Positions 1 through 64,000 of a stretch of 64,000 bases of DNA are shown one piece after another. The DNA comes from Eunapius fragilis (Eukaryota > Porifera > Demospongiae > Spongillida > Spongillidae), in contig OY811976.1 of the NCBI GenBank assembly GCA_963681505.1, positions 1,283,812 through 1,347,811 on the forward strand. The letters run 5' to 3'. The notes under the pieces were generated by a model that was not told the origin of the DNA, did no database searches, and saw nothing but the letters and a program-made list of their open reading frames with translations. How positions within the stretch are numbered: the stretch's first letter is position 1; the number at the start of each line of letters is the position of its first letter. The position numbers and the translations under genes are program-made.

Positions 1-1090
1 ATGCTACACAGCACAGGAGGGTGACGTGGTGGATCATGAGGGAGGAGGGTGACATGATGGACCATGAGGGAGGAGGGTGACATCATAGTCCACCATGTCA
101 CCCTCCTCCCTCATGGCCCACCATGTCACCCTCCTCCCTCATGGCCCACCATGTCACCCTCCTCCCTCATGGTCCACCATGTCACCCTCCTCCCTCATGG
201 TCCACCATGTCATCCTCCTCCCTCATAGTCCACCATGTCACCCTCCTCCCTCATGGCCCACCATGTCACCCTCCTCCCTCATGGCCCACCATGTCACCCT
301 CCTCCCTTACCCCTCCCTTATGATCCACCTTGTCACCCTCCTCCCTCACCCCTCCCACATGGTCTACCATGTCACCCTCCTCCTCACCTCTCCCTCATGG
401 TCCACCATGCCACCCTCTCCCTCATGGTCCACCATGTCACCCTCCTCCCTCATGGTCCACCATGTCACCCTCCTCCCTCATGGTCCATCATGTTACCCTC
501 CACCCTCATGGTCCACCATGTCACCCTCCTCCCTCATAGTCCACCATGTCACCCTCCTCCCTCATGGCCCACCATGTAAACCATCCTCCCTCAGGGTCCA
601 CCATGTCACCCTCCTCCCTTACTCCTCCCTTATGATCCACCTTGTCACCCTCCTCCCTCCCACATGGTCTATTATGTCACCCTCCTCCTCACCTCTCCCT
701 CATGGTCCACCATGCCACCCTCTCCCTCATGGTCCACCATGTCACCCTCCTCCCTCATGGTCCATCATGTCACCCTCTCCATCATAGTCCACCATGTCAC
801 CCTCCTCCCTCATGGCCCACCATGTAAACCCTCCTCCCTCATGGTCCACCATGTCACCCTCCTCCCTTACCCCTCCCTTATGATCCACCTTGTCACCCTC
901 CTCCCTCACCCCTCCCACATGGTCTACCATGTCACCCTCGTCCTCACCTCTCCCTCATGGTCCACCATGCCACCCTCTCCCTCATGGCCCACCAGGGAGA
1001 GGGTGACACAGATGGACCATGAGGAAGGAGGGTGACATGGTGGACCATGAGGGAAGAGGGCTATATGGTGGACTATGAGGGAGAGGGTGA
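1..1090. repeat. GC-rich minisatellite that switches strand
   Basis: A degenerate tandem array with a unit of about 28 bases built on CACCATGTCACCCTCCTCCC followed by a TCATGGTC-like segment. From about 95 to 990 the pyrimidine-rich strand is on top. From about 20 to 92 and from 995 to 1090 the units lie in the opposite orientation (GGAGGAGGGTGACATG on top). Long ORFs across it are open only because the unit lacks stops, so I do not call a gene. Confidence 0.9.
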
Positions 1091-1683
1091 GACAGACTTG
1101 TTTAGTTTGCAGCCATTGAAAAGGGGAATATTCTTTGTACATCAAGTAATTAAATTCATTATGTGTGGCCAATTATAAGTTTGTTTAGTGCACAATTAAT
1201 ACATTGGAAGGGTTTCTTTAAGACTAAAACACGAGCGCTTCGATGCGATGTAGTTTAGTAATGGCTTGGCGTTCCGTCTTGCGATTGGAAACACAACAAG
1301 CAAACAGATAGCCTTTCATTAAAATAAAATAAAAACCAAAAAAAAAGTGTGTATTTTTAAATGGTGGCAACTATTACGCTCGAAAAGCATTTTTTCCGTT
1401 GTGCTCAATTATGAAGTTCCTTTTTTTATTAAACAGCGTGATAGTCATGATGTTCTGTACGCACGAAAAAATAACCATCGCTACTGCTGTAACGCTCGCA
1501 AAGATAATTAGCATAGTTTACAAATGTGGTCAACTTTTTCACACCTAATAACTTACAAACAATTGATATTTAAAAGTTAGTATAATATATAAATATACGC
1601 AGGGTAATAGCCTGCACTCATCCACAAAAATGCTTCCAAAAATGATACTTATGTGTGTTGAATCGATATAGAATGACCCCATT
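1091..1683. other. AT-rich stretch without recognisable gene
   Basis: Intergenic or intronic DNA with A/T runs. I found no exon with good splice signals. It lies upstream of the first visible exon of the gene at 1867 and may be part of one of its introns. Confidence 0.5.
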
Positions 1684-1825
1684 GTACCATGTTTGGTGTT
1701 CCCTCCATTGTACCATGTTTGGTGTTCCCTCCATTGTACCATGTTTGGTGTTCCCTCCATTGTACCATGTTTGATATTCCCTTCATTGTACCATGTTTGG
1801 TGTTCCCTCCATTGTACCATGTTTG
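1684..1825. repeat. 26-bp minisatellite, about 5.5 copies
   Basis: Tandem copies of CCATTGTACCATGTTTGGTG followed by TTCCCT. The array ends about 40 bases before the splice acceptor at 1866, so it probably sits in the intron just upstream of that exon. Confidence 0.9.
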
Positions 1826-1866
1826 TAGTTGTGGTACCATGATAGTGATTTATTTATTTTCTATAG

Positions 1867-4800
1867 AGGAGTAATCATCTACAAGTGTTGTTGGAAGGAC
1901 TGCAGAAGGTGGCGGAAGAACAGTGAGTACCTTATAACTGTTGTGTATTGTGAACATTTATGCTAAATGTGTGTGGGAATGTACATGCACATATTGAAAA
2001 AACACCAAGTTCAATATGGTGTCCAAACTGGTTTTTTTTAAATGGTGATTTTCAACCTTCTAACAGTATTTGTAAAATCTGTAGTACAAACCAATAGTAT
2101 AACTCTTTCACCTCCCACCAAAATGCATATCGTATCTTGATTGCACTTCATGAGATCTTTGAGTGGTGTGAAACATGCAACTAGGCTATAAGTGGGAACC
2201 AAAATAAAACATGTGAAAGTTGAACTTATCAGTGAAGTGTATCATTATTCAACCATGTGTATCTCCTAAACCATTAAGGTTATTCAAGTAAAAAATGGTC
2301 AAATGTCTTCTCATATGAAGATGAGAAATTGCACCAAAATCTGAGAGGTGCTGTCCATTTGCTGGGTGAAAGGAAGGAGAATGACCCCAAGAGGACATGT
2401 AGCTTCTATGCGTATACAAGTTCAGCGTTACATAATGATGTAATTACATAAGAGTACCCAGACCCTTTCTGTGTGTGTGTGTGTGTGTATGTGTGTGTTT
2501 GTGTGTTGATTCAGTTTGTACCCTTTGTGTTATCAATCTTCCTATTATCATGTCAGTAATGTGCAATGCTCTTGTCACCATCATCCGTGTATTTGCCATA
2601 TGTTGCATGGACATTGTGTATGAGTTGTTGTTATGGTGTATGTGTCATAATCTCTGCCCCCATACATGCATGTGCTCCTTATATTACTGAATGCCTCACC
2701 AGGATGTCTTTCACGAAGCATTCAAGAAACCAATGCAGGAAAAGAGCAGCAGCTACCTCAAGTGCATGTTCCTGTAAGTTGAATGGTGTGACAATTAGTT
2801 GGGTGTCTATGGGTTGCGCTTCGTTGTACTTCTGCAATTTTGCAAACGTGTAAACACGACGTGCATGACTATTGCCCTGACGTTTATAGATTATCCGGAA
2901 CTGGGAATGACACCCTAAATGTCAGCAGATGCAAATTCTCTGTTTCAGGCATTTTGTACTAGAAAGGAACATTTTTGATTTTGATTTTTCAAGAGCAAGA
3001 GAGGCTAATGACTCTTTAGAAAATTAGTTTCTCAGTAAGCAAAAAAATCTTACTTGTAACATACTTCGTAGTGCATTCGAACAAGTAAGAACATGTTTTT
3101 CAGTGTTAAAAACACGCATAATTCCCATCCATTGAATCATTCCCACCAGTGAGTGTGGTATAACATTGGAATGAAACCGTTCCCAGTCCATGTGGATACT
3201 ATCTATAACTACATGTTGGGCAGTAATTCTGGTTGTTGGCGTTGATGTGGAATAAAGATAATGAATTGACACAGCAGGTTAAATCTTCATACAGTTTCAG
3301 CTCTGGCCTCATGTAATAAAATTAATAAGGTGTAGAGTATTATAGCTCATACTATTTAATCTTTATCTGTTCCAATTGTGTTTAGCCCAATGCAAAAGTA
3401 GCAAAAACAGTCGTTACAGCAAAATTCATAACTTTCTTATCTTTTATAATTATATGTAACTGAGTAGAAAGTACACACACTGCAAGAGAATACACATATA
3501 CACACACGAGATTCTAACTTACATGTACTTAAGTTTAAGCTTATTTAATGATCTTGGAATGCTCTGCCAAGGATTGCCCTGAAATTTGCCCTTTGTAATG
3601 CCTGCAGCATTATTCTATAGTGCATCAGCAATACCAGAAATGGAATATTTTATTGTGCGTGTACTTTGAATCTTACATCCCAAGGAGGGGAAGGGATACA
3701 TTGCTTCCCATCTCACCACCTCGTCTTATGGCTCTTCAGTAGCACACAGCTGGCTAGCTATATGAATTGAAACAATTTATGCTTTGTTATATTCCTGCTT
3801 TTTGTTACAGATGGGCATACAAACAGAGCAAAGCTTCCATGGGTGTGAAACCGAACCTTCACCAGATGGTTCACCAACTATTCCAACTGAAGTACCTCTC
3901 CCTGAAGATATGTGTGACAGCATAACGTCACAGCAGCCAAGCAATCAAAAACTAAGGTGAAAATTATTATACAGGGTGTCCATGAAAGAATATGACACTT
4001 TTAAATGAATATAATATGATTGTCAATCTAAATGAATTTATAAATGTATAATAACCATGTTTTTATTCAAATACGAACCACATTAGATTATCTTTAAAAA
4101 TTCAAAAGATAAAATCAAATAGCTTGCAATTAATTAATTTGGCGCAATGGTGAACGACTAACAACAGATCAAACTTGAAAATGCTAAATGATCACTGCAA
4201 TTTGAGTTTTAATGGCCTCATCGTTACATAATTTATTACTAAATCAAATTACTTCTTTTAATAATGGACAGATTATTGAAATTAGTTATCCATTACAGCT
4301 TCAACCTTAATAAATTTTGGTGTTAAATGTTAATAACTCACTATTGAAGTCAGCAACTTGAAATCAGTGCTATTGCACTGCATATTTAGATCTTGAGTTA
4401 CTTTTTAAAATCAATTATCTCTAATCATATTCTTGAATAACTTAGTTAATAGAGGGCTTTGATTTTAAGGGTTTTGGCACAATTACTTAATCGCTTAAAG
4501 GATTTTTATTATTTGGTTAACAACTTCAACATAAGCTAAAGAAATCAAGCTGTTAATAAATATCATTTCTGTGATTTTAAAGTGTTGCGTTCTTTCGTGG
4601 ACACCCTGTATATGAGCTGCAGTACATTAATGAATGCAATGCTTTTGAAAGGAATAACTTTTGGTATTTTCCCTCAGATATGTCATAAGTTAATTTTGAA
4701 AATGGTGTTCAGATATCAATTATTAGATTTGAAAATTGCTCCACTATCTGTTATAAGAAGTTCTTGTTCCCTTTCCAGCTAGCATAGCCCACCCCCCACA

Positions 4801-4953
4801 TAGTCGTGTGATAAAGTTCGTAGAGTTTAATTAGCTTGATTTATAATTCTTAATGTATATATGTGTGTGTGTGTTTACTGTTATACCTTTATTTTTAGCT
4901 CTGAGCAATACAACGTCCCCCCTGGACAATGCAACCGAGGTGCCACGCATTAA
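1867..4953 (+). CDS. 3' exons of an unrecognised gene, possibly a membrane-protein tail
   Basis: I see four exons of a gene that begins outside the window or in unresolved exons upstream: 1867-1922, 2703-2773, 3811-3956 and 4899-4953. All junctions are GT-AG and the phases fit (1, 0, 2). The encoded tail starts GVIIYKCCWKDCRRWRKN, which looks like the basic, cysteine-rich edge of a membrane segment. It continues as a hydrophilic Ser/Pro/Glu-rich tail and ends GQCNRGATH. If the 3956 donor is not used, translation stops two codons into the intron with ...SNQKLR. The last intron contains a complete mariner-type miniature element (3970-4610). The final exon has a second copy at 7147-7201, so alternative ends are possible. 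I do not recognise the family. The exon chain is fairly convincing; function is unknown. Confidence 0.5.
2472..2510. repeat. GT microsatellite
   Basis: An imperfect (GT)n run in the intron between the exons at 1867-1922 and 2703-2773. Confidence 0.85.
3970..4610. mobile_element. Tc1/mariner-type miniature element with ~32-bp inverted ends
   Basis: The left end reads TACAGGGTGTCCATGAAAGA and the right end is its imperfect reverse complement ending TTTCGTGGACACCCTGTA. The ends match over about 32 bases and are flanked by TA, the expected target duplication for this superfamily. The interior of about 580 bases is AT-rich and non-coding. The element lies inside the last intron of the gene at 1867-4953. 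Its right half was carried along in the duplication at 6541. Confidence 0.8.
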
Positions 4954-5125
4954 GAACCCTGATCTACTTTTGTGTGAATAAGGGAGCAAACAACTAACTT
5001 AAACTTTTCTACTTCTCTTCAGTTGTAATTTCTGTTTCTTTAAAGCACTTCTTTGACTTTTAAAATTTAGTTACAGTGTTTATTTTTCAGGTGAGGGTTA
5101 GGTCAAAGGTTCATCATGTTCTTGT
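4412..5125 (+). repeat. Direct segmental duplication, copy 1
   Basis: This stretch recurs in the same orientation at 6541-7365 with few base changes. It covers the right half of the mariner-type element, the intron 3' end, the terminal exon (4899-4953) and about 170 bases downstream. Copy 2 lacks roughly 140 bases present here (about 4602-4738) and has gained a 254-bp insertion. Confidence 0.85.
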
Positions 5126-6540
5126 TTTGCATGAATCTAATTAAGTTCGCCGGGTTTGACTTGGTGACATGAGAATTGGTGTGGACGTAGACAACTGAAT
5201 AGAACAGTTAAGATTCCCTAAAGTCTATAGATGGTTTCTAACTCTTTTGGTTACTTCACCAAAACAAGTCGATCAAGCGTTGCCAATGCAAAGTGATATT
5301 TTTGTATGAATTGCCGTGGCAACATGCAGCATGTTCAAGCGGCGAAGCATGCCTTGCTAAAACGCTGGATGTTTGAAGAATACCGTAGTGCTGGTTTGAA
5401 GAGAACAAGTCCTATGGCTTTAAAGTTACACAGCTTCAAACACAAAAAATACCTTACGTGCCATATGGATTGTTGTGCCACTATGGTAGATAGTTGTGGC
5501 TTCAAAATTAGTTTTACGAAAAGAGCTAAGGCCAATAGGTGCCGTAGGGGGGGGGGGGGGGGGGGGGGGGGGGTTTGAAGCTTTCTGTACTTATAGAAGC
5601 GTACTTACAGCCCTGCATATCTGACAATTTAATTAGGACATGTATCGGCGAGGACGATTGTCAAAACACAGAAGTACGAACAACAAAGGCGCCATGAATG
5701 CAGTGAACTTACTGTCTCAATTGGGATAGACATTTGGAAGGATGCCAGGAGGGCCCATCTGTGGCAGCAACTGAATGAAGTACCGACACTCCTATGTAAT
5801 GAATACTCTTAAAATGTACGTGACGTCATATTACGTCAATGCCACTGCGTTTCCAATCCCGTTCCGTAAGGTCTTCAATCTATGGATGGATGCTGAGCGC
5901 AATAGCAGACAGTTTTGTTGCATCATACATTATCAATGCTTCGCATAATAATGTATGCTAAGAATGATTGTTGTACAATTAGGGAATGCCTTCAGGAATA
6001 AGTACAAAATAGCACTCACAAAAACAAAGACAGAAAGCAGTCTTAGCACGAAAGGAACCTTTTTAGTCGGACAAGTATGGGAGCTCAGCTACTCTTTGAT
6101 CCCGGTCGTTCTGGACAATACTGGTCCGGTGACACAAAATGCAGCCATTAGTGCGCATGCGCAATATAATGTATAATAAATCAGCAGGACGCGGTACTGC
6201 ACCAAATGCAAACCACCAGCCCTAGAAGCTTGGCTTTGGCACAAAAACTATGTTAAAGTGTAAGGCTACATACAAGCATCATTCTATATCTGGTAATGAT
6301 GCATCAAAAAAAGTGCCGTTTTTTGGGTAATACTTCTGACCGATTAACTTCAGAAGAATGCAGGTCTTCAACCCTAAACTTGTAGTGAGAGAAAAAGATG
6401 CATACCTTCATCCAACTGATTTATAAACACTTAGCAACGAACAAAAATGATTCAAGTTTCATCTCCGACACATTTTAGTTTTTGCAAATTCCAAAAAATC
6501 GGCTACAAAAGTACCCGTTTCTCATGGAACGGGTGTTAAA
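5126..6540. other. Spacer between the duplicated segments, with poly-G tract
   Basis: No gene is supported. A run of about 24 G lies at 5549-5573. Short ORFs at 5306 and 5955 have no splice context or family resemblance. Confidence 0.5.
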
Positions 6541-6698
6541 ATCTAATCATATTCTTGAATAACTTAGTTAATAGAGGGCTTTGATTTTAACGGTTTTGGT
6601 ACAATTACTTGCTTAAAGGATTTTTATTATTTGGTTAACAACTTCAACATAAGCTAAAGAAATCAAGCTGTTAATAAATATCATTTCTGTGATTTTAA

Positions 6699-6952
6699 CC
6701 TCCAGTTTGCGGCGAAATTACCGTGTACGGTAACGCTATTTATTGCCGTGCACGGTAACAAGCAATTAGGACATAGAAAAACAGTGGAAGATTATAATTG
6801 CGCTAGTTTGTCACATTAAAAAGAGTTCACCGAACAAATGGGATTAGCGCTAGATTAATTTTAGGAATAATTATGACTCCTGAAAGACCGTCATTTTAAA
6901 TTGCCGTGTACGGTAATAAATTACCGTGCACGGCAACGTAACAACGCGGAGG
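6699..6952. mobile_element. 254-bp TTAA-target miniature element (piggyBac-like MITE)
   Basis: The insertion starts CCTCC and ends GGAGG, and is flanked on both sides by TTAA (6695-6698 and 6953-6956). The matching empty site with a single TTAA is in copy 1 of the duplication at 4577-4580, so the boundaries are exact. Near both ends are near-palindromes of the form TTACCGTGTACGGTAA, four in total (about 6719, 6742, 6900 and 6921). There is no coding sequence. Assignment to piggyBac rests on the TTAA duplication only. Confidence 0.85.
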
Positions 6953-7146
6953 TTAAAGTGTTGTGTTCATTCGTGGACATGCACTATCTGTACAAGAAGT
7001 TTAATAACCACTTGTTCCCTTTCCAGCTAGCATAGCCCACCCCCCACATAGTCATGTGATTAAGTTTGTAGAGTTTAATTAGCTTGATTTATATTTCTTA
7101 ATGTAAATATGTGTGTGTGTGTTTACTGTTATACCTTTATTTTTAG

Positions 7147-7201
7147 CTCTGAGCAATACAATGTCCCCCCTGGACAATGCAACCGAGGTGCCACGCATTA
7201 A
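7147..7201 (+). other. Duplicated terminal exon (second copy)
   Basis: Copy of exon 4899-4953 with an intact TTTTTAG acceptor, open reading frame and TAA stop. The one base difference inside the exon (AAC to AAT) is silent in the frame predicted from the upstream exon. It could act as an alternative last exon or be a passive duplicate. Confidence 0.5.
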
Positions 7202-7365
7202 GAACCCTGATCTACTTTTGTGTGAATGAGGGAGCAAACAACTAACTTAAACTTTTCTACTTCTCTTCAGTTGTAATTTCTGTTTCTTTAAAGCACTTCT
7301 TTGACTTTTTAAATTTAGTTAGGGTTTATTTTTCAGGTGAGGGTTAGGTCAAAGGTTCGTCATGC

Positions 7366-9333
7366 TAGAAGGAAGGTAGCGCATCGAAAAATTAATGATC
7401 CATCACTTGATCTGCATCCAAAGCATTAGTATGCTTAGGAGCAGTATGAATCAGGTTGCATGGTGCATGATACTACATGTTCACCAAGATGACAATGTAG
7501 CTAACGAATGTGTGAGCCATAATGCCAGCCATCACAGTATGTTTTGGAGCTTTTATGTGACTGAAGCAATAAAGCCGTCATATCGCGCCTGCGGATCGGT
7601 CTCTTGGTTCCTGTTCCACTAGAGCTTGGTTCATCAGCGAAAGGGTTCATTTGGGATGCCACGCTGCAATGGTTCTGAAAAGAACCCGTGGCGTTCGAAA
7701 CGAAAAACTCGCCGTACATAGCTACGCACACCCACACTGACGTCACGCGTGTATCGTATACATTTACTGAAGAATACAAACATTGAATGCAATTCTTTAA
7801 AAATTTCACTTTTCTGCTTTTGTTGCATTTTTTATCAATGTTAGCAAGTGTCCAATAAATTATAAATATATATATGGCTACTTTAGGGACCTCTGAGTAG
7901 TGTGACATAATTTTCATCTCTTAAGTCGAATTTAATCGGCCATAGTGATGCTAAGCAGCGGTCATATCAAAATCCTTATAAAAACAAACCTATCTTCAAA
8001 ACGAATTGGACTTAAGAGTTGAAGCATTCCATATATATAGCTCCTATAATAAGTTATCTATGCATCAAAAAATGAGCTTTTAAGTCGAACTATTTGTTGA
8101 GTTGTAAGCCAAAAACCTAATCCTGATGATGCATTAATGTTTTGACCCTGAAAGTTCTGTCTCAAATTGGAATTCTGATATTTTTAGTGAAGATAACTCA
8201 AAAGGTATGATTTAAGATAACAACTATGATGTTTTTTCAGATCCTAGTGTAAAGTAGTACCATTTGATGTATTGGTTCAATGATGTTCAGTAACTGGCGC
8301 ATCGTACAAGGACCGCGCGGCGCTAGGACTCATCTTTACAAAATTTCGTAAAAGGATAGATGGATGAAGTATCTAGAGGGGAGAATGCTTACCTTGGAGG
8401 GGACACAGCGTTTAAGAGTCGAAAATCGTGGGTAGAAAATTGTATTCGATTTGAGCAACACTTACGAAATACGATACGTGTTTTAAAGCTTAAACACTAG
8501 TCTGGCCTATTGCTGACGCCATGATAAGCCATAATCAAGCTGAGTGAAACTACCAGATCGTTTTTACCAAATGGTATCAACAGAAAAGTTTAAAATTGCG
8601 AACAGAAATTTTTTCATTTCACGTCTGGGATTTTAGGGTCTAAAATCATAGATTCCCCAGTGCCTATCAAATGTGTACGGTCTGGGCACTACACAGTGGA
8701 AATTAACTATGGTGCATCATTGACTTCTTCCACATTGAATTGTTACGCTGCCGTACGCGATAATTTGTGTACAGCAATATTAATTTTTAAAAACCAATGA
8801 CATAAACACTTCAAGTTAATCTGCTGGTGGGAATCGCTAATAACTTTAATTTATTTAGTCGCGTATCGTTACCACTGCAATCAATTGCACGGTATAGTAA
8901 TTTTGAGGTAAGTAAAGTTTTATAGCCTGCTTATATCCCATGGATGTACTTATTTAAAACTGAACATATTCACTGATGCTGGTGTGCTTCTTTCAAGGGG
9001 AAAAAAGACCTCGTGAATCATTTTTTGATGTCATAAAAATCATGATTTTAAATCGCCCCACATCGCATGTAGTACTCTTAGGCAAGTGTGCTCAATTAAT
9101 CATGTAAATTCGATGAGTTTTTCCCTGTGATTTCGACTGACCTGTATTGCTGGATTAGAGTTGGGTTCATCCAATCATCTGTTGAGCAAGCGCGCAGGAA
9201 ATGCTGATGCAACATTGCGCATATCATGTCACGTGAAAGCTAATGCCAAAAAAACCTTACAAGTTCAAACCACCGGGTACTTAAGCCATAGCATAGAGAT
9301 GTCAGTTGCCCTCCAAGCGCCCACATATGTGCA
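7366..9333. other. Gene-poor spacer upstream of RTK1
   Basis: AT-rich sequence without convincing exons. The ORF at 7501-7917 on the minus strand has no recognisable family features. The last few hundred bases should hold the RTK1 promoter and 5' UTR, but I see no clear TATA element. Confidence 0.45.
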
Positions 9334-12300
9334 ATGTTCTTCGGTCTTCTATCTGTCATAGTGCTACTATCTGCAGGTAGGGCTATTTACCGGCATGCAT
9401 ATATGGTTTGACATGTATATATGTACGCTTTCATCCCTCCGGCTTGCGTGTTTCATCATGCGTTTGGCGGCAGCTGCAGGGCGCGTAAGTTGCATGGGTC
9501 CGCCCAAACCAGGACCACCACCTCCACCCCCGGCACCTCCACCCCCTTCACCTCCACCTCCAGCTCAGTCTGCCGTGAGCAATCTTAAGACGTCAACGGG
9601 CTCACCTTGGAGCGCCATTTCGGTCATCCCCCTGCTGTCGCCCTCATCATGGCGCTCCACAGTCGCGTCTCGTCCCTCCTCGTCCCCACCAACCGCGCCG
9701 ACTACAAGCCTCGCTGTAACATCCACATTAGGGTCATCACCACCAGATCTTACATCGTACAGCCCTCAATCAACATTGGGAGACCTACAAACCCTAACGC
9801 CGCCAGGATCTGACCTCGTCAGTACCTCGCTGGAACTTTCAGGTCGCTATGCAACGACACCTGCGATGATTTTCCCGACGTCTACTGATGCTGCAGCCAT
9901 TAATTTAATGCCGCGTACCAGAGACCTTGCAGAAGACCTGCATACGGCCATCACGAGCGCAGAGTCAGCATCACCCACTGTGTACCTAGTGCCGCCGGCA
10001 GATCATGACAGAGGGATCACGTGGATACTTGTTGGGAGCATAGCGGGACTACTGGTAACGCTTGCTGTCCTTACCGCTGTCGTGGTAGCGGTGTCTTTGG
10101 TCTGCCGCCACAGAGAGAAAGTATCATTGCTGAAGAAGGTGGTTGTCAATAATCCAAATTATTATGTACCAGGTATGCCAAGTGTGTGTATGTTATGCCG
10201 GGGGATGGGTAATTCATGACCAGGCCTTGAACTCTCCCCAGTATATGCATGCATGGCCGCGGCATGCATAGGATTGGAGGTTGAAAATATTATTCACATT
10301 TTCTTTATATTGTATTTCGTTCAATGATCATGGCTGTACTGCACAGATGTCTCTCCAGCCTCGGGCAAAGGTTGCTGTGATGAATACGACAGTGTCGATG
10401 ACCTGGGTTTCACGCAAGCGGATACATCCTCGTACCCTGTCAACGACTACGATACTACTAGCCCAGTTGAACAGAAGGAATTTTTGGCAAAGAGACCAGA
10501 GTATTACGAAATTACCACATCTCAAACGGAGACGTATGAAAATTGTAGTGAACTTGGAGCCCATAAAGGAACATCTCTTAAGGTAATTCCCCTCCCGCTC
10601 CTCTCCTCTCCCCTCCTCTCTCCTCTCCTCCCTCTCCTCCCCTCTCCTCTCTCTCACGCCATGACATTGACCTAACGTGACACTGATACCATAGGAAAGC
10701 ACTCCTGAAAGCTCAGTGTTTGGAATGAAGCACACCGACCCAGCAGCCGCTAGCATTGTGGCAAGTGGCTCACTAATCTTTTTCCACTTGCTTTAAAGCC
10801 ACTCTTCTTTCAATGCATTAGTCGCGTGATTCAAATGACAGACTATTTTTTGAAGAGAGTGACGTGTACTGGAGACCAGCAGGCCAGTTTGAAGAGCTAT
10901 ACAAACAGCTCTCGAGGATGAAGTATAGGGAGATACCAACATCCAACATCAGGTGACCAAGCATTCATCATATAATTGTTGTGGGTATGTGCATGTGTGG
11001 GTGTACTAATGACCCCTGTGGATGAATGGCTCCAAGTAGCCAAGTTCCCAGACTGTCCATGTATGCACATCACAAACACACCCATTGATGGGAGCGTTCT
11101 TTGTGTTGGGAACAGGATATTGGCACAGATAGGCTCGGGGGAGTTTGGCATGGTCATGAAGGGGGTGTGGAGCTCCCCGGCAGGTGAGAGGGAGGTGGCC
11201 GTGAAGATGCTGCCCCCTGATGCCACAGAGAAGGACCAGATAAGGTTTCTGCAGGAAGCTGCTGTCAACGGGCAGTTCAACTTCCATCCCAACATCGTCC
11301 ATCTGTTTGGAGTGGTGACTGTGGAGAAACCAGTAAATACATGAAGGGAGTGTGTGTATATTGTGACATGAGCAACTTAACGCACACTACCAGCTGATGA
11401 TGGTACTGGAGCTGTTGACCAATGGGGACCTCAGAAACTATCTTATAAAACAAAGGACACTGTAAGCCAGTAAAAATAATAAATTAAAATGATTAACCCT
11501 TTCTATGTTTAACCGTCTGGATGAATTTTGGATGCTAATCTGACACTCTATTTATGATGTCAGCCTTGGTAAGACCACACCTACTGACTGGCCCTACACA
11601 CTGCTTGGGTTCTGCAGACATGTCGCATCAGGCATGCATTACCTCTCCAGGAAAGGCTTTGTGCACAGAGATTTAGCAGCAAGAAACATTTTGCTCTCTG
11701 ACGAGAGAATTTGTAAGGTACATGTAACTGGCTTCTATAATATATTAAGATTTAATAACTCTTCATTACTGAAATTAAACAGATAGCCGACTTTGGAATG
11801 TCCAGGGATTTGGATGACGACACTTATTACATCTCTCAAGGTGGGAAGATCCCTGTGAAGTGGACAGCACCAGAGGTGAGTGGGACATGGCCACACCCAC
11901 ATTGTGTTATCCCCTCCTCCCTGGTGATCGGGGCAACCATATCATCCCCCCCCCTCCCCCCCCCACAGGCCATCCACTTTAAGAAGTACTCCGCCCTCAG
12001 TGATGTCTGGTCTTATGGGGCTTTACTGTATGAGATATGGAGTTTTGGACAGAAACCATTTGAAAGCTACACAAACCTTGAAGTTAGCCACACCCCTTCC
12101 TGTACTGTGGCCCCTCCTCTTTATGCATACATTCCATACCACTGAAGGTGATAAAGATGATTGATGAAGGTGTCCGTCTGGGCCCTCCCCCTGGGTGTCC
12201 CAGGGCACTCTACCTCCTGATGATGCAATGTTGGTAAGTGTTTACAAGTCTTTGGGCCATGAGATCTTGTGTGATGTCATTGGCCCAAGAGATCTTTGTG

Positions 12301-12954
12301 TGATGTCATTGGCTCAAGATATCTGTGTGTGATGTCATTGGCAGGATTGGGGCATGTGTATGTCAACATTGGCAATGGTTTGGTCATTTGCTAATTGCAT
12401 TTGACACTGCATTGAAGTTGACAGACCACAGTGTATGGTATGGAGACCACAATGTATGGTATAGAGACCACAATGTATGGTATAGAGACCACAGTGTATG
12501 GTATACAGACCAGTGTATGGTATAGAGACCACAGTGTATGGTATAGAGACCAGTGTATGGTATAGAGACCACAGTGTATGGTATGGAGACCACAGTGTAT
12601 TGTATGGAGACCACAGTGTATGGTATGGAGGCCAGAGTGTATGGTATGGAGATCACAGTGTATGGTATGGAGACCACAATGTATGGTATAGAGACCACAG
12701 TGTATGGTATAGAGACCACAGTGTATGGTAGGGCGGATCTTATGAATGCACTTGTCCAAAATGGCAGGCATCCAGAGAAGACAAGCAGACCTACATTTGA
12801 GAGCATCGTGCTGACATTGAAGAGTGCATCTCCAGACCTCCTTCACTGGAGCAGTGAGGACCTGGGTGTCCATCCGCAGGCAAACTGCCTTGGTGCAGAC
12901 ATGAGTGTGTCACTGGACCTATATGCTGACCTGCGCTACATGTACAATAAGTAA
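9334..12954 (+). CDS. RTK1: receptor tyrosine kinase with short Pro/Ser/Thr-rich ectodomain
   Basis: Twelve exons: 9334-9376, 9480-10172, 10347-10582, 10695-10760, 10822-10952, 11116-11332, 11394-11461, 11564-11717, 11783-11875, 11969-12082, 12148-12233 and 12768-12954. All phases fit and give 695 aa. The start is set by a signal peptide ([15 protein letters not shown]) encoded by exon 1 plus the first bases of exon 2. Then come a poly-proline stretch and a Ser/Thr-rich ectodomain without recognised folds. One membrane helix follows ([18 protein letters not shown]). The cytoplasmic side has tyrosine motifs ([17 protein letters not shown]). The kinase domain shows the glycine loop GSGEFG, lysine in [19 protein letters not shown], two activation-loop tyrosines (TYY), KWTAPE and the end motif [12 protein letters not shown]. 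It should be an active receptor kinase; the ligand is unknown. Exon 4 appears to end at a GC donor. Paralogue: RTK2 at 29694-39101. Confidence 0.9.
10588..10655. repeat. CT-rich low-complexity tract in RTK1 intron 3
   Basis: Repeats of CTCCTCTCCCCTCCTCTC begin a few bases after the donor at 10583. Confidence 0.8.
12420..12735. repeat. 21-bp minisatellite in RTK1 intron 11
   Basis: About 15 copies of GAGACCACAGTGTATGGTAT. It lies between the exon ending at 12233 and the exon starting at 12768. RTK2 carries a different minisatellite in the same intron. Overlapping ORFs on both strands are artefacts of a stop-free unit. Confidence 0.9.
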
Positions 12955-13374
12955 CTTTACATCATGTGTGATATGTATGCAGAGGGCACAAGAGGGGGCA
13001 CGGTTTGGAGGGCACAAGAGGGGACGGAGTTTAAAGGACACAAGAGGGGCGGTGTTTAGGGGGTGCAAGTGGCGGATTTTGGAGGGCACAATCATACATA
13101 ACAGTAGAGAACAACTGGAGGAGGGAGTGGCAACAACTGGAGAAGGATCAACAACAGGAGGAGGAGGGGCTTAAGGCAGTGACAGAGTAAATGCTCCAAA
13201 TGTTTAAAGGACCTGAAAGAAGCCATAAATATAAGATGGCCAGCATAAATTTACCTTGCGACACCACTGAGGAAAATGGTCTCATTTGCTTCCATTAGCT
13301 GTACGTTATATGTACCCAAAGCCCTAAAGCCAAAAATTATAACTCATCGGCATGGTGGTTGGAATACCCTGATT

Positions 13375-13730
13375 CGCATACATACCCTTCTCCACATGAT
13401 GGATGGGGTAGTCACACATACCTTCTCCACATGATGGATGGGGTAAGTCACACATACCCTTCACTGCATGATGGGTGGGGTAGTCACACATACCCTTCTC
13501 CACATGATGGATGGGGTAGTCACACATACCCTTCTTCACATGATGGATGGGGTAGTCACACATAGCCTTCTCTACATGATGGATGGGGTAGTCACACATA
13601 CCCTTCTCGTGGGGTAGTCACACATCCCCTTCTCCACATGATGGATGGGGTAGTCACACATACCCTTCTCCACATGATGGGTGGGGTAGTCACACATACC
13701 CTTCTCCACATGATGGGGTACCATTTTAGA
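13375..13730. repeat. Minisatellite downstream of RTK1
   Basis: About ten copies of a unit of about 36 bases containing CCCTTCTCCACATGATGGAT followed by GGGGTAGTCACACATA. It lies between RTK1 and gene A. Confidence 0.9.
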
Positions 13731-13842
13731 TGAGTAGCTAGTCACTTTGGTAGTGGTGGGAAATGCACTCAATGATATGAACAATGCCATTACTTGGTTT
13801 AGTCTTTTTTATGGTGATTATTAGAACTAAATAGTTTTCACA

Positions 13843-13853
13843 CACACGCACAT

Positions 13854-13888
<35 letters not shown>

Positions 13889-13890
13889 AT

Positions 13891-13940
<50 letters not shown>
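13843..13940. repeat. CA microsatellite
   Basis: (CA)n interrupted once, in the spacer between RTK1 and gene A. Confidence 0.95.
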
Positions 13941-13942
<2 letters not shown>

Positions 13943-14423
13943 ACACACGCGCTGAAAACAGCATCTATGCACACATAGCTTTAGAGCATCCAAAGCTATG
14001 GTTGTGCAAATAATGACCGTTGCACGTTGCATGCGGTGTATATTATAAAATAAGTGTACATCAGTGGTCACCACTCCTCAGACAGCTTATTGCATTGTGT
14101 AGGTATTGCATGACCATAGCTTTTGCAGATGTAATCTGTCTAACGTTTTGGTCTGGGAACGGGACAAAGCTATTGCCGTGGTAAAATAACATTGGACAAT
14201 ACCCACACTACAATGTATTTGCATGCGCACACATTCCATACTCCAAGGAACATAGTACGAGATTCATATGTATCCCATAACTCAATCAGCGATTAGAAGA
14301 GAGTACTAGGTTAGAAGCAGCTATACGTGATGCATATGAGTTGCATGTATGCATTCTAAGATTGTAACTGATTCCTCATCCTCCATCCTAGAAAAATGCG
14401 CTCATGAGACTCCAATTAAGAAG

Positions 14424-17400
14424 ATGGATATGCACGTAGTAGTGTTGTTATGTCTGCTACTATTTCACTCCGCTCGAGGGTTTAATTACTGCGTATCACC
14501 CGATGGTAACGCTACGTACGACGGGGAGCGTTGCCAAAGATTGGACGCCTACACTCAAAATGCGTCTCTCTACTTCAAGTCTTCCACTTCATTTGTGTTC
14601 CTGCCCGGAATGAACGTCCTCAACTTTGAAGGATTTGTTGTTGTAAACAACGCGGAGAATGTTAGCTTCGTAGGGTGGAGGGACGCTGGACATGTGATCC
14701 AGCCTCCTAGCATGATTTTGTGCAATGGACGGTCAGGCTTTTTGTTTTCTAATAGTTTCAATATCACCTTTACAGACCTCTCGTTGGTGAATTGTTCTTC
14801 TCAAACATATGACAGCATAGTGGGCGAAGACGTATTTGCTTCAGTCTATCTCTTCTACGTTGAAAGTTTCAAGATGGAGAGGGTGTCTGTACAGAATGGT
14901 AGTGGTGTGGTACAAATGCGTGGATCTTCTTCCATTTCAAGCTCAGCATTCCTTCAACTTCATTCTACAGCACTGATTCTGTACAATAGCTTTCAGTTAT
15001 CCATCAATGACTGCATGTTTATGTACAGTCCAACAGCCATCAGCACTTCCTATATTATCATGAACATTCAAGGGTGCACCTTTGCAGAGAACGGATATGG
15101 GGTAAAAGTGAATTATGGGATTGCAACTGTTGAGGACTGTATCTTTGTGGGAAATGATTATGGAGTTCTTTCCGATAACAGTGATGTGACCGTGAGCAGT
15201 TGCACATTTGAGAGAAATAAGTATGCTGTGGGGCTAATAGAGGGTACAGCTGAGATTACTGCCACAGACTTCCAGCAGAATGCCAATGCAGGGTACTACC
15301 AAAGTTGCCCTAATGTTACTCTCAGCAACTGCACTTTTGAGACCAGCAATGACTCCAGCATATCAGCCATTTTATCAACACTTTATTTTACTGGAAACAT
15401 ATCGTTTGCAAACAATTTTGCTCCGGACTATGGAGGTGGTCTGTACCTGAGTGACTCAAGAGTTTACCTAACAGCACCAGTTAATTTGGAGTTTATTAAC
15501 AACACAGCAGTACTGAATGGAGGAGCAGTGTACTCAAAGAATACGTTTAGTGAAATAACCTACCAGCAATGCTTCTTTGACTTCAATGACAACGAAGGGA
15601 CTTTAGATGATCCAAACATCCATATAGTGTTTACCAACAATCAGGTATATGAAGCGGGAAGTATTCTCTATGGCAGTTTGTATGACTGTACCCTTGACCG
15701 CAGCTTAATACCAGGTTATGGTGACACATCGCCCATTCTCATCCTTGAAGCTGTCAGTAGAATAACTGAAATTGAAAGCAACATAACAGCACTGGCAGCA
15801 GATCCTAAGAGAGTGTGCCTATGCTCAAATGGAAGCTATCAGTGTCCAAGTCCCCAGGCCGCACCAGTTCAGATTGCTGTCTATCCAGGAGAGCAGATAA
15901 CTCTGTCCATTGTTAGCCTTGACGAGTACAATGGAACAACACCTTCCATTGTGTTTGCTCGTTCGGGATCCGCCATTTTAACTGTTCTCCGCACAACCAA
16001 CCAATGTTCTGACTACACCATTTTGACTACAACTAATCAAAAGATAACTTTGTTAACTCAAGGTGCTTTTCTGGCCAATCAAAATGCCTTCCAATTTTCA
16101 GTGGAGATGCTTCCATGTCCAAATGGCTTTGTGCTTGACTCTATAACCCAAACATGTGTGTGTAGCTATGTCCTTTCACAACATGGTGCCGTCTGCTCCA
16201 TCACAAATCAGACCATTCAGAAACCTCCTAACAGTTGGGTTGGCACAGTCGCCAATGGAACGGTTGCCATAGGTACATTTTGCCAACCCGACAGCTGCAA
16301 CCAGGTCATCACTTCAGTCAACCTGAATAGCAAGGTATCTGTGGACATGCAGTGCAGTAATGCCCACGGAGGCATTCTGTGTGGTGGGTGTCAGGAGGGA
16401 CTCAGCGTAACTATTGGATCCGAATTGTGCAGAAGGTGTAGCAACAACTATTACCTGTTCCTCTTGGTGGTGTTTGCCATAATGGGTGTGGTCTTGGTGG
16501 CCCTGCTCTTTGTGCTCAACCTCACAGTATCTGTTGGTACCATCAATGGGATCATATTTTATGCCAACATTATCAACAGCAATAGTAATGTCATATTTAG
16601 AAATGGCGGTGCAAACGGTTTCACAGATTTTCTATCTGTATTCATATCGTGGATAAACCTTGACTTTGGAATAGAAACCTGTTTCTACGATGGCATGGAC
16701 AGCTACAGCAATGCTTGGCTTCAGTTTGTATTCCCCGTTTACATCATACTTCTAATGGTGTTCATCATTCTAGCTGGACGGGTCTCCAGCAGAATATCAA
16801 GGTGGTGCAAACATAACGTAGTCCCGGCTATGGCCACACTGGTCCTTCTGCTGTACACTAAAATATTGAGGAACGTTGCAGTTATATTCTCATTCACTGC
16901 TCTCAAGGTAGAAGGTGACAATTCGTCATTCTACAGCTCGCGATGGCTGTATGATGGAAATGTTGAGTACGTGCACGGGAAACATGGAGCACTGTATGCA
17001 GCTGGTGTGGCGATGACCGTTTTCTACATCTTCCCTCTCACGGCTGTTCTTCTCTTCACTCCTTGCTTGCAGATGAAGTCACATTGGAAAGTGTTGGTAT
17101 GGGTGAACAAATTGAAGCCATTTTTGGATAGCTATCAGGCTCCATTTAAGGATCGCTACAGGTTTTGGACTGGGGCCCTCCTCTTGGTCCGCTTTGTGCT
17201 GTACAGCTTTGTGACGGTGAGCACCAATTCAGTAGCTAACCTTTTGGCAGTGGTGATGGCCGTGCTGTTCCCTCTGGTTTGCATCCTGGGACTTGGGGTG
17301 TACAAAAAGTGGAGTCTAACCATTCTTGAAGGCTTCCTCTATAGCAATGCAGTCGTTCTTGCCATTCTGGTGTATTTGCAGTCGAAGGATGTGAATCTCA

Positions 17401-17624
17401 TAGCGGTAGTGTCGTTGGGTGTGGGCAGCGCCCTCTGCTGTTTTGTTGGCATCATTATGTACCATATCCTAAAGTATACAAAGCTCCGAGATCTACTGAA
17501 AATTACTAATTTAATACTGCATAAAAGTCAACCAGAAATTTTGCCAATCAGTACCAATAAAGATGAAGTGTATGAAGAGTTGGAAGACAGTACAAGCGGA
17601 TTTCGCAAGGAATTGATTAATTGA
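14424..17624 (+). CDS. Protein A: secreted-end beta-helix plus multi-pass membrane protein
   Basis: A single uninterrupted reading frame of 1066 aa. An in-frame ATG at 14349 exists, but I prefer the ATG at 14424 because a clean signal peptide follows it (MDMHVVVLLCLLLFHSARG). Residues about 60 to 420 are short repeating segments such as CTFAENGYGVKV and CIFVGNDYGVLS with many N-glycosylation sites. This is typical of right-handed parallel beta-helix folds. A cysteine-rich section follows (CSNAHGGILCGGCQ, ELCRRCSNN). The last 380 residues hold about eight or nine hydrophobic segments, beginning YYLFLLVVFAIMGVVLVALL, then a short charged tail. The architecture suggests a large glycosylated surface receptor or adhesion protein; ligand and signalling are unknown. 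Paralogue: protein B at 22122-25346, nearly identical in its C-terminal 60 percent. Lack of introns is unusual for this window and could reflect retroposition. Confidence 0.88.
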   Translation: MDMHVVVLLCLLLFHSARGFNYCVSPDGNATYDGERCQRLDAYTQNASLYFKSSTSFVFLPGMNVLNFEGFVVVNNAENVSFVGWRDAGHVIQPPSMILCNGRSGFLFSNSFNITFTDLSLVNCSSQTYDSIVGEDVFASVYLFYVESFKMERVSVQNGSGVVQMRGSSSISSSAFLQLHSTALILYNSFQLSINDCMFMYSPTAISTSYIIMNIQGCTFAENGYGVKVNYGIATVEDCIFVGNDYGVLSDNSDVTVSSCTFERNKYAVGLIEGTAEITATDFQQNANAGYYQSCPNVTLSNCTFETSNDSSISAILSTLYFTGNISFANNFAPDYGGGLYLSDSRVYLTAPVNLEFINNTAVLNGGAVYSKNTFSEITYQQCFFDFNDNEGTLDDPNIHIVFTNNQVYEAGSILYGSLYDCTLDRSLIPGYGDTSPILILEAVSRITEIESNITALAADPKRVCLCSNGSYQCPSPQAAPVQIAVYPGEQITLSIVSLDEYNGTTPSIVFARSGSAILTVLRTTNQCSDYTILTTTNQKITLLTQGAFLANQNAFQFSVEMLPCPNGFVLDSITQTCVCSYVLSQHGAVCSITNQTIQKPPNSWVGTVANGTVAIGTFCQPDSCNQVITSVNLNSKVSVDMQCSNAHGGILCGGCQEGLSVTIGSELCRRCSNNYYLFLLVVFAIMGVVLVALLFVLNLTVSVGTINGIIFYANIINSNSNVIFRNGGANGFTDFLSVFISWINLDFGIETCFYDGMDSYSNAWLQFVFPVYIILLMVFIILAGRVSSRISRWCKHNVVPAMATLVLLLYTKILRNVAVIFSFTALKVEGDNSSFYSSRWLYDGNVEYVHGKHGALYAAGVAMTVFYIFPLTAVLLFTPCLQMKSHWKVLVWVNKLKPFLDSYQAPFKDRYRFWTGALLLVRFVLYSFVTVSTNSVANLLAVVMAVLFPLVCILGLGVYKKWSLTILEGFLYSNAVVLAILVYLQSKDVNLIAVVSLGVGSALCCFVGIIMYHILKYTKLRDLLKITNLILHKSQPEILPISTNKDEVYEELEDSTSGFRKELIN

Positions 17625-17629
17625 TCTGA

Positions 17630-19764
17630 TAAAGTCATATTCTGAACTGCACTTTCATTTATAATTTTAAGCTCATACCATTAACTGACCATATAATAAC
17701 CGAGTTTTTTTTTCAATGGAAAAAAGAAACACTAGCTTCAGCGGTACTCAACTGAGAAAGCACGTGATAGGGGTGTTACTGGTAGAAACGTGAAGCAGTG
17801 AAAGCTGAACTGAATTTTCTGAAACGGTTTTTTTTTAATAGGGGTTATCAGTGCCACGTTGATATCGGGAGTTCGCAAACGCGCACGCGCGACAGCATTA
17901 GGTACTTCAAGATTTTTTGAAATCGTGTTATGTGCTGCGATTATAATATCATCAAAAAGAGCAACAAAAAAAGTTGCAGAATGGAACCTTTGCATAATAT
18001 TTGGATTAGTATATCAAAAGTTACAGCGTTCCAAAGACTGCATTTTGAGTGAACAGTATATGGTATGCGCGATCGTAGAAAAAATTGTGACGGTTTATGT
18101 TCTCTTTACTGCAGTTATTGTGCCACTCAATATTATCTTGACAGAATATAACTACATGTAGGGTCCACATATATATGCATATACATTAGATTAAATAACA
18201 TTTTCAGGTATTTGCAGGACAGCAGTAACATAGGCAACTAAGAACTCATAAATGGTCATATAGTAGCGTCATCTCCTTTATCCTGATTTTCATCGTGTTT
18301 CCAGTAGGTAGTAGTAACTTTTGGCATATTTGACCTTTTGGAACACTTTACTGAAAGACATGACCTTGGTAAAGACATTTTGGTTGTTGACAACCACATA
18401 TGTCAAAGTGAAGTCCAATAATTACTGGTGAGTATTGCAGTAATGGTGCTTCTCTGATTATCCTGTAGTTCTGGGAATTCATCATGCAGTTGGGCCTTTC
18501 CATCAGCCACATCCTGCAATTTTTTTTGCAGTTTTCTTCTGAATGTGCCATCTTTTTTCTGATTTTTTTTCTACAAGTCGCTTGTCCTGTTCTTTTGCAA
18601 CAATTTTTTTTCATGCATGCATTTGAGTAAGTACCATCATCTTTTGAGATTGTTTGATACAAAGTTTCATAACTCTATCCTGCTCACCTTGGGTGTTACT
18701 TTCAAGCCACTTTAAAGTTATTTATTTTAGTTTTCACCTTCCCATCTATAAATCCTCAGGTTCTGAAATGATGGTCAGCAAGTCCAAGAGTTTGCTCAGC
18801 GAACATATATATATTTGATGTGCTGTTGCTAATGAAACATTTGAGAGGCTACCTCAAGATACTCACTCATTTGCTCTTCTATAATGCCAGCTATAAGCCT
18901 TGACAAGATTTCTGTCATGATATCCTTATCTTTAGCACTAAAAACTTGCAAACTCAAAATCTCCTTTAGTTTCAAATGTCTAAACATCTTTCACAGTGGG
19001 TTCTTAGCTTCCGTCGGATGGAACAATAAGAACTACTTGGTTTGTCAACTACTGGACACAATGAGGTAGAAGTATGAGGTGCTGAAAGCGTTTGAATTGG
19101 TAGGATAAATTGCACGCTTATCTAACAGCTTAATCATGGCATCCCAATTCCGATCTACATACTTCTTCGGAGTTTTTATTGTATCTGGGAAACGTTGTAC
19201 TGACCTCTGTAAGGCACCCATGTTGACAAATGCTCCAGCTTGCAGAGAAGCCACTTTTATGGCAGTGTCTGAAATGCTTTTATTTGTGTCATTTGTATAT
19301 AGGTACATCACCAATCCTTTTCTTAGTACGGCAGGCAGTACAATGTTATTGTCAGCACTCATATCACTTCTAAATTCTTCAAGATGCTTGTTAAAATCAT
19401 TGGGAGGTTTCATTCTAATATAAAAAATGACAGATTTGTTTACAATGTCTACATATATTTCGTGACCGTAAAACAGTAAGTCAATATATAAGGCCTGGGG
19501 ACTAGGCTTGATATGAAAACCTTGTTTAAAAGTACCTTGGGAGTTGGTTGTAAATTACAGAATTGCAATTATAATAGTGGTGTATTAGCCATGAAAGGAA
19601 TCTTAACTAAAAATTTGCGCCGCTCGAAGATTAAGGTACACTCTAATTAGAGTTATAATGTGCTCGATCATTCGATACATAAAACTATTTTCTGCATGCA
19701 TGCTGTTTTAAAAGTTACAAAAACTCCATCGCCTAGTTTGGGTTTGAACCTAGAGTCCTCATAA
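17630..19764. other. Gene-poor spacer with possible decayed ORFs
   Basis: Minus-strand ORFs at 18348-18662 and 19045-19413 are short and separated by stops. They resemble no family I recognise. They may be remnants of one degraded element, since the interval between them has pieces of open frame interrupted by stops. No intact gene is supported. Confidence 0.4.
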
Positions 19765-20022
19765 ATGCAGGTTCTTCTTAAGTTTTGGTTGGGGTTGCCT
19801 TTAGATTCTCCGACGGATCTATGCCCTTTCTGTTCCTCTGCCCTGGATGCAATGGGCCACCATTCACTAACTTGTAAGCATGGTGGGTTTGTCATAGCCC
19901 GACACAACCGTCTCCGAGATTGTCTAGCACACTTCTGCCAAATCGCAGGTCTTGCTCCCGAAGTTGAAAAGGGCTGCAACTTTGGTTGTAAGGACCGCAT
20001 GCGCCCTGTTGATGTCCTATAG
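19765..20022 (+). pseudogene. Retroelement C-terminal fragment with Cys/His motif
   Basis: An open stretch encoding LPLDSPTDLCPFCSSALDAM then GHHSLTCKHGG and ARHNRLRD. A zinc-knuckle-like CxxC...H...C arrangement followed by an RHN motif is typical of the region after the reverse transcriptase domain in some non-LTR-type retroelements (recalled, not searched). It lies upstream of the RT fragment at 20464 on the same strand, the reverse of the normal order, so the locus is rearranged or contains two different remnants. Confidence 0.6.
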
Positions 20023-20463
20023 TGCCTAATTGGTCTTTATCTCGCCCGGCAGCCTTCGACCTTAAGGTCATCAACTCGCTTAATTCAGACAGTATTCTTG
20101 AAGCGAGCATGATCTGAGTGATCCCAGGGTCCACAGCTGAGAAAGGGGGAAAGGGACAAGCATTTGAAGAATGATGGTCCCTGCAATGACAGGGGATGGT
20201 CTTGCATCCCTCTTGTAGTGGAAACGTATATGGTGGATGGGGCCAGGAGGCTGTTTCCATGTTTGCCCGTTGAGCAAATTGCTGAGTTTGCGTCAGAGAC
20301 AATCATGCTCGGCAGCACTAACTGAACTATATTGCCACCTGTCAGTTGTCTTGATGCGACAGAATGCACAGGCACTGCTGGCTCACGCTGCAGGAGTATT
20401 GTGTATTTATTTATGTATGTATAATTATAATTATTAATTAGTTTAGGAAAAGGCCAGTGAATA

Positions 20464-20946
20464 ATGGGAGTAGCGTGTTCATCAGGAGCTGAGAAAATCA
20501 TCCATGGGCTAAGGCACTGTGTGGAAGGTCATTACATGGATGAAGATTTTGCCCTAATGAAAATTGATATGCGCAATGCATTTAATTTGGTATCACGTCA
20601 GGCCCTCTTAGATGAATGTAGTGCCCACTTCCCTGAATTGCTCCCCTGGGCCTTGTGGTATTATGGTCAGCAGCCTACTCTGTGGCATCCCATGGATATC
20701 ATCAGCTCAGAAACTGGTGTCCAGCAGGGTGACCCACTAGGCCCCATGTTCTTCTGCCTTGTGTTGCACAAGCTGGTCACTGCCATCACTACTGATAATG
20801 AGTGTTCCAGTTTGCTATTCCACAGATGGTACATTGATGATGGTGTAGTTGCAAGGCCTAAGCCTGATTTAGCAAAGGTATTTTCTATCATCCAGGAGCT
20901 GCCGGGGTCCTCCACTTGGTCTTTTTATCCGGTGGAAGATCCGTAG
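20464..20946 (+). pseudogene. Reverse transcriptase fragment of a retroelement
   Basis: A 160-residue open stretch with reverse transcriptase core motifs: KIDMRNAFNLVSRQALL, GVQQGDPLGPMFFCLVLHKL and the catalytic box WYIDDGV. Here the YxDD motif is YIDD. The fragment lacks the N-terminal part and everything after the palm domain, and ends VEDP-stop. It cannot encode a working enzyme alone. It lies between the convergent paralogues A and B. Confidence 0.85.
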
Positions 20947-20949
20947 AAC

Positions 20950-22110
20950 TTATTGTATATTAGTCCTTTTGTTTGTAATGTATATGTGTAACGGCTATAA
21001 ATAATATTATATAGTTTATGTGAAAAGAAAGAAAAAAAAAACTAGTAAAAAAAAACAGTGCTTGTTACACTAGGAAACTTTGTAAATGATTTGGGCGTAT
21101 ACCAAGTGCAAACACATAGGCCATTTGATAACACCTTGGGAATCGTCTGAAGTTCATGAAAAAAGAAATACAAGCAGATAATAACCTTTGGAACCTGTTC
21201 ATCAGAACTCTATCCCCGCCGCTCAACACGTATAAAAGTTTTTCAAAATATGAAAGTCAACCATTATTTCAGCGCGCCAGAAATATTGAACAAGTGTAGT
21301 TTTCTAGGTTTTGACTACACAAAGGCTTAGAATATTTAGTACTGTATCCTACCTGAAAAGCACAGCAGAGTCCTCAATTGCTACCAAACCAATACAAACT
21401 AGCCTTCGCTTCTATGTCCCGTACAACTTCAATCTGTCACTTCCGTCACAATTTTTACTCGTTATTTCGGTTACCACTTTTTCGGTACACGTACGTCAAA
21501 TATTGAAGTACCTGCGTACGTGTAATACAAGCTAGCAAGCTGAGTGCTCATATTTGATAAGGCCACTCCAAACTGGACTTGAGTTTCCCGTCTACTGCCC
21601 ATATGCCTAGTAGCCGACCGCCTAGATTTATTGCCACCATACATTTGTAGGCTGTATCATTTTACACACACTCGCTGTTTATGCCCGCTCTACTGTGCAG
21701 ACTTCAGTTCTAATTAAGGAGAAATGTCCAAGTTATAATACCCGGGCCCGTTGAAATGTGCTCACACGATATAAATACTATTATACACAACTATCGCCAC
21801 CACGTTGTTGCGGGAGCAACTGAGATTTCCTCCGGTGCTCTGGCCTGTGGGCAAAGAAATATATATTACAGGTGCATACACCCTAAATTTATAGCGCCAT
21901 GAGAAATTATCTCCGCATGATATATTATAATTAGGCACTAGCTTCTCTATATAGCTCTTCTGTTCCATGTCGCACTAAGGATACTCGTGCACCACTCTCC
22001 ATGAGTAATGCCATCTGAATCATAGCAAATCCTTACATGCATGAATGCACGTTCAAATTATGTGCAATGTCATGTTAGACGCGCGAAATATTAATAAATA
22101 GAATTACTTT
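20950..22110. other. Spacer between genes A and B
   Basis: AT-rich DNA without supported exons. Gene A and gene B converge on this side. The high similarity of their coding ends stops within a few bases of the stop codons and does not extend into this spacer. Confidence 0.5.
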
Positions 22111-22121
22111 CATCTCAGAGA

Positions 22122-25100
22122 TCAATTAATCAATTCCTTGCGAAATCCGCTTGTACTGTCTTCCAATTCTTCATACACTTCATCTTTATTGGTACTGATT
22201 GGCAAAATTTCTGGTTGACTTTTATGCAGTTTTAAATTAGTAATTTTCAGTAGATCTCGGAGCTTTGTGTACTTTAGGATATGGTACATAATGATGCCAA
22301 CAAAACAGCAGAGGGCGCTGCCCACACCCAACGACACTACCGCTATGAGATTCACATCCTTCGATTGCAAATACACCAGAATGGCAAGAACGACTGCATT
22401 GCTATAGAGGAAGCCTTCAAGAATGGTTAGACTCCACTTTTTGTACACCCCAAGTCCCAGGATGCAAACCAGAGGAAACAGCACGGCCATCACCACTGCC
22501 AAAAGGTTAGCTACTGAATTGGTGCTCACCGTCACAAAGCTGTACAGCACAAAGCGGACCAGAAGGAGGGCCCCAGTCCAAAACCTGTAGCGATCCTTAA
22601 ATGGAGCCTGATAGCTATCCAAAAATGGCTTCAATTTGTTCACCCATACCAACACTTTCCAATGTGACTTCATCTGCAAGCAAGGAGTGAAGAGAAGAAC
22701 AGCCGTGAGAGGGAAGATGTAGAAAATGGTCATCGCCACACCAGCTGCATACAGTGCTCCATGTTTCCCGTGCAAGTACTCAACATTTCCATCATACAGC
22801 CATCGCGAGCTGTAAAATGACGAATTGCCACCTTCTACCTTGAGAGCAGTGAATGAGAATATAACTGCAACGTTCCTCAATATTTTAGTGTACAGCAGAA
22901 GGACCAGTGTGGCCATAGCCGGGACTACGTTATGTTTGCACCACCTTGATATTCTGCTGGAGACCCGTCCAGCTAGAATGATGAATACCATTAGAAGTAT
23001 GATGTAAACGGGGAATACAAACTGAAGCCAAGCATTGCTGTAGCTGTCCATGCCATCGTAGAAACAGGTTTCTATTCCAAAGTCAAGGTTTATCCACGAT
23101 ATGAATACAGATAGAAAATCTGTGAAACCGTTTGCACCGCCATTTCTAAATATGACATTACTATTGCTGTTGATAATGTTGGCATAAAATATGATCCCAT
23201 TGATGGTACCAACAGATACTGTGAGGTTGAGCACAAAGAGCAGGGCCACCAATACCACACCCATTATGGCAAACACCACCAAGAGGAACAGGTAATAGTT
23301 GTTGCTACACCTTCTGCACAATTCGGATCCAATAGTTACGCTGAGTCCCTCCTGACACCCACCACACAGAATGCCTCCGTGGGCATTACTGCACTGCATG
23401 TCCACAGATACCTTGCTACTCAGGTTGACTGAAGTGATGCCCTGGTTGCAGCTGTCGGGTTGGCAAAATGTACCTATGGCAACCGTTCCATTGGCGACTG
23501 TGCCAACCCAACTGTTAGGAGGTTTCTGAATGGTCTGATTTGTGATGGAGCAGACGGCACCATGTTGTGAAAGGACATAGCTACACACACATTTTTGGGT
23601 TATAGGGTCAAGCACAAAGCCGTTTGGACATGGAAGCATCTCCACTGAAAATTGAAAGGCATTTTGATTGGCCAGAAAAGCACCTTGAGTTAGCAAAGTT
23701 ATCTTTTGATTAGTTGTAGTCAAAATGGAGTAGTCAGAACATTGGTTGGTTGTGCGGAGAACAGTTAAAATGGCGGATCCCGAACGAGCAAACACAATGG
23801 AAGGTGTTGCTCCATTGTACTCATCAAGGCTAACAATGGACAGAGTTATCTGCTCTCCTGGATAGACAGCAATCTGAACTGGTGCAGCCTGGGGACTTGG
23901 ACACTGATAGCTTCCATTTGAGCACAGGCACACCCTCTTAGGATCTGCTGCCAGTGCTGTTATGTTGCTTTCAATTTCAGTTATCGTACTGACAGCTGCA
24001 AGGATGAGAATGGGCGACGTGTCACCATAACCTGGTATTAAGCTGCGGTCAAGGGTGCAGTCATACAAACTGCCGTAGAGAATACTTCCTGCTTCATGCG
24101 CTCCATTGTTAGTAAATACTATCTGGATATTTGGATCATCCAAAGTCCCATTGGTGTCATTGAACTGGAAGAAGCATGGTTGGTAGGACAAGGCACTGAA
24201 TGTGTTATCAGCAAAGACCACGCCTCCACTTAGTACGGCGGTGTTGTTTTCAAATGTGATCGTGATTGGTGCTTGTAGGTATATTACAGAACCATGCATG
24301 AAAAAAGCGCCTCCATAGTCGGGAGCAAAGTTGTTTGCAAACAGTATGTTTCCAGTGAAATATAGTTGAGAAAACAATGCAGTGATGCTTGAATAATTGC
24401 TGCTTTCGAATGAGCAGTTTGTGTAGTGAATCTCCGAGTTCTGGTAGTAGCCAGCGTTGGTGTTTCTAGTGAACACTGAATTGGAGACATATGACTTGCT
24501 CAGAAGCAGTAACCCTATTGCATATGCATTGTACATGAACGTGCAGCCATCCGCGGTGATGTACCCGCCCTGTGTTGACAGCACACTGTATGTGTTATCA
24601 ACGAACACAGTGTCCTCGATTACCGCATACTCGGATGAGATCGCCACTCCATAGTTGTTCATTGCCAGCATACAGCCCGTCATCTCAACGTTACCCTCGG
24701 AACCGTTCACTGCTGTGGAGCAATACATGAAGGTGGTGTTGTACACATGGACGTCACAGTTAAACATCTGTATTGCGGAGGGCTGGAGGTTCAGGAATGA
24801 CGAGTTGACGATCGATATCCTGTTGATGATAGTAATGGCCACAATGCCACTGCCATTCTGTATGGTCACGCCATACATGCTGAAACCTTCTATACTTAAG
24901 AGATATATAGAGGCGACCACACCTCCCAGTAAGTCGTCCAAATAGTACGTGGAACAGTTAATCAGGACCAGATTGGTTAGAGTTATGTTATAGCTGTAAG
25001 TGAATGAAAAACCGGATGGTTTGACGCACGTGATCTTGCTGGAAGACTCGGTGAGGGAAAAAAACGTCTCGTTGTGTGCTCGGGGCCTCTCCAGCTGCTG

Positions 25101-25346
25101 GCTCCACCCTGCAAACGTTACATTCGTTACGCTGTTGATTTGGAGAAACATTCCAAGATCGAACACGTGAGTTCCCGGCAAGAACAGGAAGGTAGTGAAT
25201 GATTTGAAGTAAGACGCATTTTGTGCGTAGTGGCTGAGGTTTTGGCAGCGTTCTCCGTTGTACGTTGTGTTGCTGTCGGGTGAGACGCAGTAATTAAAAC
25301 CTTCACAACTGTAAAGCAACAGGCAGATGAGGAGTATCGACCACAT
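22122..25346 (-). CDS. Protein B: paralogue of the beta-helix membrane protein A
   Basis: A single reading frame of 1074 aa. The ORF opens at 25409, but I choose the ATG at 25346 because a signal peptide follows (MWSILLICLLLYSCEG) and FNYCVSPD matches the mature start of protein A. Order of parts: signal peptide, glycosylated beta-helix repeats, cysteine-rich segment (CSNAHGGILCGGCQ), eight or nine membrane segments, charged tail ending SGFRKELIN. From IVFTNN (about residue 420) to the stop I count only about 14 differences from protein A in about 650 residues. Before that point the two are only about half identical, with indels. It is probably a surface receptor or adhesion molecule whose ectodomain diverged while the membrane module was kept identical. 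Confidence 0.88.
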   Translation of the reverse strand: MWSILLICLLLYSCEGFNYCVSPDSNTTYNGERCQNLSHYAQNASYFKSFTTFLFLPGTHVFDLGMFLQINSVTNVTFAGWSQQLERPRAHNETFFSLTESSSKITCVKPSGFSFTYSYNITLTNLVLINCSTYYLDDLLGGVVASIYLLSIEGFSMYGVTIQNGSGIVAITIINRISIVNSSFLNLQPSAIQMFNCDVHVYNTTFMYCSTAVNGSEGNVEMTGCMLAMNNYGVAISSEYAVIEDTVFVDNTYSVLSTQGGYITADGCTFMYNAYAIGLLLLSKSYVSNSVFTRNTNAGYYQNSEIHYTNCSFESSNYSSITALFSQLYFTGNILFANNFAPDYGGAFFMHGSVIYLQAPITITFENNTAVLSGGVVFADNTFSALSYQPCFFQFNDTNGTLDDPNIQIVFTNNGAHEAGSILYGSLYDCTLDRSLIPGYGDTSPILILAAVSTITEIESNITALAADPKRVCLCSNGSYQCPSPQAAPVQIAVYPGEQITLSIVSLDEYNGATPSIVFARSGSAILTVLRTTNQCSDYSILTTTNQKITLLTQGAFLANQNAFQFSVEMLPCPNGFVLDPITQKCVCSYVLSQHGAVCSITNQTIQKPPNSWVGTVANGTVAIGTFCQPDSCNQGITSVNLSSKVSVDMQCSNAHGGILCGGCQEGLSVTIGSELCRRCSNNYYLFLLVVFAIMGVVLVALLFVLNLTVSVGTINGIIFYANIINSNSNVIFRNGGANGFTDFLSVFISWINLDFGIETCFYDGMDSYSNAWLQFVFPVYIILLMVFIILAGRVSSRISRWCKHNVVPAMATLVLLLYTKILRNVAVIFSFTALKVEGGNSSFYSSRWLYDGNVEYLHGKHGALYAAGVAMTIFYIFPLTAVLLFTPCLQMKSHWKVLVWVNKLKPFLDSYQAPFKDRYRFWTGALLLVRFVLYSFVTVSTNSVANLLAVVMAVLFPLVCILGLGVYKKWSLTILEGFLYSNAVVLAILVYLQSKDVNLIAVVSLGVGSALCCFVGIIMYHILKYTKLRDLLKITNLKLHKSQPEILPISTNKDEVYEELEDSTSGFRKELIN

Positions 25347-25349
25347 CGT

Positions 25350-26141
25350 GCGGTGTGCGTGTGTCCTGAGGAATAGGCGAATTAATTTACATGGCCCGGA
25401 GCAGTGCAAGTGTCGGCTAACTCACCTTTAAAAAAGCAGTGTGCAACGCACGTACGCGTATTGCGATAATACACCCCTTTTTGAGTTCTTGTAATAGATC
25501 GATATTGCGCGATTAGCAATCAGCCCTGCCCTCGCATCTTTTAACGACTTGTGAAGCTGTGAATTTAGTTCAACATTACGACCACAGAAGCATGCGTGCA
25601 TGCTGGGATAGACAACTATAAAGCCGGTGGGTAATATCAGTTAGGGTATAATTGGATTACAAAACTCCCGTAGTGTTCATCAAAGCGATCGCTGAGGGAG
25701 TTAGGATGCAGGCACTGGGGGCTACATGTTAGTTAACGAATGATGGTTACATGAATTTCATTTTAACCAGTGATAACCACTCGTCAAACTATGATACTTC
25801 AGACCGTGACCGTGGCGCTCATTTTGACTCGGGATTGCAAATTGTTAAGTAAGGACAGTAGTTGACAGTAGTTGACAGTAGTTGACAGTAGTTGCGCTCA
25901 TTCGAGAAATCCTGCATGGCAATTAGTAAATGCGATAGAATTTGCTGACGTGCTCCGGCCGGCCATAGATCAAAGGGCCATCTCCACACCACGTGATGCT
26001 GCAATTAGCATGACTTCATTTCAGGATGAGCGTGACGTAACTGCTGCGTCCTCTTTATACTCTCTCTGAAAGTACACCACTTCAAATGCATGATTATGCA
26101 TTTCTAACATTTGTTAAAATTATAAAAACTTGAGTCAGTAT
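25350..26141. other. Spacer upstream of gene B
   Basis: Probable promoter side of gene B. A short tandem repeat, (GTTGACAGTA)-like with a 12-base unit, lies at 25857-25895. No gene is supported. Confidence 0.5.
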
Positions 26142-26386
26142 ATGGGGCAGCGCAAGAGAAAATTGGGCTTTTGCAAGTTTTCAAATTTAACAGTTTTTGG
26201 ATACAGGATAGCGCTCTCTACAAAACAGTTCTTACGCATCCAAAATTGGACAGTGTATCATAGAGCTACAAAGCGCTGAATTTTTAATTAGCCATACATT
26301 TCAATGGCAAGCATTACTTTCTTTTAGTTGTCTTGGAATTTTCTCAAAATCCTACATAAGCCCGAATTTCTCCTGCACTGCCCCAT
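26142..26386. mobile_element. Miniature inverted-repeat element
   Basis: The left end ATGGGGCAGCGCAAGAGAAA and the right end TTTCTCCTGCACTGCCCCAT are imperfect inverted repeats of about 30 bases around a non-coding core of about 185 bases. I could not define a target duplication. Confidence 0.7.
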
Positions 26387-26391
26387 GAAAC

Positions 26392-26456
26392 AATATTTTT
26401 ATTTTTTAATCATTAACCACAACAATTAAGGCTGATGATTAAAAAATAAAAATATT
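26392..26456. repeat. Perfect 22-bp inverted repeat (hairpin)
   Basis: AATATTTTTATTTTTTAATC (26392 on) pairs exactly with its reverse complement ending at 26456, with a 21-base loop. It directly abuts the miniature element ending at 26386 and may be the relic of another palindromic insertion. Confidence 0.85.
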
Positions 26457-26865
26457 ATCTTGCATCAACAAAATTGAGTCTATTTGCAAAAAAATCAAAA
26501 ATCAAGATTTCAACTGTCAATAACTCCAAAGTGGAATTAGTAAATAAAATTAATACATATCTTGCATTTTCAAATTACTCATCTTCCCATCAGTTTCAAG
26601 CTGTGCCATGCACTGGTGACCATCTTGTGCTGTGGGTGCTGTCTTTTCATGTTTGCATGTGGAAGGTGATCATATGATGAGCCATCAAGCTTTCTTCCAC
26701 AGTGTGCATTGTCAGTGCAGAAGGGTTGCCAACATCATAAAGATGGCTGGCAGACCTTTGAGCAGTCTTCCCCACACTGATCATTTCAGAGAGGTTGGGC
26801 TCAAATTAAACTAATTTCCATGTAAGTGCAGAGCTTGGTTTATTTTAACAGAAATTTGTGGAAAG

Positions 26866-27070
26866 AGGTGTGATGTGAGGGAGGGAGAAGAGGGTGATGA
26901 GGGAGGGAGAAGAGGGATGATGAGGGAGGGAGAAGAGGGATGATGAGGGAGGGAGAAGTGGGTGATGAGGGAGGGAGAAGAGGGGTGATGAGGGAGGGAG
27001 AAAAGGGATGATGAGGGAGGGAGAAAAGGGGTGATGAGGGAGAAGTGGGGTGATGAGGGAGGGAGAAGGG
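26866..27070. repeat. Purine-rich minisatellite downstream of the DNase gene
   Basis: About ten copies of a unit like GGTGATGAGGGAGGGAGAAG, about 220 bases beyond the DNase I stop codon. Confidence 0.9.
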
Positions 27071-27294
27071 CTGCCATTGTCTGTGAACTCTGTGAAAAGT
27101 GGCAGCCCTAATTCATGTACTGGAGTTACTGCAAGTATTAACAATGCCCATGCAAACTGCACTGTGCTGTTAATTATGTCACATCACAACAGGATACAAA
27201 TATTGCAGCTGGGCTAAGTTTTAAGATGCAGCTAACGACACTACAAGTGTTTAAATGCCAACAGCTCTACACAGTACTGGCATGTTCCACACAG

Positions 27295-27872
27295 CTATGG
27301 CTTGACAACCACTTCAACAGGATAATGGTCACTAACAGCCAAGGCCTGAATGACAACAAAGAGATCCATCATACCACAATCATAAATCTGGTCTCCTAAC
27401 TTTATTGATAGTCAAGCCATATTCTTCATCAAACCGAAACACCCCTGCGGTGTTAACAGAAACTGAAGGAATCATTGACTTGTGGGCCACTATCCTGAAT
27501 ACAAAAATATGCTGGTTAAAACCTTGCACATGAGAATAGTGGCTCACTTGTCATATGGACAGGTCTTCCTCACGTTGGTGTTTGTTTTTGGACCCAACAG
27601 CCACCTAAAGTTGGGGTCCTGCACCAGTGTGAGCTCTTTGTACTTCTTTTGTGACAGGTAGTCACAACCAGCATTGAAGTCTCCAAGGATGATGCCTCTT
27701 GTGGTCCCGTAGTGCTTACTAACGTCAATGAAGGCTGAGTGAAGACTGTTGATCTCTTCAAAGGCATTGCTGGGCTTAACGTGTATACCAAGGAGGAAGA
27801 AACTCTTGATAGCTGATGTAGAGAGATGTGATGCCAAGTAATACCACATCAGGACATAAAAATTTATGCACA

Positions 27873-27949
<77 letters not shown>

Positions 27950-28602
27950 CCTTCTTTCTTGGCAGATACTAATACGCTAAAAGGAGGTCTTTCAAAAGTG
28001 TTTTTGCTGCTTAGTGGATACTGGTAGTGTTTATTAATGCTCACTGTTTCAATCCTGCAAGATTAATTCTCTGAGCTCTTGCCTCACTAGTGATGATATG
28101 GTACGTACCTGTAAAGGAAGGCATATTGCTCTTTCGAGTTTGTGACCCCAAGCCGCGCACTGACGACAAACCCAAACACTTCCTTTCCAAAGGGCCTACA
28201 TAGGTGTTCACGTGAGCGATTAAGTATTGTGCGCTAAGGTTATACGCAAAGTGCTCACTTGTTCACAGCCTTCAACAGTTTAGGCATTACGTCATCCACG
28301 TTGCTTCTAATTTCCTGTATAAGCAAGACATCGTATCGCCTCGCGACCTGAAATTCAAACACAGTTGCTGCATGAGCACCCTGTAACTGAAAGCTAACGT
28401 ATAAACCCAGGACTTCTAATTCCGCATGTCCTAGCAACGCTTCAAGCATCGAAAAGCTAAGTGAGCTTACCTGACTAATAACGTCTAGCGTCTCTCCATC
28501 CTTCAGTTTACCCTGGCCCAGGATCTGGATGTTGAAGGCGCCTATCTTCAGACCACTTACCGTCCACAACGTTGTGCAGATCAAGACCACTAACGGCTGC
28601 AT
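27295..28602 (-). CDS. Secreted DNase I-family endonuclease
   Basis: Seven exons in transcript order: 28602-28471, 28347-28259, 28195-28109, 28054-27951, 27812-27548, 27494-27401 and 27345-27295. The phases all fit and give 273 aa, close to the usual 260-290 of animal DNase I. The signal peptide MQPLVVLICTTLWTVSG precedes LKIGAFNIQILGQG, the family start. Further landmarks: LLIQEIRS (metal-binding Glu), VVSARLG, YAFLYR, LGIHVKP (catalytic His), GDFNAGCDY (Asp and Asn), TCPYDK and the terminal SDHYPVEVVV (Asp-His pair). The Cys positions in GDFNAGC and TCPYD match the usual disulfide region. Expected role: divalent-cation-dependent cleavage of extracellular DNA, for example in feeding, defence or cell-corpse clearance. 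Intron 1 is a multiple of three and stop-free, so its retention would not break the frame. Intron 4 contains a long CA run. Confidence 0.93.
27871..27948. repeat. CA microsatellite in DNase intron 4
   Basis: (CA)n with one interruption. It reaches to within two bases of the splice donor after exon 4 (27951). Confidence 0.95.
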
Positions 28603-28643
28603 AATAGTGAGGTGTGAAGAACTGTGACAGTGTTCTACCAGAG

Positions 28644-28657
28644 ATAATATATATATC
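28644..28657 (-). promoter_or_regulatory. Candidate TATA element of the DNase gene
   Basis: Minus strand AGATATATATATTA lies about 42-55 bases upstream of the ATG at 28602. The position fits a core promoter with a very short 5' UTR. Evidence is the motif and spacing only. Confidence 0.35.
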
Positions 28658-28995
28658 TGGTACCACCACGGCTGATGTGTTTATGAAACACTTCCGTTGA
28701 TTATAAGGCGTGGTATGAAAACATTCTCTTTAAAATCTTGTTAATAGGGGTCATTCCCACGCGCTGGGAACCCGACCGATGGTTGTGGCATGAGACTATT
28801 GAGTTTATACATATGTACGCCTTCATATTAATATGGTCCCCAGACTTTCTGTGCAAATTTGAATTGTGTGATTTGTTCGATGAATGGAATGCTTAGCCGC
28901 GTAGCTAAAAGACCGCCACAGATGAAAGAATATGCACTTAATACTTGCCATTTACTGACACAAGATGTGGGTGGTACTGTTGAAAGCACACAGAT

Positions 28996-29099
28996 GCGCG
29001 GAATCATTTAGAAATCATTGAACACATAAATCATACGCTCGGATAATCACACAAAAATCACACGCAAGCGTGTGTTCATTTTTTAATGATTCCACGCAC
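28996..29099. repeat. Short inverted repeat between DNase and RTK2
   Basis: GCGCGGAATCATTTAGAAAT on the left pairs imperfectly with TTTTTAATGATTCCACGCAC on the right. It may be a small foldback element. Confidence 0.5.
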
Positions 29100-29149
29100 T
29101 TTTTTTCCCTGTAGCAACGACATTTTTTTAATCAGCAAAATGTACTGTT

Positions 29150-29450
29150 ACCCAAGAACTCCATAACTCAATAACCCAAACCCCATAACTCCATAACCTC
29201 CAAACCCAAGAACCTCCATGGTGATGACCCAAGAACTAATAAACCCATAACTCAATAACCCATAACCTCATACAACCCATAACCCCTAAACCCAACAGCT
29301 TCATAACCCATAACCCCATACTCCATAACTCCATAAACCCCATACCCCATAACTCCATAAACCCCATAACCCATAATTCCATAAACCCCATACCCCATAA
29401 CTCCATAAACCCCATAACCCATAATTCCATAAACCCCATAACTCAACACT
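29150..29450. repeat. Minisatellite beyond the RTK2 3' end
   Basis: Tandem CCATAACTCCATAAACCCCA units. It lies about 250 bases past the RTK2 stop codon. Confidence 0.85.
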
Positions 29451-29693
29451 TCAGGCGTTTCCACACTACACGTAGCAAAGGCAAATCGATCGATCCACAT
29501 TGTTGGCAATGAATTTAATCAAGTGAGTACAATGATCCCTATTCACTGTACTCACTTGATCTGCCTTAGTCTCCACACTATTACATGTCCCAATACAGGA
29601 AGTGAAGACATCAGGATGATAAATAAATAGGTGATCAAAACATGAAAAACAAACAAACAATCACATGACAAACAAACACAACAACATAACAAT

Positions 29694-31130
29694 TCATGGT
29701 ACATCCCTTTTACTAGTGTATCTACATTGGAGGTCAGAGTACAGCCCCACCCCCTCATCCAGAGGGGCACCCAGCACAGTGGCCTGTGGGTGTGTCCTAG
29801 CGTCCTCAGCTGACCAATGAAGTAAGGTGAGGAGTGGTAGTAATAAAGCTCGTACAATCACGTCAAAAGATGGACGTGAAGACTTCTCTGGGTGCCTGGA
29901 GGGGGAGGAGTTAGGGAGTGGTTAGGGGAGTGGTTAGGGGGAGTGGTTATGGGAGTGGTTAGGGGAGTGGTTATGGGAGTGGTTAGGGAGTGGTTAGGGG
30001 GAGTGGTTAAGGAGTAGTTAGGGGAGTGGTTAGGGGAGTGGTTAGGGAGTAGTTAGGGGAGTGGTTAAGGAGTAGTTAGGGGAGTGGTTAAGGAGTAGTT
30101 AGGGGAGTGGTTAGGGAGTAGTTAGGGGAGTGGTTAGGGAGTAGTTAGGGGAGTGGTTAGGGAGTAGTTAGGCGAGTGGTTAAGGAGTAGTTAGGGGAGT
30201 GGTTAAGGAGTAGTTAGGGGAGTGGTTAGGGAGTAGTTAGGGGAGTGGTTAAGGAGTAGTTAGGGGAGTGGTTAGGGGAGTGGTTAGGGAGTAGTTAGGG
30301 GAGTGGTTAAGGAGTAGTTAGGGGAGTGGTTAAGGAGTAGTTAGGGGAGTGGTTAAGGAGTAGTTAGGGGAGTGGTTAGGGAGTAGTTAGGGGAGTGGTT
30401 AGGGAGTAGTTAGGCGAGTGGTTAAGGAGTAGTTAGGGGAGTGGTTAAGGAGTAGTTAGGGGAGTGGTTAGGGAGTAGTTAGGGGAGTGGTTAAGGAGTA
30501 GTTAGGGGAGTGGTTAGGGGAGTGGTTAAGGAGTAGTTAGGGGAGTGGTTAAGGAGTAGTTAGGGGAGTGGTTAAGGAGTAGTTAGGGGAGTGGTTAAGG
30601 AGTAGTTAGGGGAGTGGTTAAGGAGTAGTTAGGGGAGTGGTTAGGGAGTAGTTAGGGGAGTGGTTAGGGAGTAGTTAGGGCTCCCACCACATGCCTTACA
30701 TGGTAATCCCACCCTTCCCTATCACATAACCATTGGTGTAGCGTCGCCTGCACGCCAACTTAATAAACAAATGCAAATTGGTGTCCAAAAGTTGCGTGCA
30801 CGAACGCTCAGAATGACCCAGCAGTTGCCACCAACTGCTTATATCTTCATTCCCAGCTGGCAAATCCAGCTGCCCCCCGCCAATAACCCTGCACAACCCC
30901 GCCTTGCCATACATCCCTCTCATTACCATGACTATTTAGGCGGAAGCATATTTCCTGTCTAATTCAATACTTTCAAACGACAGGAAAGTGTATGAGTGGT
31001 TAGGGAGTGGTTAGGGGAGTGGTTAGGGGAGTGGTTAGGGGAGTGGTTAAGGAGTAGTTATGGGGAGGATTATAGTGTAGAGAATAAGGCAGAGAGGGAA
31101 TGCAGGGCAACCAGAGGCAGTCCTTCCCCT

Positions 31131-31167
<37 letters not shown>

Positions 31168-34100
31168 TACACACCCACATACACACATTACACATCCACA
31201 GTGACACACACACATTACACATCCACAGTGACACACACACATTACACACCCACAGTGCACACACATTACACACCCACAGTGACACACACACATTACACAT
31301 CCACAGTGCACACACATTACACACCCACAGTGACACACACACATTACACATCCACAGTGCACACACACTCACACATATGCGCACACGCAGACCTTGGAAT
31401 GAGGATGATGGGGACAGGTGCATGTGAGGAGGAGGGAGAGGAGGGAGAGGAGGGAGGGAGAGAGGGAGAGGAGGGAAAAGAGGGGAACAGTGATCTTACC
31501 AGCAATGAATCATGAGCTGATAAATAGCCCGGGGACATCCCGGGGGAGGAGGGAGGCGTCCACCTTTCTCCAAGAATGCCAATAGCTGCAATAAAATCAT
31601 TAGAGTGGTTGACATAGGTCACATAGGTCACATGGAGGTCACATGCAGGTCACATGCAGGTCACATGGAGGTCACATGGAGGTCACATCAGGTCACATGG
31701 AGGTCATATGCAGGTCACATGAGGTCATGTGCAGTCACATGCAGGTCACATGCCAGTCACATGCAGGTTTCATGCTAGTCTTACAGCATTGCTTGCTTTG
31801 AATTTCTCATATGGCTTCTGTCCCAAGCTCCATATCTCGTACATGACTACCCCATAGGACCAGACGTCACTCATGGAGGAGTAAGTCCTGCTACATATAG
31901 CCTGTGTATATCAAAGGTCAAAGGTCAAAATAGCAACACGATCACTTCCATAACAACCAGACCATCCCCCTAATGCTCCCCTGACAACCAGACCATCCCC
32001 CTAATGCTCCCCTGCCAACCAGACCATCCCCCTAATGCTCCCCTGACAACCAGACCACCCCCCTAATGCTCCCCTGACAACCAGACCATCCCCCTAATGC
32101 TCCCCTGACAACCAGACCACCCCCCTAATGCTCCCCTGACAACCAGACCACCCCCCCCTAATGCTCCCCTGACAACCAGACCATCCCCCTAATGCTCCCC
32201 TGACAACCAGACCACCCCCCTAATGCTCCCCTGACAACCAGACCATCCCCCTAATGCTCCTCTGACAACCAGACCACCCCCCTAATGCTCCCCTGACAAC
32301 CAGACCATCCCCTAATGCTCCCTGACAACCAGACCATCCCCCTAATACTCCCCTGACAACCAGACCATCCCCCTAATGCTCCCCTGACAACCAGACCACC
32401 CCCCTTAATGCTCCCCTGACAACCAGACCACTCCCCTTAATGCTCCCTTGACAATCAGACCACCCCCCTAACGCTCCCCTGACAACCAGATCACCCACCT
32501 CAGGAGCAGTCCATCTAAATGGAATCTTCCCTTTCCTCGTGGTATACTGTTGTTCATCTTCCAAATCCTTAGACATACCAAAGTCCCCAATCTAAACAGA
32601 TACCATACCGTGAAGGACCATGGAGGGACAGTGGAGGACAGTGGAGGACAGTGGAGGACAGTGGAGGACAGTGGAGGACAGTGGAGGGATCATGGAGGGA
32701 TCATGGAGGGACAGTGGAGGGACCATGGAGGGAACATGGAGGAACAGTGGAGGGATCATGGAGGGAACATGGAGGGATAGTGGAGGGATCATGGAGGGAC
32801 AGTGGTGGGACCATGGAGGGATCATGGAGGGACAGTGGAGGGATCATGGAGGGACAGTGGAGGGATCATGGAGGGACAGTGGTGGGACCATGGAGGGATC
32901 ATGGAGGGACAGTGGAGGGATCATGGAGGGACAGTGGAGGGATCATGGAGGGACAGTGGAGGGATCATGGAGGGATCATGGAGGGAACATGGAGGGACCA
33001 TGGAGGGACCATGGAGGAATCATTGAGGGATCATGGAGGGACCATGGAGGGATCATGGAGGGACCATGGAGGGATCATGGAGGGAACATGGAGGGACCAT
33101 AGAGGGACCATGGAGGAATCATGGAGGGATCATGGAGGGACCATGGAGGGATCATGGAGGGCTCGAACAGGGGATCAAAGGGAAACATTCACCTTGCATA
33201 TCATGTCTTCAGACACCAGGATGTTCCTGGCTGCAAGGTCTCTATGTACCAGGCCTCTACCAGAGAGGTACTCCATGCCTGCAGCTATGTGGGCACAGAA
33301 GGAGACAAATGTACCGGCCCGATCATTTAACTGTTCCCTTTGAGACCTGGAGTGTGTGTAGGAGTTAGGAAAGGGAGAGGGAGGCAAGGAGGGGGGGTGG
33401 AGGGTGGAGGGTGGAGGGGTGGGGGTGGAGGGTGGAGGGGTGGGGGTGGAGGGTGGAGGGGTGGAGGGGTGGGGGTGGAGGGTGGAGGGGTGGATGGGGT
33501 GGGGGTGGAGGGGTGGAGTGGTGGGGGTGGAGGGGTGGGCGGGGTGGGCGGGGTGGGCATGGTGGAGGGGTGGAGGGGTGGAGGGAAGAAGAGACGTTGC
33601 TGTCTAATTATACAGCTAAGGTGACTGGCTTAGTCTTACGGGGATTTGAACACAGCCAACAGGTGAAGCAGGTCTCCATTGCTGAGGAATTCTTGTACGA
33701 CCATTAACTGCAGGTGGGAAAAATAGCACCACCATCAGAACATTGATGGGCATGTCACACTGATGATGTAATGGTTTGTATACGTATGTGAAGGCTTGTG
33801 TACTGTGCTAAATTAGTTAGTGATTTGTAGTAATGTGGGACAATGTGGCGGTCCCATTGTGTGTCTGGGCCGTGCCGGCCGGGGGCACAAGCCAGCCACA
33901 GCCGGCCATAGAACAGTCTGGATGTGATGCACATGTAATATGTATGTTCGCTCGTGTGTGATCAGAGCTGTTGTCCTGTTGGCTGGTGACCTTTTGGTAG
34001 CATCTAAACATGTCCACGCGCCTGATCCTGTGGACTCCGCTCTCCCTGGAGTCTAGGATATCACATGATTATATTATTAGGGTGAACAGACCCTAAGACT

Positions 34101-37100
34101 GTCTCCATGGTGATGATAAGAAGAGAAGTTAGCCTAGGGTAGGGGTGTGCTATTTTCATTTATATTTGATTGGCTCCTCTCCTTATGATGTCCAGGACAT
34201 GTATTATAGGGCAGGGGGGGGGGGGGGGGGGGGGGGGGGAGGGGGTATAACTCACAGGGGGTCATAACTCACAGGGGATCACATAACTCACAACTTACAG
34301 GGGGCCATAACTCACAGGGGGTCATAACTTACAAGATTCATAACTTATACGGGGGTCATAACTTACAGGGGTCATAACTCACAAGGGGTCATAATTTACA
34401 GGGGTCATAACCCACAGGGGGTCATAACTTACAGGGGTCCCAATAGTACACACACCATACAGCTGCACCACATTAGGGTGGCCGCTGAACTGGGCAAACA
34501 TGGCCGCCTCTTGCATCAGTTTGACGTGTGCCACAGCTGAGCTGATGGGAGGGACCATCTTCACAGCTACCTCCACCAGTCCCTTTGAACTGTGCCATAT
34601 GCCTCTGCTCACCGTACCAAACTCCCCCGCTCCTAGGTGGGTGGTTATCCTAAGGTGAGGAGGAGGAGGGACAAGGGGGAGGAGGAGGGGGAGGGGGAGG
34701 GAGGAGGGAGGGGAGGAGGGGGAGGAGGAGGGAGGAGGGAGGAGGAGAGTAAGTATTTATCATGCATTGAACTCCCTTCCCCCCCCCTAGCTAACTTTAT
34801 CTCTTCTCTTGGGATTTCATAGCACATACTGGATACAGCTTTCCTCAACCGTTCACAGTTCATGGATGATGTCCAATATGAGTCATTGGAATTCTGAATG
34901 TCGATAGACTAAGTACAAAGGGGATGGGAGGAGGGGAAGAGAGGGGAGGAGATGGGAAGGGAGGAGAGGGAGGATGTGGAGGTGATGTGGAGAGGAAGGG
35001 GAGGAGGATGGGAGATAAAGGACTAATAAATAAACAAATCCACTTCTCCACTTCACCCCTTTGTGCCTCTCAAACCACTTCTCCACTTCACCCCTTTGAG
35101 CCTCTCAAACACTAGCTGAATGTCCTTAGATGGCAAAAGCCAGTCGTGCCCTAATAAGGTATCCACACGTTTGAGAGTAGGGTTTTTCCCATTTGCGTGC
35201 CAGGTTGGCTATGATGTCACAGTATCACGGTAAACTCCTTAAAAGGTCATACTTCAAAGTTATAACATTCTACTGACAACAGCTGCTGACATAAGGGATG
35301 TCCTAACACGTGACACTTTACACATCAAAACAGTCGGATGGATGCAATCACCTCCATAATCCCCTCTCATCCCCTCTCATCCCCTCTCCTTCCCACCCCT
35401 CTCATCCCCTCTCATCCCCTCTCCCTCCCACCCCTCTCATCCCCTCTCCATCTCATCCCCTCTCCCTCCCACCCCTCTCCCTCCCATCCCTCTCATACCC
35501 TCTCCCTCCCACCCCTCTCCCTCTCATACCCTCTCCCTCCCACCCCTCTCCCTCTCATCCCCTCTCCCTCCCACCCCTCTCCCTCTCATCCCCTCTCCCT
35601 CTCCACTCCCTCCCCTTCCCCTTCCCCTGTTGCCTACCTTAATGAACACAGTGTCCTCATCAACACCACTTTCCTGTGATGATTCCATTTCCTCCTGTGT
35701 AATAGACCACCAATCCTTGTAAGGCAAACCTGAGGCTCTTTCCCATCTCTCTCGTCTTTCTCCTCTCACCTCCCCCTCCTTCCTCCCTCCTCCCTCCCTC
35801 CTCCCTCCCCCTCCCTCCCTCCTCCTTCCTCCCTCCTCCCTCCCTCCTCCCTCCCCCTTCCTCCCTCCTCCTTCCCTCCTCCCTCCCTCCCTCCCTCCTC
35901 CCTACTCCTTCCCCTATCACCAGCTAACCTTCTGTGCTACCGTCACTGGCTTTTCATAACCAGCTGCCTCTCTACCAGCTGCCCCTTTACCAGTGGCCTG
36001 GTTGTGGGAGGGTAACATCTCATATGCCTCAGGCTCCACCCCTCCATTGGAGAGGGGGCGTGTTCCCACCAACCTCTTAGGCACTTCATAACTATTTTCC
36101 AAAGCAGTTGTATTTCTGGAGATGTCAAGGCTACCACAGGGAGAAGGTCTCTCATAGGTAAGGTTACCACAGGGAACAGGTCTCTCATAGGTAAGGTTAC
36201 CACAGGGAACAGGTCTCTCATAGGTAAGGTTACCACAGGGAACAGGTCTCTCATATGTAAGGTTACCACAGGGAACAGGTCTCTCATAGGTAAGGCTACC
36301 ACAAGGAACAGGTCTCTCATAGGTAAGGTTACCACAGGGAACAGGTCTCTCATATGTTCCGGAGCTAGTAACTGATGCTGTGACACGGATAGTTGGGAAC
36401 GGTTCCAAGTATCCCTGACATGGCAATGGGGTGGAGCGTCTCTGTGAAATGTGTACTGATTCATAGATTGCTGATTTCCGACCGTTGTCATGGTGACTGC
36501 CTTGTTGTTCATCATAGGCATACACTGTTGAGAATTCTGCAAATGTATAGATAGATGAGATTATGGTGTGGGAGGGAGGGAAGATGTGTGAGGTAGTGAG
36601 GGAAGGGGAGGAGGGGGAAAGGGGGAATGGGAGGTAGGGAAGATGTGTGGGGAGAGAGAGGGAAGGGGAGGAGGGGGAGGGGAGGTAGGGAAGATGTGTG
36701 AGGAGAGAGAGGGAAGGGGAGGAGGGGGAGGGAGGTAGGGAAGATGTGTGAGGAGAGAGAGGGGAAGGAGGGGGAGAGGGGAAAGGGGAGGGGAGTGAAA
36801 GTGAGAGGGAGGGAGGGAAGTGAGAGGGGAAGGAGGGGAGGGAGAGGGAGAAAGGGGAGGGAGTGGAGGAGTGGGCATTTAGATGAAACAAAATAAGATG
36901 TGAATGGACATGATGTGGTTATTAAGTGGTCAAGTGGAGGTTATTAAGTGATCAAGAGGTACATCTGGTGATTTAACCTCATAAGTACATCTGGTCATTT
37001 AACCCCTTAAGCACATCTGGTCATTGAACAATATCAGCACACCTGGACATCTAACCTTTCGTGTGTGCTATCTCAACCACTCAAGGAGTTCTATACCTCT

Positions 37101-39101
37101 ACCATCTTCTGAACCCCTCAAGCTGCCTTAATGGCCACCTCTTGACCATGTTTTGGCCATTTAATAGCTTGGGGTTAAATGACCAGATGTGCTTAAGGGG
37201 TTAAATGACCAGATGTGCTTAAGGGGTTAAATGACCAGATGTGCTTAAGGGGTTAAATGACCAGATGTGCTTAAGGGGTTAAATGACTAGATGTGCTTAA
37301 AATGACCAGATGTGTTCATGAAGAAATGTGCAACAGTAAGTCACCTGGGGGAGATGAAGCCACGCCCACATTAGGGGACTTCCTTCTCTTCCGAATTACA
37401 AGAACAGCAGTGAGTAGTACAGCCATCCCCAGTGCTAGGAGGAGGGTGGCCCCACCAAATGGCCCCGCCCACACCAATATGTTCTTCACGTCTTTGGACT
37501 GTTGCTGTGTGCTTTCTATGGTTGCCATGGGAGATGGGTTTGGGAGGGAAGTAGCAGTATCTGGCAATGCAGAAGGCATTGGTGATGGGGAAGCTATGGA
37601 GGATGTTGTAGGCATAGGTGATGGGGAAGCTATGGAGGATGTTGTAGGCATAGGTGACAGGGAAGCTATGGAGGATGTTGTAGGCATAGGTGATAAGAAT
37701 GATGTCCCAAAAGAAGTTGTTGACAAGGCAGAAGTTAAAACGCTGCTAGTTATCACCATGGTGACAGTTATGGAGGATGCCTGTGATGATGAAAGACTCA
37801 TGAGAGAACTCATTGGTAATGGAGGTATACTTGAGGATGGTGCTACAGCAGTGTTTGTGGCCATCCTTGTGCTAAGCCCAGCAGGTGGTGTAGTGGTGGT
37901 TGAGGGTGTGGTTGAGGGTGTGGTTGACACAGTTGCAAGGGAGGCTACAATGGAAACAAAAAAGGGTGTGGTTGGCGCTAAAGAGGCTGTAGATGGTGCT
38001 AATGAGGGTGTAGATGGTGTTGAAGAGGGTGTGGTTGGTGCTGAAGAGGGTGTAGTTTTTGTTGAAGAGGCTGTCGTTGGTGTTGAAGTGGGTGCAGTTG
38101 GTGCTGAAGAAGGTGTGGTTGGTGTTGAAGAGGGTGTAGTTGGTGTTGAAGAGGGTGCAGTTGGTGCTGAAGAGGGTGTGGTTGGTGCTGAAGAGGGTGT
38201 GGTTGGTGCTGAAGAGGGTGTGGTTGGTGCTGAAGAGGGTGTAGTTGGTGCTGAAGAAGGTGTGGTTGGTGCTGAAGAGGGTGCAGTTGGTGCTGAAGAA
38301 GGTGTAGTTTTTGTTGAAGAGGGTGTGGTTGGTGTTGAAGAGGGTGTAGTTGGTGCTGAAGAAGGTGTAGTTGGTGTTGAAGAGGGTGCAGTTGGTGCTG
38401 AAGAGGGTGTGGTTGGTGCTGAAGAGGGTGTAGTTGGTGCTGAAGAGGGTGTAGTTGGTGCTGAAGAGGGTGTAGTTTTTGTTGAAGAGGCTGTCGTTGG
38501 TGCTGAAGAGGGTGTAGTTGGTGCTGAAGAGGGTGTAGTTTTTATTGAAGAGGTTGTCATTGGTGCTGAAGAGGGTGTAGTTTTTGTTGAAGAGGCTGTC
38601 GTTGGTGTAATTGACTTTTGTAATGAGCTCACCACAGGTATCGAAGACATCAAGACGGAAGAAGTGAGACGTGGTGAGGAAGACGATGTGGCAATCACCA
38701 TGGTGCTAGGCCTTAGGACAGAGCCAGAGGTCGATCGAAGCGTTGTAGAACTAGCACTAGTAGTCTTTCCAGAGCTGGACATTACGGAGGTGGCCGGACG
38801 AGCGGCGGAGGAGGTGCTGCCGGTGGTAGAGGTGGAAATGCGTACGGTAGCGGTGCTGGCTGCTGCAGACGTGGCCTGGGAACTCGATACCGCTGCGGCA
38901 GCAACCGGTGCGCAACGGTCTGCACATGTCGGGGGGAAACACGTACACGATCAAACAAACACATAGGCCTAACGTGTAATTGGTCTCGGCTAGCTGGGGT
39001 ATGTATGTATATGCAGGTACCAAAGTTTATGCACCGTATTATCAAAAGAACTTACGCGCTGTTAATAGCGCCGTCGTTAGTGAAATCGCCAAAATAAGCA
39101 T
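29694..39101 (-). CDS. RTK2: receptor tyrosine kinase with mucin-like ectodomain and YxxP array
   Basis: Twelve exons in transcript order: 39101-39056, 38919-37345, 36536-35929, 35715-35638, 34908-34796, 34649-34433, 33707-33640, 33346-33193, 32591-32499, 31901-31785, 31585-31500 and 29895-29694. Phases all fit and give 1118 aa. Exon 1 encodes a signal peptide ([15 protein letters not shown]). Exon 2 encodes a roughly 450-residue Ser/Thr/Pro ectodomain with TTPSSAP repeats and one membrane helix ([19 protein letters not shown]). Exon 3 encodes ten YxxP motifs, seven of them in [11 protein letters not shown] repeats. The kinase shows [25 protein letters not shown], one activation-loop Tyr (QQYTT), RWTAPE and [12 protein letters not shown]. 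Kinase exons 6, 7, 8, 9 and 11 have exactly the same lengths and phases as in RTK1 (217, 68, 154, 93, 86). The ligand is unknown. Boundaries of exon 4 are the least certain. Confidence 0.9.
29900..30685. repeat. Large minisatellite in RTK2 intron 11
   Basis: About 33 copies of units like GGGGAGTGGTTAAGGAGTAG followed by TTA. It begins only a few bases from the acceptor of the last exon. A small separate block of the same unit lies at 30990-31065. TTAGGG-like words occur, but the array is not telomeric. Confidence 0.95.
31130..31375. repeat. CA tract and ACATTACACATCCACAGTG repeat
   Basis: A CA microsatellite grades into a minisatellite of CACATTACACACCCACAGTG units in RTK2 intron 11. Confidence 0.9.
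31615..31770. repeat. 11-bp repeat in RTK2 intron 10
   Basis: Tandem GGTCACATGCA and GGTCACATGGA units ending about 15 bases before exon 10 in plus coordinates, just after its donor on the gene strand. Confidence 0.85.
31925..32490. repeat. 30-bp minisatellite in RTK2 intron 9
   Basis: About 19 copies of CTCCCCTGACAACCAGACCA followed by TCCCCCTAATG. On the gene strand it starts immediately after the donor of exon 9 (32498). Confidence 0.95.
32625..33175. repeat. Minisatellite in RTK2 intron 8
   Basis: 12-base units GGAGGGATCATG, GGAGGGACCATG and GGAGGGACAGTG fill nearly the whole intron between exons 8 and 9. Long ORFs here are artefacts. Confidence 0.95.
33385..33595. repeat. GGGTGGAGGGTGGA repeat in RTK2 intron 7
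   Basis: G-rich tandem repeat with GGGTGGAGG units. Confidence 0.9.
34207..34440. repeat. Poly-G tract and donor-containing repeat in RTK2 intron 6
   Basis: A run of about 30 G at 34207-34238 is followed by some ten copies of GGGGTCATAACTTACAG. On the gene strand each copy reads CTGTAAGTTATGACCCC. The first copy contains the real exon 6 donor (CCT|GTAAGT at 34432), and several others also carry GTAAGTTATG. Confidence 0.9.
35350..35630. repeat. CT-rich repeat in RTK2 intron 4
   Basis: Units such as CTCATCCCCTCTCCCTCCCA fill the intron up to the exon 4 donor at 35637. Confidence 0.85.
35755..35905. repeat. CT-rich low-complexity tract in RTK2 intron 3
   Basis: CTCCCTCCCTCCTCC repeats occupy most of the short intron between exons 3 and 4. 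Confidence 0.85.
36560..36870. repeat. Purine-rich repeat in RTK2 intron 2
   Basis: GGAAGATGTGTGAGGAGAGA-type units mixed with GGGAGGGGAGGAGGG. On the gene strand this is a pyrimidine-rich stretch ahead of the exon 3 acceptor. Confidence 0.85.
36965..37310. repeat. Inverted repeats and 27-bp tandem copies in RTK2 intron 2
   Basis: ACATCTGGTCATTTAACCCC occurs in the left part. Its reverse complement, GGGGTTAAATGACCAGATGT, is repeated about five times in tandem in the right part (37170-37310). The pattern suggests a foldback element in which one end has been tandemly amplified. Confidence 0.75.
38000..38630 (-). repeat. Coding mucin-type repeat in RTK2 exon 2
   Basis: 21-base tandem units, on the gene strand encoding TTPSSAP and TTPSSTP, about 30 copies. 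They lengthen the O-glycosylation-prone ectodomain. The plus-strand ORF across it (GAEEGVV repeats) is a shadow. Confidence 0.9.
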
Positions 39102-39900
39102 CACGGTCGTTCATCGACCACAGCGACCTCTTGCTTACCGTAATTAATAATAAACTGTGTACTTACACCTTATGGGAGTGGGGGAGGGTATATATATAAT
39201 TATGATGATACAATTAAAATATTGGGATTCTTTCCTAAATAAACCAATAAATATGCTGATAACAAGGTTCCGGGTCCCAGCGTCAACACTTGAAACGTCG
39301 ACTTACCCTGTGCAGCGTAGCGACCAAACCGTTTGCAGCTAGTCTTCAGTTATCCATTCCCACCATGGACCCCTATACATACCTCATTGCATGCATGGAA
39401 GCTTATTAAGAATTAGTATACTACACCAGCATATACAGTTGACTACGTTTGTCAGTTCTGACAAGCGAAATAAAATATGCTATTCCAATAATTGATTTAC
39501 CAGCGGACCTGATTACACCTCCGGCTGGTTAAATGTGTTATGATTATTAAGATTCACAACGTTAAATTAATTCTAACTAGTGCGTAGTTCAGTTGTAAAA
39601 ATACCATTACTACAGATGCATGAGATCATACACACCTCATCGGCGCTTGGGCTGAGCTGTGAGACCTTTTAAATCAATTATTAATTGGCTTCAGTAGCAC
39701 ACGCATATTTAATTAGAGCGGTATGCAAAACATTGCCATAAATAGCAAAGGCGTGCCGAACCGCTATCATCCTTCCGTGCATACCCTCTGCCCTCACAGG
39801 ATTTAAAATATATCTTTGAAATCACTATAGTGCGTTTTTCGCTGCGTGACTTAATAAGGTGAAAACGCCTGATGACTCTGGGTGTGGGGGTGAAGGTAGC
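39102..39900. other. Spacer upstream of RTK2
   Basis: Probable promoter side of RTK2. No exon or clear core promoter motif seen. Confidence 0.45.
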
Positions 39901-39902
39901 TA

Positions 39903-40300
39903 CGTCCCCAGGCCCTATTTTTATATTAAAGTTAGCGGGGACAAAAAATAGGGCCTGGTATCGATTGGCAAGGTCTTGGTGCGCATGCGCTAGCCATCTG
40001 GAGAATCGTGCACTGTTGTAATTTGGTTTGCTCCTTATCTTACTAGTCTGATCGAGTGATGGCGTGTTCTGTGAAGCGGTAGCTTATTCTCTGAGGTGTG
40101 TTCACCTGGAAAGCCTAGTACTCAAGGCCAAGCAGGAGGAAGCACTTTTCTATCTGTACAATGGTCGGGATGTGTTCGCTTGGTTTCCTACTGGGTACGG
40201 AAAGTCAATTTGCTACCAACTCTTACCGTTCATGTTCGACTTCAAACTGTTTTTTGTCCCCGCTAACTTTAATATAAAAATAGGGCCTGGGGACGAGACT
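39903..40300. mobile_element. Inverted pair of a GTCCCC...GGGGAC element
   Basis: A sequence of about 43 bases starting GTCCCCAGGCCCTATTTTTA (39906 on) reappears as its reverse complement at about 40254-40300 (GCTAACTTTAATATAAAAAT then AGGGCCTGGGGAC). Each copy begins with GTCCCC and ends with GGGGAC. The two copies bracket the helicase-like fragment. They could be the ends of one element or two solo copies. Confidence 0.6.
40064..40252 (+). pseudogene. RecQ-like helicase fragment
   Basis: The reading frame contains LKAKQEEALFYLYNGRDVFA followed by WFPTGYGKSICYQLLPF. This is the Q-motif to Walker A region of RecQ-type DNA helicases (GYGKS in place of GxGKS). Only this N-terminal piece is present. 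The frame then runs into the inverted-repeat sequence at 40253. No downstream helicase motifs are visible, so I call a truncated copy, possibly transposon-carried or a retained first exon of a broken gene. Confidence 0.65.
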
Positions 40301-40499
40301 AGGGTGAAGGGTGTGGAGGTGAGGGTGTGGAGCAGCGAAGGTGTGGAGGTGATGAGTGGAGGACAACATCTAACCTCAAAAATTAATGGTATGCAGTCCC
40401 TCGGCACCTATATCGCCTTGCTGTGGCGGCGGGTTACCTCAGGCGTGCATGGTTCCTCCTCAAAGTCCAGATGTCTATATTAGTGGTAGAGAGATTTGG

Positions 40500-41372
40500 A
40501 ATATCAAGCGGGAACCCTTTAATTAATATAATTATTTTCTTACATGGACCCGTCTATATGAATCCTTAGATGCAAGAAGATTCATCTATCTGAAGTTTAA
40601 AACATAGCTGTGCATAATATGTCGACGTCCATGTTTGGTATCGACAAACGATTCATATCGGGGAGGAAGTGGGTGTGTGTACTCCTCTCGACCGCCACCT
40701 TTGTGTAGACCTGTAAGTTATCGCATGTACGTCGTGGGAGTAGGATTGCTGTAGATAAAGGGTGCAACTGACTGGATTGGGGGCGTGTAGAATCTAGATT
40801 GCATGTGTGTAACTTCAGGTTGCGTAGCAAATACATGCATGCATGTGTACTTGGAAATGGATGGACTAAACTTCTCCGATCGGCTCCTTTTGCTGCGTTC
40901 TGTGTATCCGTGCGGCTTGCATTCGTGCCTGTGTTTTTTTAGTTTACGCATGTATGCAGGCCTATGTATGTATGTATGTATGTATGACGCGCATGTGTTA
41001 CGTGCGTGCCCCTGTGGTCGGGCATGTGCCTCTGTTACGTTCCTGTGTGCTGGCGTGCGCACCTGGTGTTACGTTCCTGTGTGCTGGCGTGTGCGCGTGC
41101 TGGATTATGCCCATCTATATCGCCAGGCGGGGTGGGGGGTGGGGCTACATGGTACAGTTTGCTGGTCCGCACGGATGTTGCGGCTAAAAATGTGGCGCAT
41201 AGCGCAATTAAGAGATGGTGTGAGAAGGGATTGTGTGGAGTGGAGAGCACAGACCCTTTTATGTTGTATGGCTACAGGGTCTTTGGCGTTTGGGAAACGC
41301 CCATTGCAATGTCCTCAGATCATGAAATCCTACTTCATATTCATAGCTTTGTTGTCGTTATAAGAGACTGTC
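40500..41372. other. Spacer upstream of the annexin gene
   Basis: No supported gene. Overlapping short ORFs at 40803-41386 lack family features. Its 3' end must contain the annexin promoter and 5' UTR. Confidence 0.45.
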
Positions 41373-44300
41373 ATGGCTACAAGTGAAGCCCCTCTGGTAC
41401 CAGTAAGCTAACCATTGATCATCCCATGAGTTGCCCTATGCACTTCTGCACACCCTTTGACCACCCCTGCCCACCTCTGCCCACTTCTGTCCACCTCTTC
41501 CCACCTCTGCCCACTCCTGTCCACCTCTGCCCACTCCTGTCCACCTTTGCTCGCTCCTATCCACCTCTGCCCACCTCTGCCCACCTCTGCACACCTCTGC
41601 CCACCTCTGCCCACCTCTGTCCACCTCTGTCCACCTCTGCCCACCTCTGCCCACCTCTGCACACTTCTGCCCACTCCTATCCACCTCGCCCACCCCTGCA
41701 GGTGAATATGCCCACCATCAAAGCGGCTGATAACTTCAGTGCAGATGCAGATGCAGCTGCTCTGAGGACTGCCATACATGGAGCAGGCAAATGTAAGGAC
41801 CCACCTCATTCTAATACTGTATTAACCCCTTCACTCTCCCAATACTGTATTAACCCCTTCATTCTCCCAATACTGTATTAACCCCTTCACTCTCCCAATA
41901 CTGTATTAACCCCTTCATTCTCCCAATACTGTATTAACCCCTTCACTATCCCAATACTGTATTAACCCCTTCACTCTCCCAATACTGTATTAACCCCTTC
42001 ACTCTCCCAATACTGTATTTACCCCTTCACTCCTCATTCTTGCCCCACACGTGTACCTTCAGCTCTCCTGCTGCCATCACAGGGTGCCAAGGACCCAGCC
42101 ACCATCATCAGCATCCTCACTGCTAGGAGCAATGCTCAACGTCAGGACATCAAGCAGAAGTACAAGCTGAACTTTGGAAAAGTAAGCTAAACAACTATGA
42201 CACACCCCATCTCTCCACAGGGAATATGAAGGGGGTAGCAGTGGGTGTCATGGACCGGGGGGCAGCATGCGTGGAGGGGGCCAGGGGGCAGCATGTGTGT
42301 GTGTGGGGGGGGGGGGGGGGGGCAGATGTGGGTGTGGGGGACAGCATGTGCGTATCCTTAGAGGTTCCATGTTGCCCGGAAACCCCCCACCCCCTTCGAG
42401 GTTAATTAAACAAAACTAACTGACTTATTAATCATTATGCGTACAGTACAGTACCAGTTTCGTCTCGGCCCCAGGCCAAAATGTCACCAGTGGTAGGTTC
42501 CCATTGGCCTATTTCAAACATGCACAAACAATGATGTAATCTACTGGGGCCTGGGGCAGACACTGCAACTACCTATGAATGTAATTACAACAGGTTGGAA
42601 ACCCCCCCCCCCCCCCCTTTAAAATCCTAGATATGTGCCTACTATGTACTGGTTATACTCTACTAGACCAGCACTGCATTGACTAGCACAGGGACATTAC
42701 CAAAGGTCCAGCTCCTCACGTTACCAAAGGTCCTGCTCCTCACTTTACCAAAGGTCCTGCCCCTCACCTTACCAAAGGTCCTGCCCCTCACCTTACCAAA
42801 GGTCCTGCCCCTCACCTTACCAAAGGTCCTGCCCCTCACCTTACCAAAGGTCCTGCCCCTCACTTTACCAAAGGTCCTGCCCCTCACGTTACCAAAGGTC
42901 CTGCTCCTCACCTTACCAAAGGTCCTACTCCTCACCTTACCAAAGGTCCTACTCCTCACCTTACCAAAGGTCCTACTCCTCACCTTACCAAAGGTCCTAC
43001 TCCTCACCTTACCAAAGGTCCTGCCCCTCACCTTACCAAAGGTCCTGCCCCTCACGTTACCAAAGGTCCTGCTCCTCACCTTACCAAAGGTCCTGCTCCT
43101 CACCTTACCAAAGGTCCTGTCCCTCACCTTACCAAAGGTCCTACTCCTCACCTTACCAAAGGTCCTGTCCCTCACCTTACCAAAGGTCCTGCTCCTCACC
43201 TTACCAAAGGTCCTGCTCCTCACCTTACCAAAGGTCCTGCTCCTCACCTTACCAAAGGTCCTGCTCCTCACCTTACCAAAGGTCCTGCCCCTCACCTTAC
43301 CAAAGGTCCTGCCCCTCACCTTACCAAAGGTCCTGCTCCTCACCTTACCAAAGGTCCTGCTCCTCACCTTACCAAAGGTCCTGCTCCTCACCTTACCAAA
43401 GGTCCTGCTCCTCACCTTACCAAAGGTCCTGCCCCTCACCTTACCAAAGGTCCTGCCCCTCACCTTACCAAAGGTCCTGCCCCTCACCTTACCAAAGGTC
43501 CTGCCCCTCAGCTTCAGAAAAGCAAATGCAGGACTGCCTCATAAATGGACCACCTTATTATAGTGGGTGTGGCTCTGAACTACTGTAGCTTCTGATGTGG
43601 ATCAGGATAACCAATCATATGTGTACCCTCATCCCCAGGATAACCATTCATATGTGTACCCTCATCCCCAGGATAACCATTCATATGTGTACCCTCCTCC
43701 CCAGGATAACCATTCACATGTGTACCCTCCTCCCCAGGATAACCATTCACATGTGTACCCTCCTCCCCAGGAGAACCATTCACATGTGTACCCTCCTCCC
43801 CAGGATAACCATTCACATGTGTACCCTCCTCCCCAGGATAACCATTCACATGTGTACCCTCCTCCCCAGGATAACCATTCACATGTGTACCCTCCTCCCC
43901 AGGATAACCATTCATATGTGTACCCTTCTCCCCAGGACCTCTCCCCAGACTTGGAGGCGGAGCTTAGAGGCAAGCTCAAGACAACCGTGGTAGCCATGAT
44001 GGATGTGAGGGCACTGACCGAGGCCAAGAGCCTTCACCGTGCAAAGAAGGGTGTGGGGGTAGATGAGAAGGCATTCATTGAGATCATCTGCACCAGGTCC
44101 AATCAGGTGTGTGTATGTGTGTGTGCATGTGTGTGTGTGTGTATGTGTGTACGTGTGTGTGTGCATGTGTGTATGTGTGTGTGTGTGTGGTTGGGGCACG
44201 TGTGAGTGTGGTTGGGGCACGTGTGGGTGTGGTTGGGGCACGTGGGTGTGGTTGGGGCACGTGGGTGTGGTTGGGGCATGTGGGTGTGTGCATATATTCC

Positions 44301-44480
44301 ATTACTTTTTGGTCTTCCTTTGCAGGAGATACAAGACATAATTGCTGCGTACAAAACAGGTATGCACTGAATAGAATTAGCCAGCTTGGAACGGGTTGCC
44401 ATGGGAACGGCAGTACTAGCTTAATGGACGCAACCAGCAATTACACTAGCGTGCCAAAACAATCGATTGGCTATTCCAGC

Positions 44481-44561
<81 letters not shown>

Positions 44562-45569
44562 ATGTCTTGAATTTTATTAAATACAGAGTACGGCAAGGAT
44601 CTTGATGATGAAATCAAAACAGACACAAGCTTCTGTCTTAAGAGTCTGTTGCTTGCCCTGATCCAGGTGTGCTGCCCCCCACTAGACCTATTCCATACGC
44701 TTCATACCCCTCTTGTCTCCCAACCTGCAGGGGAAGAGAGATGAAGGTATCACCGTGAGCATTTCGTCGGCCAAGAAGGAGGCCCAAGAGCTACTCAAGA
44801 CTGGCATACAGTCCTGGGGAGTGGAGGGGTCAAAGTTCAACCTCCTCATGCAAACCAGAAGCTATCCACAGTTGAAGGCCACATTTGAGGAGTACAGCAA
44901 GGTACTATAACTAGTTAGCTAGCCACTACATTTTGGTACACTTACTAGTTAGCTAGCCACTACATTTTGGCATTATTAACTAACTAGCTAGCCACTACGT
45001 TTTGTTGCTACACACGTGACTGCTCCTCCTCCTCCTCAAATGCTCTTTAGCTAACACACATGGACGTCAGTGCTAGCATTGATCAGTCTGAATTTTCAGC
45101 TGAAGAAAAGACAGCACTCAAGGCCTTCGGTCAGTCTCTTTTTGTTGCATTTTTGACTGATAAATTTATTTACAGTTATTGGTAGCATTGTGTGCTTGTT
45201 GATAGCAAACTATCTTGCTGGAAACCATAGGTCTAATGGGACCAATAGAGCTCTAGGTTTAGGTTTAGGGTTAGCTCAAGGTTTAGGGTTAGCTCTAGGT
45301 TTAGGTTTGGGGCTGTCCATAAAGTAAGTCACACGCAAGGGGGAGGGGGGGAGGGGGGTGTCTCAGTCAGCGTGACGATGCATACATTAAGTATACCATC
45401 AGTATGGGATAATGGTGACGAGGGGGGGGGGGGGGTCCATAATGGTCAAAAAAAGCGTGATGTACTTTATGGACAGCCCCTTTAGGGTTAGCTCAAGGTT
45501 CTACTAATTCTCAATACGTGTGATGTATCATGTGTCTCCATGTAACCTTGGCTACATGTGGTGTGTCAC

Positions 45570-45601
<32 letters not shown>

Positions 45602-46116
45602 AATTATCCATTGTTATGTCCATCATACAGTTCAGTGCATCAAAGAACGACCTAGCTTCTTCGCAGAGCGACTACACGACAGCTTTAAGGGAACACTGTC
45701 CGATGACACCACCATTATAAGGATACTGGTAGCAAGATCAGAGGTGAGAGGGATGGTGGGTGAGGGAGGGGTGGGAGGGGTGGGTGGGGGATGGAAGGGG
45801 TGGGAGGGGTGGTGGGTAAGGGGGGGTGGGAGGGATGATGGGTGAGGGAGGGATGGGGGATGGTGAGTGAGGGAGGGATGGTGGGTTGAGGGGTGAGGAG
45901 GGGAGGGTAACGCTTCAGGTGCCCTTCGAGAATGCACTCTGCACTCGTTTAACATTATTCATATACCCCCTCCCCCCTCCTCCCACCAAGACTGATCTGG
46001 TTGACATCAGGCGAAGATTCGAGGAGCTATACCACAAGACCTTGGCCCAAGCTATTCAAGACAACACATCCGGAGACTACCGCGCCGTACTGAAAGCCCT
46101 AGTTGGAGAAAAGTGA
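41373..46116 (+). CDS. Annexin (four-repeat, calcium-dependent phospholipid-binding protein)
   Basis: Ten exons: 41373-41402, 41702-41792, 42063-42181, 43936-44106, 44326-44359, 44587-44666, 44731-44901, 45051-45129, 45631-45743 and 45991-46116. Phases fit throughout and give 337 aa. Exon 1 encodes a ten-residue head, MATSEAPLVP. Four annexin repeats follow. Repeat I (ISILTARSNAQRQDI) has an odd SLLLPSQ segment where the loop usually is. Repeat II has the clearest calcium loop, KGVGVDEKAFIEIICTRSN. Repeat III contains WGVEGSKFNLLMQTRS. Repeat IV contains TIIRILVARSETDL and ends LKALVGEK. It should bind acidic membrane surfaces when calcium rises. Loops in I, III and IV look degenerate, so calcium affinity may be low. 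I cannot assign a vertebrate subtype. Upstream of exon 4, in-frame acceptor copies might add 11-residue units. The exon 3 acceptor is inferred from phase. Confidence 0.93.
41450..41700. repeat. CCACCTCTGCCCA repeat in annexin intron 1
   Basis: Tandem 12-base pyrimidine-rich units run directly into the exon 2 acceptor (CACCCCTGCAG at 41701). Confidence 0.9.
41805..42035. repeat. 28-bp minisatellite in annexin intron 2
   Basis: About eight copies of CAATACTGTATTAACCCCTT followed by CACTCTCC. It begins about 12 bases after the exon 2 donor. Confidence 0.9.
42697..43512. repeat. 24-bp minisatellite in annexin intron 3
   Basis: About 34 copies of CTCACCTTACCAAAGGTCCT followed by GCCC, differing mainly at two positions. 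Long ORFs on both strands (LTLPKVLP and RTFGKVRG repeats) are artefacts of a 24-base stop-free unit. Other intron 3 content: G-runs near 42307 and C-runs near 42603. Confidence 0.95.
43605..43935 (+). repeat. 33-bp repeat carrying splice acceptors, upstream of annexin exon 4
   Basis: About ten copies of GATAACCATTCACATGTGTA followed by CCCTCCTCCCCAG. Each ends in a pyrimidine tract plus CAG, and the last one is the exon 4 acceptor. Units are 33 bases, stop-free and in frame with exon 4, reading DNHSHVYPPPQ. Confidence 0.9.
44107..44290. repeat. GT tract and GGTTGGGGCACGTGGGTGT repeat in annexin intron 4
   Basis: A GT microsatellite starts at the donor of exon 4 and grades into a 20-base minisatellite. 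Confidence 0.9.
44486..44562. repeat. CA microsatellite in annexin intron 5
   Basis: About 37 uninterrupted CA units. Confidence 0.95.
45309..45480. mobile_element. 172-bp miniature inverted-repeat element in annexin intron 8
   Basis: The left end GGGGCTGTCCATAAAGTAAG and the right end GTACTTTATGGACAGCCCC are inverted repeats of about 20-24 bases. The core is G-rich and non-coding. Flanks are TTAGGTTT-type short repeats, so the exact target duplication is unclear. Confidence 0.8.
45750..45905. repeat. G-rich repeat in annexin intron 9
   Basis: GGGAGGGGTGGGAGGGGTGG and GATGGTGGGTGAGGGA units starting right after the donor of exon 9. Confidence 0.85.
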
Positions 46117-46784
46117 TGATGCTATATCGCATGTAGCAACTGTACGAGATTTAGTGCATAGCGGGCGTGTTACACACTTTAGATTTGCGCATAGGGATGT
46201 TTACCAAGTAGCTTTGTTCACATTTATTATCTATATGTGCTCAGTTTTAAAAAAATTCCAAAAAAGGCAAACGCAGATTATCAATTCGAGGGTGTATTAA
46301 ATTCTCGACTGCAAATATGGTATATCACAACTTTGCGCATGCGCTGTGCGTGTTTCACGTGTGCAAATGGCGCTCGTCTGAAACTCTTAAGTATTATTGA
46401 TGGTTTTATCTCCTCTTCTAAGCTGACCAATCGTTAAAGGTGAGAATGAAGCTAAGAGCAGGTTTATATTACCCAATTCTGTGGCCAAAGGGAAGTAAAT
46501 AGCTGTAAGCGTGTGGTAATTTTTAAAAGCTAACAGCTATTTGTGAATTCCACACAGACGCAGATAGTTAAGCATTTCATCGTACGCACCGCCGCATAAG
46601 GGACTGCGACTAAAGGATCGAAACGTGGTCTATTGGGTTGTGTAATTTTTAAATAAATCATGTGCTTCGGTTGCACTTTAATTGGAATAGCAGCACGCCC
46701 CCGCGATAGCGCGAACGGTGCTTTGGTTTGTTCTAACGGTTCGCAGATAGAAAGCCTCTGTTGTATTTTAGAATCAACACAGCG
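46117..46784. other. Annexin-to-G3BP intergenic region
   Basis: About 670 bases between two genes on the same strand. It must contain the annexin 3' end and the G3BP promoter. I see no clear TATA or polyadenylation signal that I would annotate. Confidence 0.5.
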
Positions 46785-49700
46785 ATGGAGAGCACTTCCG
46801 AATCCCGCGTTGTCGGCAATGCCTTCGTCCAACAGTACTACATACTGATGCACAAAGACCCTGGCCAGCTACATCGCTTCTATCTAGAGCAGTCGTCGTT
46901 CGTGCACGGAGGAGCGGAGCTAGGAAGTGAGAAGGCGGTCGTTGGACAAAAGGTGAGGGAGCCATGTGATCATCACGTGACGACGATCCCCGGGGGAATA
47001 GAGGGGGCTTTGATGTATGGGAACGGCTAAATTACAACAGCATCCCACTGTAGAGGTATCCATGGTGATGCAATCTGTCTCTATATTTGTACTTCTGTTG
47101 GTGCTTTGTGAACCAGTTAAGGTTACGTTCTTATGACCAAGTTGTTTGACAGCATTGAGTTAGCTGTTCTTGCCTGTGAACAGACGAATAACATCTGATC
47201 TAGTATTATACTGGTATAAGAACAAAAGGGAACGGTTTCTGAGAAAAAAAAATGGTACTTAGTATATAAATATGTAACGTTCAAAACTATTAATGCTGTC
47301 AACTTCAACTTATCAAGACACGCCATTTTTATACTTAAATTACTAGAGGTTATCCTAGAGGTTCAGAACTTGAACATCCTCTTCTGCAGGAGAGTACAAA
47401 TCACTTCACAATTGGTGTGTAGGTAGAAGAGTCCTCTCACAATTGATTTAATGGGATGCAGTTTGCCTAATTCATTGGCGGGAATCGAGCGGGGAAAATG
47501 TGCATGCACTTAGCACAGCTGCATGTTTGCAACAGGTAGATTAATGAGCAGGGCATATGAATGATGACTGAACTCTTTCTACTCATAAACCAATTGTGAA
47601 GTGATTTGGATTCTCCTGCAGAAGGATGTTTAAGTTTTGAGCCTCTAGGGGTAACCCCCATTGCATGTTCCCCTTCTAGGGGTAACCCCCTTTGCATGTT
47701 CCCCCTCTAAGGGTAACCCCTTTTGCATGTTCCCCCTCTAGGGGTAACCCCCTTTGCATGTTTCCCCTCTAGGAGGGGTAACCCCCTTTGCATGTTCTTT
47801 AGCGAAGTGATTAAAGGAATAAATTTTATTTGCTAGTATATAAATGGTGTGTCAGAACATAGGAAGTTGATGGTTGAATAGTTAAGATCTAGTTATTTGA
47901 GTTTTAATGTTACGAAACGATTCACGTTTGAATTGCAATGAACTTATAAATACTATTAACATTCTAACGCTTGAATTAGTCCCCCGGGTCATTGGATGTT
48001 CCCTGGGTCATTGGATGTTCCCCCGGGTCATTGGATGTTCCCCAGGTCATTGGCTGTTCCCTGGGTCATTGGATGTTCCCCGGGTCATTGGATGTTCCCC
48101 GGGTCATTGGATGTTCCCCGGGTCATTGGATGTTCCCCGGGTCATTGGCTGTTCCCCAGGTCATTGGCTGTTCCCCGGGTCATTGGATGTTCCCCCGGGT
48201 CATTGGATGTTCCCCGGGTCATTGGATGTTCCCCGGGTCATTGGATGTTCCCCGGGTCATTGGATGTTCCCCGGGTCATTGGCTGTTCCCATGTAGCTAG
48301 GGTGAACTGCTCACATATAGCTAGGGTGAACTGCTCACATGTAGCTAGGGTGAACTGCTCACATGTAGCTAAGGTGAACTGCTCACATGTAGCTAGAGTG
48401 AACTGCTCACATGTAGCTAGGGTGAACTGCTCACATGTAGCTAGGGTGAACTGCTCACATGTAGCTAGGGTGAACTGCTCACATGTAGCTAGGGTGAACT
48501 GCTCACATGTAGCTAGGGTGAACTGCTCACATGTAGCTAGGGTGAACTGCTCACATGTAGCTAGGGTGAACTGCTCACATGTAGCTAGGGTGAACTGCTC
48601 ACATGTAGCTAGGGTGAACTGCTCACATGTAGCTAGGGTGAACTGCTCACATGTAGCTAGGGTGAACTGCTCACATGTAGCTAGGGTGAACTGCTCACAT
48701 GTAGCTAGGGTGAACTGCTCACATGTAGCTAGGGTGAACTGCTCACATGTAGCTAGGGTGAACTGTTCACATGTAGCTAGGGTGAACTGCTCACATGTAG
48801 CTAGGGTGAACTGCTCACATGTAGCTAGGGTGAACTGGTCACATGTAGCTAGGGTGAACTGCTCACATGTAGCTAGGGTGAACTGCTCACATGTAGCTAG
48901 GGTGAACTGCTCACATGTAGCTAGGGTGAACTGCTCACATGTAGCTAGGGTGAACTGCTCACATGTAGCTAGGGTGAACTGCTCACATGTAGCTAGGGTG
49001 AACTGCTCACATGTAGCTAGGGTGAACTGCTCACATGTAGCTAGGGTGAACTGCTCACATGTAGCTAGGGTGAACTGCTCACATGTAGCTAGGGTGAACT
49101 GCTCACATGTAGCTAGGGTGAACTGGTCACATGTAGCTAGGGTGAACTGCTCACATGTAGCTAGGGTGAACTGCTCACATGTAGCCAGGGTGAACTGCTC
49201 ACATGTAGCTAGGGTGAACTGCTCACATGTAGCTAGGGTGAACTGCTCACATGTAGCTAGGGTGAACTGCTCACATGTAGCTAGGGTGAACTGCTCACAT
49301 GTAGCTAGGGTGAACTGCTCACATGTAGCTAGGGTGAACTGCTCACATGTAGCTAGGGTGAACTGCTCACATGTAGCTAGGGTGAACTGTTCACATGTAG
49401 CTAGGGTGAACTGCTCACATGTAGCTAGGGTGAACTGCTCACATGTAGCTAGGGTGAACTGCTCTCATGTAGCTAGGGTGAACTGCTCACATGTAGCTAG
49501 GGTGAACTGGTCACATGTAGCTAGGGTGAACTGCTCACATGTAGCTAGGGTGAACTGCTCTCATGTAGCTAGGGTGAACTGCTCACATGTAGCTAGGGTG
49601 AACTGCTCACATGTAGCTAGGGTGAACTGCTCACATGTAGCTAGGGTGAACTGCTCACATGTAGCCAGGGTGAACTGCTCACATGTAGCCAGGGTGAACT

Positions 49701-52700
49701 GCTCACATATAGCTAGGGTGAACTGCTCACATGTAGCTAAGGTGAACTGCTCACATGTAGCTAGGGTGAACTGCTCACATGTAGCTAGGGTGAACTGCTC
49801 ACATGTAGCTAGGGTGAACTGTTCACATGTAGCCAGGGTGAACTGTTCACATGTAGCCAGGGTGAACTGGTCACATGTAGCTAGGGTGAACTGCTCACAT
49901 GTAGCCAGGGTGAACTGGTCACATGTAGCTAGGGTGAACTGCTCACATGTAGCTAAGGTGAACTGCTCACATGTAGCTAGGGTGAACTGCTCACATGTAG
50001 CTAGGGTGAACTGGTCACATGTAGCTAGGGTGAACTGCTCACATGTAGCCAGGGTGAACTGGTCACATGTAGCTAGGGTGAACTGCTCACATGTAGCCAG
50101 GGTGAACTGGTCACATGTAGCTAGGGTGAACTGCTCACATGTAGCTAGGGTGAACTGCTCACATGTAGCCAGGGTGAACTGCTCACATGTAGCTAAGGGT
50201 GAACTGGTCACATGTAGCTAGGGTGAACTACTCACATGTAGCTAAGGGTGAACTGGTCACATGTAGCTAGGGTGAACTGCTCACATGTAGCTAGGGTGAA
50301 CTGCTCACATGTAGCTAGGGTGAACTGGTCACATGTAGCTAGGGTGAACTGCTCACATGTAGCTAGGGTGAACTGCTCACATGTAGCTAGGGTGAACTGC
50401 TCACATGTAGCTAGGGTGAACTGCTCACATGTAGCTAAGGTGAACTGCTCACATGTAGCTAGGGTGAACTGCTCACATGTAGCTAGGGTGAACTGCTCAC
50501 ATGTAGCTAGGGTGAACTGCTCACATGTAGCTAGGGTGAACTGGTCACATGTAGCTAGGGTGAACTGGTCACATGTAGCTAGGGTGAACTGCTCACATGT
50601 AGCTAGGGTGAACTGGTCACATGTAGCTAGGGTGAACTGCTCACATGTAGCTAGGGTGAACTGCTCACATGTAGCTAAGGTGAACTGCTCACATGTAGCT
50701 AGGGTGAACTGCTCACATGTAGCTAGGGTGAACTGCTCACATGTAGCTAGGGTGAACTGGTCACATGTAGCTAGGGTGAACTGCTCACATGTAGCTAAGG
50801 TGAACTGCTCACATGTAGCTAGGGTGAACTGCTCACGTGTAGCTAGGGTGAACTGCTCACATGTAGCTCGGGGGAACTGCTCACATGTAGCTAGGGTGAA
50901 CTGCTCACATGCGTGCTGTTGGTCACTTGGTTTAGCTTCCTTAAACCTTACTTAACTTCCTATTTTCAACCTTTGTTTCTCCATGGTAAAATAATTTTGT
51001 GGGGTCTTGCTCTAACGCTGTACCAGTAATGCAATGACTGACACCTCACTAGTTTCAGACCATAACTTTAGGCACGAGTGATCAGACGGATTCAAATTTG
51101 GTTTGTGGGTAGAGAAGTCCTTTTTTTTGCTGTTGGTACCCAGTGTCCATATGGTCAGAAAGAAGTTAACTATAAATAAAAGTGTTTTATATTCAGCTAC
51201 TGTTAGTATATCCTTCCCCACCCCCCAACTCCCTTTCCTTCTCTCCCTCCCTCCTCCCCCTCTCCCTTTCCCCCCCACCCCACCCCTGCAGGCCATCCAT
51301 GACAAGATTATGTCGCTGGGTCTAAACCAGGTGCACACCAGAATCAAGCAGGTGGAATCCCTCTCAACGCTCGGGGGAGGTATTGTCATCCAGGTGACGG
51401 GAGACCTCTCTGTAGGTGGGAAGCCATCGAGGGCATTTGTGCAGACGTTTGTACTGGCACCAACAAGTCCTAAGGTCTACTATGTGCACAACAGCATCTT
51501 CAGGTATCAGGTAAGTCAGGTCATAGGGCATCTGTTATGCCCCCAGCTGCTACTTCATTTGGCAGTAGTAAGGTATTATGTTTCCACCGAGGGAGTGGTT
51601 GTTCGTGTCTCTTTCTCCCCCCCCCCCCCCCCCCCCCAACCCCCAAAATCATATCAGTGTGTTACCATATTCTGAAATAACTGCCCCCATTCCCTCTCTA
51701 ACACCACTGACCCACCATTCCCTCCCTAACACCACTGACCCATCATTCCCTCCCTCACACCACTGACCCACCATTCCCTCACACCACTGACCCACCATTC
51801 CCTCCCTCACACCACTGACCCACCATTCCCTCCATAACACCACTGACCCACCATTCCCTCCCTCACACCACTGACCCACCATTCCCTCCCTCACACCACT
51901 GACCCACCATTCCCTCCCTCACACCACTGACCCACCATTCCCTCCCTTACACCACTGACCCACCATTCCCTCCCTAACACCACTGACCCACCATTCCCTT
52001 CCTAACACCACTGACCCACCATTCCCTCCCTAACACCACTCACCCACCATTCCCTCCCTCACACCACTGACCCACCATTCCCTCCCTCACACCACTGACC
52101 CACCATTCCCTCCCTCACACCACTGACCCACCATTCCCTCCCTAACACCACTGACCCTCCATTCCCTCCCTAACACCACTGACCCACCATTCCCTCCCTC
52201 ACACCACTGACCCACCATTCCCTCCCTCACACCACTGACCCACCATTCTCTCCCTCACACCACTGACCCACCATTCCCTCCCTCACACCACTGACCCACC
52301 ATTCCCTCCCTCACACCACTGACCCACCATTCCCTCCCTCACACCACTGACCCACCATTCCCTCCCTCACACCACTGACCCACCATTTCACCACTGACCC
52401 ACCATTCCCTCTCCAACACCACTGACCCACCATTCCCTCCCTCACACCACTGACCCACCATTCCCTCCCTCACACCACTGACCCACCATTCCCTCCCTAA
52501 CACCACTGACCCCCCATTCCCTCCCTCACACCACTGACCCACCATTCCCTCCCTCACACCACTGACCCACCATTCCCTCCCTCACACCACTGACCCACCA
52601 TTCCCTCTCTAACACCACTGACCCACCATTCCCTCCCTTACACCACTGACCCACCATTCCCTCCCTTACACCACTGACCCACCATTCCCTCACTCTTCCC

Positions 52701-55700
52701 CAGGATGATGATCTGGTCAGTGAGAGTGAGGCAGATGAGGGTTGTCATGGCGCTACTGAACATCCTGTGACCTCTGATACTGCCAGAGATGAGTACACAC
52801 CTTCTGGAGGGGACTCCACACCTGAAGATAGAGATAAAACCACGGCAACCGAGTACGAACATGTGATGAAGGAGGCTGAACAGGAGAGACCAGAGCAGGA
52901 GACGACCACCTGGGAGTCCTTCGGAGGTAGGTGGGCATTAAAAGAAAGGTGGGAGTCCTTTGGAGGTAGGAGGCATTAAAAGGAAGGTGGGGTCCGTTGG
53001 AGGTAGGTAAGCATTAAAAAGGGGGGAGTCCTTTGGAGGAAGGTGGGGTCCGTTGGAGGTAGGTAAGCATTTTAAAAAAAACATGATGTTATGGCTTTGT
53101 AGCCTTGGTGATTCGAGGTAGGCGTTGACTAAACATTTCACCATGCAGAATGAACGCAGAATCCCATGTGCTATATTTAGCACATGTGCTGAGCCTCCTC
53201 ACCACTCCCTCTATGTGATCGGCTTCTTAGATGTTGTACACACCTTGTAGGTGGATTGATGGTGTTTACAAATCGCTGGAGTGCACATGCTTCCTAAATG
53301 GTAGTAGCCATGACAACAAGTAGATGCAGTAGTGCTATTACACATTCACCATAAAGGTACTCTACCAAGTGGATGTTGAGGTTACGTGAAAGTGTGAAGG
53401 ATCAATGCAATGTTGAATAGCAACACCACTCCCACAGGTTTTTGGCTACACTAAGGGGCTTGTTGTTATGGCTACTAGCATTAGCTACTTATTGTCATGG
53501 CTACTAGCATTAGCTACTTGTTGTCATGACTACTAGCATTAGCTACTTGTTGTCATGGCTCCTACCATTAGACCCCCCCCATTATCAGCAGCAGCTGTCC
53601 ACAGCAATGTGCTTGCACCACAAGATGAGGTCATGCCTGGCCCCTGTGGGTGGATAGGTTCAGGGATCTACGGGGTTTAGTGTCCCCTAGTGGAGGCAGC
53701 TTTAAATGGCCCGAGGGGATTCTAAATCACGTGGATCCCAAAGGTGGCAGTGTGTAACGATTTATCGTATGGTACCTGCCCTCTGGCACACTTATGAAGG
53801 TCTGCCTACTGAGGCATAATTCAGGTTAACTAGCTTGATGGTTACATCTTTGATAGGCACTTTGTAAGCAAAGTTTACACAAGACAGGCCTTACCTTGCC
53901 CTTATATGGTATGGTGGCCTTACACGTTGGGGTTGTGCCTGTTCCATTTCCTTATTGGGTAAAAGTCACCTTGGTGATATTCTTACACAAGGATGTGTAT
54001 GTATGTGATGTGTGGTCATCAACATGTTATGACATGCGCTCCAATTGGAATCTTGTCTTGTCTTGTCTTGTCTTAGCTGTCCATAGAGAAAATATAGCGT
54101 GTATACATTTGTAACTAAGCAACTGCTGTGAGGCACAGCACATAATCCTCCAATACAGTAATGACCCCAACACACAAGTGCACACAATTGGCTCTTGTTT
54201 ATCATAACCGTGAATGCCTCCACAAATACAATGATACACAACCCGTACATAATCAGGTACCCCCCTCCCTCCCCGTACATGATCAGGTACATGATTAAAA
54301 GATACATATAAGTGTATTACAAAGATACTGACGTTTTAACGTTGAGCTTTTTTTGTTGTAAAGTTTTGGAGGTCACTTTGTAAGTGGTAGTCCATAGCAA
54401 CTGCTGTGATCACTGAGTTAGTTGGCTTCTCCATGACTGGGACTGTACCAGCCTTGTGGGTGTGCACGTGAGGGTTATGTGGGTGTGTGTTGGGGTCACT
54501 ACAGTATGCGACCTCTTTGCAGAGGTAGAGGGGACAGAGCCGCTGCAGAATGGTCAGCCTGGGGAAGAGGATGATGTCGTGGGTACTCCCCCTCCCCAAG
54601 ACTACTCCTCTCTGGAGCCGGCGGCAGCCATTGAAGTGATAGCGGAGGAGAGGTCAGCAGCTCCGCCCACCACTGCTGAGCCGAGGGAGGTGGAGGAAGT
54701 GGGGCAGAAGCAGCCCAAGTCCTGGGCTAGTTGCGTGTCCAAGAACACAGGGTCCACCGGTACAAAGCCACCATCATCATCATCATCAACGTCTGTGTCA
54801 ACTTCAACCAAGCCAGTACGTTGTGGCAGTGTGTGTGTTTGTGTGTGTTGCCCCTGTGAACGGTCAGAGGTGATATCCTTACTGAAGGAGGGAAGGCAGT
54901 ACTGAGGGAGGGATGGAGGGGGGTACTGAGGGAGGGAGGGGAGTACTGAGGGATGGAGGGAGTACTGAAGGATGGAGGGGAGTACTGAGGGAGGGAGGGG
55001 AGTACTGAGGGAGGGAGGGGGGTACTGAGGGAGGGGAGTACTGAGGGATGGAGGGGGGTACTGAGGGAGGGAGGGGAGTACTGAGGGATGGAGGGAGTAC
55101 TGAAGGATGGAGGGGAGTACTGAGGGAGGGAGGGGGGTACTGAGGGAGGGGAGTACTGAGGGATGGAGGGGAGTACTGAGGGAGGGAGGGGAGTACTGAG
55201 GGAGGGAGGGGAGTACTGAGGGAGGGAGGGGAGTACTGAGGGGTGGAGGGAGTACTGAGGGAGGGAGGGGAGTACTGAGGGAGGGAGGGGAGTACTGAGG
55301 GAGGGAGGGGAGTACTGAGGGATGGAGGGAAGTACTGAGGGATGGAGGGGAGTACTGAGAGATGGAGGGGAGTACTGAGGGAGGGAGGGGAGTACTGAGG
55401 GATGGAGGGGAGTACTGAGGGATGGAGGGGAGTACTGAGGGAGGGATGGAGGGGAGTACTGAGGGATGGAGGGGAGTACTGAGGGAGGGATGGAGGGGAG
55501 TACTGAGTGATGGAGGGGAGTACTGAGGGAGGGAGGGGAGTACTGAGGGATGGAGGGGAGTACTGAGGGATGGAGGGGAGTACTGAGGGATGGAGGGGAG
55601 TACTGAGAGATGGAGGAGTACTGAGGGAGGGGGGAGTACTGAGGGATGGAGGGGAGTACTGAGAGATGGAGGGGAGTACTGAGGGAGGAAGGGGAGTACT

Positions 55701-56843
55701 GAGGGAGGGAGGGGAGTACTGAGGGATGGAGGGGAGTACTGAGGGATGGAGGGGAGTACTGAGGGAGGGATGGAGGGGAGTACTGAGGGATGGAGGGGAG
55801 TACTGAGGGAGGGATGGAGGGGAGTACTGAGTGATGGAGGGGAGTACTGAGGGAGGGAGGGGAGTACTGAGGGATGGAGGGGAGTACTGAGGGATGGAGG
55901 GGAGTACTGAGGGATGGAGGGGAGTACTGAGAGATGGAGGAGTACTGAGGGAGGGGGGAGTACTGAGGGATGGAGGGGAGTACTGAGAGATGGAGGAGTA
56001 CTGAGGGAGGGGGGAGTACTGAGGGATGGAGGGGAGTACTGAGAGATGGAGGGAGTGTATTTGCACTGGTGTCTTCACACAAAGAAGGCTTCCCCATAAC
56101 ATGACATTTGGTTTCTTTGGTAAACGGAAAGCCTTCCTTGTTACGGTGTGACTGATAGGGAGGGGGTCTGATGGAATGTGAGGGTTCATCTGGCTCTCAC
56201 CATAATCATATTATTGTTCTCTTCCTTCCTTCCTCAGAGCCAACCGGTGCCCCTCCCACAACGTGAGTCCAAAGTCAGAAGGCCACCTCCCACCGATGCC
56301 AGCAGTCGAGGTCCTCCTCCCCAGGCCACTGCCCCTCCCACCCCTGCAGCTCCTTCCGTTGCAGCTGCCCCTCCTGCAGAGGCACCCCCCAAGAAACCTG
56401 CTGCCGCGGCAACCATTGCAGACTCCTTCCAGGTGTTTGTGGGCGGTCTACCTGGCAGTACAACTGAGCGGGACCTGAAACCCGTCTTTGAAAAGTTTGG
56501 AAATGTGGTTGACGTCCGTGTGAACCCAAAGAACTTTGCCTTTGTTATATTTGACAGTGAAGACGCAGCAAGGGCTGTGATCACTTGCAAGGAGCCTTTC
56601 TACCTGAACACCAAGCGGCTGAATATTGAGCCCAAGAAGGAGAGAGCTGCCTTAGCCAGAGGGGGAGGTGGTGGTGGTGGAGGCTCATACTCAAGTGGTC
56701 CACGCCGCCAGGGCCCACCAATGGGAGGAGGAGGAGGCGCGAGACGAGACAGAGAGCAACGTGATAAGGCAGGGCAGAAGCCGGTCACTGCTGGTGGTGG
56801 CAATGGAAGTGGAGGAGGAAAGAGGTTCCCATCTTCTCATTAA
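46785..56843 (+). CDS. G3BP: G3BP: NTF2-domain and RRM RNA-binding protein (stress granule scaffold)
   Basis: Five exons: 46785-46952, 51292-51510, 52704-52926, 54523-54815 and 56238-56843. Phases fit and give 502 aa, near the usual 450-500. Residues 1-130 form the NTF2-like domain (VVGNAFVQQYYILMHKDPG, SRAFVQTFVLAP, YYVHNSIFRYQ), which dimerises and binds partners in this family. An acidic stretch follows (DDDLVSESEADEG), then a Glu-rich segment and a Pro/Ala-rich linker. The RRM starts at FQVFVGGLPGSTTERDLK (RNP2 VFVGGL) and includes FAFVIFDSEDAA as RNP1. The C-terminus is an RGG-like Gly/Arg tail ending KRFPSSH. In other animals the family condenses with RNA into stress granules; a cytoplasmic mRNA-handling role is expected here. 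Intron 1 is over 4 kb and mostly minisatellite. Confidence 0.95.
47348..47656. mobile_element. Miniature element with ~68-bp inverted ends in G3BP intron 1
   Basis: The left arm starts GGTTATCCTAGAGGTTCAGA (47348-47416). The right arm (47589-47656) is its imperfect reverse complement ending GCCTCTAGGGGTAACC. The core is about 170 bases. The right end (CTCTAGGGGTAACC) then forms the unit of the tandem array that follows at 47640-47800. Confidence 0.8.
47640..47800. repeat. Tandem copies of a transposon end
   Basis: About five copies of CTCTAGGGGTAACCCCCTTT followed by GCATGTTCCCC. The first part equals the right terminus of the element ending at 47656. Confidence 0.8.
47982..48292. repeat. 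19-bp minisatellite in G3BP intron 1
   Basis: About 16 copies of CCCGGGTCATTGGATGTTC. Confidence 0.95.
48293..50915. repeat. 24-bp minisatellite of about 109 copies in G3BP intron 1
   Basis: The unit is ACATGTAGCTAGGGTGAACT followed by GCTC. Copies are almost identical: most differences are C/G or C/T at the GCTC position, or TAGCC for TAGCT. A one-base insertion near 50195 and another near 50247 shift phase. The 741-residue ORF across it is an artefact of a 24-base unit without stops. Confidence 0.98.
51675..52695. repeat. 28-bp minisatellite filling G3BP intron 2
   Basis: About 36 copies of CCATTCCCTCCCTCACACCA followed by CTGACCCA. The last unit merges into the exon 3 acceptor (CTCTTCCCCAG at 52703). 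Confidence 0.95.
52910..53065. repeat. Tandem copies of the exon 3 splice donor in G3BP intron 3
   Basis: The exon end TGGGAGTCCTTCGGAG|GTAGGT (in 52910-52932) is followed by three to four degenerate copies reading GGGAGTCCTTTGGAGGTAGG or GGGTCCGTTGGAGGTAGG, separated by CATTAAAA. Confidence 0.85.
53455..53580. repeat. 28-bp repeat in G3BP intron 3
   Basis: Four copies of TTGTTGTCATGGCTACTAGC followed by ATTAGCTAC. Confidence 0.85.
54900..56055. repeat. 21-bp minisatellite in G3BP intron 4
   Basis: About 55 copies of GGGGAGTACTGAGGGATGGA and GGGGAGTACTGAGGGAGGGA. A block of about 400 bases appears twice (about 55330-55640 and 55690-55950). Long minus-strand ORFs are artefacts. Confidence 0.95.
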
Positions 56844-57228
56844 TGTCCACCATTTTATCTTTCTGTTTCACAATTGAATTATTGTTAGGGTACTTTGATT
56901 AGATAGTCACCACCCACCCACACCTTATTTCCCCTAGCATAAATACTAATTGATGGTCACGTGTGGATAGTTATGAATGGTTATGTTTGTATGTTATTAA
57001 TTCTATGTTTCTCAAGCTCTGTTTTGGTGGTTATATGGAGAAGTCTTGATGGTGCGACGCTTATTTAAGGAAATCGAGCTCTGATAGTTTTGGCATGAAC
57101 AATGGCTGCTCTCTTGTCTTATTGTGACCCATTCCGGCATCTTAAATAATTATTTCAGGGTCTCATTTATTTCGTTTTGCAATATTTATTGCAAAACCAG
57201 GTACGCATGCGCATTCTCGCCCGAAGTG
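56844..57228. other. G3BP-to-CaMKII intergenic region
   Basis: 385 bases that must hold the G3BP 3' UTR and the CaMKII promoter and 5' UTR. No motif strong enough to annotate. Confidence 0.5.

Positions 57229-64000
<6,772 letters not shown>

Follow-up and report, generated by a model that had tools for sequence, protein, structure and literature searches.

Does the receptor kinase gene RTK2, found in the window (the whole stretch of DNA analysed, 64 kb), encode a working dock for SH2 proteins? And if so, for which of them? An earlier note on this DNA had described a Cas-like array of YxxP motifs placed in cis with a receptor kinase. We found such an array in frame and beside a kinase that looks active, which bears out that description.

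Gene model of RTK2

The following features were derived from the spliced model, in which all introns are GT-AG and a single open frame is kept.

29694..39101, minus strand: RTK2 gene, 12 exons, 1106-1111 aa (the exon 5 acceptor decides)
39056..39101, minus strand: exon 1, start codon and a signal-peptide-like hydrophobic stretch, donor GTAAGTTC (predicted from sequence reading)
37345..38919, minus strand: exon 2, S/T/P-rich ectodomain, then the membrane helix and an RKRRK stop-transfer
35929..36536, minus strand: exon 3, juxtamembrane segment with ten YxxP motifs, YESV and YEML, predicted disordered
35638..35694, minus strand: exon 4, phase 0 to 0, acceptor TCTATTACACAG, 19 residues, matching EDLDSSQGSSDEDTAFIR in P0133
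34796..34908, minus strand: exon 5, juxta-kinase segment with YEIPREEIK, alternative start 34893
29694..34649, minus strand: exons 6-12, tyrosine kinase domain and C-terminal tail (singly 34649-34433, 33707-33640, 33346-33193, 32591-32499, 31901-31785, 31585-31500 and 29895-29694)

From the N to the C terminus the model reads a mucin-like ectodomain, one membrane helix, the YxxP array and the tyrosine kinase. By this layout, with one hydrophobic helix before RKRRK followed by a kinase with catalytic motifs, the predicted product is a receptor tyrosine kinase. The kinase domain matched PF07714 at E 3.7e-83 in the Pfam search; its G-loop, catalytic motifs and WTAPE are all present, and with these motifs intact the kinase is predicted to be active. 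Kinase families were the only Pfam matches of RTK2: no ephrin-binding, FN3, SAM, SH3, serine-rich or CAS_C domain was found, and exon 2, whose ectodomain part contains in-frame repeats of 21 and 36 bases, matched no domain.

Exon 3 has the acceptor ATTTGCAG and the donor GTTAGCTG, and its frame joins that of the membrane exon on one side and that of the kinase exons on the other. The start of exon 5 is probably 34908, since the ortholog P0133 reads SIDLNNSNDSYW at that place; the acceptor at 34893 was set aside on this ortholog alignment. The available sequences of P0133 and of a second related protein, P0137, start at the membrane helix, with no counterpart to RTK2 exon 1.

The YxxP array of exon 3

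Translation of 36536-35929 agrees with the earlier reading of ten YxxP motifs (YLEP, seven YERP, YEVP and YEKP), and the two additional tyrosines reported there, in YESV and YEML, are present as well. The location proposed for the array, between the membrane helix and the kinase, fits the frame and the splice phases, and the seven YERP were indeed recovered in tandem units of 33 bases.

36127..36357, minus strand: YERP array, seven 33-base units of 11 residues each (TRF, 6.9 copies, 95% match)

Nine of these ten motifs have E at +1 and the remaining one has L; at -1 they have T, G or S. An eleventh YxxP of RTK2, YEIP, adjoins the kinase in exon 5; its tyrosine is aligned with H in P0133 and with C in P0137.

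When the repeats were counted as a single unit, P was found at +3 in 5 of the 10 RTK2 juxtamembrane tyrosines, compared to a proline content of 7.1% (p = 3.5e-4). This count, together with YERP being kept in two related proteins, indicates that the predicted YxxP set of RTK2 exceeds chance. Exon 3 alone had a mean pLDDT of 36.9 (AlphaFold2, single sequence); in P0137 the array region, residues 50-182, had pLDDT below 50 and the kinase was predicted to be well folded. The array segment of RTK2 is therefore predicted to be disordered, and it is far from the kinase in sequence.

Conservation in related proteins

We observed a YERP array of three units, with the same 11-residue period and at the same place as in RTK2, in P0133 of Ephydatia (EMCRGX_G017527; identifiers with the prefix Em were assigned to Ephydatia) and in the ENA protein P0137. 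In the kinase tree P0133 is the sister of RTK2 (100/100); P0137 is outside the tree and its placement is by 71% identity to P0133. The contig of P0137 is short (3,015 bases) and reads without a break from the membrane helix via the array into the kinase; it is therefore probably a transcript containing the equivalent of exon 3.

The three proteins have 13 units between them, and every one reads YERP; it is 100% conserved in every inter-species unit pair, while the other seven unit positions have 26-40% identity across species. By this pattern the array is conserved coding sequence that predates the species split from Ephydatia. Within a single array the other seven positions show 38% identity in P0133 and 33% in P0137; since these units have diverged from each other and all of them keep YERP, at least three sites are under constraint. 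The orthologs are the decisive evidence here because YxxP in the many minisatellites of the genome makes chance non-trivial.

The repeat number varies: seven units in RTK2 versus three in P0133 and three in P0137. Slippage of the minisatellite is the probable source of this variation, and the extra copies in RTK2 are recent, since its units are almost identical at the DNA level. Conservation outside the units is uneven. The C-terminal YxxP of exon 3 is kept as YEKP/YENP/YEKP across the three proteins, YEVP of RTK2 is YEVV in P0137, and YLEP has no counterpart in P0133 or P0137. The unit cysteines, singled out before as a notable feature, are missing from two of three units of P0137 and one of three of P0133; not being conserved, they are probably incidental.

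RTK1 and the kinase family

9334..12954, plus strand: RTK1, adjacent paralog that lacks the array, 694 aa from 12 exons (spliced model)

The kinases of RTK1 and RTK2 are 50% identical. RTK1 had been credited with one YxxP, and we found two in its juxtamembrane segment, YYVP and YWRP. The suggestion that the array expanded after the duplication holds: since RTK1 has no array, the array belongs to the RTK2 side of that duplication.

The solved structures nearest to the RTK2 kinase are Eph kinases, save one EGFR double-kinase construct that came first on two summed domains; a fold search with P0137 also put Eph kinases on top. In the kinase tree (46 rows chosen, 2 skipped for want of a G-loop match) RTK2 is inside a sponge clade, a 37-row group with 100/98, and the two insect Ephs of the tree fall outside it.

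YxxP in juxtamembrane segments of sponge receptor kinases

A search of other sponge receptor kinases had been proposed along with the array; in these we counted prolines around juxtamembrane tyrosines. Sponge labels were taken from source names and nameless matches were left out; the counts cover sponge receptor kinases only. Set 1 started from 67 sponge-labelled proteins, and 44 were kept after removal of 12 redundant ones and of 11 that lacked a clear G-loop or membrane helix; set 2 was reduced from 37 sponge proteins to 21 by identical filters.

In the 65 segments P was at +3 of 164 of the 689 tyrosines, 3.7-fold over background. Separately, these were 117 of 482 tyrosines in 44 segments of set 1 (p = 5.6e-35) and 47 of 207 in 21 segments of set 2 (p = 3.2e-15; 6 of the 47 from P0133 itself), in counts that include paralogs and are not fully independent. 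No enrichment of P at +3 was observed in the ectodomains (33/590 and 7/145) or in the kinase domains (32/503 and 11/224). The remaining offsets tested were near background, except for milder peaks in set 1 at -8 (61/462) and at -2 (53/473; 15/203 in set 2). When the last 45 residues, with a conserved YW[RE]P-like site by the kinase, were dropped, 79/363 and 30/152 were left. At the 164 sites E was the commonest residue at +1 (54, versus 22 for D), and I (34), P (23) and V (20) were found at -1.

The enrichment is therefore general among the receptor kinases counted. Proteins of Ephydatia, Amphimedon, Halichondria, Dysidea and Geodia share with RTK2 the kinase clade and YxxP-rich juxtamembrane segments, with at most six YxxP in any of the 65 segments versus ten in exon 3 of RTK2. 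YERP occurs among these segments in P0133 only. Corticium P0181, outside the tree, has an apparently independent triplication of YCEP, and Ephydatia P0001 has YGNP twice. The array is no private feature of RTK2: it predates the Ephydatia split, and the enrichment extends across the receptor kinases counted. RTK2 is an extreme example of this shared bias and no isolated oddity.

A broader claim can be put forward with somewhat less than even confidence: sponge receptor kinases as a class would bear an adaptor-docking scaffold in cis, their juxtamembrane segments being selected for gain of pYxxP, repeatedly by tandem duplication (YERP in RTK2, YCEP three times in P0181, YGNP twice in P0001), with a coding minisatellite setting the valency of RTK2. 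If true, an early-branching animal lineage would have, on its receptors, an equivalent of the Cas substrate domain. Because of the family-wide bias, what began with one odd gene becomes a testable proposition on sponge receptor signalling.

Other loci of the same genome

Crk and Cas are both encoded in the same genome. Exons for a Crk-type SH2, SH3n and SH3c follow in that order on C8, and a separate Cas is encoded on C14, with D at +1 (YDxP) in six of its seven YxxP, one of them YDRP. Src-like and Abl-like SH2 domains (labelled by eye) are present too.

In a genome search for a second YERP array with 162 matches, the window locus was the one strong match among those listed (E 2e-137); the next best listed had E 3.3e-9 and 36% identity. 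Four of the five weaker loci that were translated (L010, L012, L013, L015, L016) have YxxP tandem repeats, in two to three frames of one repeat. The genome is rich in minisatellites, with 132 tandem-repeat rows in the window. L082, near another receptor kinase and with 15 YxxP (mostly YRAP), was rejected as a second array because the apparently translated frame there, which reads on as an S/T-rich ectodomain next to a membrane exon, is not the YxxP frame. No translated YxxP array was seen in five upstream stretches of other receptor-kinase loci, where juxtamembrane exons were partly resolved and none was recognised at L080 and L081.

Proposed mechanism and the SH2 partner

We think it fairly likely that in RTK2, a sponge receptor kinase, the disordered juxtamembrane segment serves as a phosphotyrosine dock of many sites for SH2 proteins selecting P at +3, Crk the likeliest among them. 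Clustering or engagement of the mucin-like ectodomain would start the signal. The RTK2 kinase, or Src/Abl-type kinases brought to RTK2, would then phosphorylate the YxxP tyrosines. At -1, Src and Abl prefer I, also the commonest residue there at sponge YxxP sites; the T, G or S of exon 3 counts against this reading. SH2 proteins selecting P at +3 would then line up along a single chain, most likely Crk, with Abl, Nck and RasGAP as alternatives. The SH3 partners of Crk would lead to Rac/Rap-type cytoskeletal and adhesion signalling, for which p130Cas serves in trans. How many sites there are would be set by the in-frame 33-base minisatellite, so valency could shift without altering the site. 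With an old, conserved core site and a changing number of copies, RTK2 is probably an adaptor scaffold for itself.

The predicted protein is best read as a multivalent pYxxP dock in cis, with Crk a plausible ligand. For the human CRK SH2 domain, PMC3514216 states P or L at +3 as required and D, V/L, P, P as preferred. All ten exon-3 motifs have P at +3, which fits the stated requirement, and none has D at +1. Crk binding to pYAVP and pYSDP is also tabulated (PMC3514216), so D at +1 is a preference, not a must. The predicted YExP sites of RTK2 are less favoured by human Crk than YDxP of the host Cas. For a natural pYELP, FGFR1 Y463, the table of PMC3514216 gives a Crk KD of 44 uM and its text one of 380 nM, and mutation of Y463 is reported in PMC5818251 to leave Crk signalling in mice unaffected.

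The dock may be real and have a main partner other than Crk, with pYExP drawing SH2 domains of the Abl, Nck or RasGAP type, or more than one of them together; we consider this unlikely, if the strongest of the alternatives. E at +1 in nine of ten motifs, and as the commonest residue of sponge sites, against D in six of seven in the host Cas, points in this direction. However, the RasGAP SH2 domain follows a rule of D at +5, absent from the exon-3 motifs, and YDRP in the host Cas suggests that a presumed Crk site can have R at +2. As for Abl, Table 3 of PMC3514216 gives pY-[D/E/S]-[D/E]-[P/N/D/E] for ABL1, an acidic +2 that R in YERP does not fit, and phosphorylated YxxP of DCBLD2 also binds the Abl SH2 domain (PMC6029619).

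Less probable again is that the repeat number is neutral, the minisatellite having amplified one ancestral YERP in a disordered spacer into extra copies without added function. The many tandem repeats of the window, YxxP in repeats of doubtful or alternative frame elsewhere in the genome, the near identity of the RTK2 units and the lack of conservation of YLEP and, in P0137, of YEVP are all consistent with it. Yet the diverged units of P0133 and P0137 keep YERP, and the C-terminal YxxP is kept as well.

An improbable third explanation is that the array is regulatory: it would mimic a substrate, inhibit the kinase from the juxtamembrane segment, or signal endocytosis or turnover. Here YEML of exon 3 fits a Yxx-hydrophobic sorting motif. 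Eph kinases, the closest solved structures, are autoinhibited by juxtamembrane tyrosines (PMC9953285). Nevertheless, the segment is predicted to be disordered and distant from the kinase, the conserved element is Y with P at +3, an SH2 feature, and the juxta-kinase YEIP, with its tyrosine replaced in both related proteins, is a separate element. Finally, mis-annotation, with exon 3 intronic or in another frame as the neighbouring frames of L082 might suggest, is largely refuted and very improbable given the good splice sites, phases that fit on both sides and a matching protein context in both P0133 and P0137, the latter from a short contig that is probably transcript-derived.

Comparison with known systems

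Taken as a docking array, the exon 3 sequence varies a known theme, found in Cas, DCBLD proteins, choanoflagellate YxxP membrane proteins and Eph/FGFR juxtamembrane sites. In the literature searched (with subscription journals and preprints outside its scope) we recognised no paper describing the RTK2 array or the sponge YxxP bias.

Cas-family proteins (p130Cas/BCAR1) likewise have a chain of many YxxP that docks Crk-type SH2 domains once phosphorylated. Human BCAR1 has 15 (PMC5043372), and the ten in exon 3 reach the substrate-domain mark of six or more. Cas, however, is cytosolic, has SH3, serine-rich and CAS_C domains and is phosphorylated in trans, whereas RTK2 has none of these domains and has its own kinase. 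DCBLD1 and DCBLD2 are transmembrane proteins with 7 or 8 intracellular YxxP that bind the CRKL SH2 domain after phosphorylation by Fyn or Abl; they differ, as described in PMC6029619, by a CUB/LCCL/discoidin ectodomain and no kinase. S. rosetta PTSG_05573 and other choanoflagellate transmembrane proteins have up to ten cytosolic YxxP, and pYDVP peptides of such a protein bind the crka1 SH2 domain of M. brevicollis (PMC5043372). These are membrane proteins like RTK2; their account in PMC5043372 describes SH2-like domains in three of five and no kinase.

Crk and Cas are old, and RTK2 may bear on how receptor kinases talked to Crk before the present-day adaptor set. Its natural relatives with three and seven sites are a ready series for how docking valency tunes signalling. 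Eph receptors and FGFR1 are receptor kinases like RTK2 and have a YxxP, or two, in the juxtamembrane segment; they differ in having one to three fixed sites and no tandem array, and RTK2 is missing the Eph ligand-binding, FN3 and SAM domains. Crk recruitment is reported for EphA3 (PMC9953285) and proposed for FGFR1. Most of the insect Ephs compared have YVDP and YEDP, while Y463 of FGFR1 is in YELP.

Gene model and the exon 3 array

The window lies at C6:1283812-1347811 of a 219 Mb genome in 24 contigs, and its best relatives, among those with source names, were sponge proteins (Ephydatia, Amphimedon, Halichondria, Dysidea, Geodia). The receptor tyrosine kinase gene RTK2 runs on the minus strand from 39101 to 29694 in 12 exons, with GT-AG borders throughout and compatible phases. 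Splicing the model yields one uninterrupted reading frame; it is 1106 residues long, and 1111 if exon 5 starts at the acceptor favoured by the ortholog. From its N-terminus, which is short and hydrophobic, the predicted protein continues into a long ectodomain rich in S/T/P, most of it in-frame repeats of 21 and 36 bases. Behind a single membrane helix with RKRRK after it come the juxtamembrane segment and the tyrosine kinase, in which the catalytic motifs sought were present. The kinase was the sole domain matched in Pfam. Among solved structures, its nearest relatives by sequence were Eph kinases, except one EGFR double-kinase construct whose score is a sum over two domains.

The spliced model reproduced the exon 3 borders of the earlier note (36536-35929) and the ten YxxP motifs claimed there, namely YLEP, seven YERP in 11-residue units, YEVP and YEKP, as well as YESV and YEML. 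An eleventh motif, YEIP, is situated in exon 5. The unit comparison covered the following feature.

36357-36127, minus strand: YERP array, seven 11-residue units

The YERP codons are identical across all seven units, and the variable codon columns are four: T (synonymous), V/S, P (synonymous) and N/S. Since the DNA units are nearly identical, the present seven copies are recent. The window produced 132 TRF rows of tandem repeats; in such a minisatellite-rich genome a tandem repeat as such is therefore unsurprising, and the real question is whether what it encodes has been conserved.

Conservation in related proteins

This question is settled by related proteins. A kinase-domain tree with 44 rows placed the Ephydatia muelleri protein P0133 (EMCRGX_G017527) as sister to RTK2 (support 100/100). 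The neighbouring paralog RTK1 fell together with two further Ephydatia proteins (99/94), and a node at 95/82 united both groups; therefore, the RTK1/RTK2 split predates the split from Ephydatia. An unnamed ENA protein, P0137, absent from this tree, shares 71% identity with P0133 across 301 compared residues. Both proteins carry the same array as RTK2 in three units, TYERPVASNCL/EYERPVASNCY/EYERPIPS in P0133 and TYERPIPSKYL/TYERPVASTCC/EYERPVPSKD in P0137.

YERP was 100% identical in all between-species unit comparisons (window, Ephydatia, P0137), while identity at the other seven unit positions was 26% for window-Ephydatia, 32% for window-P0137 and 40% for Ephydatia-P0137. Within the three-unit arrays, YERP was again 100% identical, compared to 38% (P0133) and 33% (P0137) at the other seven positions. 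Selection keeps the YxxP core, with the linker, including its cysteine, drifting. The non-YERP motifs of the segment are conserved in part only: in the alignment YLEP had no counterpart in P0133 or P0137, the YEVP site reads YEVP and YEVV, respectively, the YEKP site YENP and YEKP, and the YDEQ site YNDP and YDDP.

The P0133 and P0137 sequences both begin at the membrane helix, and the comparison with RTK2 covers the helix onward. P0137 was predicted from a 3,015-base contig and is unbroken from the membrane helix to the kinase end, compared to ten exons beyond the membrane exon in RTK2; P0137 is therefore probably transcript-derived, with the array joined to the kinase there.

A model of P0137 built with 31 relatives had a confident membrane helix (2-24) and a kinase mostly at pLDDT 84-98 by block, save for a stretch below 50 (395-407); a fold search returned Eph kinases as the nearest solved structures. 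The juxtamembrane segment (29 to 215) was almost all below pLDDT 50, which fits disorder and does not prove it. Exon 3 by itself had pLDDT 36.9, weak evidence because it was predicted without an alignment.

YxxP motifs across sponge receptor kinases

The earlier note suggested looking for juxtamembrane YxxP repeats in other sponge receptor kinases; the counts gave a +3 proline excess in two sets, and duplicated units occur in two proteins. We counted proline at each distance from tyrosine between the membrane helix and the kinase, in sponge receptor kinases only. Set 1 had 44 non-redundant segments out of 67 labelled proteins; set 2, which came from another search and was filtered against set 1, had 21 out of 37. 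Proline at Y+3 followed 117 of 482 tyrosines in set 1, compared to a 6.6% background (p = 5.6e-35), and 47 of 207 in set 2 (p = 3.2e-15; 6 of the 47 in P0133), though these p-values overstate the case because paralogs are not fully independent. The remaining tested offsets were near background, save for milder peaks at -2 and -8 in set 1. The last 45 residues of the segments hold a conserved YW[RE]P-like site; with those residues removed, 79/363 (set 1) and 30/152 (set 2) remained. No Y+3 proline excess was seen in the ectodomains (33/590; 7/145) or in the kinase domains (32/503; 11/224).

Juxtamembrane YxxP is a family trait of sponge receptor kinases, the count covering sponge proteins only; the argument is carried by the agreement of the two sets and by the within-protein controls. 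The 65 segments had 0 to 6 YxxP each, two reaching 6 (one of them P0133), compared to 11 across the whole RTK2 segment. Corticium candelabrum P0181 has YCEP three times in diverged, longer juxtamembrane repeats, and Ephydatia muelleri P0001 has YGNP twice in its juxtamembrane segment, apparently by separate duplications. Judged from these comparisons, the RTK2 array is a genuine and conserved coding feature that belongs to a wider pattern among sponge receptor kinases.

Candidate partners and proposed mechanism

The host genome encodes Crk, Cas, and Abl-like and Src-like SH2 domains, so candidate partners exist. The Crk exons, two for SH2 (SENSKVSHYII; FYKKHFLDTTTL), then SH3n and SH3c, lie in order on one strand at C8:9712418-9723422 and probably form a single gene. 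Host Cas had a CAS_C match (E 2.6e-36), a serine-rich match slightly below the Pfam cut-off and slightly above it in the genome search, the final 19 residues of an SH3 domain, and YDVP, YDLP, YDQP, YDRP, YDLP, YDIP and YGRP. By eye, the other SH2 domains were labelled Abl-like (L020) and Src-like (L017-L019, L021).

The fit of the array to Crk is imperfect, because the +1 residue is E in 9/10 RTK2 motifs compared to D in 6/7 of host Cas. Passages of an array study (PMC3514216) give the CRK specificity as D-x-pY-D-[V/L]-P-P, with P or L required at +3, report Crk binding to pYAVP and pYSDP as well, and are inconsistent on the strength of Crk binding to the FGFR1 Y463 peptide pYELP (44 uM in the table, 380 nM in the text). 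In mice, Fgfr1 Y463F left Crk signalling unimpaired, according to PMC5818251. For choanoflagellate proteins, PMC5043372 argues that multivalency offsets weak single sites, and by analogy the same may hold for the RTK2 array.

What the sequences show is a receptor kinase that looks intact and carries a conserved YxxP array in cis, in copy numbers of 7, 3 and 3, with candidate partners encoded. A docking role for the array is well supported by these comparisons; that Crk is its ligand, as the earlier note proposed, is a hypothesis. Upon RTK2 activation the YxxP tyrosines would be phosphorylated and SH2 proteins could bind side by side, Crk being the first candidate, whose SH3 would recruit a GEF. 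The mucin-like ectodomain might, speculatively, make clustering or adhesion the trigger rather than a classical growth-factor fold.

Comparison with known systems

YxxP arrays in Cas, in DCBLD1/2 and in choanoflagellate membrane proteins come with no kinase, whereas RTK2 has array and kinase in one chain. Eph and FGFR1, on the other hand, are kinases with one or few juxtamembrane YxxP, compared to the tandem array of RTK2. Such a combination was not evident in the portions seen of the literature on YxxP with receptor tyrosine kinase/Crk, sponge and juxtamembrane, or likewise of that on sponge and Ephydatia receptor kinases, and 'YxxP' is absent from the main text of a holozoan kinome paper (PMC8662651).

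Other loci

The frame with 15 YxxP, mostly YRAP, at a receptor-kinase locus with a 15-base repeat of ~19 copies (L082, G000:C8:3493400-3498400) was rejected as an alternative frame, the likely translated one being an S/T-rich ectodomain (TSVQS); this locus cautions against taking repeat frames at face value. At C23:3.84-4.26 Mb there is a dense cluster of RTK2-related receptor-kinase exons with more than a dozen G-loop exons and, in L078, an integrase-like open frame.

Two inverted genes in the window, 14466-17624 (+) and 22125-25346 (-), each consist of one long open frame, and RTK1 and RTK2 flank them on the outside, making an inverted pair of gene pairs. Their proteins are 79% identical overall, with a diverged N-terminal part and near-identity over the last ~650 residues, which looks like gene conversion between the copies. 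An annexin gene has, at 43603-43937 (+), ~10 N-terminal QDNHSHVYPPP units (11 residues, a 33-base in-frame repeat) ahead of the annexin domain. The top-scoring of the 132 tandem-repeat rows is a 24-base minisatellite of ~110 copies at 48283-50911. An exon at ~61113 (+) presumably belongs to a CaMKII-type kinase.
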